From assembly GCA_027030245.1 (NCBI GenBank), contig JALVFE010000007.1, positions 1 through 44,784 on the forward strand: 44,784 nt of DNA, in the 5' to 3' direction. Both the position numbers and the translations under genes were made by a program. The DNA comes from Melioribacteraceae bacterium. GTDB taxonomy: Bacteria > Bacteroidota > Ignavibacteria > Ignavibacteriales > Melioribacteraceae. Below the pieces are notes generated by a model. It saw only the letters and a program-made list of their open reading frames with translations, did no database searches and was not told where the DNA came from. How positions within the stretch are numbered: the first letter of the stretch is position 1; the number at the start of each line of letters is the position of its first letter. This document shows positions 1 through 44,784 of this stretch, one piece after another.

Positions 1-136
1 CATTCTCTAATAACCGCGCCGGGTCTAAAAGTCCCAAGAATCCCGGCTTCACGTGCTGCAACTGATTTATTGAACCAAACTGCCCGGTTGTTGCCGTCGG
101 CATCTTCCAATACTTCAAAGTCATACCCAGCTTTGA
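1..136. repeat. Terminal direct repeat, left copy
   Basis: This stretch is identical to 44649-44784 except at one base (C at 127, A at 44775). A gene reads continuously across the join, so the repeat marks a circular or circularly permuted molecule written with a 136-bp overlap. It could also be a true short terminal redundancy; the sequence alone cannot decide. Confidence 0.93.
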
Positions 137-371
137 AAAAGACACCGTAACTTTTTGAGCTATTATTTTTGTCCTTTTTAGGCTTGTTGATAAAGAGAAA
201 AGAGTGGTTTCCTTTGTCGAGTGTCCCTAAATTCAAATTATAACCTATATTTGCGTCAAAATCGACGCCTGTCTTATTAATGATTACAAGGTTTCGGCGT
301 GTAGCCCCTGCCTTATAATCTTTTGATCTTTCATATTCTGGTATATTTACATTAAATACAATGTTTGCCAT
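1..371 (-). CDS. Unknown early protein, N-terminal part (continues at 44784-44525)
   Basis: The ATG at 371 follows a strong AACTTTAGGAGG leader and an early promoter at 403-431. The frame is open to base 1 and, by the terminal repeat, continues at the right end to a stop at 44525, giving a complete protein of 164 residues. The N-terminal half is rich in N, K and D. The second half contains an aromatic stretch (RSGAIYWYFTGEEW). No family was recognised. It heads an operon that runs into a 164-residue unknown and then the DnaB-like helicase gene, so a role near replication is plausible but inferred. The two terminal copies differ by one codon (Gly versus Val at residue 82). Confidence 0.85.
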   Translation of the reverse strand, partial: MANIVFNVNIPEYERSKDYKAGATRRNLVIINKTGVDFDANIGYNLNLGTLDKGNHSFLFINKPKKDKNNSSKSYGVFFKAGYDFEVLEDADGNNRAVWFNKSVAAREAGILGTFRPGAVIRE

Positions 372-402
372 GTTTTTCCTCCTAAAGTTTTTTATATTTA
401 CA

Positions 403-431
403 ATTATAACAAAAATGTTATAAAATGTCAA
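403..431 (-). promoter_or_regulatory. Early promoter with operator dyad (site 1)
   Basis: On the minus strand TTGACA (431-426) and TATAAT (408-403) are separated by 17 bp. The spacer and -10 are overlapped by the dyad TTATAAC-N6-GTTATAA. Transcription would enter the gene starting at 371. Confidence 0.88.
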
Positions 432-436
432 GTGCT

Positions 437-793
437 TTAAATTCCAATGCCTTTTAAAAGGTTGTTTTTGTAATTTCTCGTCAAAAGATCAATATAAAAC
501 TCAACGCTTTTAACCGGCATCGGCACCGTTCCAATAATCTCACTCCATGCCATTTCGCTAAACCATTTTGATTTTCTGGCATAGTACTCAACTGCCAGAT
601 CATCGCAAATTTGATTTTTGTCTAGCAGGAAATTAATCGCCTTAACTATATCCCGGTGAAATGGCTGTATAAAGATGTCCGGGTCTAATCTTTTTGAGGT
701 GATTACTTTTTCGTCCTCTTTGTCGTACCAATAACTATTCATAAAGCTTATCAGGATAACTTTTTCATAAGCTGCCGGATTATTGTAAGTCAT
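437..793 (-). CDS. DnaB N-terminal-domain-like protein
   Basis: This 118-residue protein resembles the helical N-terminal domain of replicative DnaB helicases: an early NNPAAYEKVILISFM helix, then DPDIFIQPFHRDIVKAINFL, a downstream CDDLAVEYYA segment and a C-terminal FYIDLL helix. In DnaB this domain forms the collar that contacts primase and loader. Here it stands alone, while a separate RecA-like motor protein lies at 42810-43796 (downstream in the same direction across the circle join). The gene overlaps its upstream neighbour by 14 bp, so translation is probably coupled. The assignment rests on pattern resemblance only. Confidence 0.6.
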   Translation of the reverse strand: MTYNNPAAYEKVILISFMNSYWYDKEDEKVITSKRLDPDIFIQPFHRDIVKAINFLLDKNQICDDLAVEYYARKSKWFSEMAWSEIIGTVPMPVKSVEFYIDLLTRNYKNNLLKGIGI

Positions 794-1040
794 TTTTTTT
801 CACCCAATGAACTATTTTACTGCACCCCTTCGTACAGATAAAAAAATTATAGTCCTTCAAAAATTCCTTAAAGACACCGGAAATAAAATCCCCGTCATCC
901 GGTTCGGTTCTTTCAAAGTACCACCTTTTTTTACCCGTTTTCGGGTCGATGACAATTAAAAGGCACTCTATATTGAACGCCGCCTTGACTTTTGACGGCG
1001 TTATATTTTCTTTTGGTTCGACTTCTAGCAAATAGCGCAT
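780..1040 (-). CDS. Unknown 86-residue protein
   Basis: The start lies directly after the stop of the upstream gene (TAAATG), so it is part of an early operon. The protein is soluble and mixed alpha/beta in appearance, with a conserved-looking centre (LLIVIDPKTGKKRWYFER) and two cysteines near the C-terminus (CTKGCSKIVHW). No family was recognised. It sits just upstream of the DnaB N-domain-like gene and overlaps it by 14 bp, which may hint at a replication-related role. Confidence 0.75.
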   Translation of the reverse strand: MRYLLEVEPKENITPSKVKAAFNIECLLIVIDPKTGKKRWYFERTEPDDGDFISGVFKEFLKDYNFFICTKGCSKIVHWVKKNDLQ

Positions 1041-1346
1041 TTACGCTCTCTTTGTTTTTGCCAGTTTGATAAAGGCTTTTACTGCTGGGATAATACTTTT
1101 ATAGGTATGAGCATCCTGAAACTTGTAAAACTTATCAGTATTATCAAGCTCCCAGTTTGTAATACTAAAAAAATTATCATTTTCATAGTAAACCAAAGTA
1201 TAATTTTGGTTATACTGCTCGCCTATAATATTTATCCATGTATCATCAATATGAAGGTTATAAGCATCTTCTAAATATTTTTTCCCAGCTTCCGTCTTTG
1301 CCAATCTGTCTAAAATATCTTGTAATTTAATTTCAACTTTTTTCAT
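1041..1346 (-). CDS. Unknown 101-residue protein
   Basis: First gene of an operon, with a perfect AACTTTAGGAGG leader seven bases before the ATG and an early promoter/operator at 1378-1406. The protein starts with a short amphipathic helix and contains an aromatic, acidic middle (YTLVYYENDNFFSITNWELD). It has no membrane segment and no recognised domain. The strong promoter and ribosome site suggest high early expression, as for host-takeover proteins, but that is inference. Confidence 0.8.
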   Translation of the reverse strand: MKKVEIKLQDILDRLAKTEAGKKYLEDAYNLHIDDTWINIIGEQYNQNYTLVYYENDNFFSITNWELDNTDKFYKFQDAHTYKSIIPAVKAFIKLAKTKRA

Positions 1347-1377
1347 TTAAAACCTCCTAAAGTTTTCTTATGTGTTA

Positions 1378-1406
1378 ATTATAACATATTTGTTATAAAA
1401 AGTCAA
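1378..1406 (-). promoter_or_regulatory. Early promoter with operator dyad (site 2)
   Basis: Minus-strand TTGACT (1406-1401), 17-bp spacer, TATAAT (1383-1378). The dyad TTATAAC-AAATAT-GTTATAA is perfect and covers the spacer and -10. It drives the gene at 1346 and those following. Confidence 0.9.
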
Positions 1407-1411
1407 GTGAT

Positions 1412-1723
1412 TTAACACATATTAATCTTATTCCTAAGCTCTCTTAAGCTCTGTTCTTTTTCAACTAAGTTATTAGTGCCATATTTTCCCTTATGCTGCT
1501 TCAAGGCTCTCTGAATAAAAATCTTACCCGCCTTATCCCACATTCTGGTAAAACCCATATCCTTTTTGTTTTGTGTTTTTACATATCGCTTTAGTGCTAT
1601 CGCTGCTCTTTCAGCACACTTAACCGCCCAAACTGCATAATTTTTACCATTAAAACGATTTATTTCTTCGATCTCTCTTTTAAGTTTTGTGATTTCTTTT
1701 CCCAGTAAATATTTGGATTTCAT
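1412..1723 (-). CDS. Unknown basic 103-residue protein
   Basis: A lysine- and arginine-rich helical protein that begins MKSKYLLGKEITKLKREIEE and contains an alanine-rich helix near residues 32-42. The ribosome site is CTTTAGGAG, which also contains the TAG stop of the upstream gene, so the two are translationally coupled. Basic character allows nucleic-acid binding but there is no recognisable motif. Last gene before the early promoter at 1378-1406. Confidence 0.72.
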   Translation of the reverse strand: MKSKYLLGKEITKLKREIEEINRFNGKNYAVWAVKCAERAAIALKRYVKTQNKKDMGFTRMWDKAGKIFIQRALKQHKGKYGTNNLVEKEQSLRELRNKINMC

Positions 1724-1733
1724 TTTTTTGCTC

Positions 1734-2246
1734 CTAAAGTCTTTCCAAGGCTGCTTTAGCCAAATTATTCATTTTAATCTTGTCAAACAGGCTGAAGCCC
1801 GCTGCGTCCAGCGTATCGACAACCAAGCTATATTTACTTTCATCCGTAAACTGTTTAAAGTTTCTGTGCATTATCTCACGTTTTACAAAGTTGTAAAAAA
1901 GCAGGTACATGGCTAAAATCTCCAAGCTCACACTTTCATTTTGGAACAATTTTAGAATATCCGGTAATCGCGTTTTCACTTTTGTTTTTACTCGCCCGGC
2001 TATCGGCAAATGTTCTTTCCACTGCATAAATTCAAAAAGTTCGTTTTTCAGTCCGGCAATATGCTTATCCAGCATCTCTTTGAAGCCAGCCGGGTAATTA
2101 AACTCTTTTTGGATAACGCCGTCTTTTTTAATATCATTCTTTGCTAAATCTTCGGCTACATACAAGAGTGCATAAGCTAAAGAGATAACAAACAAATCGT
2201 TCACATAATGCTTACTTGTTATTTTTATTCCGGTTGTAAATTTCAT
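1734..2246 (-). CDS. Unknown 170-residue helical protein
   Basis: Mostly alpha-helical by composition, with hydrophobic helices near residues 17-33 and 105-121 that look amphipathic rather than membrane-spanning. It lies 6 bp after the upstream gene, within an early operon. No family, catalytic motif or metal site was recognised. Confidence 0.72.
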   Translation of the reverse strand: MKFTTGIKITSKHYVNDLFVISLAYALLYVAEDLAKNDIKKDGVIQKEFNYPAGFKEMLDKHIAGLKNELFEFMQWKEHLPIAGRVKTKVKTRLPDILKLFQNESVSLEILAMYLLFYNFVKREIMHRNFKQFTDESKYSLVVDTLDAAGFSLFDKIKMNNLAKAALERL

Positions 2247-2252
2247 CTCCTC

Positions 2253-2825
2253 TTACTCGCCTTTCATTAGCTTTTCAATTCTTTTTTTATGTCGATTAAA
2301 GTCTTTTTCTGCTTCTTTTAGCCCCTCATCTGAAAATCTAGCCTTATGATAATCTCCATATCTCAAATATGTTGTAGTCGTACCAGCGGCTCCACCAAAC
2401 CCATCATAGAAACAGTAATATAAATCTTTTGATATTTCATAGTAATATCTTTTCTGTCCGGCAAAAACTCTATTTTTATCAAAGACAAAATTATATCTCT
2501 TAATCCCATCAATGGCGCTCTGTGGAATACGATAACCAGCTGCTCGCAATTCAAAAAGCCTTTCAAGTGCCTCTCTCGGTGTCAGATTGTAAAAAGACTC
2601 TCCATCATAGGGCAAACCATTTTTTTTGTACTTTGCAGTAGAAATAGCCTTTTGTTGTTCAATAACTTGTTTAGCAAATTTTTTAGAGTCGTTATAATCC
2701 GTTACTTTTGGAACCTTACTTGCAACTCTTGATGTGGCAACATGTATTGTAATGCCGCCTCCGACATCATCATAAACATATACATCGCTTTTATAATTGT
2801 TAGTTGAAAATCTACAATAACTCAT
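2253..2825 (-). CDS. Conserved phage protein of unknown function (MSYCRFS family)
   Basis: The N-terminus (MSYCRFSTNN, then SDVYVYDDVGGGITIHVA) matches a pattern common in small phage proteins of unknown function that begin MSYCRxS and carry SDVYVY. The 190-residue product continues with an alpha-helical centre (REALERLFELRAAGYRIP) and a tyrosine-rich segment, and ends in a basic helix. It overlaps the upstream gene by 4 bp (ATGA type). Recognition of the N-terminal pattern is from memory; no activity is known to me. Confidence 0.75.
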   Translation of the reverse strand: MSYCRFSTNNYKSDVYVYDDVGGGITIHVATSRVASKVPKVTDYNDSKKFAKQVIEQQKAISTAKYKKNGLPYDGESFYNLTPREALERLFELRAAGYRIPQSAIDGIKRYNFVFDKNRVFAGQKRYYYEISKDLYYCFYDGFGGAAGTTTTYLRYGDYHKARFSDEGLKEAEKDFNRHKKRIEKLMKGE

Positions 2826-3082
2826 TGCATACCTCCAAGCCCAAGCGCATCACCCTCGCTAAAACTTATCCTTAACTCAAAAAAAGTGAAATTTTCATAC
2901 AATATATCGGTAATCTGTCTTACCGCCTCTCCGTCTGTCGGGTTTTCTAATAATCTATAATATTTTTCTGTATCGCACATATTGCAAACAGGGATAATCT
3001 TACCTGTTCTTTCGGACGCATCCTTAAAAATCTCATACAGTCTTTTTCTTTTTTGTCTGGTTGTATATTTATAAACTTTCAT
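2822..3082 (-). CDS. Unknown 86-residue protein
   Basis: Preceded by a TTTAGGAGG ribosome site 5 bp before the ATG. The N-terminus is very basic (YTTRQKRKRLYEIFKDASER) and a CNMC pair sits near residues 33-36. It overlaps the next gene by 4 bp. No family was recognised; it is probably cotranscribed with the MSYCRFS protein. Confidence 0.7.
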   Translation of the reverse strand: MKVYKYTTRQKRKRLYEIFKDASERTGKIIPVCNMCDTEKYYRLLENPTDGEAVRQITDILYENFTFFELRISFSEGDALGLGGMQ

Positions 3083-3144
3083 TTTACCTCCTAAATTCGA
3101 TTTTTAGCGTTTTTATTCTCTAGCTATACAAAACTACCAACAAA

Positions 3145-3167
3145 GGGCAGATCGTTCAAATTTGCCC
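3145..3167 (-). terminator. Weak hairpin terminator candidate
   Basis: On the minus strand GGGCA and TGCCC flank a 13-base loop and are followed by TTTG. It overlaps the last codons of the gene ending at 3156. The U-tract is short, so termination is uncertain. Confidence 0.35.
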
Positions 3168-3482
3168 CTGTTTTGTCAAGCCTGAAAATATAATTTTCAA
3201 ATTTTCTTCATAGTTGTCATGCAGACTGAAGCATCTGTTTAATCTACTATAAACTGGCAAATACCCATCATATTTCAAAAGTGGATATTTTGCATTTTCT
3301 ACATGGTACCTAAGAATATTTATAACCCTGTCCATTCTATTGAATGGGTGATCTATTTTTGGTATTCTTAATCCTGCACCACTAAAAATTTCTTCAACTG
3401 CATACAGCATATCTCTTGATAAACAACCATCTTCTTTTATTCTTTCTGCGGCTATTATTGCGGCTTTATAATGCTTTTTCAT
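3156..3482 (-). CDS. Unknown 108-residue protein following the replication initiator
   Basis: The ATG at 3482 is chosen because GGGGGTGG lies 7 bp upstream; an earlier TTG at 3509 has no ribosome site. The start overlaps the 3' end region of the replication initiator gene, so the two are coupled. In lambda the gene after O is the helicase loader P, but this protein is too short and shows no P or DnaC motif (no Walker A). Helical, with ERIKEDGCLSRDML near residue 14. Function unknown. Confidence 0.7.
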   Translation of the reverse strand: MKKHYKAAIIAAERIKEDGCLSRDMLYAVEEIFSGAGLRIPKIDHPFNRMDRVINILRYHVENAKYPLLKYDGYLPVYSRLNRCFSLHDNYEENLKIIFSGLTKQGQI

Positions 3483-3501
3483 CTTCTGCCACCCCCTTTT
3501 T

Positions 3502-4341
3502 TTATCCAAACATCACCGTATTAAAAGTTCCAATACCATTCGGCATCGGATTATTTGCAGGCTTGTCCCTATATGTACCCTCTAAGACTTTTATATAATT
3601 ACTGTCGTTTTTTATAAGCCAGTCTAAATCTATTTTCCAACCCCTATTGTTTTCACCTTGTAAAAAACTTGATTTTTCTATTTCCTGTAAAATAAGTTTG
3701 AAGTTAAAATCCGGTTCATTTAGTCTTGCTTTTAGGTGCTTTAATCTTGTATTTGTAAGTTTTCTAATTTTAGATAAGCTCAATTTACTAGCTAAGTTAT
3801 TCCAGCCATCAAGTATCTCTTTACTACTTGCTTTTTTGCTTATAGAGGATTGAACTTCAAATAAAGCTTGTTTGCTTTTTGGGCTGTGTGCTTTTTTTTC
3901 ACTATAAGCTTTTACGCCTTCGGCGTTTTTATTCTTTTGTTCTAGTGTATTTTGTTCTATTGTATTTTGTAGGTTAACGTCATTTACTAGGGGTGGTAAA
4001 TGAGATTTACTAGGGTGGTTAACGTCATTTACTAGGGGGTCGTTAATTTCATCTATGATTTTTCCTGTAAGCGTATAAGAATTATAGGAGTTTGCACCGT
4101 TTTGAAGTTTGTGTTTTTGTATCTCTATAAGCCCTCTGGAAGATAACTTTTTCAAGGTGCTTATCACTTTAGGTCTCGATATTCCTAAATCTTTTTGAAA
4201 CTGGCTCAATGAAATACCATCAAAAGTTTTACCCCATCCGATTGTTTTTCTTACTATGTGAGTAAGTATAGCACGCTCATAAATATCTAAGTCCAAATCC
4301 CATAAGTAATTTGGCATTTGAAAAAAACCGCTATTTTGCAT
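3502..4341 (-). CDS. Lambda O-like replication initiator protein
   Basis: The 279-residue protein has an N-terminal winged-helix segment (about residues 20-75: ISLSQFQKDLGISRPKVIST then LKKLSSRGLIEI), a low-complexity middle, and the C-terminal segment NNRGWKIDLDWLIKND typical of phage replisome-organiser proteins. Such proteins bind iterons at the origin and recruit the helicase. The middle (about residues 100-123) is encoded by three iteron-like DNA repeats, as in lambda O where ori lies inside the gene. The SD (GGAG, 4349-4352) is paired in a small hairpin. A long structured leader lies upstream. Start ATG chosen from the SD spacing of 7. Confidence 0.85.
   Translation of the reverse strand: MQNSGFFQMPNYLWDLDLDIYERAILTHIVRKTIGWGKTFDGISLSQFQKDLGISRPKVISTLKKLSSRGLIEIQKHKLQNGANSYNSYTLTGKIIDEINDPLVNDVNHPSKSHLPPLVNDVNLQNTIEQNTLEQKNKNAEGVKAYSEKKAHSPKSKQALFEVQSSISKKASSKEILDGWNNLASKLSLSKIRKLTNTRLKHLKARLNEPDFNFKLILQEIEKSSFLQGENNRGWKIDLDWLIKNDSNYIKVLEGTYRDKPANNPMPNGIGTFNTVMFG
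3972..4042. repeat. Iteron array, probable replication origin inside the initiator gene
   Basis: Three tandem units of 25, 22 and 24 bp share ATTTACTAGGG. Units 1 (3972-3996) and 3 (4019-4042) share TTAACGTCATTTACTAGGGG; unit 2 (3997-4018) is degenerate (AAATGAGATTTACTAGGG). The encoded peptide repeats PLVNDVN twice. Iterons within an O-like gene are the classical lambdoid origin layout. Confidence 0.72.
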
Positions 4342-4348
4342 TTTGAAT

Positions 4349-4369
4349 CTCCAATTTTAAATTTTGGAG
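4349..4369 (-). promoter_or_regulatory. Hairpin pairing the SD of the replication initiator
   Basis: CTCCAA (4349-4354) and TTGGAG (4364-4369) form a 6-bp stem with a 9-base AT loop. In the minus-strand mRNA the second arm contains the GGAG that serves the ATG at 4341, so initiation is likely limited unless the stem opens. Confidence 0.6.
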
Positions 4370-4390
4370 TAGGTAGAGTCATTGGAAGAT

Positions 4391-4514
4391 TTTAGTACTT
4401 TCGACATGACTGCTCAAACTCCATTTTTAAACCTTTCTCCTCTAAAAAACCTAAGCGGGGGAGCTACCGCCCGCCTAAAAGGTTGTTTTTGGAGTCATGT
4501 CAAGCCGTACTAAA
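4391..4514 (-). other. Large nested inverted repeat in the initiator leader region
   Basis: Nested arms: TTTAGTAC 4391-4398 with GTACTAAA 4507-4514; GACATGACT 4403-4411 with AGTCATGTC 4493-4501; CCA/TGG 4421-4423/4490-4492; AACCTTT 4430-4436 with AAAGGTT 4478-4484; inner GCGGG 4455-4459 with CCCGC 4470-4474. The arms co-align, giving one long interrupted stem of about 124 bases. It lies between a minus-strand -10 (4604-4599) and the initiator gene, so it may fold in the leader RNA, or act as DNA at the origin. Confidence 0.65.
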
Positions 4515-4598
4515 GGCTTAAAAAAAGAGTTTTACACATGTTTAGGTGCCGCCCAAAAAAGAGCGGCTTCACATCATGTAGCCCACAAAGGCAACCAA

Positions 4599-4604
4599 AT
4601 TATA
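4599..4604 (-). promoter_or_regulatory. Leftward -10 element with a partial operator half-site
   Basis: Minus strand TTTGTTATAATTTGG matches the -10 side of the early promoter/operator family, but no TTGACA is present at the right distance. It would give a leader of about 250 bases before the replication initiator. Confidence 0.45.
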
Positions 4605-4697
4605 ACAAACATTGCTTTAAACAAGCTTTAAAAACATTCTAAAGCGGCAAAAACACAAGTGAACAGAAAAATTAAGTGTAATTTTATGGCATTTTGA

Positions 4698-4703
4698 TAT
4701 AAT
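4698..4703 (+). promoter_or_regulatory. Extended -10 promoter for a candidate small RNA
   Basis: TGATATAAT is an extended -10 (TGN-TATAAT) on the plus strand. No clear -35 is visible. Transcription would begin near 4710 and meet a terminator hairpin ending near 4827, with no plausible protein start between. Confidence 0.5.
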
Positions 4704-4709
4704 TGTTTT

Positions 4710-4827
4710 GCGGGTTTTGGGAACCTGTAAACTTCTAGCCTCCTAAAGTTACAAGTTTTTTCTCAATCCTTTTTTTGATGGGCACTTCTCTCTAAGGGGC
4801 GTTAAGCCCCGCCCATCTCTCTTTTTT
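4710..4827 (+). ncRNA. Candidate antisense small RNA with anti-SD loop
   Basis: The interval between the extended -10 and the terminator would give an RNA of about 118 bases. It has a 5' hairpin (4712-4716/4722-4726), a second hairpin (4727-4734/4746-4752) whose 11-base loop reads CTAGCCTCCTA, and a terminator. The loop is complementary to SD sequences. Bases 4733-4747 are identical to plus-strand 44058-44072, i.e. perfectly complementary over 15 bases to the ribosome site of the gene at 43793-44056, and 12 bases (4739-4750) complement the AACTTTAGGAGG leader of many early genes. Alternative: a relic minus-strand leader that lost its gene. Expression is unproven. Confidence 0.45.
4777..4827 (+). 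terminator. Rho-independent terminator
   Basis: Two nested stems, GATGGGC/GCCCATC (4777-4783/4811-4817) and GGGGC/GCCCC (4796-4800/4806-4810), are followed by TCTC and six T (4822-4827). The U-tract is on the plus strand only. Confidence 0.65.
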
Positions 4828-4966
4828 GCACTATCCCCCCACTTATTTTATTATAATTTTTGTCTTTTGTGTAGGGAAGTTTTTGCATATTTTTTTATCG
4901 AAAATATACCTATACAAATTCTATATTTTGATATATAATACTCTTGTTTTTTTGTATGCACTCCAA

Positions 4967-5006
4967 TATAGCGGCTATTGTTTTGTACTTTCGCGTAGCC
5001 GCTATA
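4967..5006. promoter_or_regulatory. 11-bp palindrome upstream of recT
   Basis: TATAGCGGCTA (4967-4977) and TAGCCGCTATA (4996-5006) are perfect inverted copies around an 18-base spacer. It lies about 40 bp upstream of the recT -10. It could be an operator, or a hairpin with protein-binding role; there is no U-tract. Confidence 0.55.
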
Positions 5007-5045
5007 TATTACTTCTTTGTTATAAAACTTTAAGCAAAACTTTCT

Positions 5046-5051
5046 TATAAT
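5046..5051 (+). promoter_or_regulatory. -10 element of the recT promoter
   Basis: TATAAT lies about 29 bp before the recT ATG and is followed by the standard AAAACTTTAGGAG leader. Unlike the seven early promoters it lacks TTGACA and a complete TTATAAC dyad, so this operon may be controlled differently. Confidence 0.55.
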
Positions 5052-5079
5052 ACACTATATCAAAACTTTAGGAGTTAAT

Positions 5080-5946
5080 ATGCAATATAATATGGAAGTA
5101 TTTAAAAAACCGGAACATACGCTTACTCAATCGGAGCGTATCGAAAAACTTGAACTTCTTTTAAAGTCAAAAGAGGTAAAAGGCAAAGCTTTCCATATGC
5201 TGGGGTCGGCTGATAAGGCTAAAAGCCTTTTGGCAAAAATTACCCAGATTTCTGACATGTACGCTGTTAAGAGTTGTACTTTAAAAAGTGTTATTGATAC
5301 AGCTATCACGATTGAGGCTCTCGGGCTAGAAATTATCCCGGAACTAGGTGAAGCATGGATTATCGGATACAAAGGCAAAAGCGGCTTCCAGACCGCCAAG
5401 CCGGACATTTCCTATAAAGGTTGGAAAAAGCTTGCAAAAAGACAAGGCTACGCGGTTGATGCTGAAGGCGTTTTTACTGAAATTGCCGATCAGCTAAAAG
5501 ACTGGTCAGATGTTTTTTCTTTTCAGTATAGACGAAAAGTAAAATCCGGTAACGTTCAATGGGTAAAAGAAAATTTAGAAGGCGTTGTTGTAAAAATTGA
5601 AGATTTGAAAAGCAGACATACAGAGTATCGCTATGTAGATATTTCAAAACTCGACCAGATTATGAAAGTTTCCCCCTCTGTAAAAAAAGGCGGCGAAACT
5701 CCCTATAAAGAATGGTATTATGAAATGGTCGTTTTGGCAAAGGCTATGAAATACATTTTGAAAAAGGAAATTTCCTTTGACGAAAATATCTCGGCTGCAC
5801 TTGCTGAAATTTACAAAACTGACGCTACTGCTGCAAAAGAGATTAAGCCGGAACCGGAAACAGAGGACGCGCCATCAATTCCGTTTGCAGAAGTACAAGA
5901 CACAGAAGTTACAGATGTACCAGAAAATGAAACAGACGCTAAGTAA
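5080..5946 (+). CDS. recT: RecT-family single-strand annealing protein
   Basis: The 288-residue protein matches the RecT family: SVIDTAITIEALGLEI near residue 69, then GYKGKSGFQTAKPDISYKGW (the hallmark pattern in which a tyrosine/glycine segment precedes 'RGxxxLA'-like LAKRQGY), and an acidic, low-complexity C-terminal tail after residue 255. RecT anneals complementary strands during phage recombination and works with a partner exonuclease, which here is the next gene (20-bp overlap). SD TTTAGGAG precedes ATG 5080. Expressed rightward from the control region. Family call is firm. Confidence 0.9.
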   Translation: MQYNMEVFKKPEHTLTQSERIEKLELLLKSKEVKGKAFHMLGSADKAKSLLAKITQISDMYAVKSCTLKSVIDTAITIEALGLEIIPELGEAWIIGYKGKSGFQTAKPDISYKGWKKLAKRQGYAVDAEGVFTEIADQLKDWSDVFSFQYRRKVKSGNVQWVKENLEGVVVKIEDLKSRHTEYRYVDISKLDQIMKVSPSVKKGGETPYKEWYYEMVVLAKAMKYILKKEISFDENISAALAEIYKTDATAAKEIKPEPETEDAPSIPFAEVQDTEVTDVPENETDAK

Positions 5947-6796
5947 CAAAGATTACCATGCTCACCCCGCACTGGGGTCGAGTACACTAAAAGGATTTTT
6001 GGATAATCCGGTACTTGCATACAATCGTTATTTAAGAAAAGAAAAAACAGAGCCGACGCCTGCAATGGTTTTTGGTTCTCTTGTCCACACCTTAACGCTG
6101 GAGCCGCATCTTTTGGAAAAGGAATATTGTATTATCCCCGATCATCTTTGCACTGCCAGCGGCGTTTTAAGCAAATCAAAATTAGCTATTGAAGAGCTTG
6201 AAAAACTTACATGCAAAGGTGAAAAGCCTGCAATTTTGAAGGAGATTTTAGAAGGCGCCGAAAAAATTGCAAATATAGCCAAAAACTACAAATTTGAATT
6301 ATCATTCGGCTCAAAAGTTGTCAGGTTCACGATTGACGATATAAGAGAGTCCGATCAAGTAGAATTTGAACCATCCTACTTTTGCAAAATCGACGGCATA
6401 GAGCTAAAATGCAGACCGGACATGCTGATACATACCGATCAAGGGGCTATTGTTATCGATCTTAAAACGGCTGAAGAGAGCACCCAAAAAAGCTTTATTC
6501 GGGCATCGGTAAATTTTAGATACCACGTACAAGAGGAACATTATCGCACCGTATTGGCTGAAAATGGCATAAAGGTATTAAGGTTTCTTTTTCTAGTTGT
6601 CGGCAAAAAAGACAAAACCGCCCAGCAGTACGAGTTTCTACCCAGTACAAGAGAATTAGCCCAAAGCCAGTGGTTAAAAGCCTTCAATCAGTTCAAAAAA
6701 GCAAAAGAAGGCAACCTATCAAACGCGCCCTTTGAAGATAACCAATACAACAAAGAAGTATTGATAGATTTGCCAACTTATGCTTTTTATGATTAA
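5927..6796 (+). CDS. RecE-like PD-(D/E)XK exonuclease
   Basis: The protein of 289 residues starts MKQTLSNKDYHAHPALGSST, the typical opening of RecE C-terminal / DUF3799 nucleases (YHAHPALSxSxLK). A catalytic PD...DLKT pattern is visible (CRPDMLI, then IVIDLKTAEES), followed by FRYHVQEEHYRTVL, the QxxxY motif of lambda-exonuclease-like enzymes. It degrades one strand of duplex ends, leaving the strand to which RecT binds. The ATG at 5927 is preferred over 5915 or a start further upstream because it places the family N-terminus right and overlaps recT by only 20 bp. Confidence 0.88.
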   Translation: MKQTLSNKDYHAHPALGSSTLKGFLDNPVLAYNRYLRKEKTEPTPAMVFGSLVHTLTLEPHLLEKEYCIIPDHLCTASGVLSKSKLAIEELEKLTCKGEKPAILKEILEGAEKIANIAKNYKFELSFGSKVVRFTIDDIRESDQVEFEPSYFCKIDGIELKCRPDMLIHTDQGAIVIDLKTAEESTQKSFIRASVNFRYHVQEEHYRTVLAENGIKVLRFLFLVVGKKDKTAQQYEFLPSTRELAQSQWLKAFNQFKKAKEGNLSNAPFEDNQYNKEVLIDLPTYAFYD

Positions 6797-6810
6797 AATA
6801 TTAAAAGTAC

Positions 6811-6839
6811 TTGACATTTTATAACTTTTACGTTATAAT
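6811..6839 (+). promoter_or_regulatory. Early promoter with operator dyad (site 3, rightward)
   Basis: TTGACA (6811-6816), 17-bp spacer, TATAAT (6834-6839), with the dyad TTATAAC-TTTTAC-GTTATAA. It is the only plus-strand copy of the family and is followed by AAAACTTTAGGAG before the gene at 6870. Confidence 0.9.
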
Positions 6840-6869
6840 TATACTACAAATAAAACTTTAGGAGTTAAT

Positions 6870-7361
6870 ATGAACACATTTAAGGCAGTTTACAACAACA
6901 AGGGGTTTACAATAGAGTCAAACGGAATTGACGCGGCTAAAATAGCGTTTGCTATAAGTCTATTGCTATTTGAGAGGAAAGAGGATTTTGATATTTTTAT
7001 AGATATTACAAAATTAGGCATTGCAATCATGGAGAAAAAAGAGGATATACAAAAAACGTTTTTTAAAGCCGCACGCAAAAGTATCGGCGATATAAATGAA
7101 CCACTATATATGATTATTACTGAAAGTGGTTTTCTTGATCTCAATGTAAATAGTATATTCTTGCATACTCTTTTAAGTGCGCTTATTGTAGAAATTATAT
7201 CCGAAAATATGGATAAATCAGACTATATTCTTGAAAAATTTAGCCAAACATTTTATGGGCTACTTGAGATAAAAGACAAATCCGCTGAAGAAAAAGGCAA
7301 AGAATGGAGCAGAGAAGATTTTGTAGCTGCCTATCTGGGAACTGTTTTAGCGGAAGATTAA
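6870..7361 (+). CDS. Unknown 163-residue early protein
   Basis: It has its own early promoter/operator (6811-6839) and SD TTTAGGAG, separate from recT. The protein has an N-terminal beta-like segment (FKAVYNNKGFTIESNG) and several hydrophobic helices (about residues 23-35, 97-113) that look packed rather than membrane-spanning; the C-terminal third is charged. Its stop overlaps the convergent endolysin stop (TTAA). No family was recognised. Confidence 0.78.
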   Translation: MNTFKAVYNNKGFTIESNGIDAAKIAFAISLLLFERKEDFDIFIDITKLGIAIMEKKEDIQKTFFKAARKSIGDINEPLYMIITESGFLDLNVNSIFLHTLLSALIVEIISENMDKSDYILEKFSQTFYGLLEIKDKSAEEKGKEWSREDFVAAYLGTVLAED

Positions 7362-7849
7362 GATATAAAATCAGAGGTTTTATAAAGGAAACGATTCGAC
7401 ATTTTTATATAGTGTTTAATCGTTCCTTTCCCCAAATAAGTATTGTAGTACTTCTTCCAATATTTGGCACGTCCTTTTATTGTCGTTGGTATTGGTTTTG
7501 GTATATGGAAATAATACAACCTGCAAAACAATAAACTCAAAAACGGGTTGTATCGCAAATCCTCCCACTCAACCAAAGTCAAATCAATTTTGATCTTTTC
7601 AATTATGTTTTTTCTGTATTTCATAGATTTATCACGCACATAGTAAAAGGGCTTTCTATCAAATTGACATAGCCCCATACCTGCATAAACTGTTTTGTCT
7701 ACAATCGTACCCAAAGCTGTTTCGGCTGCTGCTGTTTCTAAAAGCAAAGCCACCGCATAGTCTACATTAAAAGGATTTATAGCCATTGAAACAATTTTGG
7801 CCTGTTCTCTTAAGTTTCCGATATATCCATAATTGCCCAAAATTGTCAT
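7358..7849 (-). CDS. Endolysin, lytic-transglycosylase/lysozyme-like
   Basis: A 163-residue protein without signal peptide. LLETAAAETALGT (residues 36-48) places two glutamates (E38, E43) as in lysozyme-fold muralytic enzymes, and GMGLCQFD (58-64) resembles the glycine-rich G(x)GxxQ segment that follows the catalytic Glu. The C-terminal AKYWKKYYNTYLGKGT is a pattern I associate with phage endolysins of Gram-negative hosts. The gene ends a cassette of four small membrane proteins, and is ATGA-coupled to its upstream neighbour. It would cleave peptidoglycan after holin opening. Call rests on motif and context. Confidence 0.65.
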   Translation of the reverse strand: MTILGNYGYIGNLREQAKIVSMAINPFNVDYAVALLLETAAAETALGTIVDKTVYAGMGLCQFDRKPFYYVRDKSMKYRKNIIEKIKIDLTLVEWEDLRYNPFLSLLFCRLYYFHIPKPIPTTIKGRAKYWKKYYNTYLGKGTIKHYIKMSNRFLYKTSDFIS

Positions 7850-8028
7850 TTTTTAGCCCTGTAAAAGTCGTACATATCTTTTATGACTTCCAGAGGCAAT
7901 GCTAAAATTTCGCGCCAAAGCTCAACGCCTGCAACTGGCAAACCCATAATGTTTTCCTCACATGCTTTTAAGCTACAATATCCGACACCTATTTTATTAA
8001 GTTCTGCCAATATCTCTATTTTGTTCAT
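7846..8028 (-). CDS. Unknown 60-residue protein in the lysis cassette
   Basis: ATG 8028 is chosen because GGAGG lies 9 bp upstream; the 7-residue longer version lacks an SD. The protein (MNKIEILAELNKIGVGYCSL at its start) has two cysteines (residues 18 and 23) and a C-terminal basic patch. It is ATGA-coupled to the endolysin gene. No signal or lipobox was found, so it is not an obvious spanin. Confidence 0.65.
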   Translation of the reverse strand: MNKIEILAELNKIGVGYCSLKACEENIMGLPVAGVELWREILALPLEVIKDMYDFYRAKK

Positions 8029-8246
8029 TGTTTTACCTCCAATAAACATGAAATTGCTGTCGCCAAATATAAAATTAGCACTACCGTCGCTACTGTAATT
8101 TCACCTTTTCTAAATTTTTCTTTTCTTAATTTCATTTCATGCCTCGATTTTTTACCAATCTGGTAATTAAATATATTTATTTTAACTTTGTCCCGTTTTG
8201 TAAAAAATACAAACCTATTAAAGAAATTTTTTATTAATTCTTTCAT
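8025..8246 (-). CDS. Small single-span membrane protein (lysis cassette)
   Basis: The frame of 73 residues ends with one membrane segment (VATVVLILYLATAISCLL) and a three-residue tail; the preceding part is strongly basic. A second ATG at 8135, preceded by CGAGG, would give a 36-residue version (MKLRKEKFRKGE...) and has the better ribosome site, so a dual start is possible. The layout (cytoplasmic basic N-terminus, C-terminal membrane anchor) could suit a holin or antiholin. It overlaps the upstream gene by 29 bp in the long version. Confidence 0.6.
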   Translation of the reverse strand: MKELIKNFFNRFVFFTKRDKVKINIFNYQIGKKSRHEMKLRKEKFRKGEITVATVVLILYLATAISCLLEVKQ

Positions 8247-8532
8247 TTTTTAGGTGCTCCAAAAGCAAATCAATCCCAGCTGTATGTAAAACAACTGATA
8301 AAGCAATATAAAACTGACTAAAAAACCATTCTAATACATTCCCAAAGCTTATAAAAACCGCAAAAATCATCAAAATCGTACTTATTAGAATTGATAAAAT
8401 AATTAAAATATGCTCATCTCTATGCCGTTTTGGCAAAGTTCTATTTTTAAACTGCAAAACAAGCTCTATTAACATTCTTCCAATTGAATAAACTACAAGA
8501 AAAAAGCTAATAGAAAAATAGACTCTATCCAC
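8218..8532 (-). CDS. Three-span membrane protein, holin-like
   Basis: A 104-residue protein starting at GTG 8532, which overlaps the TAG of the upstream gene. Hydrophobic spans are at about residues 5-26, 42-63 and 69-88, joined by a basic loop (KNRTLPKRHRDEH). Size, number of spans and position beside the endolysin suit a class I holin-like protein. No family was identified. Confidence 0.65.
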   Translation of the reverse strand: MDRVYFSISFFLVVYSIGRMLIELVLQFKNRTLPKRHRDEHILIILSILISTILMIFAVFISFGNVLEWFFSQFYIALSVVLHTAGIDLLLEHLKNERINKKFL

Positions 8533-8866
8533 TTAAAAACCTTTTCAAAAGATTTGTAATATCCAAAGCATAGAACGTATCTAAAACTTTAGGTGACATA
8601 AACCCAGCCAGAGCCGTTAAAGGGTTCAAAAGCTGCTTATCTATATTGTAGTAAATTAATGTTTCTTTTGTCAAATAGCCCATAAATACTGCCAAAATTA
8701 CAATAAAGATAAACTCTTTTATACTAAGTTCAATTTTTCCGTTTTTGTGCAAATATATATAAGCTGCAAAGCCTCCCACACCCGCTGCCAAATAGGGCTG
8801 GATATAGGAAGTCAATACGACAATTATGGCGTTTAGGTAAAATTCTGCTACACTCCCTTTTTTCAA
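8525..8866 (-). CDS. Holin-like protein (LydA / superfamily III type)
   Basis: The start is TTG 8866 with TGGAG 7 bp upstream. The 113-residue protein has spans near residues 9-38 and 48-65, followed by LTALAGFMSPKVLD, which resembles the glycine/alanine 'AGxxGxxxxxxLD' C-terminal segment of LydA-like phage holins. It would form the membrane lesion that releases the endolysin. Adjacent membrane proteins may be antiholin or pinholin partners. Confidence 0.55.
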   Translation of the reverse strand: MKKGSVAEFYLNAIIVVLTSYIQPYLAAGVGGFAAYIYLHKNGKIELSIKEFIFIVILAVFMGYLTKETLIYYNIDKQLLNPLTALAGFMSPKVLDTFYALDITNLLKRFLSG

Positions 8867-8885
8867 TATCCAGCTCCATGTTGAT

Positions 8886-9278
8886 TTATTTTAAAACGAC
8901 TTTTTTATCTGCCCGCTTGATACCGTATGCACCTAAAACAGTAAGTACGATTTGCAAAATTCCGACCCAAAGATCATGTACTTGCTGCCATTGTCCGGCA
9001 ATATCAGGCGGCAAAGCTTGTACCCCACCAGATAGTACGCCAAAAACCAGCGCTAGCACACCCATAAAGCCCAAACCGCTTGTATATTGCGTTACCCTTC
9101 TAAAGAGTATCAGCGTGCCTGTAATGGCTGCGGGGACACTCGTATAAAGATAGTTAAGCTGGTCGGCACTAATACCGACACCAGCCAAACCTAAAGCAAA
9201 GGCAATTAATCCTAGCCCGGATTTTACCCCCAGTGATTCATACCATTTTTTGAATCCTGTAAAAATATTTTTACTCAT
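8886..9278 (-). CDS. Membrane protein of unknown function
   Basis: 130 residues with hydrophobic segments at about 20-38, 46-58, 68-84 and 104-120 and a basic C-terminus (KRADKKVVLK). The start follows GAGGAG and overlaps the preceding stop (TAATG). It lies at the head of the lysis cassette right after tail genes, so it may be another holin component. No family recognised. Confidence 0.65.
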   Translation of the reverse strand: MSKNIFTGFKKWYESLGVKSGLGLIAFALGLAGVGISADQLNYLYTSVPAAITGTLILFRRVTQYTSGLGFMGVLALVFGVLSGGVQALPPDIAGQWQQVHDLWVGILQIVLTVLGAYGIKRADKKVVLK

Positions 9279-9580
9279 TAGTAAATCTCCTCAATTTTGT
9301 CTTTGTGGTTTTTTAGAATCTCCATAACAAGCCCTTTGCTCATGGTGGTCTCATCAAATAATATTTCGTCACCTTTTTTAAATTTGAGTTTCGCATATTC
9401 ATCACCTTTATTTGTGCACTTAACAAGCTTTTTCTTATAAAGCTCCTGCCACTCCTTATCAAGATTTTCCGCATCTTCTTTAGGCAATGTTTGTGAATTG
9501 TATTCGACCTCAAAATCTTCCAAAACTCTAAACCCGTCCAAAATTCCATCATTAAAGACTGTTTCATTTTGTTTTACCAT
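9278..9580 (-). CDS. Unknown 100-residue protein between fibres and lysis genes
   Basis: SD AAGGAG precedes the ATG. The protein is acidic at the N-terminus and charged throughout (DAENLDKEWQELYKKKLV), with no membrane segment. Small proteins at this place are often fibre-assembly chaperones, but nothing in the sequence proves it. Confidence 0.65.
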   Translation of the reverse strand: MVKQNETVFNDGILDGFRVLEDFEVEYNSQTLPKEDAENLDKEWQELYKKKLVKCTNKGDEYAKLKFKKGDEILFDETTMSKGLVMEILKNHKDKIEEIY

Positions 9581-9591
9581 TTTTTTACTCC

Positions 9592-10065
9592 TTATATTGG
9601 CATTACTTCAATTGTAAGAAATACGTTATCATTGTATTCTTGACTTGCAAAAGCGCGTATTATCAATTCTGTATTTGCTGATGCATTATATATTGCAGAA
9701 ATACTATATATATTGCCATCTGACGGTGCCGAAACAGTAGGGGTATAATTGCCTCCAAGACACTGTTGTATACTCATATATTTATCCTGTAATCTATGTA
9801 TATCTATTTTTACTACACAGTCAACTAATGGAACAATGCCAAGTAATTGACGTACGTTATTAGAGCCAAAATTAAAAATTACCTTCTTGTTTGACTGAAC
9901 ATTTTGTAGAGATGGCGGATAGTATGGAGTTTTGTTACATGTATAATCTACCATTTCACTTTCTGATGCTCTATCAATATAAACAATTTCTGGCAACTTA
10001 CTTTTAATAATAGGCAGGTATTTTTTTACCGATTCTCTAATATATTCCTTAAGAGTTGTAGCCAT
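9592..10065 (-). CDS. Tail fibre-associated protein with shared N-terminal anchor
   Basis: The first 20 residues (MATTLKEYIRESVKKYLPII) closely match those of the next upstream protein (MALNLKDYFRESIKEYLTII), which suggests a common attachment helix. The rest (157 residues in all) is beta-rich and ends in NDNVFLTIEVMPI. It is coupled by TAATG to the larger fibre gene. It is probably a receptor-binding or accessory fibre tip; the function is inferred from context. Confidence 0.6.
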   Translation of the reverse strand: MATTLKEYIRESVKKYLPIIKSKLPEIVYIDRASESEMVDYTCNKTPYYPPSLQNVQSNKKVIFNFGSNNVRQLLGIVPLVDCVVKIDIHRLQDKYMSIQQCLGGNYTPTVSAPSDGNIYSISAIYNASANTELIIRAFASQEYNDNVFLTIEVMPI

Positions 10066-10835
10066 TATGAATTATCCCAGTCCGTTTGTGCCTCTGATGA
10101 TGTGATATCGGTAAAAGCCAAACTATTTTTTATCTCGGTTGTAAAGTGTTTTTTTGTCGCCGTTTCTGCAATATTGTCAAGCGTCAAGCTTTCTAAATCA
10201 TCTCTGTTTGCCTTAATAAAATCAACCACCTCTTGTAACTCGTCCAGCGTTGTATCATCTGAAGCCAGAATTGCGTTAATGTCATCAATTTGCTGCTGTG
10301 TTGCATATGTTGCGTTCGGGTCTGCTGCTAGCTTGTTGACTTTTGATTTGTCGCCGTTTGTATAGTTATTATCGGTATGCACATACTCACTATCATGAAC
10401 TACATCAGCAGGTAAAACATAATGATTTGCATTTGCTTCAATACCATCAAGCTTATTTTTTAGCTCCGTTGTAAACGCCGCCGTAATAGCACTCAAAATT
10501 GTCATATTTGAGTGGGTATGCAGAGATGATAAATCGGGCTTGTTTTTGATATAGTCATCCGCTCCAGTATCTGTTTGTGCCCAGTCTGATTGTACGTTAT
10601 CGTCACCACCCATAGTTTTGGCAACCTCAACGCCTTTTTCAAGTTTTGAAATTGCTATTTGGATAGTATCATTTTCACCAACCGGGCTTTCGGCTGCTGC
10701 CATTGAATAGCTTACCAAATTTAAATTTGTGGCGTTTTTTCCGGACAACTCTTGTTTTGTCGCCATCGTATTTTTAATAATTGTTAAATACTCTTTTATA
10801 CTTTCTCTAAAGTAATCTTTCAAGTTTAAAGCCAT
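10065..10835 (-). CDS. Tail fibre protein
   Basis: The 256-residue protein begins with the anchor helix shared with its downstream neighbour. It contains segments widespread in phage fibres: QSDWAQTDTGADDYIKNKPD near residue 82, LKNKLDGIEANANHYVLPAD near 125, and YVHTDNNYTNGDKSKVNKL near 151. The C-terminus is helical and ends TDWDNS. These repeats are typical of trimeric fibre shafts. It may be one component of a fibre built from several small chains. Confidence 0.75.
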   Translation of the reverse strand: MALNLKDYFRESIKEYLTIIKNTMATKQELSGKNATNLNLVSYSMAAAESPVGENDTIQIAISKLEKGVEVAKTMGGDDNVQSDWAQTDTGADDYIKNKPDLSSLHTHSNMTILSAITAAFTTELKNKLDGIEANANHYVLPADVVHDSEYVHTDNNYTNGDKSKVNKLAADPNATYATQQQIDDINAILASDDTTLDELQEVVDFIKANRDDLESLTLDNIAETATKKHFTTEIKNSLAFTDITSSEAQTDWDNS

Positions 10836-10851
10836 TTTGTTACTCCTATTT

Positions 10852-11079
10852 TTATGAATTTGCCCAGTCGTCTAAAGCGTCGATTTGGGTAATTGTTTGT
10901 GCTATAACCAAATTATCTTCTATTTCGTCTTCTGAAACAAAACCAGAATCGTTGGTTAAATCACTTGTCTTTTTTGGAACTACTATACTTAACGCTGTTG
11001 TCGTTGTTTTAACAGAAAAGACAAACTTGTTAAAATTTATATTGTTTGTCGGGTCTATTTTTGTAATTATCGTCTTCAT
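10852..11079 (-). CDS. Short tail fibre/baseplate protein
   Basis: 75 residues with VPKKTSDLTNDSGFVSEDEI, a motif (KTSDLTNDSGF) very common in phage fibre and baseplate proteins. It ends DDWANS, like the TDWDNS end of the neighbouring fibre. It overlaps the upstream gene by 4 bp. It is probably a fibre segment or adaptor. Confidence 0.65.
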   Translation of the reverse strand: MKTIITKIDPTNNINFNKFVFSVKTTTTALSIVVPKKTSDLTNDSGFVSEDEIEDNLVIAQTITQIDALDDWANS

Positions 11080-11396
11080 GCCGTTATATCCTCTATAACA
11101 TCAATATAAAATGTATCGGTACTTTTTATATTGCCATTTTTGTTATACTGGATATCAGTCTTTATTTTGCCTATTCTAAAATCTGTATTATTTAGTTCAA
11201 TTTTATATTCTCCCTCTTCTTTATTTGTTATGGTTATCCCGTTTCCGGTTCTTAGAGAAAAAGCCAAATCATTATCAAGATATTTTCCATCCATTTTTAT
11301 AGTATAGCCAGTTAGGTCAATTGGCTGGTTATTGTCATCAACCAATTTAACCCCTAACTCCAAAGTATCGCCACGTTTTAAATTTAATACTGTCAT
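11076..11396 (-). CDS. Baseplate/fibre adaptor protein, BppU-like fold
   Basis: 106 residues, beta-rich. It opens NLKRGDTLELGVKLVDDNNQ then PIDLTGYTIKM, a pattern seen in N-terminal domains of baseplate upper proteins and other phage beta-sandwich adaptors. It lies between the large distal tail protein and the fibre genes, consistent with joining fibres to the tail tip. Overlaps both neighbours by 4 bp. Confidence 0.55.
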   Translation of the reverse strand: MTVLNLKRGDTLELGVKLVDDNNQPIDLTGYTIKMDGKYLDNDLAFSLRTGNGITITNKEEGEYKIELNNTDFRIGKIKTDIQYNKNGNIKSTDTFYIDVIEDITA

Positions 11397-13147
11397 TTTT
11401 CACCCCATTCGATAAAATAAAGCCTACATACCGTCATATCTTTTTTATCTGCTTCTATTCTTATAGTTGTTTCATTATTGGATACATCAATCGTATTGTA
11501 AAATATTTTTGTTCTGTCATTTTTAATCTCCGTTCTATTTATAGTAAGCTCCTCTCCAAACAAATAAACATGGAAGTCATTAATATGCTCAATGCCGTCA
11601 ATTATTCCTATTTCAAAAATAGGTGTTATTTGTTTTGTTTCCTTTATTATTTTATACGGAATTTCAATATAAGCATTATCAGCAGTTGCAATTAGGCAAT
11701 GTTTATCAATACCATCTGTTTCATCAAAATTTTGATAATCTAAACCAAAGGTCTTGAAATACTCAAAGTCATATTTATCTATTGCTTTATAATTTTTGTT
11801 CTGCCCATAATCTATTTCTCTTGTTTCAAAATAAATTTTATATTTTGCACCGTGCGTTACAAAATATCCCCAAAAATAAAATTTTTTATCTTCTAATATA
11901 TCAATACTAAATTCTAAAAATTTTAAATTATCACCGCTTGTATAATATTTATCATCGTTGCAATATCCCCCAACTCTAATATTGCCAAAATATCCAAATG
12001 TACCATTCCCAATGCGTCCGTCAAGATCGCCTTTGTATGGCGTAAAGGACTCTATCCTTACAAAAAGCTCACCAGTAATAAGGGATTCAAAGTAAAACTT
12101 ACTATAAAACTGTTCAGCACCTCCTATATTTCCATAATAGAATATAGTTCCACTTGCTGGAAAATCTTTTAAGTGAATTGGATTTATTATAGTTCCCTCA
12201 CAATCTTCAGGTAGATTATCCAAACAATTGTCGCTTGCATCAGCATTTTTACAGCTTAAAATATACTCTTGTTTCCAATCGTCTTCAAACTTTATAGAAT
12301 CTCGATTATCTACCCATCCCCTCAAAGCTACTCTTGCTTCTGAAACAACTGAATTTTTGCCGTTAAAACTATAACTATCCAAAGAAAAAAGCCCGACTTG
12401 CTTCGTTGCGAAAGGGTCGATAAAAGTAACTTTTTTCATTATCCAGTCATTTAAATAGTTATTAGTACCGTCAATGTTTGCAAACTCTAAACGTCGATAT
12501 TTTGCTGAAAACAAACCTGATAACTTACTTCTTAAGTATGCTGCTGACGGGTCATCATTATTAGCCGCATCTTTAAAAACTGTATATGTTACATTATAGG
12601 TACTATCCCAACTCAAAAGATTTGTTTCTCCAGAATCCCTACCACCTGTAAGCTGTTTCGGAATAGATACAGCCTTAGCACTTTGTGAAAAATTCCAATT
12701 TAAGCACCCTAAAAATTCAGGTATCCCATAATCGATTCTTCCAATATAGCCAGTTCCGTTTAGCGGGTAGATATAAATTTCCATAAAACCGCTATTTTGT
12801 ATTGCGGTCATTTCAAGATAAATATTAATATCGTAAAAACTTTTTATCATTTCTCCACCGTTTATAATCGGTCTCGAAATAAGCCTTTCAGTCTCTTTTT
12901 CTTTTTCCTCTAAAAGATTTCCACTGTTATCAAAAACTTTGACTTTTACTTTTGAAGCTGAAATATTATGAAAAACTACAAATTGCATATCGTCATAAGG
13001 AACCTTCAAATAAAGATAATTTTCGCCATCTGGGATTTTTGTAACAGTATTGTATCTATCATCAAAAAGTTTAACTATCTCTCTCGTCGTTGTATTATGC
13101 TCAACAACATCACGCCACCCGATTTTCTGCTCTAAGATGTAATTCAT
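11393..13147 (-). CDS. Distal tail / tail-tip protein
   Basis: A 584-residue, beta-rich, aromatic protein directly after the tape measure gene (4-bp overlap), the position of distal tail and tail-hub proteins. There is no clear peptidase or gp27-like motif. A SWDSTYNVTYTVF and LEFANIDGTNNYLNDW region in the middle could be the ring-forming domain, followed by receptor-side beta modules. The specific role (Dit, Tal or side-protein) is not resolved. Confidence 0.6.
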   Translation of the reverse strand: MNYILEQKIGWRDVVEHNTTTREIVKLFDDRYNTVTKIPDGENYLYLKVPYDDMQFVVFHNISASKVKVKVFDNSGNLLEEKEKETERLISRPIINGGEMIKSFYDINIYLEMTAIQNSGFMEIYIYPLNGTGYIGRIDYGIPEFLGCLNWNFSQSAKAVSIPKQLTGGRDSGETNLLSWDSTYNVTYTVFKDAANNDDPSAAYLRSKLSGLFSAKYRRLEFANIDGTNNYLNDWIMKKVTFIDPFATKQVGLFSLDSYSFNGKNSVVSEARVALRGWVDNRDSIKFEDDWKQEYILSCKNADASDNCLDNLPEDCEGTIINPIHLKDFPASGTIFYYGNIGGAEQFYSKFYFESLITGELFVRIESFTPYKGDLDGRIGNGTFGYFGNIRVGGYCNDDKYYTSGDNLKFLEFSIDILEDKKFYFWGYFVTHGAKYKIYFETREIDYGQNKNYKAIDKYDFEYFKTFGLDYQNFDETDGIDKHCLIATADNAYIEIPYKIIKETKQITPIFEIGIIDGIEHINDFHVYLFGEELTINRTEIKNDRTKIFYNTIDVSNNETTIRIEADKKDMTVCRLYFIEWGEK

Positions 13148-16100
13148 ACCGCCGCTCCATTCGCATAATTTACAGCTGCCAACTTGTCCATACTAGCTGC
13201 CAAATCAGCATTTTTAGCCGTTGCACTAGCCGCCGCCTCTTTAGCCCCGTTTGCCGCCTGTGCTGCCGCCTTTGCCGCTTCTGTCGCCGCTCTTGCACTA
13301 GCCGCCGCACCTTCGATCATCCCTCTTAAGCCACCAACCGCACTAGCTATCTGGCTTCCTGCGCTATAAACCGCGCTTGTTGTTGCATTTTCAGCCGCTA
13401 CAAGTTGACCAATTGAACCGGACATCTGGCTTACTGCTGCCGAAACAGGAGCCAAAGCATTTGAGACAGCTGAAGCCATTTCAGGCGCGATATTTGCCAT
13501 TGAAGCGGTCATAGCGTCAATACTTTGCGCTACTGGTGCCAAAGCATTTTCTATTGTAGCGGGTAAAGCTTCCATAGTGGCGGTTACTGGCTGCAAAGCC
13601 GCGCTAAAGCTTTCCGGCAACATTTTAACGCTTTCAATCATAGGCTGCATTGCCGTATTGAAGCTTTCCGGCAAAACCTTTATCGATTCGTTAACCAGCC
13701 CCATGCTATCAATCATCGGTGCCATTGCTGCGTTAAAGCTTTCAGGCAACATGGCTATTGATTCCGTTACTGGCTGCAAAGCTGCGTTAAAAGTATCCGG
13801 CAAAAGACTAATAGACTCATTTAGCGGTGCTAATGCTGTATTAAAAGCGTTTGGCAACTCTGTAACTGCTGTTGCAACTGGCTCCATGCTCGCGTTAAAG
13901 GCATCCGGTAGAGTTGCAATAGCTTGATTTGTAGCGTCAAGAGCCGCCCCCAAAGGCTGAAGAGCAGAATTAAAAGTATCCGGTAACTGTGACATCATAT
14001 CATTTAAGGGCTGCATAGCAGTACCCAGTTGATTTGGTATTTCTGCTATTCCTTGCCCGACCTGCTCAAAAGTCGCCGCCAAATTATCCGTAAGCCCATT
14101 CATAGATTGCGTTATTGCATCCGGTATAGTCTCAATCGTTTGGCTTATTGGCTGGATTGATTGCGCAATATTTTCCGGCAAAGCCTCAAGCGTTTGCGCT
14201 GTTTGGTCGTTTTTTAAACTATCCGCTAAGTTATTAATAGCATCCTGCAAAATCTGGTCTCCATTTGCCTGCTTATCGCTCAAAAGCCCTTCTATTGAAG
14301 ATAAAATAGCTGTTTGCGCTTGCAATTCACTGATTAAAGCCTGTTGTTCTGTAACCGCCTTGTCTTTTCCCATTTCGGCAATTTGTGCAATAGCTTTATC
14401 AAGCGCACCTTGAATTTCTGTCGCTATGCCTTTTGTTAAAGTTCCATCACTCAATTTGTTTAAGGCTGCTGTCATTTCAGCTTTTTCGCTATTTAATCGG
14501 TTAATCTCCTCTGTTAGTCTATTGATTGCGTCCGTATCGCCTAGCTTTTTAGCTTCGTCAAGCTGTCCGGTTTTTAGTTGTATATCTTTTAGTGTTTCAC
14601 TAAGTCCAACTTTCAAAGTATTGGTAATTTCTGCAATAAGCTTATCGTTCGCTTGTTGCGCACCGCTTGCTACTTCCTGTAATTTATTATCAAGAGTAGC
14701 TTTAAAGCCCTGTACTTCGGATAACGTCTGTTTGCTAAGGTCTAAAATTTCATTTGTTTTATCAGCTACCTGAAGTTTTGAAATTGTATCAAGTACATTT
14801 TTTAGTGTAGTCTCAATAACATTGTTTTGCTGTTCGTCAATTCCTCTAAGCTTGTTAATAAACGCATCAAACCCGGATATTACCCCGTCAAACTCTCCAA
14901 TCATGCCTTTTAGCGCATCAACAAAGCTTTTTGTTGCTGTCGCGGCATTTTCTAAAGCCGTTTGCGCTTCATGCCAATTTTGGATATTTTCAGGGGTAAA
15001 GTTAAAGCCTTTTAGTGCTTCATCTCTGATCTTTTGGAAATTTTGCAAATTGAAAGATTGCCCAACGGTATCAAAGGCTTCTTTGAGTTTTTGCCCGGCA
15101 TCTAGCGCCTTTTGTCTTAGCACTTCAATACTTCCATTAAGATCAAAGTAATCATTAAAGAAATTTTCAAATTGCGCTTTATCAACCTTAATTGTTTCTA
15201 GTCCGGCGTTTATTGCTTCTACAACACTTTGCCCTGTTTGCCTTGCCCAATTTTCCCAAGCTGATTTTACCTTTTCAAAATTTGCTGTTATTTCAGAAGT
15301 ATGGTCAACATTGAAAACATCAGTAATCACACCATTAAATTTTATCATAACAGTCTCAACCGCATTTTTTAGCTTATCGCTAAAACCTGTTATGCCCTTT
15401 AGTAGCATATCGGAAACATCGGCATCAAACTCTATCGGGGTTTTAAGCATAGAGTTTTTAAAGCTATCAGAAATTTTTTTGCTTATTTGTTTGCCCAAAT
15501 CTCCAAAAGCACCTTCTAAATTAATATCAAGGCTATCAATCATGCCCTTTTCAAACTTGAAACTCTGGCTGATTGCTTCAACGATTGTTTTATCAATACT
15601 CTTTGCATAGGCTTCAAATTTTGCTAAAGCCTCTTGCTTAATAGATTCAGACAGCATTTTATTAATTTGATTTTTGCCAATTGTAATACCTAAAATGCCG
15701 TGAGAGCTACCAACCGTATCATATTCTGTTTTAAAAGTTCCCAATATGGCTTCACCCACTTTTTTATCAAGGTCTTTGGCTGCGATTTTGCCTTTTAGTG
15801 CAAACTTATTGGCTCCGTCGATTGCGCTATCAATTTGCGCGATAAGCTGCTCAATACTCTTGAAGTAATTAACAATTTCGGCGCCCGCCGCTTTTGTAAT
15901 GGTTCTATGTTTGTCGTTGAAGCCAAACCATCGATCTTTTTTCCAACGCTCCCATTCAGTTATATTGTCAAAGCCCTGAAAGTTAATTCCACTATTTGTT
16001 TGTTCCCATTTTCCGCCTGTGAGACCACCTAAAATGCCACCAGTAATGCCACCCGCCACTGTACCTATTCCGGGCACTATACTTCCTAGTGCCGCTCCGG

Positions 16101-18321
16101 CGGCGGCATAATCGCTAGCATTTGTCCGTGTTCCGGCTAAGTTATCAAGTATATTTCCAGCTCCATAGGCAACGGTTCCGGCTGCTCCGGCTTTCCCCAA
16201 TATCCCGGCTGTCGCCTTACTAAGCCCAAAAGATGTTAGTAGTTTTGTATAGTCTCCTGACATGGCATCAAATCCGGTATTAAATCCTTTTATAAGATTG
16301 TCTAAAAAGCTTCCGGTTCCAGTCATTACAGCTTTTGCCATAGCTTTTGATAAACTATCAGCCATACCGTCGATAAAACTTTTAAAGGAATTTCTTATGC
16401 TTCCGGTTTTAAACAAATTCGCCAAAGAGTTTTCAAAGCTATTATTTATCTCTTTTGCCGCATCCTGCCAAATTTTAACCGCCTCTGAAGCCGCTTTACG
16501 TTGCGCTTCAATCATTTTGTCTGAAGCGTCCATAGCTAATTTTAGCTGTTCATCATTAAGAATTTTCCCGTACTTGTCAACTATTTCGTTACGTTTTACT
16601 GCCTTCTCAATTTCAATTGCTATTTCTTTGTCGCCGATTAGCTTGTAATAATCCTCCCATAACTTCATTTCCGCGTCTTGACTTTTGTATATTACATCAA
16701 GCCTTTGCTTTTCAAAGGTTTCGCTCAAAAGTTTTTTATCTGCTTCTAGCTGTTTGGCAATATTGCCTTTATGGAATTGCAAAGCCTGCTTTTCAAGCTC
16801 TTCGATTTTTTTAAACTTGTTTGCATATGAAGTTTCCAAATTAAATAAATCAAATTCTGTTTTGGAGCTTGTCGCTTTCATCCAGTCTTTTGTTATCGTT
16901 TCATTTAACTTTTGAACGTTACTAAGCATTTTCTTGTACGCTGCTGCTGCTCTTTTGGCTGCTGCTTCACTAGCACGCGCTTTTTTCTGCTCTTCGGTCT
17001 CCCATAGTTTTGTAGCCTGTTTGGTAAGCCGTGCCATTTCTTTATTATAAACCTGTAAAACCTGATTATATGCCTTTGAGTTTGGCTTTAAATTCTTTGT
17101 AAGATTATTAAATTTTTCTGCCATTTGCCCCATGACATCATCTATGGCGCTAAAGCTTGCTATTTTCATGCCTTCCAAAACAGATGTATTTATGCTTGAA
17201 CTTATTAATTTTGCCTGCCCTTGTATTGCTTCGTTTGTATATGTTCCAACGGTATCAGCTAAGTCTTTTAATTGCCTTTCAAGCTCGGCTTTTTTATCCT
17301 TTAGATTTATTTCGCTATCACCGAAAAATGTATCCCAAAGCCCAACGCCGTTTTTTAATTTGTTGTCTATTTCTTCGATTTGAGAATATAAAAGCTGTGC
17401 TTTTTTGTTAATTTCATCAATCCCGTTAAGCTCAAAAACGCCAGCATTTAATAATCTATTTTTTTGCGGGTCTCCAAAAATATCTATATTTAGATTATTT
17501 ATCCAGTCTGCCAAACTATCAAGAGCGGGCTTTATATCATCAAAAATACTTTGTGTTATATTGCCTGCAAATTGGCTCCATGCATTAGAAAGATTAGATA
17601 GAGATTGTCCCATCGTTCCAGCATCAAAGTCAAAGTCTTTTAGCGTATTAAGCACCGTCTCAACACTTTTGCCTTCTTTAGCCAACTCTCTTAATTTAGC
17701 AGGTGCCAAACCAATAGAAGAAAGAAAACGCCCCATTTCTGAATTTGCTTCAAAAGTACCATTTGCCAAACCGTCAACACTTGCTAAAAGCTGCTGGAAC
17801 TCTATCCCGGCGTTTCCGGCTGCAATAGAGATAAGTTTTGTCATCTCTACCATTTGCTTTTGTGTTGCGCCATATCTTTTAGCATTTGCGTAAAGAGCTT
17901 TATATATTTGCGCTGTCTGGTCTAAAGTATGTGGCGTCATCGCATTAATGCGATTCAACTCTCGCATAGTTTCAAGAGCTTCTTTTTGCGCTAAATTATA
18001 TTTTTGCTGAATTGATAATTGTCGCCCTAAGCTATCAAAATTTTCAGATGTTGCAACGATCAAAGAGCGGATACCGTTCGACTGCTCCTCCATCATCCGG
18101 TTAAAGGCTAAACCGTCATGAAGCACCTTTGTAAAAGCATCGCCAACTAGCTTAATGCCTCCAATAGCTCCACCTATCTTTTTTAGCTTCGTAACAAAAC
18201 CATCAAGTCCGGCACCCGCTTTTTTAATTGTTTCGTCAAGACGCTGCAAATCCTCACTGACAACTTTAATAGCTTCTGTTTTTGCATCTGCTTCAATAAC
18301 TAATTTAAGAGTTTTCGCCAT
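13144..18321 (-). CDS. Tape measure protein
   Basis: The 1,725-residue protein starts TLKLVIEADAKTEAIK and has the long helical, alanine- and glutamine-rich composition of siphovirus tape measures. The N-terminal part (about residues 60-270) looks like a TP901/lambda-type tape-measure domain. A hydrophobic, glycine-rich region (about 690-770; AGAALGSIVPGIGTVAGGIT) is a likely membrane-inserting segment. The C-terminal 300 residues repeat an 'LPxxFNxALxP' unit about every 17-18 residues and end in an alanine-rich coil. Its length sets tail length; with about 0.15 nm per residue the tail would be near 260 nm. The G/GT chaperone genes lie directly upstream. Confidence 0.93.
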   Translation of the reverse strand: MAKTLKLVIEADAKTEAIKVVSEDLQRLDETIKKAGAGLDGFVTKLKKIGGAIGGIKLVGDAFTKVLHDGLAFNRMMEEQSNGIRSLIVATSENFDSLGRQLSIQQKYNLAQKEALETMRELNRINAMTPHTLDQTAQIYKALYANAKRYGATQKQMVEMTKLISIAAGNAGIEFQQLLASVDGLANGTFEANSEMGRFLSSIGLAPAKLRELAKEGKSVETVLNTLKDFDFDAGTMGQSLSNLSNAWSQFAGNITQSIFDDIKPALDSLADWINNLNIDIFGDPQKNRLLNAGVFELNGIDEINKKAQLLYSQIEEIDNKLKNGVGLWDTFFGDSEINLKDKKAELERQLKDLADTVGTYTNEAIQGQAKLISSSINTSVLEGMKIASFSAIDDVMGQMAEKFNNLTKNLKPNSKAYNQVLQVYNKEMARLTKQATKLWETEEQKKARASEAAAKRAAAAYKKMLSNVQKLNETITKDWMKATSSKTEFDLFNLETSYANKFKKIEELEKQALQFHKGNIAKQLEADKKLLSETFEKQRLDVIYKSQDAEMKLWEDYYKLIGDKEIAIEIEKAVKRNEIVDKYGKILNDEQLKLAMDASDKMIEAQRKAASEAVKIWQDAAKEINNSFENSLANLFKTGSIRNSFKSFIDGMADSLSKAMAKAVMTGTGSFLDNLIKGFNTGFDAMSGDYTKLLTSFGLSKATAGILGKAGAAGTVAYGAGNILDNLAGTRTNASDYAAAGAALGSIVPGIGTVAGGITGGILGGLTGGKWEQTNSGINFQGFDNITEWERWKKDRWFGFNDKHRTITKAAGAEIVNYFKSIEQLIAQIDSAIDGANKFALKGKIAAKDLDKKVGEAILGTFKTEYDTVGSSHGILGITIGKNQINKMLSESIKQEALAKFEAYAKSIDKTIVEAISQSFKFEKGMIDSLDINLEGAFGDLGKQISKKISDSFKNSMLKTPIEFDADVSDMLLKGITGFSDKLKNAVETVMIKFNGVITDVFNVDHTSEITANFEKVKSAWENWARQTGQSVVEAINAGLETIKVDKAQFENFFNDYFDLNGSIEVLRQKALDAGQKLKEAFDTVGQSFNLQNFQKIRDEALKGFNFTPENIQNWHEAQTALENAATATKSFVDALKGMIGEFDGVISGFDAFINKLRGIDEQQNNVIETTLKNVLDTISKLQVADKTNEILDLSKQTLSEVQGFKATLDNKLQEVASGAQQANDKLIAEITNTLKVGLSETLKDIQLKTGQLDEAKKLGDTDAINRLTEEINRLNSEKAEMTAALNKLSDGTLTKGIATEIQGALDKAIAQIAEMGKDKAVTEQQALISELQAQTAILSSIEGLLSDKQANGDQILQDAINNLADSLKNDQTAQTLEALPENIAQSIQPISQTIETIPDAITQSMNGLTDNLAATFEQVGQGIAEIPNQLGTAMQPLNDMMSQLPDTFNSALQPLGAALDATNQAIATLPDAFNASMEPVATAVTELPNAFNTALAPLNESISLLPDTFNAALQPVTESIAMLPESFNAAMAPMIDSMGLVNESIKVLPESFNTAMQPMIESVKMLPESFSAALQPVTATMEALPATIENALAPVAQSIDAMTASMANIAPEMASAVSNALAPVSAAVSQMSGSIGQLVAAENATTSAVYSAGSQIASAVGGLRGMIEGAAASARAATEAAKAAAQAANGAKEAAASATAKNADLAASMDKLAAVNYANGAAV

Positions 18322-19110
18322 CTTTTACCTTTTTTGACCTTTGTCCGTTCAACCAAATTCTGCCCATAGTATGCAATAATGGGATATACTCTTTGTAATT
18401 TTTAATGCCCAAATTTTTACAATACCAAACAATTTGGTTAAAGTCTTTTCCAAAAGGCTCGCCCATGCCACCATAAGCCCAATCTATCTTAAAAAATAGA
18501 TTTTTCAAAAGATCAAATTCAGTACTATCGTCTAAAAATTCAACGTCGGAAACTCTTTCTGGATAGAGCTTATAGAGCCCGACAACCTCTTCATTTAGGC
18601 TGCCTTCGTTCGCTCCGTTTTGGTAAGCCCAGTTTTTTAATCTTTCAACTTTCCCGCCTCATACGCTTCAAAGGCTTGTCTAATAATTATACTAAGCTCC
18701 TGCCAGCTATTTTCTTCAGCTACCTTCTCAAAGAATTTTGCCGTTTTTTTGTTATCTCCAGCTACTAGTAAACAGAGTTCTTTTGCCTTCTCTTCTTCAA
18801 GCTCGTCTCGCTCTTTTTCCGTTTCTTCTTCAAGCTCAATAACGCGCTTTTTTGCTTCTTTTATTTCATCTCTAAGCTCTCTAATTCTATCGGCTTTTAA
18901 TCCGTCCGCGTTAAACTCTTTCAAAAGGAAAAGCAAATCTTCCTTTAACTCTTCAAGTTCAATCTCTTTCGGCGTCTTTTGCTTCTCATATTTTTTAGCG
19001 ATTTTTCGTATTTTTTTATCGGCTACTTTTATAATATCAACTTTTGTAACTGTATCACCTAGCATAATTGGAACATTTTTAATTGTAGGTTCAAGGTAAA
19101 GAGTTTTCAT
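18305..19110 (-). CDS. Tail assembly chaperone GT (programmed -1 frameshift product)
   Basis: The G frame (19110-18637) contains the heptamer G GGA AAG at 18655-18649, in register for a -1 slip, identical to the lambda G-T site. After the slip the new frame is open without a stop to 18305, adding 114 residues (starts VERLKNWAYQNGANEGSLNE) and giving a 268-residue GT protein. The T part has no SD and no ATG/GTG near its beginning (first in-frame TTG is at 18508), which also supports frameshifting. In lambda, G and GT load the tape measure protein; the next gene here is the tape measure, overlapped by 17 bp. Confidence 0.85.
18637..19110 (-). CDS. Tail assembly chaperone G
   Basis: The unshifted 157-residue product ends EAYEAGKLKD. 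The N-terminus is short beta (LEPTIKNVPIMLGDTV), then a long charged coiled coil (about residues 37-110, rich in E and K), then a helical end. Chaperones of this class are made in excess over their frameshifted form. SD AAAGGAC precedes the ATG. It lies directly between the tail tube and tape measure genes, the canonical place. Confidence 0.85.
   Translation of the reverse strand: MKTLYLEPTIKNVPIMLGDTVTKVDIIKVADKKIRKIAKKYEKQKTPKEIELEELKEDLLFLLKEFNADGLKADRIRELRDEIKEAKKRVIELEEETEKERDELEEEKAKELCLLVAGDNKKTAKFFEKVAEENSWQELSIIIRQAFEAYEAGKLKD
18649..18655 (-). other. Programmed -1 frameshift slippery site GGGAAAG
   Basis: Minus strand G GGA AAG in the G-gene frame (codons GCG GGA AAG). The -1 frame then reads GGG AAA GTT and stays open for 114 codons. 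It lies 10-16 bases before the G stop codon. Confidence 0.88.
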
Positions 19111-19149
19111 TTATGTCCTTTAAATTTTTTTTAGTCCTTTAAGAAAGTA

Positions 19150-19186
19150 GGGTACAGAGTAAAGGACTGACAAAACCTCTGTACCC
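19150..19186 (-). terminator. Intercistronic hairpin after the tail tube gene
   Basis: GGGTACAGAG (19150-19159) and CTCTGTACCC (19177-19186) are perfect 10-bp inverted copies around a 17-base loop. In the minus strand it is followed by TACTTTCTT, a poor U-tract. It may partly terminate or stabilise the 3' end of the abundant capsid/tail-tube message. Confidence 0.5.
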
Positions 19187-19192
19187 CGATTG

Positions 19193-20131
19193 TTATCTCG
19201 GTGTAACGATAAGCTCAAAAGCTCGACCGTTCGCGTCATCAAACAATCTAATATTTCGTCTTTGGAGCCACTTCAAGCCAGATTCTCCCGGCTCACCACG
19301 TTTTTCAAGCCCCTTGTTGATCTTCAATTCCATTTTGTAATTTTTGGAATAAAGCATAAAAGAAATAGTTACATCGCTATCATTCAGCCAGTTTGTAATA
19401 GGAACAAGGTTGCTATCGCCTGTCGCGTCCAATACCTCACTAAAACTAAGAGTCGGCGCGATATCTTCTAATACGATATCGGAGCATACCTGACTATCAT
19501 CACCAGTATTGATTTGCGGATTAAGTGCCAGAGAAATATCGCCAAACGGGCATTTTTCAATACCGCCGACAATAACCTTGCTATCTCTAGTCAAAGAGAA
19601 AAAAGATGTTTCGGTAAAGGTTGGAGTTACCCCACTAACATTCTGTAAATCAGCTGGATTGTACGCTCCGTTCATTGCAAGATTTCCGACAACCCTTGTA
19701 TTTGCTGCACTTGCTGTAATACCAAACCCGGAAACAATTCCATTGATAAGATATTTCATAGTTCCGCCTTTGTAATAGACGGCTGTACCCTTCTCAACAT
19801 CGAGTGACGGGTAGAGTGTAATTTTGTTGTTTGTCGTATCAATTTCCTGCTTAAAGCCCGCCGCCTGCAATAGTTCAAATTGCGGCATACCGCTAGCAAT
19901 ATCAACGGGTTCAAATAGAGAAATATTCGCCGTTGCTGTGATTTTGATATTGTCTTTTACTTCTTTTGTATCAGTTGCATTACCTTTTCCAGTTCCGACA
20001 TGATTGACATCAAACGTTACCGGATTTTCGCTAAGCTGCACATACCCATCTGTAAGGTATCCATTCGCTGCTGTCGGTTCGGTCGCCCCTGTTTTGTAAA
20101 GTAAAAAGTCTTTACTTTTTAATAGGCTCAT
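19193..20131 (-). CDS. Major tail (tube) protein
   Basis: 312 residues. Position between capsid genes and the G/GT pair, size, and a beta-rich sequence fit the siphovirus tail tube protein. The N-terminal YKTGATEPTAANGYLTDGYV and FDVNHVGTGKGNATDTKEV segments resemble tail-tube openings with a flexible loop. A C-terminal addition after about residue 200 may form a surface domain. Overlaps the 56-residue upstream gene by 20 bp. The hairpin following it fits high expression. Confidence 0.75.
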   Translation of the reverse strand: MSLLKSKDFLLYKTGATEPTAANGYLTDGYVQLSENPVTFDVNHVGTGKGNATDTKEVKDNIKITATANISLFEPVDIASGMPQFELLQAAGFKQEIDTTNNKITLYPSLDVEKGTAVYYKGGTMKYLINGIVSGFGITASAANTRVVGNLAMNGAYNPADLQNVSGVTPTFTETSFFSLTRDSKVIVGGIEKCPFGDISLALNPQINTGDDSQVCSDIVLEDIAPTLSFSEVLDATGDSNLVPITNWLNDSDVTISFMLYSKNYKMELKINKGLEKRGEPGESGLKWLQRRNIRLFDDANGRAFELIVTPR

Positions 20132-20282
20132 CTTTTACCCCTTTTGCTTCTTTAAATTCTTTAGATTTTCTCAACTGTTCGATTTCTTCTTTATCATTAG
20201 TTTCGTAAAATCCACCTTTTGCCTGTTTGATTTTCCCGTTTAAGGTAAAAAAAACTTCATCTTTTAAATATTTAAACTTCAT
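20112..20282 (-). CDS. Unknown 56-residue protein between capsid and tail tube genes
   Basis: Starts MKFKYLKDEVFFTLNGKIKQ and ends KGVKDEPIKK, with a charged helix (DKEEIEQLRKSKEFKEA) between. The start is ATGA-coupled to the upstream 49-residue gene and its end overlaps the tail tube start by 20 bp. Small basic proteins here often act in head completion, but no family was recognised. Confidence 0.65.
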   Translation of the reverse strand: MKFKYLKDEVFFTLNGKIKQAKGGFYETNDKEEIEQLRKSKEFKEAKGVKDEPIKK

Positions 20283-20428
20283 TTTTCACCTTTCGGCTTT
20301 CTGCCTCTTTTGGGCTTTTCTTCTTTTGCCGCTTTCTCTTCGACTTTTTTGAAGCCCTGTTTTAAAAAATAAGCTTCATAGCGGGGGTCAATTTCAACCA
20401 CCCGCCCGGCATTGTTAATCAGTTTCAT
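20279..20428 (-). CDS. Unknown 49-residue basic protein after the capsid gene
   Basis: It begins MKLINNAGRVVEIDPRYEAY, continues FLKQGFKKVEEKAA, and ends in a lysine/arginine tail (KPKRGRKPKGEK). The tail resembles an AT-hook (RGRKPKG), so DNA contact inside the capsid is possible. It lies 2 bp after the capsid stop and is ATGA-coupled to the next gene. Confidence 0.65.
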   Translation of the reverse strand: MKLINNAGRVVEIDPRYEAYFLKQGFKKVEEKAAKEEKPKRGRKPKGEK

Positions 20429-20430
20429 GA

Positions 20431-21315
20431 TTAAGCCTTGATTTGTGCGTCAATTACCAGCTTATCTTCAAGTGTTTCGACCGCATAGAGAATATCGGTA
20501 GAAAGTTTCTTTGTTTTTGTGTTGGCATCATACCAGTAGGTAGTACGCATGGTAATGCCATTTTTTTCAAGTACAGACATTTCAATAGTTTTGCTGTCCT
20601 CAACTGGCATCGGTCTATTTACAAAAATAATACCTTTTTCCTGCACTACAAGATCATGGTTTACACCGCTTACCTGCTGAATTGCACCGCTTCGGATAAT
20701 TTTAAAATCTGCATATTCTGGAATATCTTTAATAGTTTTTGCAACGCCATTTTCCATAATAACAACTTTATCTTTTGCGGAAATAATTCCGGCTTTGTAC
20801 ATGGAGGTATCATCGCGTGTAATGACAAATCTGCCAGTATCAAAAGCGTCGTTATCGTTTAGGGCTTTTCTTGCATCAAGGAAAAGATCAGCCGTCCACC
20901 CGGTTGTACCGTCTCCGATTGTAGTCCCGGCATTTGCATATTGAAGCCCGATATTTGTTTCAACATCTCTTACAATTGCCCGTGCTGCCTCTGTTGCAAA
21001 TTTTCCCAGAAGATCAAATCTATTTGTCGCATTAAAAACCTCTGTATTTACTTTAAAGGTGACATCTTTCAGCTTATCAAGCGTAATAGTCTTTTTGGTT
21101 ACATTTGGCTCTTGTTCCACTACTGTTCCGGTTGCTGTAAAATCTTTAGCTTCGAGTGCTTCAGGAATAAGGACATCTGCACTTTGTCCCAAATCTTTAA
21201 ACTCAAGCTGATTTGTATCAGTCATTACCGCACCACTTGTTACTAGTCCCGCATTTTCAGCGAAAAAATCCAATACCATTGCATTATATACGTTTACAAT
21301 TTCTCTTAATGTCAT
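20431..21315 (-). CDS. Major capsid protein (HK97 fold)
   Basis: 294 residues. It follows a coiled-coil scaffold gene (4-bp overlap) and precedes tail genes. N-terminal arm with VLIPEALEAKDFTATGTVVE, a long helix near residues 105-120 (KFATEAARAIVRDVETNIGL), a P-domain-like centre, and a C-terminal LEKNGITMRTTYWYDANTK then AVETLEDKL strand region. These features suit the HK97-type coat proteins of siphoviruses, though no strict motif defines the family. No signs of a fused protease. Confidence 0.82.
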   Translation of the reverse strand: MTLREIVNVYNAMVLDFFAENAGLVTSGAVMTDTNQLEFKDLGQSADVLIPEALEAKDFTATGTVVEQEPNVTKKTITLDKLKDVTFKVNTEVFNATNRFDLLGKFATEAARAIVRDVETNIGLQYANAGTTIGDGTTGWTADLFLDARKALNDNDAFDTGRFVITRDDTSMYKAGIISAKDKVVIMENGVAKTIKDIPEYADFKIIRSGAIQQVSGVNHDLVVQEKGIIFVNRPMPVEDSKTIEMSVLEKNGITMRTTYWYDANTKTKKLSTDILYAVETLEDKLVIDAQIKA

Positions 21316-22001
21316 TTCTTAACTCCTGCTGCCTTTAAAATATCATCGGCATTATTACTATTTCGTAAGGCTGCTGTAATGCCGCCACCTTGTACCCCGC
21401 TGCCTTCTTTGCCAAATCCTTTTAAAAGGTTCGGCTTTTCCTCTTTAAAAAACTCTTCGAGTCCGTCATCAAGCCCAACCAAAACGCCGTCTTTCGTTTT
21501 GAATTTGATACCGTCCTCTTCTACAACTATTCGGCTATCTAAATAAGCTTCGGTTGTTTCACGGTCAATAACATCGTATTTAGACAACTTCGTACCTAGC
21601 TCTTTTTGTTTCAGGATTGAAACTTTAGCCGCTTGTTCGCGTTGTAGCTTTTCTTCAAGTTCATTTCTTTCGCGTTCCACGCGCTTAAATTTTGCCTCAA
21701 ATTCTTTCAGCTTGTTGATATCTTCATCTTTAATGTTTCCGATTTCTTCAAGCTTGTCTTTAAGTGCTGTAATTGCGTTTTCATCTTCAAGATCAACGCC
21801 AAATTTGTCCGCCAACCCTTGCACTAGTTTCCCGGCTGTATCGGCTTTTTCTTTCAGCTCTTTTAATTTAACTCTCCGATCTGCTGCTTCTGTGCGTGCT
21901 GCATCTCTTTGAGAAATTACTTTTCCAAACTCCCCACTCAAAAGGTCGTAAACTTCCTGACTGATTTTACCTGCTTCTAACAAGTCCTTTAATTTATCCA
22001 T
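21312..22001 (-). CDS. Capsid scaffolding protein
   Basis: 229 residues. Residues 1-25 are a helical start (MDKLKDLLEAGKISQEVYDL), then a long charged coiled coil (about 25-140), then a beta-like region and a glycine-rich C-terminus (GKEGSGVQGGGITAALR). Similar to gp20-like minor structural/scaffold proteins. Located right before the capsid gene. It is expected to direct shell assembly and leave the head. First gene of a leftward operon that starts in the divergent region 22002-22110. Confidence 0.8.
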   Translation of the reverse strand: MDKLKDLLEAGKISQEVYDLLSGEFGKVISQRDAARTEAADRRVKLKELKEKADTAGKLVQGLADKFGVDLEDENAITALKDKLEEIGNIKDEDINKLKEFEAKFKRVERERNELEEKLQREQAAKVSILKQKELGTKLSKYDVIDRETTEAYLDSRIVVEEDGIKFKTKDGVLVGLDDGLEEFFKEEKPNLLKGFGKEGSGVQGGGITAALRNSNNADDILKAAGVKK

Positions 22002-22110
22002 TAAAAAGCTCCACTTTTTTATTTTACAAGTCGATTTTAGGACGTATAAGTATCTTTTTAGTTAACTTTTTAGTATAGAATATTATTAAAATTTGCAAAA
22101 AGGCGTTAAA
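22002..22110. promoter_or_regulatory. Divergent intergenic region between scaffold and connector genes
   Basis: 109 AT-rich bases separate leftward capsid/tail genes from the rightward portal/neck genes. Minus strand TATACT and GATACT, and plus strand TATAGAAT, are possible -10 elements. No copy of the early TTATAAC dyad is present, as expected if these are late promoters. AAGGCG precedes the ATG at 22111. Confidence 0.45.
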
Positions 22111-22425
22111 ATGCTCTACGATTATAATGAAGATGATTTTTTAATTTCGACCGTTTCAAACCCAGAGGATTTGCAGGATTTTGAAAATGATTCAAAATCA
22201 GAAATTGAAAAGCTAAATATTAGCGACAACTTTTACAAAGAAAGGCTTATTAAGTTAGGCGTTTACAAAAGAATTGCAGGTGCCAGATTAGAAGCTGAAG
22301 GTGACGTTATGGATAAAAAACTCCAATACTATACAAGAGAGTGGGATAAATTTCTTACAATGTATAAAACCTCAAACGCTTCTGTTCAAAATTCTGTTTC
22401 ATCAGTTCCAATTTATAGAGGTTAA
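22111..22425 (+). CDS. Head-tail connector / adaptor protein
   Basis: ATG 22111 (AAGGCG 7 bp upstream) is preferred over a TTG at 22093. The 104-residue product starts MLYDYNEDDFLISTVSNPED and has helices KERLIKLGVYKRIAGARLE and LQYYTREWDKFLTMYK, matching the small all-helical adaptors (gp6/gp15-like) that bind the portal. It leads a plus-strand block with tail completion, gp10-like and portal genes, so the call leans on context. Confidence 0.6.
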   Translation: MLYDYNEDDFLISTVSNPEDLQDFENDSKSEIEKLNISDNFYKERLIKLGVYKRIAGARLEAEGDVMDKKLQYYTREWDKFLTMYKTSNASVQNSVSSVPIYRG

Positions 22426-22427
22426 AA

Positions 22428-22805
22428 ATGTTTAATAAACTACTTGAAATAAAAAATGCTCTTTTGGAAATGCCCGGAATTGATACGGTTAAAATTGGTC
22501 TTGAGTCAAATCTTACCGCCGACGCATGCCCTTTTATTCGTATTATCGCCCAGCCTTCACGTCCAAAGCCAGATAGTTTTGGCATTACAGAAATGGAAAT
22601 TGAAATTGTTTATGGTGAAAAGGTAAACATTCGCACAAATTTAGAAGAGACTTATCAAAAGATTTACGAAACAGAAAAACTAATAAAAGACAGACTGGAG
22701 TCAATAGGCGCGTTTTGGATTGAAACCGTACCAGACGGTGATACGCTAACAAATCTAAAGGTTTCAAGCATTTATTTTAAAGTAGAGGTTTCATGTGGGC
22801 ATTAA
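22428..22805 (+). CDS. Tail completion / tail terminator-like protein
   Basis: 125 residues, alpha/beta: an N-terminal helix (LLEIKNALLEMPGIDTVKIG), strands FIRIIAQPSRPKP and EMEIEIVYGEK, a helix and a final strand. This order and length match tail terminator proteins (gpU/gp17-like) that cap the tail tube. It lies between the connector and gp10-like genes. Confidence 0.55.
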   Translation: MFNKLLEIKNALLEMPGIDTVKIGLESNLTADACPFIRIIAQPSRPKPDSFGITEMEIEIVYGEKVNIRTNLEETYQKIYETEKLIKDRLESIGAFWIETVPDGDTLTNLKVSSIYFKVEVSCGH

Positions 22806-23244
22806 AATAGAGGGATTAAAAGAGGTTATAAACTACCTAAATAAACTTTTTAACGATACCGGAAAAAAGGCATATATTGAAAAGCTTACTGAAAGAGGTT
22901 ATCAGCTTTCAAAAAGAGCAGTTTCAAGACATACAAAAACCGGACGTATGGAACGAAACTTAACCAAAAGGGTGAGAGGAAACACGGGGGAAATTTTCTT
23001 CTTAAATCAAGGCATGATTAAAGGCGGGGTGAATTACGCGCTTTTTGTTCATTATGGAACTCGTCCACACTCTATTTATCCCAAAAACAAAAAAGCTCTT
23101 CGATGGAAAAGCGGCGGAAAATTTGTTTTTGCCAAAAGAGTCAATCATCCAGGCTACAAGGGCGACCCGTTCTTTGACAGGGTTCAAGCCCAGCTTGAAA
23201 ATGAAGCGCCTAACATATTTTACAATACAGTAGAAAAGGAATAA
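22795..23244 (+). CDS. HK97 gp10-like neck protein
   Basis: Starts at GTG 22795, overlapping the upstream gene by 11 bp. The 149-residue protein shows the family pattern: helix IEGLKEVINYLNKL, SRHTKTGRMERNLTKRV, then NYALFVHYGTRPHSIYPKNK with the VHYGT(R)PH hallmark, and DPFFDRV near the end. These proteins complete the head-tail junction. Confidence 0.78.
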   Translation: MGIKIEGLKEVINYLNKLFNDTGKKAYIEKLTERGYQLSKRAVSRHTKTGRMERNLTKRVRGNTGEIFFLNQGMIKGGVNYALFVHYGTRPHSIYPKNKKALRWKSGGKFVFAKRVNHPGYKGDPFFDRVQAQLENEAPNIFYNTVEKE

Positions 23245-23246
23245 AA

Positions 23247-24524
23247 ATGAATTATAGACAGGCATGGAAATTTATTAACGACGCTTATACAGGCGATAAT
23301 GGGTTTTATGATGGCGGTGAAATAGATAAATACACAAGAGAGACAGACGACAAAATTAGAAATAGAAGAGAAATAGCCTACTATTCAAACCTTTTTGAGA
23401 GTAAAGTTAATAGGTACATAGGCTATCTTTACAAGCGACCACCATTAAGAAACGTATCTAAAAACAAACTTCTTGAAGGCTTTATTAATAACTGCAACAA
23501 TAAAGGCGATCATCTCGATGTTTTTATGAACCAATTTACAAAATTTGCCAAAGCAAAAGGCGTGAACATCCTCCTAATTGACAACGTTGCAGAAATACCG
23601 GGAACTTTCGAGGAACAACTCGAAAAACGCGCATATCCATATATCCAACAAATCAAGCCAGAAAATATTACAAACTACAAACTTGATGAATTTGGAAATT
23701 TTGAATTTGTAGCCTTCAAAGATGCTTTAGATGAATCGACATACCAAAAAAAAGATACAAAAAACGTAATAAGATATTTCGACAAAACAACATGGGTTAT
23801 TTACGATCAAAGCGGCGAAAAGATATTAGACAACGGGGAGCATGATTTAGGAGTTTGCCCGGTTATTTACTTTAGCGAAAAAGGGGAATTTGAGAGTTTA
23901 GGGGAATTTTCAAAACTTGCATGGCTTTCTAAGCGACACTACAACCTACATAGCGAACAAGATGAACAACTAAGAGGAAATACCTTTTCTATCTTGACGA
24001 TAAACGGTAGTGCAAACTCTGAAATTAAACTAAGCACTGACAACGCCCTATTTTATGAAGGACAAAAAGCCCCTTCATTTATTGCGCCGCCTAGCGACCC
24101 GATGGCGGCATATAGTGAGAAAATTGATAAACTTGAAATGCTAATGGATAAAATAGGGTATGATATTACTACCTCCAAAAGTGCCGAGTCAGGAATTAGC
24201 CTTGATATTAAATTTCAAGGTCTCAATAGTTCTTTGAGTGCCTTTGCCAGATCAGTAGAAATTTTTGAAATGAAGATTTTTAATATTGTCAAAAAATATC
24301 TCGGTATTGAAACAGAGGTAAATATCGCATACAAAAAAGATTTCAACCTTGTCGATGTTCACAAAGAGCTTGAAACACTTAAAATGGTTGACGATATTGC
24401 AGATATTCCAACATATCGCGCTCTAAAGCTAAAACAAATTATTAAATCCGATCTTCAAAATGTTACCGATGAAGAAATGGCTCAAATTATTGCTGAAATT
24501 GAAGATAGTCAAAAAGAAGTATAA
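23247..24524 (+). CDS. Portal protein
   Basis: 425 residues. The sequence NLFESKVNRYIGYLYKRPPL, QFTKFAKAKGVNILLIDN, PENITNYKLDEFGNFEFVAF and a long helical C-terminal half (SARSVEIFEMKIFNIVKKYL-like) match siphovirus portal proteins. The portal is the dodecameric ring through which DNA is packaged. It is encoded on the strand opposite to the terminase and capsid, last in a short rightward operon that ends at a bidirectional terminator. Confidence 0.82.
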   Translation: MNYRQAWKFINDAYTGDNGFYDGGEIDKYTRETDDKIRNRREIAYYSNLFESKVNRYIGYLYKRPPLRNVSKNKLLEGFINNCNNKGDHLDVFMNQFTKFAKAKGVNILLIDNVAEIPGTFEEQLEKRAYPYIQQIKPENITNYKLDEFGNFEFVAFKDALDESTYQKKDTKNVIRYFDKTTWVIYDQSGEKILDNGEHDLGVCPVIYFSEKGEFESLGEFSKLAWLSKRHYNLHSEQDEQLRGNTFSILTINGSANSEIKLSTDNALFYEGQKAPSFIAPPSDPMAAYSEKIDKLEMLMDKIGYDITTSKSAESGISLDIKFQGLNSSLSAFARSVEIFEMKIFNIVKKYLGIETEVNIAYKKDFNLVDVHKELETLKMVDDIADIPTYRALKLKQIIKSDLQNVTDEEMAQIIAEIEDSQKEV

Positions 24525-24525
24525 A

Positions 24526-24545
24526 GCGGGGAACCCCCGCCTTTT
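24526..24545. terminator. Bidirectional rho-independent terminator
   Basis: GCGGGG (24526-24531) and CCCCGC (24535-24540) form a strong stem with a three-base loop, with CTTTT on the plus side and TTTAT on the minus side. It lies between the convergent portal and ArdB genes. Confidence 0.8.
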
Positions 24546-24933
24546 AGTCAATAGCCCTATATATTTTCGAGGCTGTTTCTTTATCAAAAATATTGCTTAT
24601 TGCATCGCGCAACAAGTAATATTTGTCTGCCACAAATTGGCTTCTCTCTGCCAAAATGCCCAAAGCAAACAAAGTAATAACGGCTCCAAAGGCAACGCCA
24701 TCAAGCTCAATATCAGTGTAATTCATAGCATTTACAAATCTATAAGTATCTTTTTTGTCAAGTGCCATAAAAAAACCTCCGTTGTCAAGAGCGTAAAAAT
24801 CCCAGTATCCACCGTTATAGTTCTCTGAAAAGTTGTCGGCTAAATTGTAAGCCAACCCCTCAAATCTCAAAAACTGATTCCCGGTCATTTTGTGCAAAAA
24901 GTTTGATCTTCTATTATCTGCCACCTTTCTCAT
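24544..24933 (-). CDS. ardB: ArdB/KlcA-family antirestriction protein
   Basis: 129 residues. The central and C-terminal pattern YNGGYWDFYALDNGGFFMAL, then DGVAFGAVITLFALGILAER, then YYLLRDAISNIF...IYRAID, matches the ArdB/KlcA family, whose members reduce type I restriction in vivo. ATG 24933 follows GGGAGGAAG and overlaps the stop of the upstream 80-residue gene (TAATG). The pair is driven by its own early promoter/operator (25205-25233), so it would be made right after infection although it lies among structural genes. Confidence 0.85.
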   Translation of the reverse strand: MRKVADNRRSNFLHKMTGNQFLRFEGLAYNLADNFSENYNGGYWDFYALDNGGFFMALDKKDTYRFVNAMNYTDIELDGVAFGAVITLFALGILAERSQFVADKYYLLRDAISNIFDKETASKIYRAID

Positions 24934-25175
24934 TATACTTCCTCCCAAGCGTCTAACATATCTACCTCTTCTATAAGCTCTTCAATGCTTTCCGCATCAA
25001 AGGCGACGCCATCTTCATCATAAGCTTTAATTTTGTCATCATTTTTTACATTGACTATATAGCCATCATAGGTATATAAATGCCCATGCTCGTTCATATA
25101 GCCAGCAGGGCTTTGACCTAAATCAATTTCACCGCGTCCCTCAATCCAAATTTTTGTAAGTGGTAATCTCAACAT
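24933..25175 (-). CDS. Unknown acidic 80-residue partner of ArdB
   Basis: First gene after the early promoter at 25205-25233, with TTTAGGAGG before the ATG. Translationally coupled to ArdB. The protein is short and acidic: a beta-like first half (LTKIWIEGRGEIDLGQSP; HGHLYTYDGYIVNVKND) and a very acidic C-terminal helix (DAESIEELIEEVDMLDAWEE). Acidic small proteins next to Ard genes may be DNA mimics, but that is speculative. Confidence 0.72.
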   Translation of the reverse strand: MLRLPLTKIWIEGRGEIDLGQSPAGYMNEHGHLYTYDGYIVNVKNDDKIKAYDEDGVAFDAESIEELIEEVDMLDAWEEV

Positions 25176-25204
25176 CTTAAACCTCCTAAATTTATTTATA
25201 CTTA

Positions 25205-25233
25205 ATTATAACATATTTGTTATAAAATGTCAA
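25205..25233 (-). promoter_or_regulatory. Early promoter with operator dyad (site 4)
   Basis: Minus strand TTGACA (25233-25228), 17-bp spacer, TATAAT (25210-25205), with the perfect dyad TTATAAC-AAATAT-GTTATAA. It controls the 80-residue gene and ardB. Confidence 0.9.
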
Positions 25234-25296
25234 GGGAAAAGGCTAAAATTGATTTTTAAAGTATATTTTGTTACAATAAGAAGAAAAGGGTTTTGC

Positions 25297-25404
25297 ATGA
25301 TTGATATTCTAAAAGGTTTTGGATTCGGGATAATAGTGGGGATTATAAGCTTTACAATATTGTTCTTTATTATAAGAGCGATATTGCGACTTATGGCAGG
25401 CTAA
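25297..25404 (+). CDS. 35-residue single-span membrane protein
   Basis: The plus-strand frame reads MIDILKGFGFGIIVGIISFT at its start, with a single hydrophobic span and a basic end (RAILRLMAG). AAGGG lies 7 bp before the ATG and a possible promoter (TTGATT, TACAAT) lies just upstream. Its stop overlaps the convergent MuF stop. It is too short for certainty; the clean SD and membrane span make it plausible. Possible role in superinfection exclusion or lysis, unproven. Confidence 0.5.
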   Translation: MIDILKGFGFGIIVGIISFTILFFIIRAILRLMAG

Positions 25405-27314
25405 TTTTCGCCTGCTAATTTTTTCTTTATCGGCTTAAGCGGTATTTCTTCCATAATTACCCGTCGTCTGCCTTCGTTGTCTATAAGCACATCCCTTACT
25501 TTAAAAGGCTGGTAGGCATCTATTAAAACCTCATCTTCAGACTGAAATTTTGACATTGTTTTTATATAATGTTTTGGCTCTTTGATCTTAAATTCAAAGA
25601 TTACACTTTCCCCGCTACCTGTGAAACTTCGCGCTACTGCTTCACGTGTTGAGAAGCTCAAAAATGATCTGTCGAAATAAATATCACCCGACTTTAATTC
25701 AGCTATTCTCCAGTCTGTTAGTCTCATACCCCTGTAAATCCTTTTGCCCTTTACATTGCCCGGCATAGCTTGATACAAATTAAGATTTTTAACCAAATCC
25801 TTTGTTTGAAATAGCTCGTACTCTTGAAAAAACTCTGTCGGGTCGTCACTTCTTAATAGTTTTCCTATATTGTAATACGCGCTTCCGGTATATGCCGTTA
25901 TAGCCTTCTTTGCTTCTTCTAGTTCTTTGCCCTTTAGCTTTAAATCGGTCAAAAGCCACTCTTTTGGAAGGTAACTATTGTTTGCTATGTCAACGGCTAA
26001 CAAGCTTGCCGCCTCTTCAATATCTTTACTCGTAACCGTATTTTCCTCAATCAATTTTTCTGCTGTTTTTGAGTTGTACTTTTTTAATACACCCTCTTGT
26101 TTTGTAATGCTTTCCTTTAGTTTTTTGGCTGTTTTCCTTAGATAGTCTTTTTTTTGTTTTGATTTGCCGCTACTAAGAATCTGCCTATATAGCTTATCAA
26201 TTATATCTTCTTCTTTTGTGTGTATCTCGTTTATTGCATCACGTAAAGGAACAAAATATTTTTCAATAGTTTCCTTTAACCTTTCAAAATCATTATAAGG
26301 TATTGGTTCATAGTCTGCTGCATGCAATGTAATACTAGCGGCTTTTAATTCATCTACTACTTTATGTATTTTGTATTTCGGTCTGGATTCGTTAAAAATA
26401 TCAAGTATCGGCTTTCCGCTTTTGAAGTCCTGTAACTTCTCTCTGCTTCCTAAAATTCTAGTCTGCTCATGTTTCGTAAAATTGCTAAAAAGAGTTTTTG
26501 CATAAGGGTCTTTAATGGGTCTTTTTTTGATGTTCTCGTAAACTGGTTCATATTTGCACATACAAAAAGGGTGTAGGGGTAAAGTTATCATTTTTTCTTT
26601 TGGTACTATTCCTTTTCCGTATCCGATATCAAGGGCGGCATAAAAATCACATATATCTGTCATCGGGTGCCTGCTGCTCATAGCATATTTAACAAACTTT
26701 ATTTCTTTGTCGTTTAAAATGTTATTTGCGTTTGTAAGGCTAAAGGCTCTTTGTTCTTCGGTATTGGCTATTCTTTGCGCGTAAAATCTAGCTTTCTCAA
26801 CTAGCGCCACCTTAAGATTGTTCCATGCTTCTTCGTCCGCTCTTGTATTTAGTAGTTGTAAATAGGCTTCTTTTAAAAACTTTGTTTTTCCGGCTATTTT
26901 TTTTGCCTTCTCAATGTCGCCAAATAGATATTTTGGCAATTTGTGCTTTATTTTCAAAAGCTCTTTCTTGTCAGGCTCGTATCCATCATACAATACCCTT
27001 TCGATTTCGTCAATCGCCGCCTTTCGTTCGTTAAGTTGTCTAATTGCGTACAAAGCCTGTTTTTCAACTTTTTTCACTTGATTGTAAAGGCGTTTTGATA
27101 GATGCAATTTTTTTATTTGATTTGTTCCTATATCTTTTGTAAGGTTGCTGTCAAGTTTTTTGTAGATGCTTTTTATGATCCGCTTTTTTGCTATCTCGCT
27201 GTAATTTTTTAGGTTCCATTTCAAATAATGCCCAAAGTGCCTTTCATCCTCTGTTAAAAATTCTGCCAGCGTCTTGTTATAGAGATTAACCGCTATATCT
27301 TCAAGTGTTTCCAT
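25401..27314 (-). CDS. MuF head protein fused to an ADP-ribosyltransferase domain
   Basis: 637 residues from ATG 27314 (AAGGAA upstream). About residues 165-258 carry the MuF head-morphogenesis pattern, from ARFYAQRIANTEEQRAF to LPLHPFCMCKYEP (the PxHPxCxC signature). The last 115 residues form an R-S-E class mono-ADP-ribosyltransferase: IYRG (R528), LSFSTRE (S555), and QSEDEVLI with the ExE pair E593/E595. The middle is helical and charged. MuF proteins are minor head proteins near the portal and can carry C-terminal effector domains that are ejected with DNA. The target is unknown; the ExE motif favours arginine modification. Located just after the terminase genes. Confidence 0.88.
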   Translation of the reverse strand: METLEDIAVNLYNKTLAEFLTEDERHFGHYLKWNLKNYSEIAKKRIIKSIYKKLDSNLTKDIGTNQIKKLHLSKRLYNQVKKVEKQALYAIRQLNERKAAIDEIERVLYDGYEPDKKELLKIKHKLPKYLFGDIEKAKKIAGKTKFLKEAYLQLLNTRADEEAWNNLKVALVEKARFYAQRIANTEEQRAFSLTNANNILNDKEIKFVKYAMSSRHPMTDICDFYAALDIGYGKGIVPKEKMITLPLHPFCMCKYEPVYENIKKRPIKDPYAKTLFSNFTKHEQTRILGSREKLQDFKSGKPILDIFNESRPKYKIHKVVDELKAASITLHAADYEPIPYNDFERLKETIEKYFVPLRDAINEIHTKEEDIIDKLYRQILSSGKSKQKKDYLRKTAKKLKESITKQEGVLKKYNSKTAEKLIEENTVTSKDIEEAASLLAVDIANNSYLPKEWLLTDLKLKGKELEEAKKAITAYTGSAYYNIGKLLRSDDPTEFFQEYELFQTKDLVKNLNLYQAMPGNVKGKRIYRGMRLTDWRIAELKSGDIYFDRSFLSFSTREAVARSFTGSGESVIFEFKIKEPKHYIKTMSKFQSEDEVLIDAYQPFKVRDVLIDNEGRRRVIMEEIPLKPIKKKLAGEN

Positions 27315-27564
27315 CTTCAAATTTCCTTATTAGCTTATAAGCCCAGTGTTTACTGATATCATACTTGTTTATAAAAATCTTTACTATTTTGGAGCGCGGA
27401 ACATTCAGTCTGGTCTGTTCTCTCCATACATTATAAAGCTCCGATCTTTTTGCCTCTCTCTTAGAAACGTATATCGTCATCCCATTATAGCGATTCAAAA
27501 TAGTCTTTAGGGTTTCTTTGTCGAGGTCGTCATCTAACATTAAATCTTCTATCTTTAGCCGCAT
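27301..27564 (-). CDS. Small HTH protein between terminase and MuF
   Basis: 87 residues from ATG 27564, which overlaps the terminase stop (TGATG) and has AAGGGGG upstream. The C-terminal half (VPRSKIVKIFINKYDISKHW then AYKLIRKFED) looks like a helix-turn-helix and resembles the Mor/C type activators of Mu-like phages in layout. It might be a late regulator or a terminase accessory. Overlaps the MuF start by 14 bp. Confidence 0.55.
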   Translation of the reverse strand: MRLKIEDLMLDDDLDKETLKTILNRYNGMTIYVSKREAKRSELYNVWREQTRLNVPRSKIVKIFINKYDISKHWAYKLIRKFEDGNT

Positions 27565-28745
27565 CAAATCCCCCTTAAGATCGTACTTTTTACATTCGTT
27601 GCACCGCTATCGCCTACCACCGCGTATCTAAGCGCATCCATCGCATGGTCGTCGATCTTTACAGGCTCTTCAATTGGTTTCCCGTCGCGCTCCTGCCAGA
27701 CATACCCTTGCAACTCGGCAATAATGTTTGTTGATCTTTCGGTAACATGCAAATTATAGCTCTGTACACTTGTAATTCCAAACTTAACACTTTTGTTTGC
27801 CTTGCTTACCCAAAAACCTGCCTGCGCAAATTCCTTTATTCTGTCCGGTTCTGCACTATCAAGATAACCTTTTACTCTCATAAGTTCTGGCGCGGTTGCT
27901 TTTATAGAGGTTATTAGCTCACTGTTTGTTAAGTGCGTCTGGTACAGAATTTCATCAATAAAAAGATCACGTTCGCCGACTTTCCTAATAAGTACCGTCG
28001 CCGATGGATTATTAAAACCAAAGTCCTGACCCCAGCGCTGCTCATTAAACTCTTTTGGCAGTTCTTTTACTATTTTGTATGCCGGGTAAATAAGGTTTTT
28101 TAGACTACCCCACTCACCTAGTGCATAGATTCGATATTTATCCGGGTTCGTCTCTTTTAGACTTTCCAAAATTCTTTTATAGGCTTCATCAATAAAGCGA
28201 TTATCCAAATATGTTGTTTTTAAAATAAAAGGTTTCGGATTGAGCTTATAGCCATTATCAAAGAAATATTTTTTAAGCCAGTGGTTTTCGTCAATCGGGT
28301 TAAAGCTTAATATAATTTCCTTTTTATACTTACTTTCCCCTCTAAGTCTTAAATCCAGTTGCTCAAAGTCGTTTTGTGTTGTTTCGCTTGCTTCCTCAAT
28401 CCAAATAGATTCTATCCCGGCGATTGATTTTAACTTTTCAACATCATCAAGCCCGAACAGGATTATTTCAGCCCCGTTTCTACAAGTTATCGACATATCG
28501 GACTTGTTTATTACAAATTCATCTTCAAGATTTTCATCCGCGATAACTTTTCTAAAGAGCTTAAAAACAGAGTGCCTTAACGTCCTTGCTACTTTCCTAG
28601 CAATAAGCCAGCTTTTACCCTGCAATACGTCAATAACGATCTTTTGAGTAATACTGTAAGACTTTCCGGAGCCGGCACCGCCGTAAATTACTTTATATCT
28701 TGACTCTTCAGTAAAAAGCGGTTTGAAGGCGCGATTTATAATCAT
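27564..28745 (-). CDS. terL: Terminase large subunit
   Basis: 393 residues. Walker A GGAGSGKS (22-29), Walker B IWIEEAS (114-120), and the nuclease acids D241 (WGQDFGF), D296 (GYLDSAEP) and D366/D370 (KIDDHAMDALRYA) are all visible, matching PBSX/SPP1-type (Terminase_3 and 3C) enzymes. It translocates DNA into the prohead and cuts the concatemer. Overlaps the small subunit gene by 4 bp. All key residues are intact. PBSX/SPP1-type enzymes usually package by headful, in line with a circularly permuted assembly. Confidence 0.95.
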   Translation of the reverse strand: MIINRAFKPLFTEESRYKVIYGGAGSGKSYSITQKIVIDVLQGKSWLIARKVARTLRHSVFKLFRKVIADENLEDEFVINKSDMSITCRNGAEIILFGLDDVEKLKSIAGIESIWIEEASETTQNDFEQLDLRLRGESKYKKEIILSFNPIDENHWLKKYFFDNGYKLNPKPFILKTTYLDNRFIDEAYKRILESLKETNPDKYRIYALGEWGSLKNLIYPAYKIVKELPKEFNEQRWGQDFGFNNPSATVLIRKVGERDLFIDEILYQTHLTNSELITSIKATAPELMRVKGYLDSAEPDRIKEFAQAGFWVSKANKSVKFGITSVQSYNLHVTERSTNIIAELQGYVWQERDGKPIEEPVKIDDHAMDALRYAVVGDSGATNVKSTILRGI

Positions 28746-29230
28746 ACAAATTTCACCTCAACGGTTTTAATTTCCTGCTTATTCTCATTATTTACCAAAA
28801 TTTCCGGTTTTGGGTTTGCTATTCTCTCAATATCCAAAAGGGCACTGGTTGCAGATTTTACGTCTTTTGCTTCATATAGTTCGTTATTTTTTGCCTTCTT
28901 TGCCAAAACGCTTTGAATTTTCAGAGCCACTGCACGATTATTTCTAATAAGCTTTTCGTTCATTTCTGCAACGCTCAATTTTTCTTTTACCGCTCTTTCA
29001 ATAGCCTGTTTCTCTTGTTTACTTTTTGTTACCTCAATGTGTTTACTTAATGCTGCTGCCGCCTCGACAATATCGGCGTTCTCGCCAAATTTAAACCCGT
29101 GTTTCTTTTCAAGCTGATAATATGTTTTTCTGCTTATTTTGTGATACTTGCAAAGCCCGCTTATGTTCTCAAAGCGTCCGGCTTTTGCATCGGCTATAAT
29201 AAGATTTCTTTTTCGGGTACTAAGCGCCAT
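28742..29230 (-). CDS. terS: Terminase small subunit
   Basis: 162 residues. N-terminal HTH (LIIADAKAGRFENISGLCKY then HKISRKTYYQL), then helices that suit oligomerisation, and a C-terminal tail rich in E and K. Such proteins recognise the packaging start site. The gene is ATGA-coupled to the large subunit. SD is weak (AAGG). Confidence 0.85.
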   Translation of the reverse strand: MALSTRKRNLIIADAKAGRFENISGLCKYHKISRKTYYQLEKKHGFKFGENADIVEAAAALSKHIEVTKSKQEKQAIERAVKEKLSVAEMNEKLIRNNRAVALKIQSVLAKKAKNNELYEAKDVKSATSALLDIERIANPKPEILVNNENKQEIKTVEVKFV

Positions 29231-29267
29231 AAAAAAACCTTAAGCAATTAAGTGTTACGATTTTATC

Positions 29268-29342
29268 GCGTACATAGCTTAATGGCAAAGCACCGCTTGA
29301 CCAAAGCGGGGAAGGGAGTTCAATTCTCACCTGTACGCTCCA
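29268..29342 (+). tRNA. tRNA-like element, Gly-type features, degenerate
   Basis: A 75-base cloverleaf is visible: acceptor GCGTACA/TGTACGC (7 bp), D stem GCTT/AAGC, anticodon stem CCGCT/AGCGG, T-loop TTCAATT, discriminator T and encoded CCA. U73 and the D-arm resemble tRNA-Gly. It is odd in three ways: the anticodon loop TGACCAA lacks U33 (the position would read ACC), the T-stem has a G-A mismatch, and one C is unpaired before the 3' acceptor. It is on the plus strand among minus-strand genes and overlaps the 3' end of the Mom gene by 23 bp. It may be a decayed tRNA or a tRNA mimic. Confidence 0.55.
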
Positions 29343-30021
29343 ATTTTTCCCCTTTATACATTTCAATACCTAATTTCCTTATCTCGCTAAAAGGAATAAT
29401 TTCACCAGTAAAGTTTTTCTCTGCATTTTTGTCTATAAAATATATATACTTGAACATATGCCCATCCAATTCCTGCCACCCTTTATATTTAAAATCAAGC
29501 CACTGCCTTATGTTGGAAAATCCATCTCTTCTCATTTCTGGGTTATTGTCAGCCCTAAGGCTTATATGATGAACCACTCTCCCATCCGGTAATTTTATAA
29601 GAGCCTTGTTCTTTTTTATTTGAATAAGCTTAAAATTTGACGCTTGATATATGGTACCATGTCCGCACTGCGTTCCATCGGCAAAAGACAAAATCCATTT
29701 TACATGTGGTGCATTTTTCTTTATCCATTTTATAGCCATTGAAATTGCCCTGCTTTCACTAAAACGAGGAAGCGCGTCAGCAAAAGCCATCCTGTTAAGC
29801 TCCAGCATTTCATTCCACCCGGTGCCTTTTACAAGTGGCAACATAGCCCGTTTGTTTGTAGGACTTCCAAACTGCATAGCCCCCAATAATATTCCTTTGT
29901 AAAAAACACCAAAATTTAAATTACTGTTCTGTACCACTTTGCCGCTGTAATGATATTTTTGTACTATTTTATCCGCTATCTTTTTTGAAATAGGCTTAAC
30001 TATTATTTCCTTTGCACTCAT
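29320..30021 (-). CDS. mom: Mom-family DNA adenine modification protein
   Basis: 233 residues, about the length of Mu Mom. It shows the family pattern: YHYSGKVVQNSNLNFGVFYK, LGAMQFGSPTNKRAM, WNEMLELNRMAF, LPRFSESRAISMAIKWIKK, and ILSFADGTQCGHGTIYQASN. Mom converts adenine to an N6-modified form (methylcarbamoyl-type) that blocks many restriction enzymes; it belongs to the GNAT superfamily. It overlaps the ParB-domain gene by 4 bp. The C-terminal 40 residues are an extension. In Mu, mom is tightly controlled because it harms the host; here the upstream gene has a start-codon hairpin. Confidence 0.88.
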   Translation of the reverse strand: MSAKEIIVKPISKKIADKIVQKYHYSGKVVQNSNLNFGVFYKGILLGAMQFGSPTNKRAMLPLVKGTGWNEMLELNRMAFADALPRFSESRAISMAIKWIKKNAPHVKWILSFADGTQCGHGTIYQASNFKLIQIKKNKALIKLPDGRVVHHISLRADNNPEMRRDGFSNIRQWLDFKYKGWQELDGHMFKYIYFIDKNAEKNFTGEIIPFSEIRKLGIEMYKGEKLERTGEN

Positions 30022-30629
30022 TTTTCCCCAACCCTATTAATAAAAAATTCGCATATATAATAAAGCGCGTTCCCATTACTATTGTCGTTTACGCCTTGCG
30101 GGTCTTGCAACGGGAAAGTTTTTGCCAGTGAGAGACTTTTGGTTACTATGTCATGCTGTTCAGATGAAACAGTAAAGGTCATATTTGTTATTGGTGTCTT
30201 ATCACCAGAGGGCAAATCCAGCTCGACATCTTCAATGTTCTCAATATCTAAAATCTCATCATCGTCAAAGCCTAAAACGCCAATGTCAAAATCTTCTGAC
30301 TTTAAGTCAATAATTACCTGATCGAGCAAATCTTTATCAAAAAAACTTTCATCCGCCACCCGGTTGTCTGCAATAGCAAAAGCCTTCAATTGTTCCGGTG
30401 TCAAGTCGTCTGCTCTAATACAGGGAATTTTGTCTATCATTAGGCTTCTGGCTGCTTCAAGCCTGCCATTTCCCGCGATAACGATATTGTTTTGATCTAT
30501 GATTATCGGATTTTTGAAGCCAAATGCTTCGATTGATTTGGCAATTTTTTCGATTGATTTTGTAGAGTGAATATTTACGTTTTCATCGTTTAGGTGAAGC
30601 TCTGATTGGTCTATATATTCTATTTGCAA
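30018..30629 (-). CDS. ParB/Srx-domain protein
   Basis: 203 residues. The N-terminal half has the ParB N-domain pattern: SIEKIAKSIEAFGFKNPIII, DQNNIVIAGNGRLEAARSLM (the GNGRLEA box), IPCIRADDLTPEQLKAFAIA and DNRVADES. Such phage ParB-like proteins often precede DNA methylases or modification genes, here Mom. The start is TTG 30629, whose codon lies in the arm of a perfect hairpin that displays the SD AAGGAGGG in its loop. The role may be DNA recognition or regulation of modification. Confidence 0.85.
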   Translation of the reverse strand: MQIEYIDQSELHLNDENVNIHSTKSIEKIAKSIEAFGFKNPIIIDQNNIVIAGNGRLEAARSLMIDKIPCIRADDLTPEQLKAFAIADNRVADESFFDKDLLDQVIIDLKSEDFDIGVLGFDDDEILDIENIEDVELDLPSGDKTPITNMTFTVSSEQHDIVTKSLSLAKTFPLQDPQGVNDNSNGNALYYICEFFINRVGEK

Positions 30630-30659
30630 AATAACCCTCCTTTTTATAGGTTATTTTGC
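30626..30659 (-). promoter_or_regulatory. Hairpin enclosing SD and start codon of the ParB-domain gene
   Basis: GCAAAATAACC (30626-30636) and GGTTATTTTGC (30649-30659) are perfect 11-bp inverted copies around 12 bases. In the mRNA the loop holds the SD and the TTG start (30629-30627) lies in the stem. It could act as RNA switch or DNA operator. TTGAAA near 30680 is a possible -35. Confidence 0.65.
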
Positions 30660-30708
30660 CTTATTTTAAGTTATTTTTCAAGAGTGGTTAAATATCTTTA
30701 ATTTTTTT

Positions 30709-30933
30709 TCATTTTATTATTTTGTAGTCCAGTATCGTTTGAACAAAACTTGTTTTATAAAAATAAAACAAATTAAGCACCGGGACATAGAATATTATAG
30801 CAACAACTGCAATTTCAAACAAATTTCTTACAGTAAGCCCGTCCAGAAATATGCCTTTGCGATTTGCATCAATAAGCAAATCAATAATATTGTATGTACT
30901 TATAGCCAATGAAATATAAATCAATAATTGCAT
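30709..30933 (-). CDS. Small membrane protein
   Basis: 74 residues with two hydrophobic spans (about residues 3-19 and 38-58; FEIAVVAIIFYVPVLNLFYF) and a short basic C-terminus. SD AAAGGAG. It overlaps the upstream gene by 13 bp. No family recognised; it might act in superinfection exclusion or host membrane alteration. Confidence 0.68.
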   Translation of the reverse strand: MQLLIYISLAISTYNIIDLLIDANRKGIFLDGLTVRNLFEIAVVAIIFYVPVLNLFYFYKTSFVQTILDYKIIK

Positions 30934-31319
30934 TTTTTCTCCTTTTTATACTCTTTATATAGCTTTATTATTCGTCTATACTTTTCAAACTTCGTTTTGC
31001 CTAACAAGCTTTTGCCCGTAAAGGCAAGTGCGTCCACCGTCGCTGCAAAGCTATTAGGGTGCTTATATTCGCCATTTTTAACTAAGAATTTGCCAAAGTC
31101 TATTCGGCTTCTATTTTTTGTAAGTTCATTTGATATTTCCAGAAGCCGATCTCTTAATTTTAGTTGCTCATACATATAATTCTCATGTGCAACAAGCGGG
31201 CTGTCACCAAACTTTTTGAAAAACTCGTAACTATCTTTATTGCACTTCATAACTGAAAAATAACTTTGATTTCTTTCTATCTTTCGCGCTGCCGCTGCAA
31301 AGTTGTATTTCTTATTCAA
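30921..31319 (-). CDS. Unknown protein with possible N-terminal HTH
   Basis: 132 residues starting at TTG 31319 with GGGGGG upstream. The start (NFAAAARKIERNQSYFSVMK) has the alternation of a Cro-type helix-turn-helix, with a basic C-terminus (KFEKYRRIIKLYKEYKKEKK). It is one of few visible candidates for a regulator that could bind the repeated TTATAAC operator, but there is no direct evidence. Confidence 0.6.
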   Translation of the reverse strand: MNKKYNFAAAARKIERNQSYFSVMKCNKDSYEFFKKFGDSPLVAHENYMYEQLKLRDRLLEISNELTKNRSRIDFGKFLVKNGEYKHPNSFAATVDALAFTGKSLLGKTKFEKYRRIIKLYKEYKKEKKCNY

Positions 31320-31680
31320 GATGCACCCCCCTCATGCTTTTTTCTTTTAGCCGTCTTAAGTAGTGCATTCTTTTGTTTTTCTCTCTTTCGACACTGGTGC
31401 CGTTATGCCTCAAACCTCTATTTATCCAAAAGGTTTTTAAAAAGTTTCCAAAATAGAAACTATCTCCCAGCCACTCGTTAAGGGTGTCAACATCTTCAAC
31501 CCATTCAGGAAACGCGTACCAACTCATAGCCTCCTTATTAGGTCGATACTCCCACCCCTTAATTAGGATTTTTCGTTCATCGCCACAAACCCCCAGCCAC
31601 ATAACAAGATCATCAAATGTTCTAACATAATCGGGGATAGCGTAAAAGCTATTTTTGCCCCCGTTATTTTGCCCGGTCAT
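31312..31680 (-). CDS. Unknown protein with an internal repeat, DUF3310-like end
   Basis: 122 residues. Two similar segments, YAIPDYVRTFDDLVMWLG and YAFPEWVEDVDTLNEWLG, suggest an internal duplication. The second is followed by FGNFLKTFWINRGLRHNG and a YLRRL helix, which resembles the GNxxKYxxRA-YLxxL pattern of phage DUF3310 proteins. The match is weak. It overlaps its neighbours by 4 and 8 bp. Confidence 0.62.
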   Translation of the reverse strand: MTGQNNGGKNSFYAIPDYVRTFDDLVMWLGVCGDERKILIKGWEYRPNKEAMSWYAFPEWVEDVDTLNEWLGDSFYFGNFLKTFWINRGLRHNGTSVEREKNKRMHYLRRLKEKSMRGVHLE

Positions 31681-32000
31681 TTTGCCGCTCCTATTTTTTC
31701 AAAAAAACTCCTATGTATCAAAAGAGCTTCATATGCGTCTTTAGAAATTTTACCGGCTTTTGCCATTTTTCTGGCATCTTCTATCTTCCCGCCCGCCTTG
31801 ATATACTTGTAAGCCTCATTCTCTGCCAGAAGTGCTTTGTCAGCACCTAAATTTGTCATGTGCTTAGCAAACTCTATCCAAAAAGCCGCACATTCGTTAT
31901 CAATTGGAGCAAAGCTATATTCCTTTGCAATGTTAAAGTATTTTGCTCTTATATCCTCTGCCCATATGATCTGCTTTTGTGTTCCAAGCAACTTTTTCAT
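31677..32000 (-). CDS. Conserved phage protein (TQKQIxWAEDIR type)
   Basis: 107 residues. The N-terminus LLGTQKQIIWAEDIRAKYF is a pattern seen in many small phage proteins of unknown function. The rest is helical (NECAAFWIEFAKHMTNLGAD). It is the first gene after the early promoter at 32030-32058, with a perfect AACTTTAGGAGG leader. Confidence 0.72.
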   Translation of the reverse strand: MKKLLGTQKQIIWAEDIRAKYFNIAKEYSFAPIDNECAAFWIEFAKHMTNLGADKALLAENEAYKYIKAGGKIEDARKMAKAGKISKDAYEALLIHRSFFEKIGAAK

Positions 32001-32029
32001 ATTAAACCTCCTAAAGTTTTTATAAGTAT

Positions 32030-32058
32030 ATTATAACAAATAAGTTATAAAATGTCAA
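32030..32058 (-). promoter_or_regulatory. Early promoter with operator dyad (site 5)
   Basis: Minus strand TTGACA (32058-32053), 17-bp spacer, TATAAT (32035-32030), dyad TTATAAC-TTATTT-GTTATAA. It lies in the 3' end of the upstream gene and drives 32000-30709. Confidence 0.9.
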
Positions 32059-32246
32059 GAGGCTTTATAGAGAAATTTCATAAGAGATACAATAAAAACA
32101 ATTCCAAAAACTGCTTTCCAGCTATATTGAAGATCAAAGCCCCAACATATGCCATACCAAAAAGCTGCAATTACTGAAAGATATAAAACTATTCCAGTTA
32201 CAGTGCCTAATATAAAGTATATTTTTTTCTTTGTTGACTTTTTCAT
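32055..32246 (-). CDS. Small two-span membrane protein
   Basis: 63 residues: a basic N-terminus (KKSTKKK), two hydrophobic spans (about residues 9-31 and 40-57; YFILGTVTGIVLYLSVIAAF) and a basic end. ATGA-type overlap with the upstream gene. No family recognised. Confidence 0.65.
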   Translation of the reverse strand: MKKSTKKKIYFILGTVTGIVLYLSVIAAFWYGICWGFDLQYSWKAVFGIVFIVSLMKFLYKAS

Positions 32247-32437
32247 TTTACACCTCTATACTTTTCTTTATTGGCGATTTCTATATTTATTCTATAAATA
32301 GAATACTTTTTGCTTCCAGTTACAGACGTTGTAATCGGTGCTTCTTTTCCCAACCTTCTTAATGCCGCTTGTAAATCTTCTTCATTCTTGTACCTTACAA
32401 TATATTCTATTCTTTGTTCAACTATTATTTTTTTCAC
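32243..32437 (-). CDS. Unknown 64-residue protein
   Basis: A compact alpha/beta protein (IIVEQRIEYIVRYKNEEDLQ, then AALRRLGKEAP, then strands) that overlaps NinG by 4 bp. No domain recognised. Its place beside ninG suggests an operon of recombination-related early genes. Confidence 0.65.
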   Translation of the reverse strand: MKKIIVEQRIEYIVRYKNEEDLQAALRRLGKEAPITTSVTGSKKYSIYRINIEIANKEKYRGVK

Positions 32438-32982
32438 TTAAAACCCCGCGTTATTTCTGTTTTTCTTTTGAAGATTTGTGCAATTCGCTTATAGTAGTCA
32501 ATGTCAAACTTGACAATTTCATTATTTGCTTCTAATTCCTCGACTTTCTCTAGTCCGTACTTTTTTATAAGTCCTATCCGGTACTCTGTCAAGTTCCCTG
32601 ATTTTACATTATTGCACTGTGCGCATTGCTTATTTACGTTATAAGTATTAAATCTTAAGCCCTCGTTTCTGCCAGCAGGACGATAATGCCCAGCATGAAA
32701 CTGACCATATGTTACACCGCATGAAATACAAGGCAAATATTTATCACGCTCCCGGATATACGCATTAAAAGCCGCTATCGCTTTCTTTTTCCAAAAGCTT
32801 CTATCCTGTTCTTTGAATCTTTGTTTTTCTTTTCGCTTTTTTGAAGCTTCTTTTTTTCGTTGCTTCTCGACTTCTTTCATAGCTTTTTTTTCAAGACATT
32901 CTAAAGCCCCACATGTTCGATGTATTGGTCTATACTGTGCTTCATATTTTCTTTTACAAATTTGGCAAACAAACTTTTTCAT
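32434..32982 (-). CDS. ninG: NinG/Rap recombination protein
   Basis: 182 residues. N-terminal zinc-binding CQICKRKY...CGALEC, a basic helical linker, then the NinG core: CISCGVTYGQFHAGHYRPAG, LRFNTYNVNKQCAQCNNVKS, GNLTEYRIGLIKKYG. In lambda, NinG (Rap) is a structure-specific endonuclease that promotes RecBCD-pathway recombination and resolves branched DNA. It complements the RecT/RecE pair encoded at 5080-6796. Confidence 0.88.
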   Translation of the reverse strand: MKKFVCQICKRKYEAQYRPIHRTCGALECLEKKAMKEVEKQRKKEASKKRKEKQRFKEQDRSFWKKKAIAAFNAYIRERDKYLPCISCGVTYGQFHAGHYRPAGRNEGLRFNTYNVNKQCAQCNNVKSGNLTEYRIGLIKKYGLEKVEELEANNEIVKFDIDYYKRIAQIFKRKTEITRGFK

Positions 32983-33176
32983 TTTCTCTCCGGCGGGTAA
33001 GCTTTAGTCCATGCGTCATCATGCCTAATAAAAATTTTTTCAAAGTTCCTATAAGTGCTATATTCTTTGTTTTTAAAGGTTATGCGACATTCATTCTCTT
33101 CTATATTGCTAAAAACCTCAATTACTTTGCTTAAATATGCAATACTCCCATTTTTATATTCTATTCTTACTTTCAT
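32979..33176 (-). CDS. Unknown 65-residue protein
   Basis: A small beta-rich protein (KVRIEYKNGSIAYLSKVIEV; ECRITFKNKEYSTYRNFEKI) with 4-bp overlaps on both sides. No family was recognised. Part of the ninG operon. Confidence 0.65.
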   Translation of the reverse strand: MKVRIEYKNGSIAYLSKVIEVFSNIEENECRITFKNKEYSTYRNFEKIFIRHDDAWTKAYPPERK

Positions 33177-33388
33177 TTGGATTTTTCCTCCTGTAAAGAT
33201 TTTGCCTTAATCAACCCACCGCTTTTTTCAAGCTTTTCTAAAAGGTCTGCTATCTCTCTTAAGTCGTCCGGCGTCATAAGCCCGACCGTTTTAACTACAA
33301 AACTTTCCTCATCTGCCATTTCAATATCTGCAATTTTAATATTATATTCATCCAATACCTCAATATTGGTTATATATATTTTTATCAT
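33173..33388 (-). CDS. Unknown 71-residue protein
   Basis: Begins with strands (IKIYITNIEVLDEYNIKIAD) and ends in a helix (DDLREIADLLEKLEKSGGLI). 4-bp overlaps on both sides. No family recognised. Confidence 0.65.
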   Translation of the reverse strand: MIKIYITNIEVLDEYNIKIADIEMADEESFVVKTVGLMTPDDLREIADLLEKLEKSGGLIKAKSLQEEKSK

Positions 33389-33594
33389 AGCTCGACTTCT
33401 TTTTTTATCATATCTTTTGTTGCTCTACCAGTCAAGGCGTATTTTATAGCCCCGGCAATAGTAAAACTTACCTCTACAAGACTGCAACGATATGTTAAAA
33501 GCCCTAAATCTGCACCTTCGCCACATGCACTATGTTTGCTGTTAAAGTATTTCGTTTCCTTCAAAAAAGGAAATACACATTTGCAAAATTTCAT
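33385..33594 (-). CDS. Unknown 69-residue cysteine-containing protein
   Basis: Cysteines at residues 4, 6, 24 and 37 might bind a metal. The second half (SFTIAGAIKYALTGRATKDM) is helical. The ribosome site is an unusual run of eight G (33605-33598) 4 bp before the ATG. No family recognised. Confidence 0.62.
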   Translation of the reverse strand: MKFCKCVFPFLKETKYFNSKHSACGEGADLGLLTYRCSLVEVSFTIAGAIKYALTGRATKDMIKKEVEL

Positions 33595-33597
33595 ATA

Positions 33598-33605
33598 CCC
33601 CCCCC
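33598..33605 (-). repeat. G8 homopolymer in a ribosome binding site
   Basis: Minus strand A7-G8-TAT-ATG. The run replaces a normal SD. Homopolymer slippage could change SD spacing for the gene starting at 33594. Confidence 0.6.
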
Positions 33606-33618
33606 TTTTTTTATATTG

Positions 33619-33717
33619 CTAGTTATCTTTTCTTCTTTCAAAAATTTCTCCCAAAAAACCGAATATTAACAAAACCACTGTAACCGGAAACAATAGAATA
33701 GCTAAAACATATTGCAT
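33619..33717 (-). CDS. 32-residue membrane peptide
   Basis: MQYVLAILLFPVTVVLLIFG plus a short charged end (EIFERRKDN). It has an SD-like AGGGGAATAAC before the ATG and a -10-like TATAAT with an operator half-site at 33765-33760. A short gene, supported by SD and membrane span. Confidence 0.5.
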   Translation of the reverse strand: MQYVLAILLFPVTVVLLIFGFLGEIFERRKDN

Positions 33718-33785
33718 GTTATTCCCCTAAAATTAAGTTATTTAAATTCTAATAGAGAAATTATAACATATTTAGGGGTATTTTA

Positions 33786-34508
33786 CTATTTGTTTTTTAC
33801 AAACTCTTCCAAAAGGTATTTATACTCTTCTGGTATCGCATCAAAAACCTTTTTACTTAATTCTCTTATCTCCCAAAGTGCTGATTTGTCGCTCCTAAGA
33901 CTAAGAAAATTTTGAAGACTCCTAAGATTTATAGTCCATGTAAATTCTGTTTTGAACGCTTCAGGTAAACAATATTTTGCATAATCAACCGGAACGCCGC
34001 TTTTAAGTATTTTTTTTAGTGCTATCAACATATTGATATTGTATCTATCAGCCATTTCAAACCCGGTAAAAACAAGATAGTCTTTAAAATTATCGCTATA
34101 CTCAAAAACAGGCAAAAAGCGCACATTGAAATTTTCGTCTTTTAACCTTTTGAGTGTATATCGTGTTGACTTTACACTCAAGCTAGCTATCCGGTGCCGT
34201 GCCAGCTCTTGAAGCAATGCCCTTGAAACGCCCTTGATATAGAAAGTAAATACTATATGCTCTAAAGTGGAGCCGTGCTTAAATTTGTTTCCTACGCGCT
34301 CAATCAAATTATGATCTTTATCGCCCAATTGTATATCAGAAATTTCGCATCCAATACAAGCCGGGTCTTTTGTTCTATTTTTGTATCTAATACACCCAAT
34401 TTGCCCACACTCATTCTTTTTGTCGCTTTTATCGTGTGAATCCCAGCAGGTTCTAATAGCCTTTTCGCATACCTCCAAAGGGGTATAGTTCATTAAAATT
34501 ACTTCCAT
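33786..34508 (-). CDS. thyX: Flavin-dependent thymidylate synthase ThyX
   Basis: 240 residues from ATG 34508 (AGAGGA 7 bp upstream; a TTG further upstream lacks an SD). The ThyX signature RHRIASLSVKSTRY (104-117) is complete, with FKHGSTLEHIVFTFYIKGVS before it and FTWTINLRSLQNFLSLR after. It methylates dUMP to dTMP with reduced flavin. An insertion at about residues 22-60 holds five cysteines (CGQIGC, ACIGC), an addition to the usual fold. Paired functionally with the dUTPase at 38881-39369. Confidence 0.93.
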   Translation of the reverse strand: MEVILMNYTPLEVCEKAIRTCWDSHDKSDKKNECGQIGCIRYKNRTKDPACIGCEISDIQLGDKDHNLIERVGNKFKHGSTLEHIVFTFYIKGVSRALLQELARHRIASLSVKSTRYTLKRLKDENFNVRFLPVFEYSDNFKDYLVFTGFEMADRYNINMLIALKKILKSGVPVDYAKYCLPEAFKTEFTWTINLRSLQNFLSLRSDKSALWEIRELSKKVFDAIPEEYKYLLEEFVKNK

Positions 34509-34509
34509 T

Positions 34510-34716
34510 TTATTTTCCTCTCTTGAAACCAAAATAATCTTCGTATGTTATTTGATAATTACATACATATTTTTTAAGGCTCTCGTCCCATTCAGCTTCA
34601 AATCTTGTAAAGCTTAAAGCCTTAACTCCCTTTGGATATACAAGCCTCAAGCAGTCGTTTTTTAGCGGGCACTGTCGATCAGTGCAAAATGTATAATCAT
34701 TCGGTATCGTCTGCAT
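34510..34716 (-). CDS. Small cysteine-rich protein upstream of thyX
   Basis: 68 residues from ATG 34716 with GGAG upstream; a longer version is unsupported. DYTFCTDRQCPLKNDCLRL carries three cysteines with zinc-knuckle-like spacing, and a fourth lies at residue 53 (VCNYQ). The second part is aromatic and charged. It lies 1 bp before thyX. Function unknown. Confidence 0.62.
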   Translation of the reverse strand: MQTIPNDYTFCTDRQCPLKNDCLRLVYPKGVKALSFTRFEAEWDESLKKYVCNYQITYEDYFGFKRGK

Positions 34717-35059
34717 CGTCGCTCCAATTATCCGGCAAAAGCAATTCCCCTTCACGCTGTGCGCTCAAAGGGGTTTTTTTGTCAAGCCCTCGCTCAATAT
34801 ACTGGTTAAACTTTTTTCGATCAAGTACTCTTCTATATTTGCCATTGCCGATATAAACCCAATCACTATCATTATCAACTACCCATTCACCTAAAAATTT
34901 ACCATATTTATTTGGTGTAACAATACCACCCAGAAAATCATCCGGGTGTATCCTTCTACTTTCCGCTACTGCCTCCGCGCCTGAAATACAAGCGTAAATT
35001 GGTGCCGCCAAAACGTCACCGACTTTATTTACTTTATCTACAAAGTCCCAAAATCCCAT
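34697..35059 (-). CDS. Unknown 120-residue protein
   Basis: Starts MGFWDFVDKVNKVGDVLAAP, with a possible amphipathic N-terminal helix, then a mixed region (GEWVVDNDSDWVYIGNGKYR) and an acidic tail (DNWSDDADDTE). No family recognised. Overlaps the cysteine-rich gene by 20 bp. Confidence 0.65.
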   Translation of the reverse strand: MGFWDFVDKVNKVGDVLAAPIYACISGAEAVAESRRIHPDDFLGGIVTPNKYGKFLGEWVVDNDSDWVYIGNGKYRRVLDRKKFNQYIERGLDKKTPLSAQREGELLLPDNWSDDADDTE

Positions 35060-35061
35060 TG

Positions 35062-35379
35062 CTACCCCCTGCTTAAATGTTCGTATAAGTCACCGGGATT
35101 ATTTTCCCCCATCCTAATAATACTCTCCTTGATATCATCATCGGACAAATAACCGTCAAGATATTCGACTAGTCGCGATTTTTCGCTAAATTCAAGCCCG
35201 GTCAAGCCACTTAAAACAGACGTTAAAGATGGGTTTCCCATAACAATTCCGATAAGTGCACTTCTTCGCGCTGCCCAACTCAACTTCCCACTGACGATGT
35301 CTATCTCTTTTAGTTTATCCTTTATACCGCACGCCTCTAACAAATTGTTTTTTGAGTGGTCATATTTTACTTTTTCCAT
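35062..35379 (-). CDS. Unknown 105-residue helical protein
   Basis: SD CTTTAGGAG. Helical, with LSWAARRSALIGIVMGNPSL in the middle and an acidic C-terminal half (YLDGYLSDDDIKES). No motif recognised. Confidence 0.65.
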   Translation of the reverse strand: MEKVKYDHSKNNLLEACGIKDKLKEIDIVSGKLSWAARRSALIGIVMGNPSLTSVLSGLTGLEFSEKSRLVEYLDGYLSDDDIKESIIRMGENNPGDLYEHLSRG

Positions 35380-35406
35380 TTTTCTATCTCCTAAAGTTTT
35401 TTGTTT

Positions 35407-35607
35407 TTATATTTTTAAAAAGCGATCTTCCAGCTCTTTTTTGGTTGCATCGCTTACCGCTTGTTCATATAAAAGCCCCTTCTTTGCTAGCAGAATAAGT
35501 TGCTTCAGGTGTTCTCTTTTTTTCCAGTCATAATATTTTTTGTTTCCAGAAGGGGTGCCACCCAGCCCAATAGCATTTTTCAACATTGTATCATTAATAA
35601 TTTTCAT
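35407..35607 (-). CDS. Unknown 66-residue protein
   Basis: A basic helical protein: MLKNAIGLGGTPSGNKKYYD, then KKREHLKQLILLAKKGLLYE. SD AAAGGAG. It follows the two paralogous genes. No family recognised. Confidence 0.62.
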   Translation of the reverse strand: MKIINDTMLKNAIGLGGTPSGNKKYYDWKKREHLKQLILLAKKGLLYEQAVSDATKKELEDRFLKI

Positions 35608-35612
35608 TCTTT

Positions 35613-35891
35613 TTACTCCTTTATAAAATATTTGTGCGCAAAAAAGACATTGCCAACGCCATATTCATTTTTATACAGCTCGCCTTTTTTGCCTTCAATA
35701 TAACATGGTACTGTCTTTTTGAGCACCTCTATATCTCGCTTATTATAGCCAGTATCGAAGCATTTTAGCTCCTCCTCTATCTCGTGCCAATCAACACTTG
35801 CCGGAATAATTTTAACCGGGTCATTGATCTTCCCCTCTTTGTAAAGCTCGTTTGCATAGCTGCTCCTTAAGTCCTTAAGACATATCTCCAC
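35613..35891 (-). CDS. Paralogue B of a tandem duplicate pair
   Basis: GTG 35891 is chosen because AAGGAGG lies 6 bp upstream; longer versions read into the neighbour. The 92 residues align with the upstream gene along their length: LKDLRSSYANELYKEGKIND vs VEKLNSSYAFSLLESGEIGD, then a helix, then GKKGELYKNEYGVGNVFFAH vs NKDGKLVTNLYGLQRAFYPH. Function unknown. It overlaps paralogue A by 17 bp. Confidence 0.72.
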   Translation of the reverse strand: MEICLKDLRSSYANELYKEGKINDPVKIIPASVDWHEIEEELKCFDTGYNKRDIEVLKKTVPCYIEGKKGELYKNEYGVGNVFFAHKYFIKE

Positions 35892-36207
35892 TTGCTGCCT
35901 CCTTACACTCTTTGTCTTTTTTAATATCCACTTTATGTGGATAAAAAGCCCGCTGAAGCCCGTACAGGTTTGTAACAAGCTTTCCGTCTTTGTTTGCTAT
36001 CACCGATGGAATTGATTTTTTTTTCATGGTCTCAACTGCAATAGCCGCTGACTCTACATCAACAAGTCCACTTCTATTTAGTTCTTTTTCCGCCTCGTCC
36101 CAGTTAAAATCCTCAATCGGTACAATCTCAACACAATCGCCAATTTCCCCGCTTTCAAGTAGTGAAAAAGCATAGCTACTATTTAATTTTTCTACACGTA
36201 TATACAT
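35875..36207 (-). CDS. Paralogue A of a tandem duplicate pair
   Basis: 110 residues, with the shared core described for the next gene and an extra C-terminal tail (KDKECKEAASGDMS) that encodes the ribosome site of paralogue B. Contains ETMKKKSIPSVIANKDGKLV. No family recognised. Confidence 0.72.
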   Translation of the reverse strand: MYIRVEKLNSSYAFSLLESGEIGDCVEIVPIEDFNWDEAEKELNRSGLVDVESAAIAVETMKKKSIPSVIANKDGKLVTNLYGLQRAFYPHKVDIKKDKECKEAASGDMS

Positions 36208-36208
36208 T

Positions 36209-36631
36209 TTATTCCTTTTCTTTCAAGCCTTTTCCTAATTCGGTTAAAAGCATTTGTAAAACTCTTAATCGTTTTGCCTTGTCTTTAAACTCATTCTTAA
36301 AAGCGGTTGTCATAATCTCTCTTGTGCTATAAAAAAGATCGACAAAAACTTCTTTTGAAATATCGACATCATTAAAAATAGCTGCAATAATATTTTTTAT
36401 TTCTCCTTTTCTAATATTTGCCTCTATTTTAAGCTCTTCAGCAATAACAAGCTCAAAAGAGCTACTAGGGAACATAAACAACTCACGCTTCCCAATTGCG
36501 CTTAAAAGCTCGTCATCCGGCACCTCATCAGTAAACAAAAAAGCCGCTCCTAAAGCTGCCAGCACTTTGCTACCCTTTCCTTCAACCGTTATTTGTTTCA
36601 TATTGGCTGTTACTTTAACCCTTGTTTGCAT
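36209..36631 (-). CDS. Unknown 140-residue protein
   Basis: N-terminal strands (RVKVTANMKQITVEGKG), then a glycine/alanine helix (VLAALGAAFLF) and a charged helical C-terminal half. SD AAGGGAG. It resembles in layout the plus-strand gene at 6870-7361 (N-terminal strands, helices, charged end), but similarity is too weak to claim homology. Confidence 0.68.
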   Translation of the reverse strand: MQTRVKVTANMKQITVEGKGSKVLAALGAAFLFTDEVPDDELLSAIGKRELFMFPSSSFELVIAEELKIEANIRKGEIKNIIAAIFNDVDISKEVFVDLFYSTREIMTTAFKNEFKDKAKRLRVLQMLLTELGKGLKEKE

Positions 36632-36725
36632 TTTTTCTCTCTCCCTTTAAGTTCATAAATTTATATAGTGCCAATCCGCCGTAAACGGAAAAGCACGCTG
36701 CGAAAACATAGTCTAAAACCTCCAC
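36615..36725 (-). CDS. 36-residue membrane peptide
   Basis: Starts at GTG 36725 (overlapping the TAG of the upstream gene; GGAGGGGAAA upstream) and reads MEVLDYVFAACFSVYGGLAL with a basic end (KGERKNANKG). It overlaps the next gene by 17 bp. Plausible small membrane protein. Confidence 0.5.
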   Translation of the reverse strand: MEVLDYVFAACFSVYGGLALYKFMNLKGERKNANKG

Positions 36726-36892
36726 TATTTCCCCTCCTTTGTTTCGTTTTGTTTTTTGACAAAATCCAAATAATCCTTTTCGGTTTTGTCGCCTCTGCGT
36801 ACCTCTTCTAGGATACGCATTTCTTCAAGCTCTTTTTTTGTAATTTCGGTCTGCCTTAAGCCTGCCAAAAGCTCAAAAAGAATCTCTTTCAT
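36725..36892 (-). CDS. Unknown 55-residue protein
   Basis: ATG 36892 follows AACTTTAGGAGG with normal spacing; a longer version is not supported. Charged helical protein: MKEILFELLAGLRQTEITKK, then LEEMRILEEVRR. First gene after the early promoter at 36923-36951. Confidence 0.68.
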   Translation of the reverse strand: MKEILFELLAGLRQTEITKKELEEMRILEEVRRGDKTEKDYLDFVKKQNETKEGK

Positions 36893-36922
36893 CTTTAACC
36901 TCCTAAAGTTTTGATATACGTT

Positions 36923-36951
36923 ATTATAACACATTTGTAATACAATGTCAA
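36923..36951 (-). promoter_or_regulatory. Early promoter with operator dyad (site 6)
   Basis: Minus strand TTGACA (36951-36946), 17-bp spacer, TATAAT (36928-36923). The promoter-distal half of the dyad is changed (GTATTAC instead of TTATAAC), the -10 half (GTTATAA) is intact. Confidence 0.85.
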
Positions 36952-36970
36952 GTGTTTTGTTTCTTTTTTG

Positions 36971-37363
36971 TTATATTTTTATGATTATTTCGTATCTTTT
37001 GCTAATTTCCAGTAAAATTGAAAGTAATATAGTTATATATATAATAGCTTTTTGGTATTTTTTTACCTCTTTCCCCAGAAGATACCTTTTGTAATTTTCG
37101 TATGTTTTTGGAGTGCATTTTACTTTAAAACCACCGTTCCACCTATGTAATCCGGTATGGCATTTAGAGCATAGGCAAACCCCGTTTTTTAACAAGTATT
37201 TCTTTTTTGGAAAATGCTCTTTTGAATAGAGGTGGTGCGCTTCGTTATGCCTGGAAATTGTCCCGCAAATCTTACATTCGTAATCGTCTTTTATTAGCAC
37301 CCACTTTCGCCACGTTGCTAAATTCCTAATTTTGGTCGGCGGTCGTTTTTTGGTCGGTCTCAT
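36971..37363 (-). CDS. HNH endonuclease
   Basis: 130 residues from ATG 37363. Pattern WVLIKDDYECKICGTISRHN, EAHHLYSKEHFPKKK, NGVCLCSKCHTGLHRWNGG gives the zinc CxxC...CxxC and the HH of an HNH nuclease. The C-terminal 20 residues are hydrophobic (IIYITILLSILLEI), which is odd. The start lies in a GGTCG repeat tract and is ATGA-coupled to a 15-codon leader frame (37407-37360). HNH proteins in phages are packaging nucleases or homing enzymes; the place far from terminase favours a mobile one. Confidence 0.75.
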   Translation of the reverse strand: MRPTKKRPPTKIRNLATWRKWVLIKDDYECKICGTISRHNEAHHLYSKEHFPKKKYLLKNGVCLCSKCHTGLHRWNGGFKVKCTPKTYENYKRYLLGKEVKKYQKAIIYITILLSILLEISKRYEIIIKI

Positions 37364-37399
37364 GGTCGGTCGGCGGTCGGTCGGTCTGGTCGGTCGGTC
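37334..37399. repeat. GC-rich GGTCG repeat tract
   Basis: Nine GGTCG pentamers and several extra GGTC copies lie in 66 bp, the most GC-rich tract noticed in this AT-rich genome. It covers the start of the HNH gene and the 15-codon frame before it. Possible protein-binding array, recombination junction or packaging site. Confidence 0.7.
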
Positions 37400-37407
37400 A
37401 CGGACAT
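37360..37407 (-). CDS. 15-residue leader peptide candidate
   Basis: ATG 37407 lies 7 bp after AGAGGCGG and just after the stop of the membrane HTH gene. It reads MSVTDRPDRPTADRP and its TGA overlaps the HNH ATG (ATGA). It might serve translational coupling. The low-complexity content could also be an accident of the repeat. Confidence 0.3.
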   Translation of the reverse strand: MSVTDRPDRPTADRP

Positions 37408-37412
37408 GCCGA

Positions 37413-38600
37413 CTATACCGCCTCTTCGGAGAGGGTAGGGGGGTTGTAATAATACTTGTTATCAACCTTTCGCAATACCCCACTTTCGACAAATCTAAAC
37501 ATCATACTAAGTGCTGCGGTCTCCTTTACTCCGACTATTTCGGCAAACTGTTTTTTTGTAACTCTATCACCACTGTTCAAGGCTGCTGCTAGTTTGCCGT
37601 GCGCTTTGGCATCTTTGATTCTGGTCTCATGCCCTACCTTTCTTTTTTCCGGTTCAAATTTAATAATATTTTTATTCTCTGGCTCATTTTTCAATGTCGC
37701 CGCTGGTTCGGCTTCTATATCTTTATGTCTGTTTTCCAGAGTAGGAAACATATTATAAAAAAGTCCTCTAAGCGTAAAGCCATCTTTGCTAGTAATTAAT
37801 AGTAAGCCATGAATAGAATATACCGCCGCCATAATTGTAACAATGATTTTAGCCCAGTGTTTTGCGTCCTTGCTAAACTGTAAAATTTCTTCCTTCTGTT
37901 TGCTCTCAAACTGTTTTTTATAGCTTCTTTTTTGTGCAATAGCCTCATCTTGTAACTTTGTATAATAGGCTATTTTAGCTTCTCTTCTTTGCAGAATTTT
38001 ATCCTCAATCTTTTTAATGTTTTTTAATGCTTCAGCTATTTGTCGATCAGCCTTTTTGGTTGTTGCATACTTGTAATTTTTTAATCTAAAGTTTTTTTCT
38101 TTCAAGGCTAATTCATACTTGCTTTTGTACTGCTTAATCATAAGTCTTTCGGCTTCAGTGCCTTTATAATTCTGCCAAAATTTCAAAGCGTTTTCAGCTG
38201 TTCTCCTTTTGCTTTCCGCGCTTTTGTAAGTATCATCATTTTTGTAGGTTTCCGTGTTTTTCAGAACATGTGATTTAATATAAGTCACCGTGTTAGCAAT
38301 AGACTTGTTTTCAATTTGCAAAGTAGTATAAACAATCATAATAACTACAATCAAGTGCCAAACATTTTTAAAAGCCACAATCTCCGTCACACCTGATCGA
38401 TGTATTTTGGCAAAAGTATAACTCAATGCTACTGCCAAAGCATAAAAGAAAAGTTTTGTTATTAGTGCAGTTTGTGAGTCGTTTGCATATCTGTCAAAAA
38501 AGATATTTACAAGGCTTATCAGAAGAAACGACATCATAGAAAAAGAAATAACCGCAATTATCATCCCTAAGTCATCAACAGACTTGTTTAACTTACTCAT
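37413..38600 (-). CDS. Membrane-anchored protein with coiled coil and C-terminal winged helix
   Basis: 395 residues: hydrophobic spans at about 11-32, 46-64, 79-94 and 250-269, a charged coiled coil between (about 125-245), and a C-terminal soluble part. Residues about 335-385 (AALNSGDRVTKKQFAEIVGV, KETAALSMMFRFVESGVLRK, VDNKYYYNPP) look like a winged helix. With four spans both N- and C-ends would be cytoplasmic and the coil on the outside. A membrane-tethered DNA-binding protein is unusual in a phage; it could sense envelope state or anchor DNA. No family recognised. SD AAAGGA. Confidence 0.7.
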   Translation of the reverse strand: MSKLNKSVDDLGMIIAVISFSMMSFLLISLVNIFFDRYANDSQTALITKLFFYALAVALSYTFAKIHRSGVTEIVAFKNVWHLIVVIMIVYTTLQIENKSIANTVTYIKSHVLKNTETYKNDDTYKSAESKRRTAENALKFWQNYKGTEAERLMIKQYKSKYELALKEKNFRLKNYKYATTKKADRQIAEALKNIKKIEDKILQRREAKIAYYTKLQDEAIAQKRSYKKQFESKQKEEILQFSKDAKHWAKIIVTIMAAVYSIHGLLLITSKDGFTLRGLFYNMFPTLENRHKDIEAEPAATLKNEPENKNIIKFEPEKRKVGHETRIKDAKAHGKLAAALNSGDRVTKKQFAEIVGVKETAALSMMFRFVESGVLRKVDNKYYYNPPTLSEEAV

Positions 38601-38644
38601 TTTTATCCTTTGAAATTTTTTACTCTATAAAAAACTTAAAACGA

Positions 38645-38670
38645 CAAAAAAGAGGGGATTAGCGCCCCTC
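38645..38670 (-). terminator. Rho-independent terminator
   Basis: Minus strand GAGGGG-CGCTAAT-CCCCTC (38670-38652) followed by TTTTTT. It overlaps the last codons of the gene ending at 38659 and separates the dUTPase operon from the membrane HTH gene. Confidence 0.82.
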
Positions 38671-38871
38671 AAAAAGTTTTAGTGTTTCACGCTTTACCTC
38701 TGTAATCTGCTTTTTGATCTCTGTAAGCTCTTTCCGTGCATCTCTCGCCTCTGTTTTAGCGCCGTATCGACCTTCAATAATTCGCCTCAAAACTGCTGCC
38801 AAAATTTCAAGCCTTCCGGCAAACTCTTCGAGTCTATTTTTTGCCTGCTCGTTTACTTTATATTGCTTCAT
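38659..38871 (-). CDS. Small coiled-coil protein
   Basis: 70 residues, almost entirely helical and charged (EQAKNRLEEFAGRLEILAAV, then REARDARKELTEIKKQITEV-like). No domain recognised. It lies 9 bp after the dUTPase gene and its end is embedded in a terminator. Confidence 0.65.
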   Translation of the reverse strand: MKQYKVNEQAKNRLEEFAGRLEILAAVLRRIIEGRYGAKTEARDARKELTEIKKQITEVKRETLKLFEGR

Positions 38872-38880
38872 GCTATCTCC

Positions 38881-39369
38881 TTATTTTCCGGTGCTACCAA
38901 AGCCACCGTTTCTGATTTTATTTGTCTCAAACCCTAGCATATAACTAAAATGCTGCTCTAGTACTAGCTGTGCAACTCTTTCGCCTTTTTTGATTTTTAC
39001 AATATTGGTATATGGATTATGCAAAGTAAGCATAAATTCACCCGGATAATCAATATCAATTATTCCTTTACCGTTTGGGATAACAAGCCACTTTCCTAAA
39101 GACGATCTAAGATAAAGCCCGCCGTATATTTCAAGGCTATAAGTCTCTATCGGCGAATTATCCTTATTGATCTTTTTTCTGTTCCACCATACCCCCAAAG
39201 GAATAACCGCACCATAGCCAGGCAAAATTTCAAAATCATCAGCCGCCCTAAGATCAATCCCGGCACTGTATTTTGTTCCACGTGTCGGCTCGCAAAAGTC
39301 CCGATAAATAAGCATCTTGTTGTCATGTGCGACAATATCATCGAGTCTCAAAGCCTCTTCATAATTCAT
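38881..39369 (-). CDS. dut: dUTPase
   Basis: 162 residues with all five trimeric dUTPase motifs: I AGIDLRAADDF (36-46), II LRSSLG (87-92), III GIIDIDYPGEF (102-112), IV KKGERVAQLVL (127-137), V NGGFGSTGK (154-162). It hydrolyses dUTP to dUMP, which feeds ThyX and keeps uracil out of DNA. The motifs are complete, and the C-terminal motif V closes the active site. Confidence 0.92.
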   Translation of the reverse strand: MNYEEALRLDDIVAHDNKMLIYRDFCEPTRGTKYSAGIDLRAADDFEILPGYGAVIPLGVWWNRKKINKDNSPIETYSLEIYGGLYLRSSLGKWLVIPNGKGIIDIDYPGEFMLTLHNPYTNIVKIKKGERVAQLVLEQHFSYMLGFETNKIRNGGFGSTGK

Positions 39370-39372
39370 TTT

Positions 39373-39567
39373 TTAGCCCCTTATATATTCATTGTAATTA
39401 AAATAAACTCTCATTTTTTTATGATCGTTTATCGTCAAATAGGTACTATTGCAAATTTTGCAACGCTTCGGACACTCTTTAAGATTATTTCTTTTGTCGC
39501 CACATTGTCGGCAATAGTAAGAAAAATCTCTATAAATATCCTCTTTCGCTTGCTTTTTTTTTGCCAT
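39373..39567 (-). CDS. Small zinc-ribbon protein
   Basis: 64 residues with four cysteine pairs' worth of spacing: YYCRQCGDKRNNLKECPKRC then KICNST, giving CxxC and CxxxCxxC patterns. The N-terminus is basic (MAKKKQAKED). Probably binds zinc and perhaps nucleic acid. It precedes dut by 3 bp. Confidence 0.68.
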   Translation of the reverse strand: MAKKKQAKEDIYRDFSYYCRQCGDKRNNLKECPKRCKICNSTYLTINDHKKMRVYFNYNEYIRG

Positions 39568-39601
39568 TTTGTACCTCTTTAAAATTATATTGGAAGTTTG
39601 T

Positions 39602-39973
39602 TTAAATTTGTGTTAAATTGGTTATATTGCTAATATCTTTCGCCGTTAAATAGTTTTTTGAAACATTATTGGCATATAGGACAAAAACCTCAAGACTACC
39701 ACATGCTTTTCCAACAAATTCATAGCCACGAGTTATTCGCTCGTATCTGCTAGGTTTTTGTATAAACTCTTTTTGGACAAAGTAAGTAAAAAAATTTTTA
39801 TCTGTTAGTAATTTATAATAATCTTCAATTTCTAACAATAAACCAACTATTTTTTCTTTGCATGTCTTTTGCAATTGACTTTCAATTTTACCCGCATCAA
39901 AATCGATGTAGGTACATTTATCATTTTTTGCAATAGCTTTAAAACATAGGTCTCTAAACTCGTCAACTGTCAT
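39602..39973 (-). CDS. Unknown 123-residue protein
   Basis: A helical N-terminal half (TVDEFRDLCFKAIAKNDKCT) and a mixed C-terminal half (KNYLTAKDISNITNL at the end). It is ATGA-coupled to the HNH endonuclease gene upstream. No family recognised. Confidence 0.65.
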   Translation of the reverse strand: MTVDEFRDLCFKAIAKNDKCTYIDFDAGKIESQLQKTCKEKIVGLLLEIEDYYKLLTDKNFFTYFVQKEFIQKPSRYERITRGYEFVGKACGSLEVFVLYANNVSKNYLTAKDISNITNLTQI

Positions 39974-40611
39974 ATTTTGCCTTTTAATATTTTATATCGC
40001 CAGTAAAACCCTCTTTTGCACTTTCTGCCAGTTCTAATCCGACTTTCTACCGAATACCCCGCCGCTCTGCTTGCGCTACTTAATGATACGTATTCGGCTA
40101 CAAGCTTAAAATTACTGTCAAAGCACAAAACAGGCTTACACCTTTTTCCGCTTGTTCCTGTCCCATTCATTATGTCAATATACTGATGTTCTCTATTTTC
40201 TTTGTCTGTTACAAGTCTTATATTTTGAAAACTATACCCCTTAAAATCATCAATTCTATCAACACTAGGTTTTAATGATTTTTTGTAACCGCTTTTTTCC
40301 CAGTTGTCATATAGTTTTTTAAAGCCATTTTTATATAGCCATTGTGCAAATTCTTGTTTTGTATATTCCGGGCATGCATGCCCTCTTAACTTCGAGTTCC
40401 TTTTTTGGGTTTTATACATAACCCGTATAACACCTTTTTCTGTCTTATCATAGCTTTCCGGATGTTTTGAGCTTGTTTTTAGATTACTTTTTGAGTCTTT
40501 TTTTGTGCACTCTTTACATTTGTTCAAATACCCATCTTTCATTTCTTTATGTCTGTAAAACTCGTTTATACTCTTTACTATTCCACATTTAAAACATTTT
40601 TTATATTCCAT
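39970..40611 (-). CDS. HNH homing endonuclease with NUMOD-like end
   Basis: 213 residues. N-terminal zinc motif (KKCFKCGIVKSINEFYRHKE, KCKECTKKD), central HNH-type segment (LKPSVDRIDDFKGYSFQNIR, LVTDKENREH), and a C-terminal NUMOD1-like DNA-binding part (CFDSNFKLVAEYVSLSSASR, AAGYSVESRIRTGRKCKRGF, YWRY). These make a free-standing homing endonuclease. The start codon lies in the arm of a perfect 11-bp hairpin whose loop contains the SD, as in several T4 homing endonuclease genes. It sits directly after the SSB-like gene, with a 13-bp repeat of that gene's 3' end. Confidence 0.85.
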   Translation of the reverse strand: MEYKKCFKCGIVKSINEFYRHKEMKDGYLNKCKECTKKDSKSNLKTSSKHPESYDKTEKGVIRVMYKTQKRNSKLRGHACPEYTKQEFAQWLYKNGFKKLYDNWEKSGYKKSLKPSVDRIDDFKGYSFQNIRLVTDKENREHQYIDIMNGTGTSGKRCKPVLCFDSNFKLVAEYVSLSSASRAAGYSVESRIRTGRKCKRGFYWRYKILKGKI

Positions 40612-40643
40612 ATTGTACCACCTTTTTTAAAATGGTACAATAT
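40610..40643 (-). promoter_or_regulatory. Hairpin enclosing SD and start of the HNH gene
   Basis: ATATTGTACCA (40610-40620) and TGGTACAATAT (40633-40643) are perfect inverted copies around 12 bases. In the mRNA the loop carries AAAAAAGG and the ATG (40611-40609) lies at the stem base. The arm and loop lengths equal those at the ParB-domain gene. Confidence 0.75.
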
Positions 40644-40673
40644 TTCTACTTAATATCCCCTTTTAAAATGGTA
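40625..40673. repeat. 13-bp direct repeat at the SSB-HNH junction
   Basis: TTTTAAAATGGTA occurs at 40625-40637 and 40661-40673. The second copy encodes the last codons of the SSB-like gene (Pro-Phe-stop). The first lies in the HNH leader hairpin. It may mark the insertion of the endonuclease gene. Confidence 0.65.
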
Positions 40674-41169
40674 TTGTTTCATCATCATCGATATCAATCG
40701 CTGGCACTGTGCCCGGCTGCTGTATCGGATTTCCGTCGGCATCATAAACGGCTGCATTCCCCGCCTGCCTTTCCGGTCGTTCCTGTCTGCCAAAATCATC
40801 AGTTTTTTTAGGTTTGGGTGCCGAATAAGCAACCGTCGCGATAATCTCACGTTCTTTACCGTCTTTGCCTTTGACCTTTTCAGGTTCGTCAAGGTTGAAA
40901 ATCGCAAAATTGAATTTTCCGCCGTTCGCCAGCGGGTGTTCAATTGTTCCAGACTTGTACTTAACGCCGTTGTCGCTCGTTTTCTCCCATATGCCACCAA
41001 CTTCGGCATTAAATCCAAGAGATGCTTTTTTAACGATCTTGAAAATCGGTGCATTTTTTGTAGTATCTGTATTCTGCAAAAGCAGAAACTTTTCTTCATA
41101 TAAAAAAGGTATATCCAAAAACAATATTAACGCCTTCCCCGATCTATAAACCTTACCTATTGTCGCCAT
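40663..41169 (-). CDS. SSB-like protein with acidic tail
   Basis: 168 residues. The N-terminal domain (IGKVYRSGKALILFLDIPFL; PIFKIVKKASLGFNAEVGGI, WEKTSDNGVKYKSG) resembles DUF736-type small domains of plasmid and phage proteins rather than a plain SSB OB fold. The last residues DIDDDETIPF copy the bacterial SSB C-terminal tail (D-D-D-x-I-P-F), which recruits host replication and repair proteins. It is therefore likely a single-strand DNA-binding substitute. SD AGGAG. Overlaps the small upstream gene by 17 bp. Confidence 0.68.
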   Translation of the reverse strand: MATIGKVYRSGKALILFLDIPFLYEEKFLLLQNTDTTKNAPIFKIVKKASLGFNAEVGGIWEKTSDNGVKYKSGTIEHPLANGGKFNFAIFNLDEPEKVKGKDGKEREIIATVAYSAPKPKKTDDFGRQERPERQAGNAAVYDADGNPIQQPGTVPAIDIDDDETIPF

Positions 41170-41302
41170 TATTTTTACTCCTGTTTTGATTTGTATCTTT
41201 TAGCAACCTTTCGGCTATCGGCAATTTTAGCAGACGTTTGCTATTTTTTACCCTGCTTTCGCCTGTTTGGAGCAGGTTTTTACGATCTTTGTTTCTATTC
41301 AT
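41153..41302 (-). CDS. Unknown basic 49-residue protein
   Basis: ATG 41302 follows AAAGGAGG at good distance; a longer version has no SD. Strongly basic and polar (MNRNKDRKNLLQTGESRVKN, then SKRLLKLPIAERLL). It overlaps the SSB-like gene by 17 bp. It may bind nucleic acid. Confidence 0.6.
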   Translation of the reverse strand: MNRNKDRKNLLQTGESRVKNSKRLLKLPIAERLLKDTNQNRSKNNGDNR

Positions 41303-41315
41303 ATTCAACCTCCTT

Positions 41316-41528
41316 TTATTCAATATCCCGACACAAATTACACTTTTTGCCATCATTATCTATATAGTCAATATGCACCCTATAAGGTACTTTTAGCGGT
41401 CTAAGTCCATTATGTGGAGTTTCTATATAAACTATACCGTCCTCATCGACCAGAACGCCGTCGTATTTAACCCAGCTGCCCTTATTATTTCTAGCCCACG
41501 CATATATTTGTAGATTATTTTTTGCCAA
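41316..41528 (-). CDS. Unknown 70-residue protein
   Basis: Starts at TTG 41528 with GGGAGG upstream. Beta-rich (NLQIYAWARNNKGSWVKYDG; VPYRVHIDYIDNDGKK) with two cysteines at the C-terminus (CNLC). No family recognised. Confidence 0.62.
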   Translation of the reverse strand: MAKNNLQIYAWARNNKGSWVKYDGVLVDEDGIVYIETPHNGLRPLKVPYRVHIDYIDNDGKKCNLCRDIE

Positions 41529-41682
41529 TTTTTAGCCTCCCTAATTGAAAATTTATACCGTCTTGAAAGGCTTTCATTAAAAGTTCTTCAAGCGGTTCTT
41601 TGCCTTTTCTGGACTTTAAAACTTGTTTTAGATAAAGACGATATTCGCCTATCGTCTTTATCTTTATTTCTTTATATGCTAT
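41515..41682 (-). CDS. 55-codon frame without a standard start codon
   Basis: The frame reads like a gene (KIKTIGEYRLYLKQVLKSRK, then KEPLEELLMKAFQDGINFQL) and fills an otherwise empty gap, but contains no ATG/GTG/TTG before an internal ATG. ATA 41682 lies 6 bp after GGAGG. Other options are a +1 frameshift from the preceding gene at its ATA-TAA end, or a sequencing error. Confidence 0.4.
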   Translation of the reverse strand: MAYKEIKIKTIGEYRLYLKQVLKSRKGKEPLEELLMKAFQDGINFQLGRLKIGKK

Positions 41683-42049
41683 CCCACACCTCCAATTTTT
41701 TATTTAATTCACTCTCGATCTCGCTCCTGAAAAGTTCAGCTTCGTCTATCCACACATCACCGTAAATATTATTTTCATTGTAGTAGTGAAGAGCATGGTT
41801 AATAGCTTCACCCCAACCCATTTCAATAGCATCTTTTATAGCCGGGTGATTTTCTGGAATAAAACTAAAATCACCTCTAATCGCCAGCCACGCCGCCAAA
41901 TGTGACGGAGTAAAACCGACCTGTGTCATTTCGTCTAATACAAAAGAGGTTAAGATTTCAAGCCCCTCTTTTGCCGCCTCTGAAAGAGTATTTTCATCAA
42001 CTCTTTCGCTTTCCTCTTTTTTTATCAAATCTAATTCATAAGCTTCCAT
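41672..42049 (-). CDS. Unknown acidic 125-residue protein
   Basis: First gene after the early promoter at 42081-42109, with GTTTAGGAGG leader. Acidic and helical: LSEAAKEGLEILTSFVLDEM, GFTPSHLAAWLAIRGDFSFI, MGWGEAINHALHYYNENN. No family recognised. It might be the first part of a +1 frameshift pair with the following frame. Confidence 0.7.
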   Translation of the reverse strand: MEAYELDLIKKEESERVDENTLSEAAKEGLEILTSFVLDEMTQVGFTPSHLAAWLAIRGDFSFIPENHPAIKDAIEMGWGEAINHALHYYNENNIYGDVWIDEAELFRSEIESELNKKLEVWDSI

Positions 42050-42080
42050 TTTTCTAATCCTCCTAAACTTTATATACTAT

Positions 42081-42109
42081 ATTATAACATATTTGTAACA
42101 TAAAGTCAA
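42081..42109 (-). promoter_or_regulatory. Early promoter with operator dyad (site 7)
   Basis: Minus strand TTGACT (42109-42104), 17-bp spacer, TATAAT (42086-42081). The upstream dyad half is changed (ATGTTAC), the -10 half GTTATAA is intact. Confidence 0.85.
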
Positions 42110-42114
42110 GAAGA

Positions 42115-42234
42115 TTAAATACAATTGTTGTCTTTTAATTCGCCTATTGTTTTTATTAGCCCTACTGCTAAGAAAAATCCAATAATAACGAAAACTAGTA
42201 TCAAAGCCCCACCAATTATTTTGTTTAAGCACAT
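42115..42234 (-). CDS. 39-residue single-span membrane protein
   Basis: MCLNKIIGGALILVFVIIGF plus FLAVGLIKTIGEL and a polar end. AAGGATG precedes the ATG region (AAAGGATGTGAAATG), giving a fair ribosome site. It lies between the metallopeptidase gene and an early promoter. Function unknown. Confidence 0.55.
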   Translation of the reverse strand: MCLNKIIGGALILVFVIIGFFLAVGLIKTIGELKDNNCI

Positions 42235-42249
42235 TTCACATCCTTTTTT

Positions 42250-42585
42250 TTAATTATATGACCCGTCTAGGTTGATTTTTAGCACCGCTTTTGGTACACC
42301 TAGTGCTCTTCCTATTTCTTGAAAACTCTCGCCGTGAGGGTCTCCATTGTAGTTGTTATAGAATTGTATCGTATGTATGAATTCATGAAGCGCCACTTTT
42401 GACATATTTTTACCTAACGTACTTCGTATCCATATTTTGTTATAGTAGGACTGTCCCCAGTGCTCCATCCCGTCCAGTATAACGACAATAGTATTAGGCA
42501 CGCGAAACCCGACTCTTTTTGCCTTTTGATAATACGGCAAAATAACATTCAAAACATCCCTTTCGCTATACCGTTTTCTAAACAT
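42250..42585 (-). CDS. SprT-like zinc metallopeptidase
   Basis: About 111 residues from ATG 42585. VALHEFIHTIQFYNNYNGDP, then HGESFQEIG, gives HExxH with a third histidine 15 residues on, as in SprT/Spartan-like and WLM metalloproteases. Such enzymes cut proteins crosslinked to DNA. The place directly after the helicase operon suits a DNA-linked role. The start is uncertain: an upstream frame adds six residues. Confidence 0.72.
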   Translation of the reverse strand: MFRKRYSERDVLNVILPYYQKAKRVGFRVPNTIVVILDGMEHWGQSYYNKIWIRSTLGKNMSKVALHEFIHTIQFYNNYNGDPHGESFQEIGRALGVPKAVLKINLDGSYN

Positions 42586-42799
42586 GGCATTGCCCATTTT
42601 CACACCCGGACAGATCGAACTCTTTTCCTACGTCCAATTTTTTTTCCGGTATTTTTTGTACTGGCTCGTCATCTATAATAGCATTAACAATTTTTTCTCG
42701 CTTTTTCTTCGGTCTGCTTTTTGGCTCATACGTCATCGTCAAATGTATTCCAATAGCGACCAATAAGATAAAAGCTCCACCCCAACACTCTAAACACAT
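42578..42799 (-). CDS. Small membrane protein with cysteine ends
   Basis: 73 residues. An N-terminal hydrophobic span (CWGGAFILLVAIGIHLTMTY), then a basic linker (KSRPKKKREK) and an acidic part, ending CENGQCHV. SD GTTTAGGAGG. Overlaps the metallopeptidase gene by 8 bp. No family recognised. Confidence 0.62.
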   Translation of the reverse strand: MCLECWGGAFILLVAIGIHLTMTYEPKSRPKKKREKIVNAIIDDEPVQKIPEKKLDVGKEFDLSGCENGQCHV

Positions 42800-42809
42800 T
42801 TTCTACCTC

Positions 42810-43796
42810 CTAAACATACGGCATTGTAATTTCATCTTTGTAGGTCTCTTCGACCACCTCAACCCCAAAAATGTCGCTATGATCTATTTCAACTGTAAAT
42901 AGTCGATCATAAGCTCTATTTTTGTGGCACTTCAAAAATCTTTTTGTTTCGTCATACTGTACTTGTCCGGCTTCATCCAAAATAGGTTTTCCGGCTGCAT
43001 CTCTCAAAATAGGCTTTAGCATATAGAAAATAAAATCACTGTCATATTCCGCTGCATTTCCATACTTCAAAGCCAGTACGCCATTTTTTTGATCTGCCTG
43101 TGAAAGTTGATTAATCAAGTAGATATTTATATTCAAGATACTTGTTAGCTCTTTCAAGGTATCACTAATTTTCATAAACAACTCAACACCGTCCTTACCC
43201 TTACTTCTGATTTTCATAGCACTATCTATCACAAAGTGTCTAACACCGTCGGCATAGAGATATTTAATCTCCTTTATGATCTCTTCCAATTCGCGCCCGG
43301 AATTGTAATAAAGGATATTTTTTTCTACTCTATCAAAAGCTTCAAGCTTCTCTAAAACCTGCTCATCGGACATCTCAAAGTTAAACCAACTCACTGGCTC
43401 GACCTTGCTAAAACCAGATAATATTTTCATAAACAGAGACGTTTTGCCACTGCCCGGACTGCCTGCCAGCTGGATAAAGTTTCCTAATGGGAACCCGCCC
43501 AGTTTTAGCCCGTTGTACTCTTTTTTTGGTACTAGCTCCCGATCAAGTTTTGCTATCCCGGTTTCTCTCGGTATCGGTCGTGGTTCATTCCTTTGCCGTT
43601 CTCTCAATACTGCCAAAGGAATTGATTTTTTGGCTTCGACTTCAGCATCAATCTCGTCTAAAATCTCCTGCCTCAAGGCTAAAAATTGACGCTCAAGCGT
43701 TTTCCCTTGTTCAAAATCATCGCTTGCATAGGCTTCCTTGTACTTGATCTCAAGCTGTTTTGCCTTTTGGAGTTTGATTTTGAGTTCATCTCTCAT
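42810..43796 (-). CDS. DnaB-like replicative helicase motor protein
   Basis: 328 residues. A helical N-terminal part of about 75 residues, then a RecA-like SF4 core: Walker A GSPGSGKT (112-119), DnaB H1a-like FNFEMSDEQVLEKL, Walker B RHFVIDS (D191), and H3-like INIYLINQLSQADQ (Q230). The C-terminal part carries KCHKNRAYDRLFTVEI (arginine-finger-like). The N-terminal collar domain of DnaB is missing; a protein resembling it is encoded at 437-793. It is expected to unwind DNA at the fork after loading by the O-like initiator. Overlaps the upstream gene by 4 bp. Confidence 0.82.
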   Translation of the reverse strand: MRDELKIKLQKAKQLEIKYKEAYASDDFEQGKTLERQFLALRQEILDEIDAEVEAKKSIPLAVLRERQRNEPRPIPRETGIAKLDRELVPKKEYNGLKLGGFPLGNFIQLAGSPGSGKTSLFMKILSGFSKVEPVSWFNFEMSDEQVLEKLEAFDRVEKNILYYNSGRELEEIIKEIKYLYADGVRHFVIDSAMKIRSKGKDGVELFMKISDTLKELTSILNINIYLINQLSQADQKNGVLALKYGNAAEYDSDFIFYMLKPILRDAAGKPILDEAGQVQYDETKRFLKCHKNRAYDRLFTVEIDHSDIFGVEVVEETYKDEITMPYV

Positions 43797-44056
43797 AATA
43801 GCCTCAACTCTCTTTTTTCGTCTTCTGTCAGATATTCCCAGTCTGCAAAATCAATCTTATAAACATCAAATGTCCGACCATCTGACATTTCTGCTTTTAT
43901 AATTAGGTCTCCGTTTTTATCAACTACCGCAAACTCATTTTTCGCAACTTTTAATTCTTTATTTAACAGCTCCTCTGTTAGCTTTCCAAAGGCTCTTACC
44001 ACGCTTTCTGCAATATTTGCCTTAATTTTTACGTCATCTAAATCTATTTTCATCAT
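43793..44056 (-). CDS. Unknown 87-residue protein upstream of helicase
   Basis: SD TTTTAGGAGGCTAGAA, which lies inside the 3' end of the upstream gene and is perfectly complementary (15 bases) to the candidate small RNA at 4733-4747. The protein is alpha/beta (DLDDVKIKANIAESVVRAFG; FAVVDKNGDLIIKAEMSDGR). ATGA-coupled to the helicase gene. It may be a helicase partner. Confidence 0.7.
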   Translation of the reverse strand: MMKIDLDDVKIKANIAESVVRAFGKLTEELLNKELKVAKNEFAVVDKNGDLIIKAEMSDGRTFDVYKIDFADWEYLTEDEKRELRLL

Positions 44057-44528
44057 TTTCTAGCCTCCTAAAATATTTTTTTGTTCTTCTTAACTTTTCT
44101 GCTATTACAGGTGCACGGCTAAATATTATATCAGCCCCCTGTTTGTAATTATTTGGTTTTGTTTGCAATGCCCATAGATAAGCTTCATCTGCAATGTCAT
44201 TTTTCTCCTGTTTTGTTCTCGGCGTGTAACCATATCTTTTTAGCGCATGCCCGACAATTTTAAATCTATCTTCATATAGCTTTATTTTGTCGTCATAGCT
44301 TATACCCGCTGGTTTATTCACCGCTTCAAAATACTCTTTTATTTTTCTTGTAACATCACTATTCAAGACTTTTTCGATAACATCATCAGGATAAATTCCG
44401 CCACGCTGCTGCCACCCCAGCGTTATCCAGCCTCTATTTAAGGCTCTATAATAAACCGGACGCGATATAACGCCCAGCTCTCTCAATACTCCCAAATCTT
44501 TCTTTGAGACGCTTATTTTTGTTCTCAT
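44034..44528 (-). CDS. Unknown 164-residue basic protein in helicase operon
   Basis: ATG 44528 follows CAGGAG; the upstream part of the frame lacks an SD. N-terminal part (KKDLGVLRELGVISRPVYYR) reads like a winged-helix; the rest is basic and helical (HALKRYGYTPRTKQEKNDIA; AEKLRRTKKYFRRLENDENR). It overlaps the upstream gene by 4 bp and the next by 23 bp. It might bind DNA or load the helicase; no family recognised. Confidence 0.65.
   Translation of the reverse strand: MRTKISVSKKDLGVLRELGVISRPVYYRALNRGWITLGWQQRGGIYPDDVIEKVLNSDVTRKIKEYFEAVNKPAGISYDDKIKLYEDRFKIVGHALKRYGYTPRTKQEKNDIADEAYLWALQTKPNNYKQGADIIFSRAPVIAEKLRRTKKYFRRLENDENRFR
44058..44072 (-). promoter_or_regulatory. Predicted pairing site of the small RNA
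   Basis: Minus-strand TTTAGGAGGCTAGAA includes the SD of the gene at 44056. The plus strand here is identical to 4733-4747, so an RNA from that region would pair over 15 bases and block initiation. Confidence 0.45.
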
Positions 44529-44784
44529 TCTATCTCCTGAATTTCGCACTCTAAACCCAAAATAGGATTTACTTCATATTCCTCAATGTTTTTCCATTCT
44601 TCGCCTGTGAAGTACCAGTAGATAGCTCCAGAGCGACGCTTAAAAGTCCATTCTCTAATAACCGCGCCGGGTCTAAAAGTCCCAAGAATCCCGGCTTCAC
44701 GTGCTGCAACTGATTTATTGAACCAAACTGCCCGGTTGTTGCCGTCGGCATCTTCCAATACTTCAAAGTCATACACAGCTTTGA
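44525..44784 (-). CDS. Unknown early protein, C-terminal part (begins at 371)
   Basis: The continuation of the gene that starts at 371 on the other end of the linear map. Residues from YDFEVLEDADGNNRAVWFNK to the stop at 44525. The overlap with 1-136 shows one coding change. The full product ends GLECEIQEIE. ATGA-coupled to the next gene. Confidence 0.85.
   Translation of the reverse strand, partial: KAVYDFEVLEDADGNNRAVWFNKSVAAREAGILGTFRPGAVIREWTFKRRSGAIYWYFTGEEWKNIEEYEVNPILGLECEIQEIE
44649..44784. repeat. Terminal direct repeat, right copy
   Basis: 136 bases identical to 1-136 except A at 44775 versus C at 127. See the left copy. Confidence 0.93.

Follow-up and report, generated by a model that had tools for sequence, protein, structure and literature searches.

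A candidate phage antisense small RNA complementary to a leader tag shared by 13 dispersed genes

Introduction

The OOP RNA of phage lambda is located beside replication gene O. Most phage antisense RNAs, to our knowledge, control a single phage message. According to the text cited, phages P1 and P7 encode the C4 antisense RNA, whose complements to the ant mRNA likely lie in loops and pair around the ribosome-binding site there, sar RNA of phage P22 (68/69 nt) reduces the translation of a phage mRNA by pairing with it, and OOP RNA (77 nt) is antisense to the cII mRNA (PMC12197685). RepG of Helicobacter pylori, as presented in the portion of the literature cited here, has a C/U-rich terminator loop that pairs with a G-repeat in the tlpB leader (PMC8295292). 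The literature searched, which was mostly open-access, showed no phage small RNA directed against a leader common to many phage genes, and the terms "small RNA" and "sRNA" do not occur in the main text of the Nitratiruptor phage paper (PMC9723563). Here we describe a candidate small RNA that sits on the plus strand between divergent repO and recT genes. The window referred to below is the whole stretch of DNA analysed (44,784 nucleotides).

The phage genome and its gene content

The window corresponds to contig 7 in the genome bin G000 (3.8 Mb) and matches viral contig IMGVR_UViG_3300028400_000012 (44,784 bp). Its terminal repeat of 136 bp with one mismatch (1-136 and 44649-44784) gives the contig the look of a circular phage genome, which it probably is. 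The portal protein has ~50% identity to those of Nitratiruptor phages, the late proteins resemble those of NrS-1, NrS-2 and NrS-3, the terminase has 48% identity to that of Helicobacter pullorum phages, and one RepO homologue carries the name Nautiliaceae. Because of these affinities of the late proteins and of RepO, a host among the Campylobacterota is likely. A 16S gene was sought in the bin and none was found; the product encoded at 7755-8042 on contig 36 of the same bin matches the end of RepO at 49%.

The gene list used throughout has 78 entries: the 77 ORFs of an ORF picker minus a spurious one (5127-5399), plus recT and the gene starting at 371. Some of the starts listed may be wrong. 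For the first gene, a start at 371 or at 372 gives the same complement counts and shifts the tagged binding mean (see below) by 0.01; the shuffles used 372. Among the other features of the genome are an ORF on the minus strand (25401-27320) that combines a head-morphogenesis match with an ADP-ribosyltransferase domain (Pfam ART), a Mom-like DNA modification protein (PHROG; 29320-30021, minus), a single tRNA gene (tRNA-Gly, 29268-29342, plus) and a run of GACC repeats (ccgaccagaccgaccgaccgccgaccgacc) immediately before an ORF start, upstream of 37363 on the minus strand.

The region between repO and recT has repeat structures of its own. Upstream of repO, a large inverted repeat (4403-4427/4477-4501) flanks a GC-rich hairpin (4453-4472) with T-runs on either side; from its sequence, the structure 4403-4501 has the appearance of a bidirectional terminator or an attenuator. 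The recT leader carries a perfect 12-bp inverted repeat (4966-4977/4996-5007) whose loop has TTTTGTACTTTCG (4981-4993), and the near-identical TTTAGTACTTTCG is found on the repO side (4391-4403). Predicted pairing between the repO and recT leaders is not above shuffles (17 of 40 reach its value).

Table 1. Coordinates of the candidate small RNA, the promoter-operator modules, the tagged leaders and the flanking replication and recombination genes
Feature	Position	Strand	Remarks
repO	3502-4341	-	divergent from recT
recT	5080-5946	+	divergent from repO
Extended -10 TGATATAAT	4695-4703	+	without clear -35
Predicted small RNA	4705-4829	+	5' end inferred 4705-4711, 3' end in T-run ~4827
Predicted hairpin 1 GCGGGUUUUGGGAACCUGU	4710-4728	+	-7.3 kcal/mol
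Predicted hairpin 2	4729-4758	+	AAACUU-C-UAGC / GUUA-C-AAGUUU around anti-leader loop
Anti-leader loop CUCCUAAA	4740-4747	+	8 nt; exact complement of UUUAGGAG
Intrinsic terminator	4777-4827	+	GAUGGGC / GCCCAUC, 12-nt CU-rich bulge, inner GGGGC / GCCCC stem, then UCUCUUUUUU
Exact modules (5)	404-423, 1379-1398, 6819-6838, 25206-25225, 32031-32050
Altered modules (2)	36924-36943, 42082-42101		2 and 3 mismatches, respectively
Tagged leader AACTTTAGGAGG	378-389	-	module; gene starting 371
Tagged leader AACTTTAGGAGG	1353-1364	-	module; gene 1041-1346
Tagged leader TTTAGGAG	1731-1738	-	no module; gene 1412-1723
Tagged leader	3088-3095	-	no module; gene 2822-3082
Tagged leader AACTTTAGGAG	5064-5074	+	variant promoter; recT 5080-5946
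Tagged leader	6854-6864	+	module; gene 6870-7361
Tagged leader	25183-25190	-	module; gene 24933-25175
Tagged leader AACTTTAGGAGG	32007-32018	-	module; gene 31677-32000
Tagged leader AACTTTAGGAG	35388-35398	-	no module; gene 35062-35379
Tagged leader AACTTTAGGAGG	36899-36910	-	module; gene 36725-36892
Tagged leader	42060-42067	-	module; gene 41672-42049
Tagged leader	42807-42814	-	no module; gene 42578-42799
Tagged leader TTTAGGAGGCTAGAA	44058-44072	-	longest pairing; gene 43793-44056, upstream of DnaB-like helicase

The leader tag and the promoter-operator modules

An AGGAG site precedes 28 of the 78 listed genes, and 13 of these 28 leaders are tagged (Table 1). The window has 16 copies of the core 8-mer UUUAGGAG, of which 13 sit in leaders, 5-10 bases before the start codon of a listed gene, two lie inside genes and one is at the element described in the next section. 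The longer 12-mer AACTTTAGGAGG has exactly five copies in the window and none in 100 shuffles. Four of them precede genes; the fifth, in reverse complement, is 4739-4750 of the element, as an earlier note on this DNA had claimed. The same note had placed this leader before many early genes, which narrows to four genes with the exact 12-mer and 13 with the TTTAGGAG core. All but one of the tagged genes are outside the structural block as drawn (7358-29230), the exception (24933-25175) having its own module. A scan of the 13 with PHROGs and Pfam left 12 without named function, recT being the other one, and returned no antirepressor match.

The modules consist of TTGAC followed by the palindrome TTATAAC-N6-GTTATAAT, which overlaps the -10, and then by a tagged leader. 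Seven of the 13 tagged leaders are directly behind such a module, that of recT is behind a variant and five have none. Standing behind repeated modules, the tag thus labels a scattered group of operons. The TTATAAC-N6-GTTATAA modules themselves are, from their sequence, likely a repressor-operator family. Beyond this contig, a search of the genome bin gave no copy of the exact module pattern, and the operator pattern was met in four other viral contigs, with one site each and the tag absent directly after the sites. The combination TTATAAT...AACTTTAGGAGG was present in two of 96 genomes of the order, namely the bin itself (four sites, all on this contig) and one other genome (one site).

The tag is also frequent where there is no module: five of the 20 module-less AGGAG leaders carry it (P = 0.0015 with a reference TTT rate of 0.044, or 82/1850, taken from leaders without AGGAG). 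TTT stands before AGGAG in 13 of 28 leaders here vs 1 of 52 in NrS-1 and NrS-3 together. A panel of viral loci was assembled from the pattern TTATAAT...AACTTTAGGAG, found in 107 stretches of viral contigs; among the loci listed there are 80, the window and 79 others. The rate of TTT before AGGAG in this panel and the earlier loci combined (61 of 481 leaders) was left unused, since the 79 loci had been chosen for that leader and the rate is biased upwards. In two of the five module-less cases (genes 1412-1723 and 42578-42799) the TAG of the tag doubles as the stop codon of the preceding gene.

The candidate small RNA

The element has a compact same-strand order of promoter, two predicted hairpins and terminator (Table 1). 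The extended -10 and the intrinsic terminator that had been noted around this non-coding stretch were both recovered. The promoter has the same form as the Campylobacter jejuni housekeeping consensus TGxTATAAT, as given in the part of the study cited (PMC3656092). It is without a clear operator. A candidate origin as a decayed module copy was rejected, the blastn match being too weak (E 0.095), as was the hit of a two-part matrix scan, in which the element promoter ranked 9 of 379 with a score of 7.9 vs 34.2-40.6 for the seven true modules. The terminator hairpin spans 4777-4817 and TCTCTTTTTT comes next; the first U's of the run are interrupted by C's.

No plus-strand ORF of at least 20 amino acids starts within 4705-4825; one ORF of 21 amino acids with an ATT start runs from 4681 to 4746. 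Opposite 4705-4829 there is no called gene, only short ORFs such as one of 28 amino acids at 4802-4888. The general expectation for the gene of a trans-acting antisense RNA, a promoter and an intrinsic terminator around a non-coding stretch, thus has its counterpart here at the level of sequence.

The best fold of the predicted RNA with a 5' end at 4705 consists of the two hairpins, with the loop CUCCUAAA in hairpin 2. The mean unpaired probability of this loop is 0.79 with the 5' end at 4705, 0.71 at 4709 and 0.54-0.60 at 4711-4713, the lower exposure in the last case being due to competition by a longer hairpin. The fold of 4711-4829 has a z-score of -2.99 and one of 200 shuffles is as good. 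The earlier note had drawn the second hairpin with arms 4727-4734/4746-4752 and an 11-nt loop, CTAGCCTCCTA. Folded alone, that hairpin has -3.0 kcal/mol and a 4-nt loop. A second hairpin with a loop complementary to the leader was thus retained, its predicted loop being the 8-nt CUCCUAAA and not the 11-nt one.

Complementarity and predicted binding

The plus-strand segment 4739-4750 is a 12-nt exact complement of AACTTTAGGAGG and its sole antisense copy outside leaders. The perfect 15-nt complementarity that had been noticed between 4733-4747 and the ribosome site 44058-44072 holds. Every statistic of complementarity and binding in this section is post hoc, the site having been selected for its match, and is to be read in that light: a 15-mer is reached by 5 of 2000 shuffles, and the 66-nt element 4711-4776 has perfect complements of at least 12 nt to 5 of the 78 leaders (reached by 3 of 2000 dinucleotide shuffles) and of at least 9 nt to 18 of them (reached by none of 2000). 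Shuffling the 738-nt intergenic region was invalid as a test because the region itself holds live leaders.

An antisense scan for 12-nt words common to at least three leaders, outside leaders, yielded one site in the window (4739, plus), and 10-nt words again gave only this site. The 10-nt scan found none in NrS-1, NrS-3, L012 (a viral locus considered below) and 76 viral loci (708,662 bases), nor did the scan for words of at least three leaders in 79 further viral loci (692,161 bases); these controls are weak, as the panels are mostly fragments and a repeated leader word is absent from NrS-1, NrS-3 and L012 and present in only 2 of the 79 further loci. With 10-nt words common to two leaders, antisense sites number 14 in the window, two in NrS-3, one in NrS-1 and two in L012.

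RNA-RNA scoring against the 5' regions, which had been suggested as a check, favoured the tagged leaders. Cofolding of 4709-4776, intramolecular folding included, with the leaders of 77 genes (the exonuclease ORF, whose start is doubtful, was left out) gave a mean of -13.4 kcal/mol for the 13 tagged leaders (range -20.2 to -9.2), -8.1 for the 15 other AGGAG leaders and -7.3 for the remaining 49. The tagged mean is reached by one of 100 shuffles and the difference between tagged and other AGGAG leaders by none of 100. Some untagged leaders also rank high in predicted binding, that of 36209-36631 scoring -17.6, as high as tagged ones, so that targets beyond the tagged leaders are possible. The complementarity beyond chance expected of an antisense RNA is therefore found, post hoc, for the tagged leaders as a set and not for the long recT leader: with the full RNA, that leader (4946-5110, tag included) reaches only -5.4 kcal/mol, a value attained by 7 of 40 shuffles, and in this prediction recT with its long leader is not a convincing target.

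Two contrasts were discarded. Pairing with the repO leader has a duplex energy of -53.8, but this is gone once folding is included (37 of 40 shuffles reach the value). Preferential binding to early over structural leaders was dropped since a 16S tail sequence also prefers non-structural leaders (P = 0.003; small RNA P = 0.04); any RNA bearing CCUCC binds Shine-Dalgarno sequences, and the contrast is therefore not specific to this RNA.

Search for relatives

The earlier note had called for a search for the element in related phages. No relative carrying the element, or the module-plus-tag arrangement, was found in the phage records, viral contigs and genomes searched. A DNA search of 50,697 phage records with region 4400-5200 gave no match, and among 97 genomes the only full match to 4640-4860 was the window; three weak matches (4676-4720, 4676-4710 and 4681-4704) take in the promoter and reach no further than the beginning of hairpin 1. 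The pattern GGGAACCTGTAAACTTNTAGCCTCC occurred among viral contigs in the window only. The pattern GCCTCCTAAAGTTNCA occurred there in 73 stretches, window included, of which 11 have exact hairpin arms of at least 5 nt (6 in the window, 6 in locus L028 and 7 in L037). In L037 the site is inside an ORF of 430 amino acids and its loop is as open as that of the window. Hairpin arms alone are weak evidence, because ten other of the 73 stretches have arms of at least 5 nt and one of these, intragenic, matches the hairpin of the window.

RepO and RecT relatives were met at one other locus in the viral contigs, L012. Upstream of its repO, the stretch 4800-6100 is without a comparable element, and the antisense scan gave none either. 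RepO was also searched in genome contigs, where none was found.

Strand and alternative readings of the site

The direction of the element is set solely by its promoter and terminator, and from the sequence the site reads equally well as a minus-strand leader. By a rough estimate from chance counts, the coincidence of TGNTATAAT at most 60 bases upstream with a terminator-like site at most 100 bases downstream, both on one strand, would be expected about once per some thousands of places. The earlier note had named a leftover minus-strand leader as the competing view. If so, a former gene behind AACTTTAGGAGGCTAGAA would have been stripped of its start and body, leaving the signals of the plus strand to coincidence. 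We consider this unlikely. All the other copies of the 12-mer are indeed minus-strand leaders, and the similarity continues through CTAGAA, as in the live leader at 44072. Yet there is no module upstream on the minus strand, unlike for the other four copies, and the 39 bases that follow AGGAGG are without ATG, GTG or TTG, the sole start of translation table 11 being an ATT at offset 35. Further on, the minus-strand frames are broken by stops, and 77 queries from the window gave no convincing intergenic tblastn match (the lowest E values among the matches listed are 0.009, for the exonuclease on the plus strand, and 0.012). A decayed leader would also have to have fallen by chance into a hairpin loop between a promoter and a terminator. 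The competing view is thus weakened by the missing module, start codon and clear gene remnant, and the choice of an antisense small RNA over it is favoured by the anatomy of the element and by the specificity of its complementarity.

A plus-strand RNA might be made from the site and serve another role, such as an attenuated leader of the rightward recT-exonuclease operon or the control of the neighbouring replication genes, with the leader match incidental or secondary. Its place between the divergent genes repO and recT speaks for it, the terminator being ~250 bases before recT, as does the proximity to a replication gene, which recalls lambda OOP. We find it decidedly improbable, as recT has promoter-like sequences of its own past the terminator (4911-4939; TATAAT at 5046) and the pairing predicted for the long repO leader does not exceed that of shuffles; that with the long recT leader is unremarkable too, a result that counts equally against recT as a target through its tag.

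Least probable, and very much so in our opinion, is that something else reads the tag (a phage RNA- or DNA-binding regulator, or a specialisation of ribosomes) and that 4739-4750 is a decoy or extra site: the tag does reach beyond the Shine-Dalgarno core on its upstream side and there are five tagged leaders with no module, but no candidate protein was identified and this reading would leave unexplained why an antisense copy lies in the loop of a predicted hairpin that has a promoter and a terminator of its own.

Proposed mechanism

Our favoured reading, in which belief and doubt are evenly balanced, is that 4705-4829 is the gene of a trans-acting phage antisense RNA with a C4-like action aimed at the shared leader tag. 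Transcription is predicted to begin from the extended -10 and to stop at the terminator. The loop CUCCUAAA would then pair with UUUAGGAG and zip into a longer duplex, of 12-15 bp at most, with the best-matching leaders. Such pairing would cover the Shine-Dalgarno sequence and block the ribosome, and it may expose the duplex to RNase III. The shut-off of early translation that had been attributed to this RNA belongs to these last, conjectural steps. Since seven tagged leaders are behind a module and an eighth is behind the variant promoter, the RNA would restrain this early regulon a second time, at the level of translation. Its synthesis might coincide with shut module promoters, in which case it would mop up leak, or its level might rise as they fire and close them later; a lysogen-like state and the early-to-late switch are possible settings.

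A regulon marked at the RNA level, in which one small RNA silences dispersed tagged operons on top of the operator at the same promoters, is a plausible extension that we put forward tentatively. If true, it would do at the RNA level what a repressor does through its many operators, and it could silence a whole early programme at once. An RNA that reads the tag on 13 leaders would show regulon-wide RNA control in what is likely a Campylobacterota phage. On the small-RNA reading, complementarity between the 8-nt loop and the leader core of the same length must be kept.

Comparison with known systems

The candidate shares with lambda OOP the condition of a short RNA adjoining a replication gene. 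It differs in its layout: OOP is opposite the gene it regulates, whereas no called gene is opposite 4705-4829. RepG also brings a C/U-rich loop to a motif in a 5' leader, in a bacterium whose group is related to the likely host. There, the terminator loop and a G-repeat are used, while the present pairing would involve the Shine-Dalgarno region itself and an internal hairpin distinct from the terminator. The sar RNA has ant as its single target, in contrast to the shared leader tag of this genome.

In Rfam covariance models, no family was matched at the curated cut-off and C4 was not matched even at E 10; matches to InvR and to a CRISPR repeat were weak, far below their cut-offs, and were rejected. 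By Rfam, the element is thus not a member of the C4 family, yet its predicted action is like that of C4. Both are phage antisense RNAs with the complement of a ribosome-binding site in a loop, by predicted fold in the present case. The difference is one of reach: C4 controls the ant mRNA, whereas 13 dispersed leaders share the target of the candidate RNA described here.
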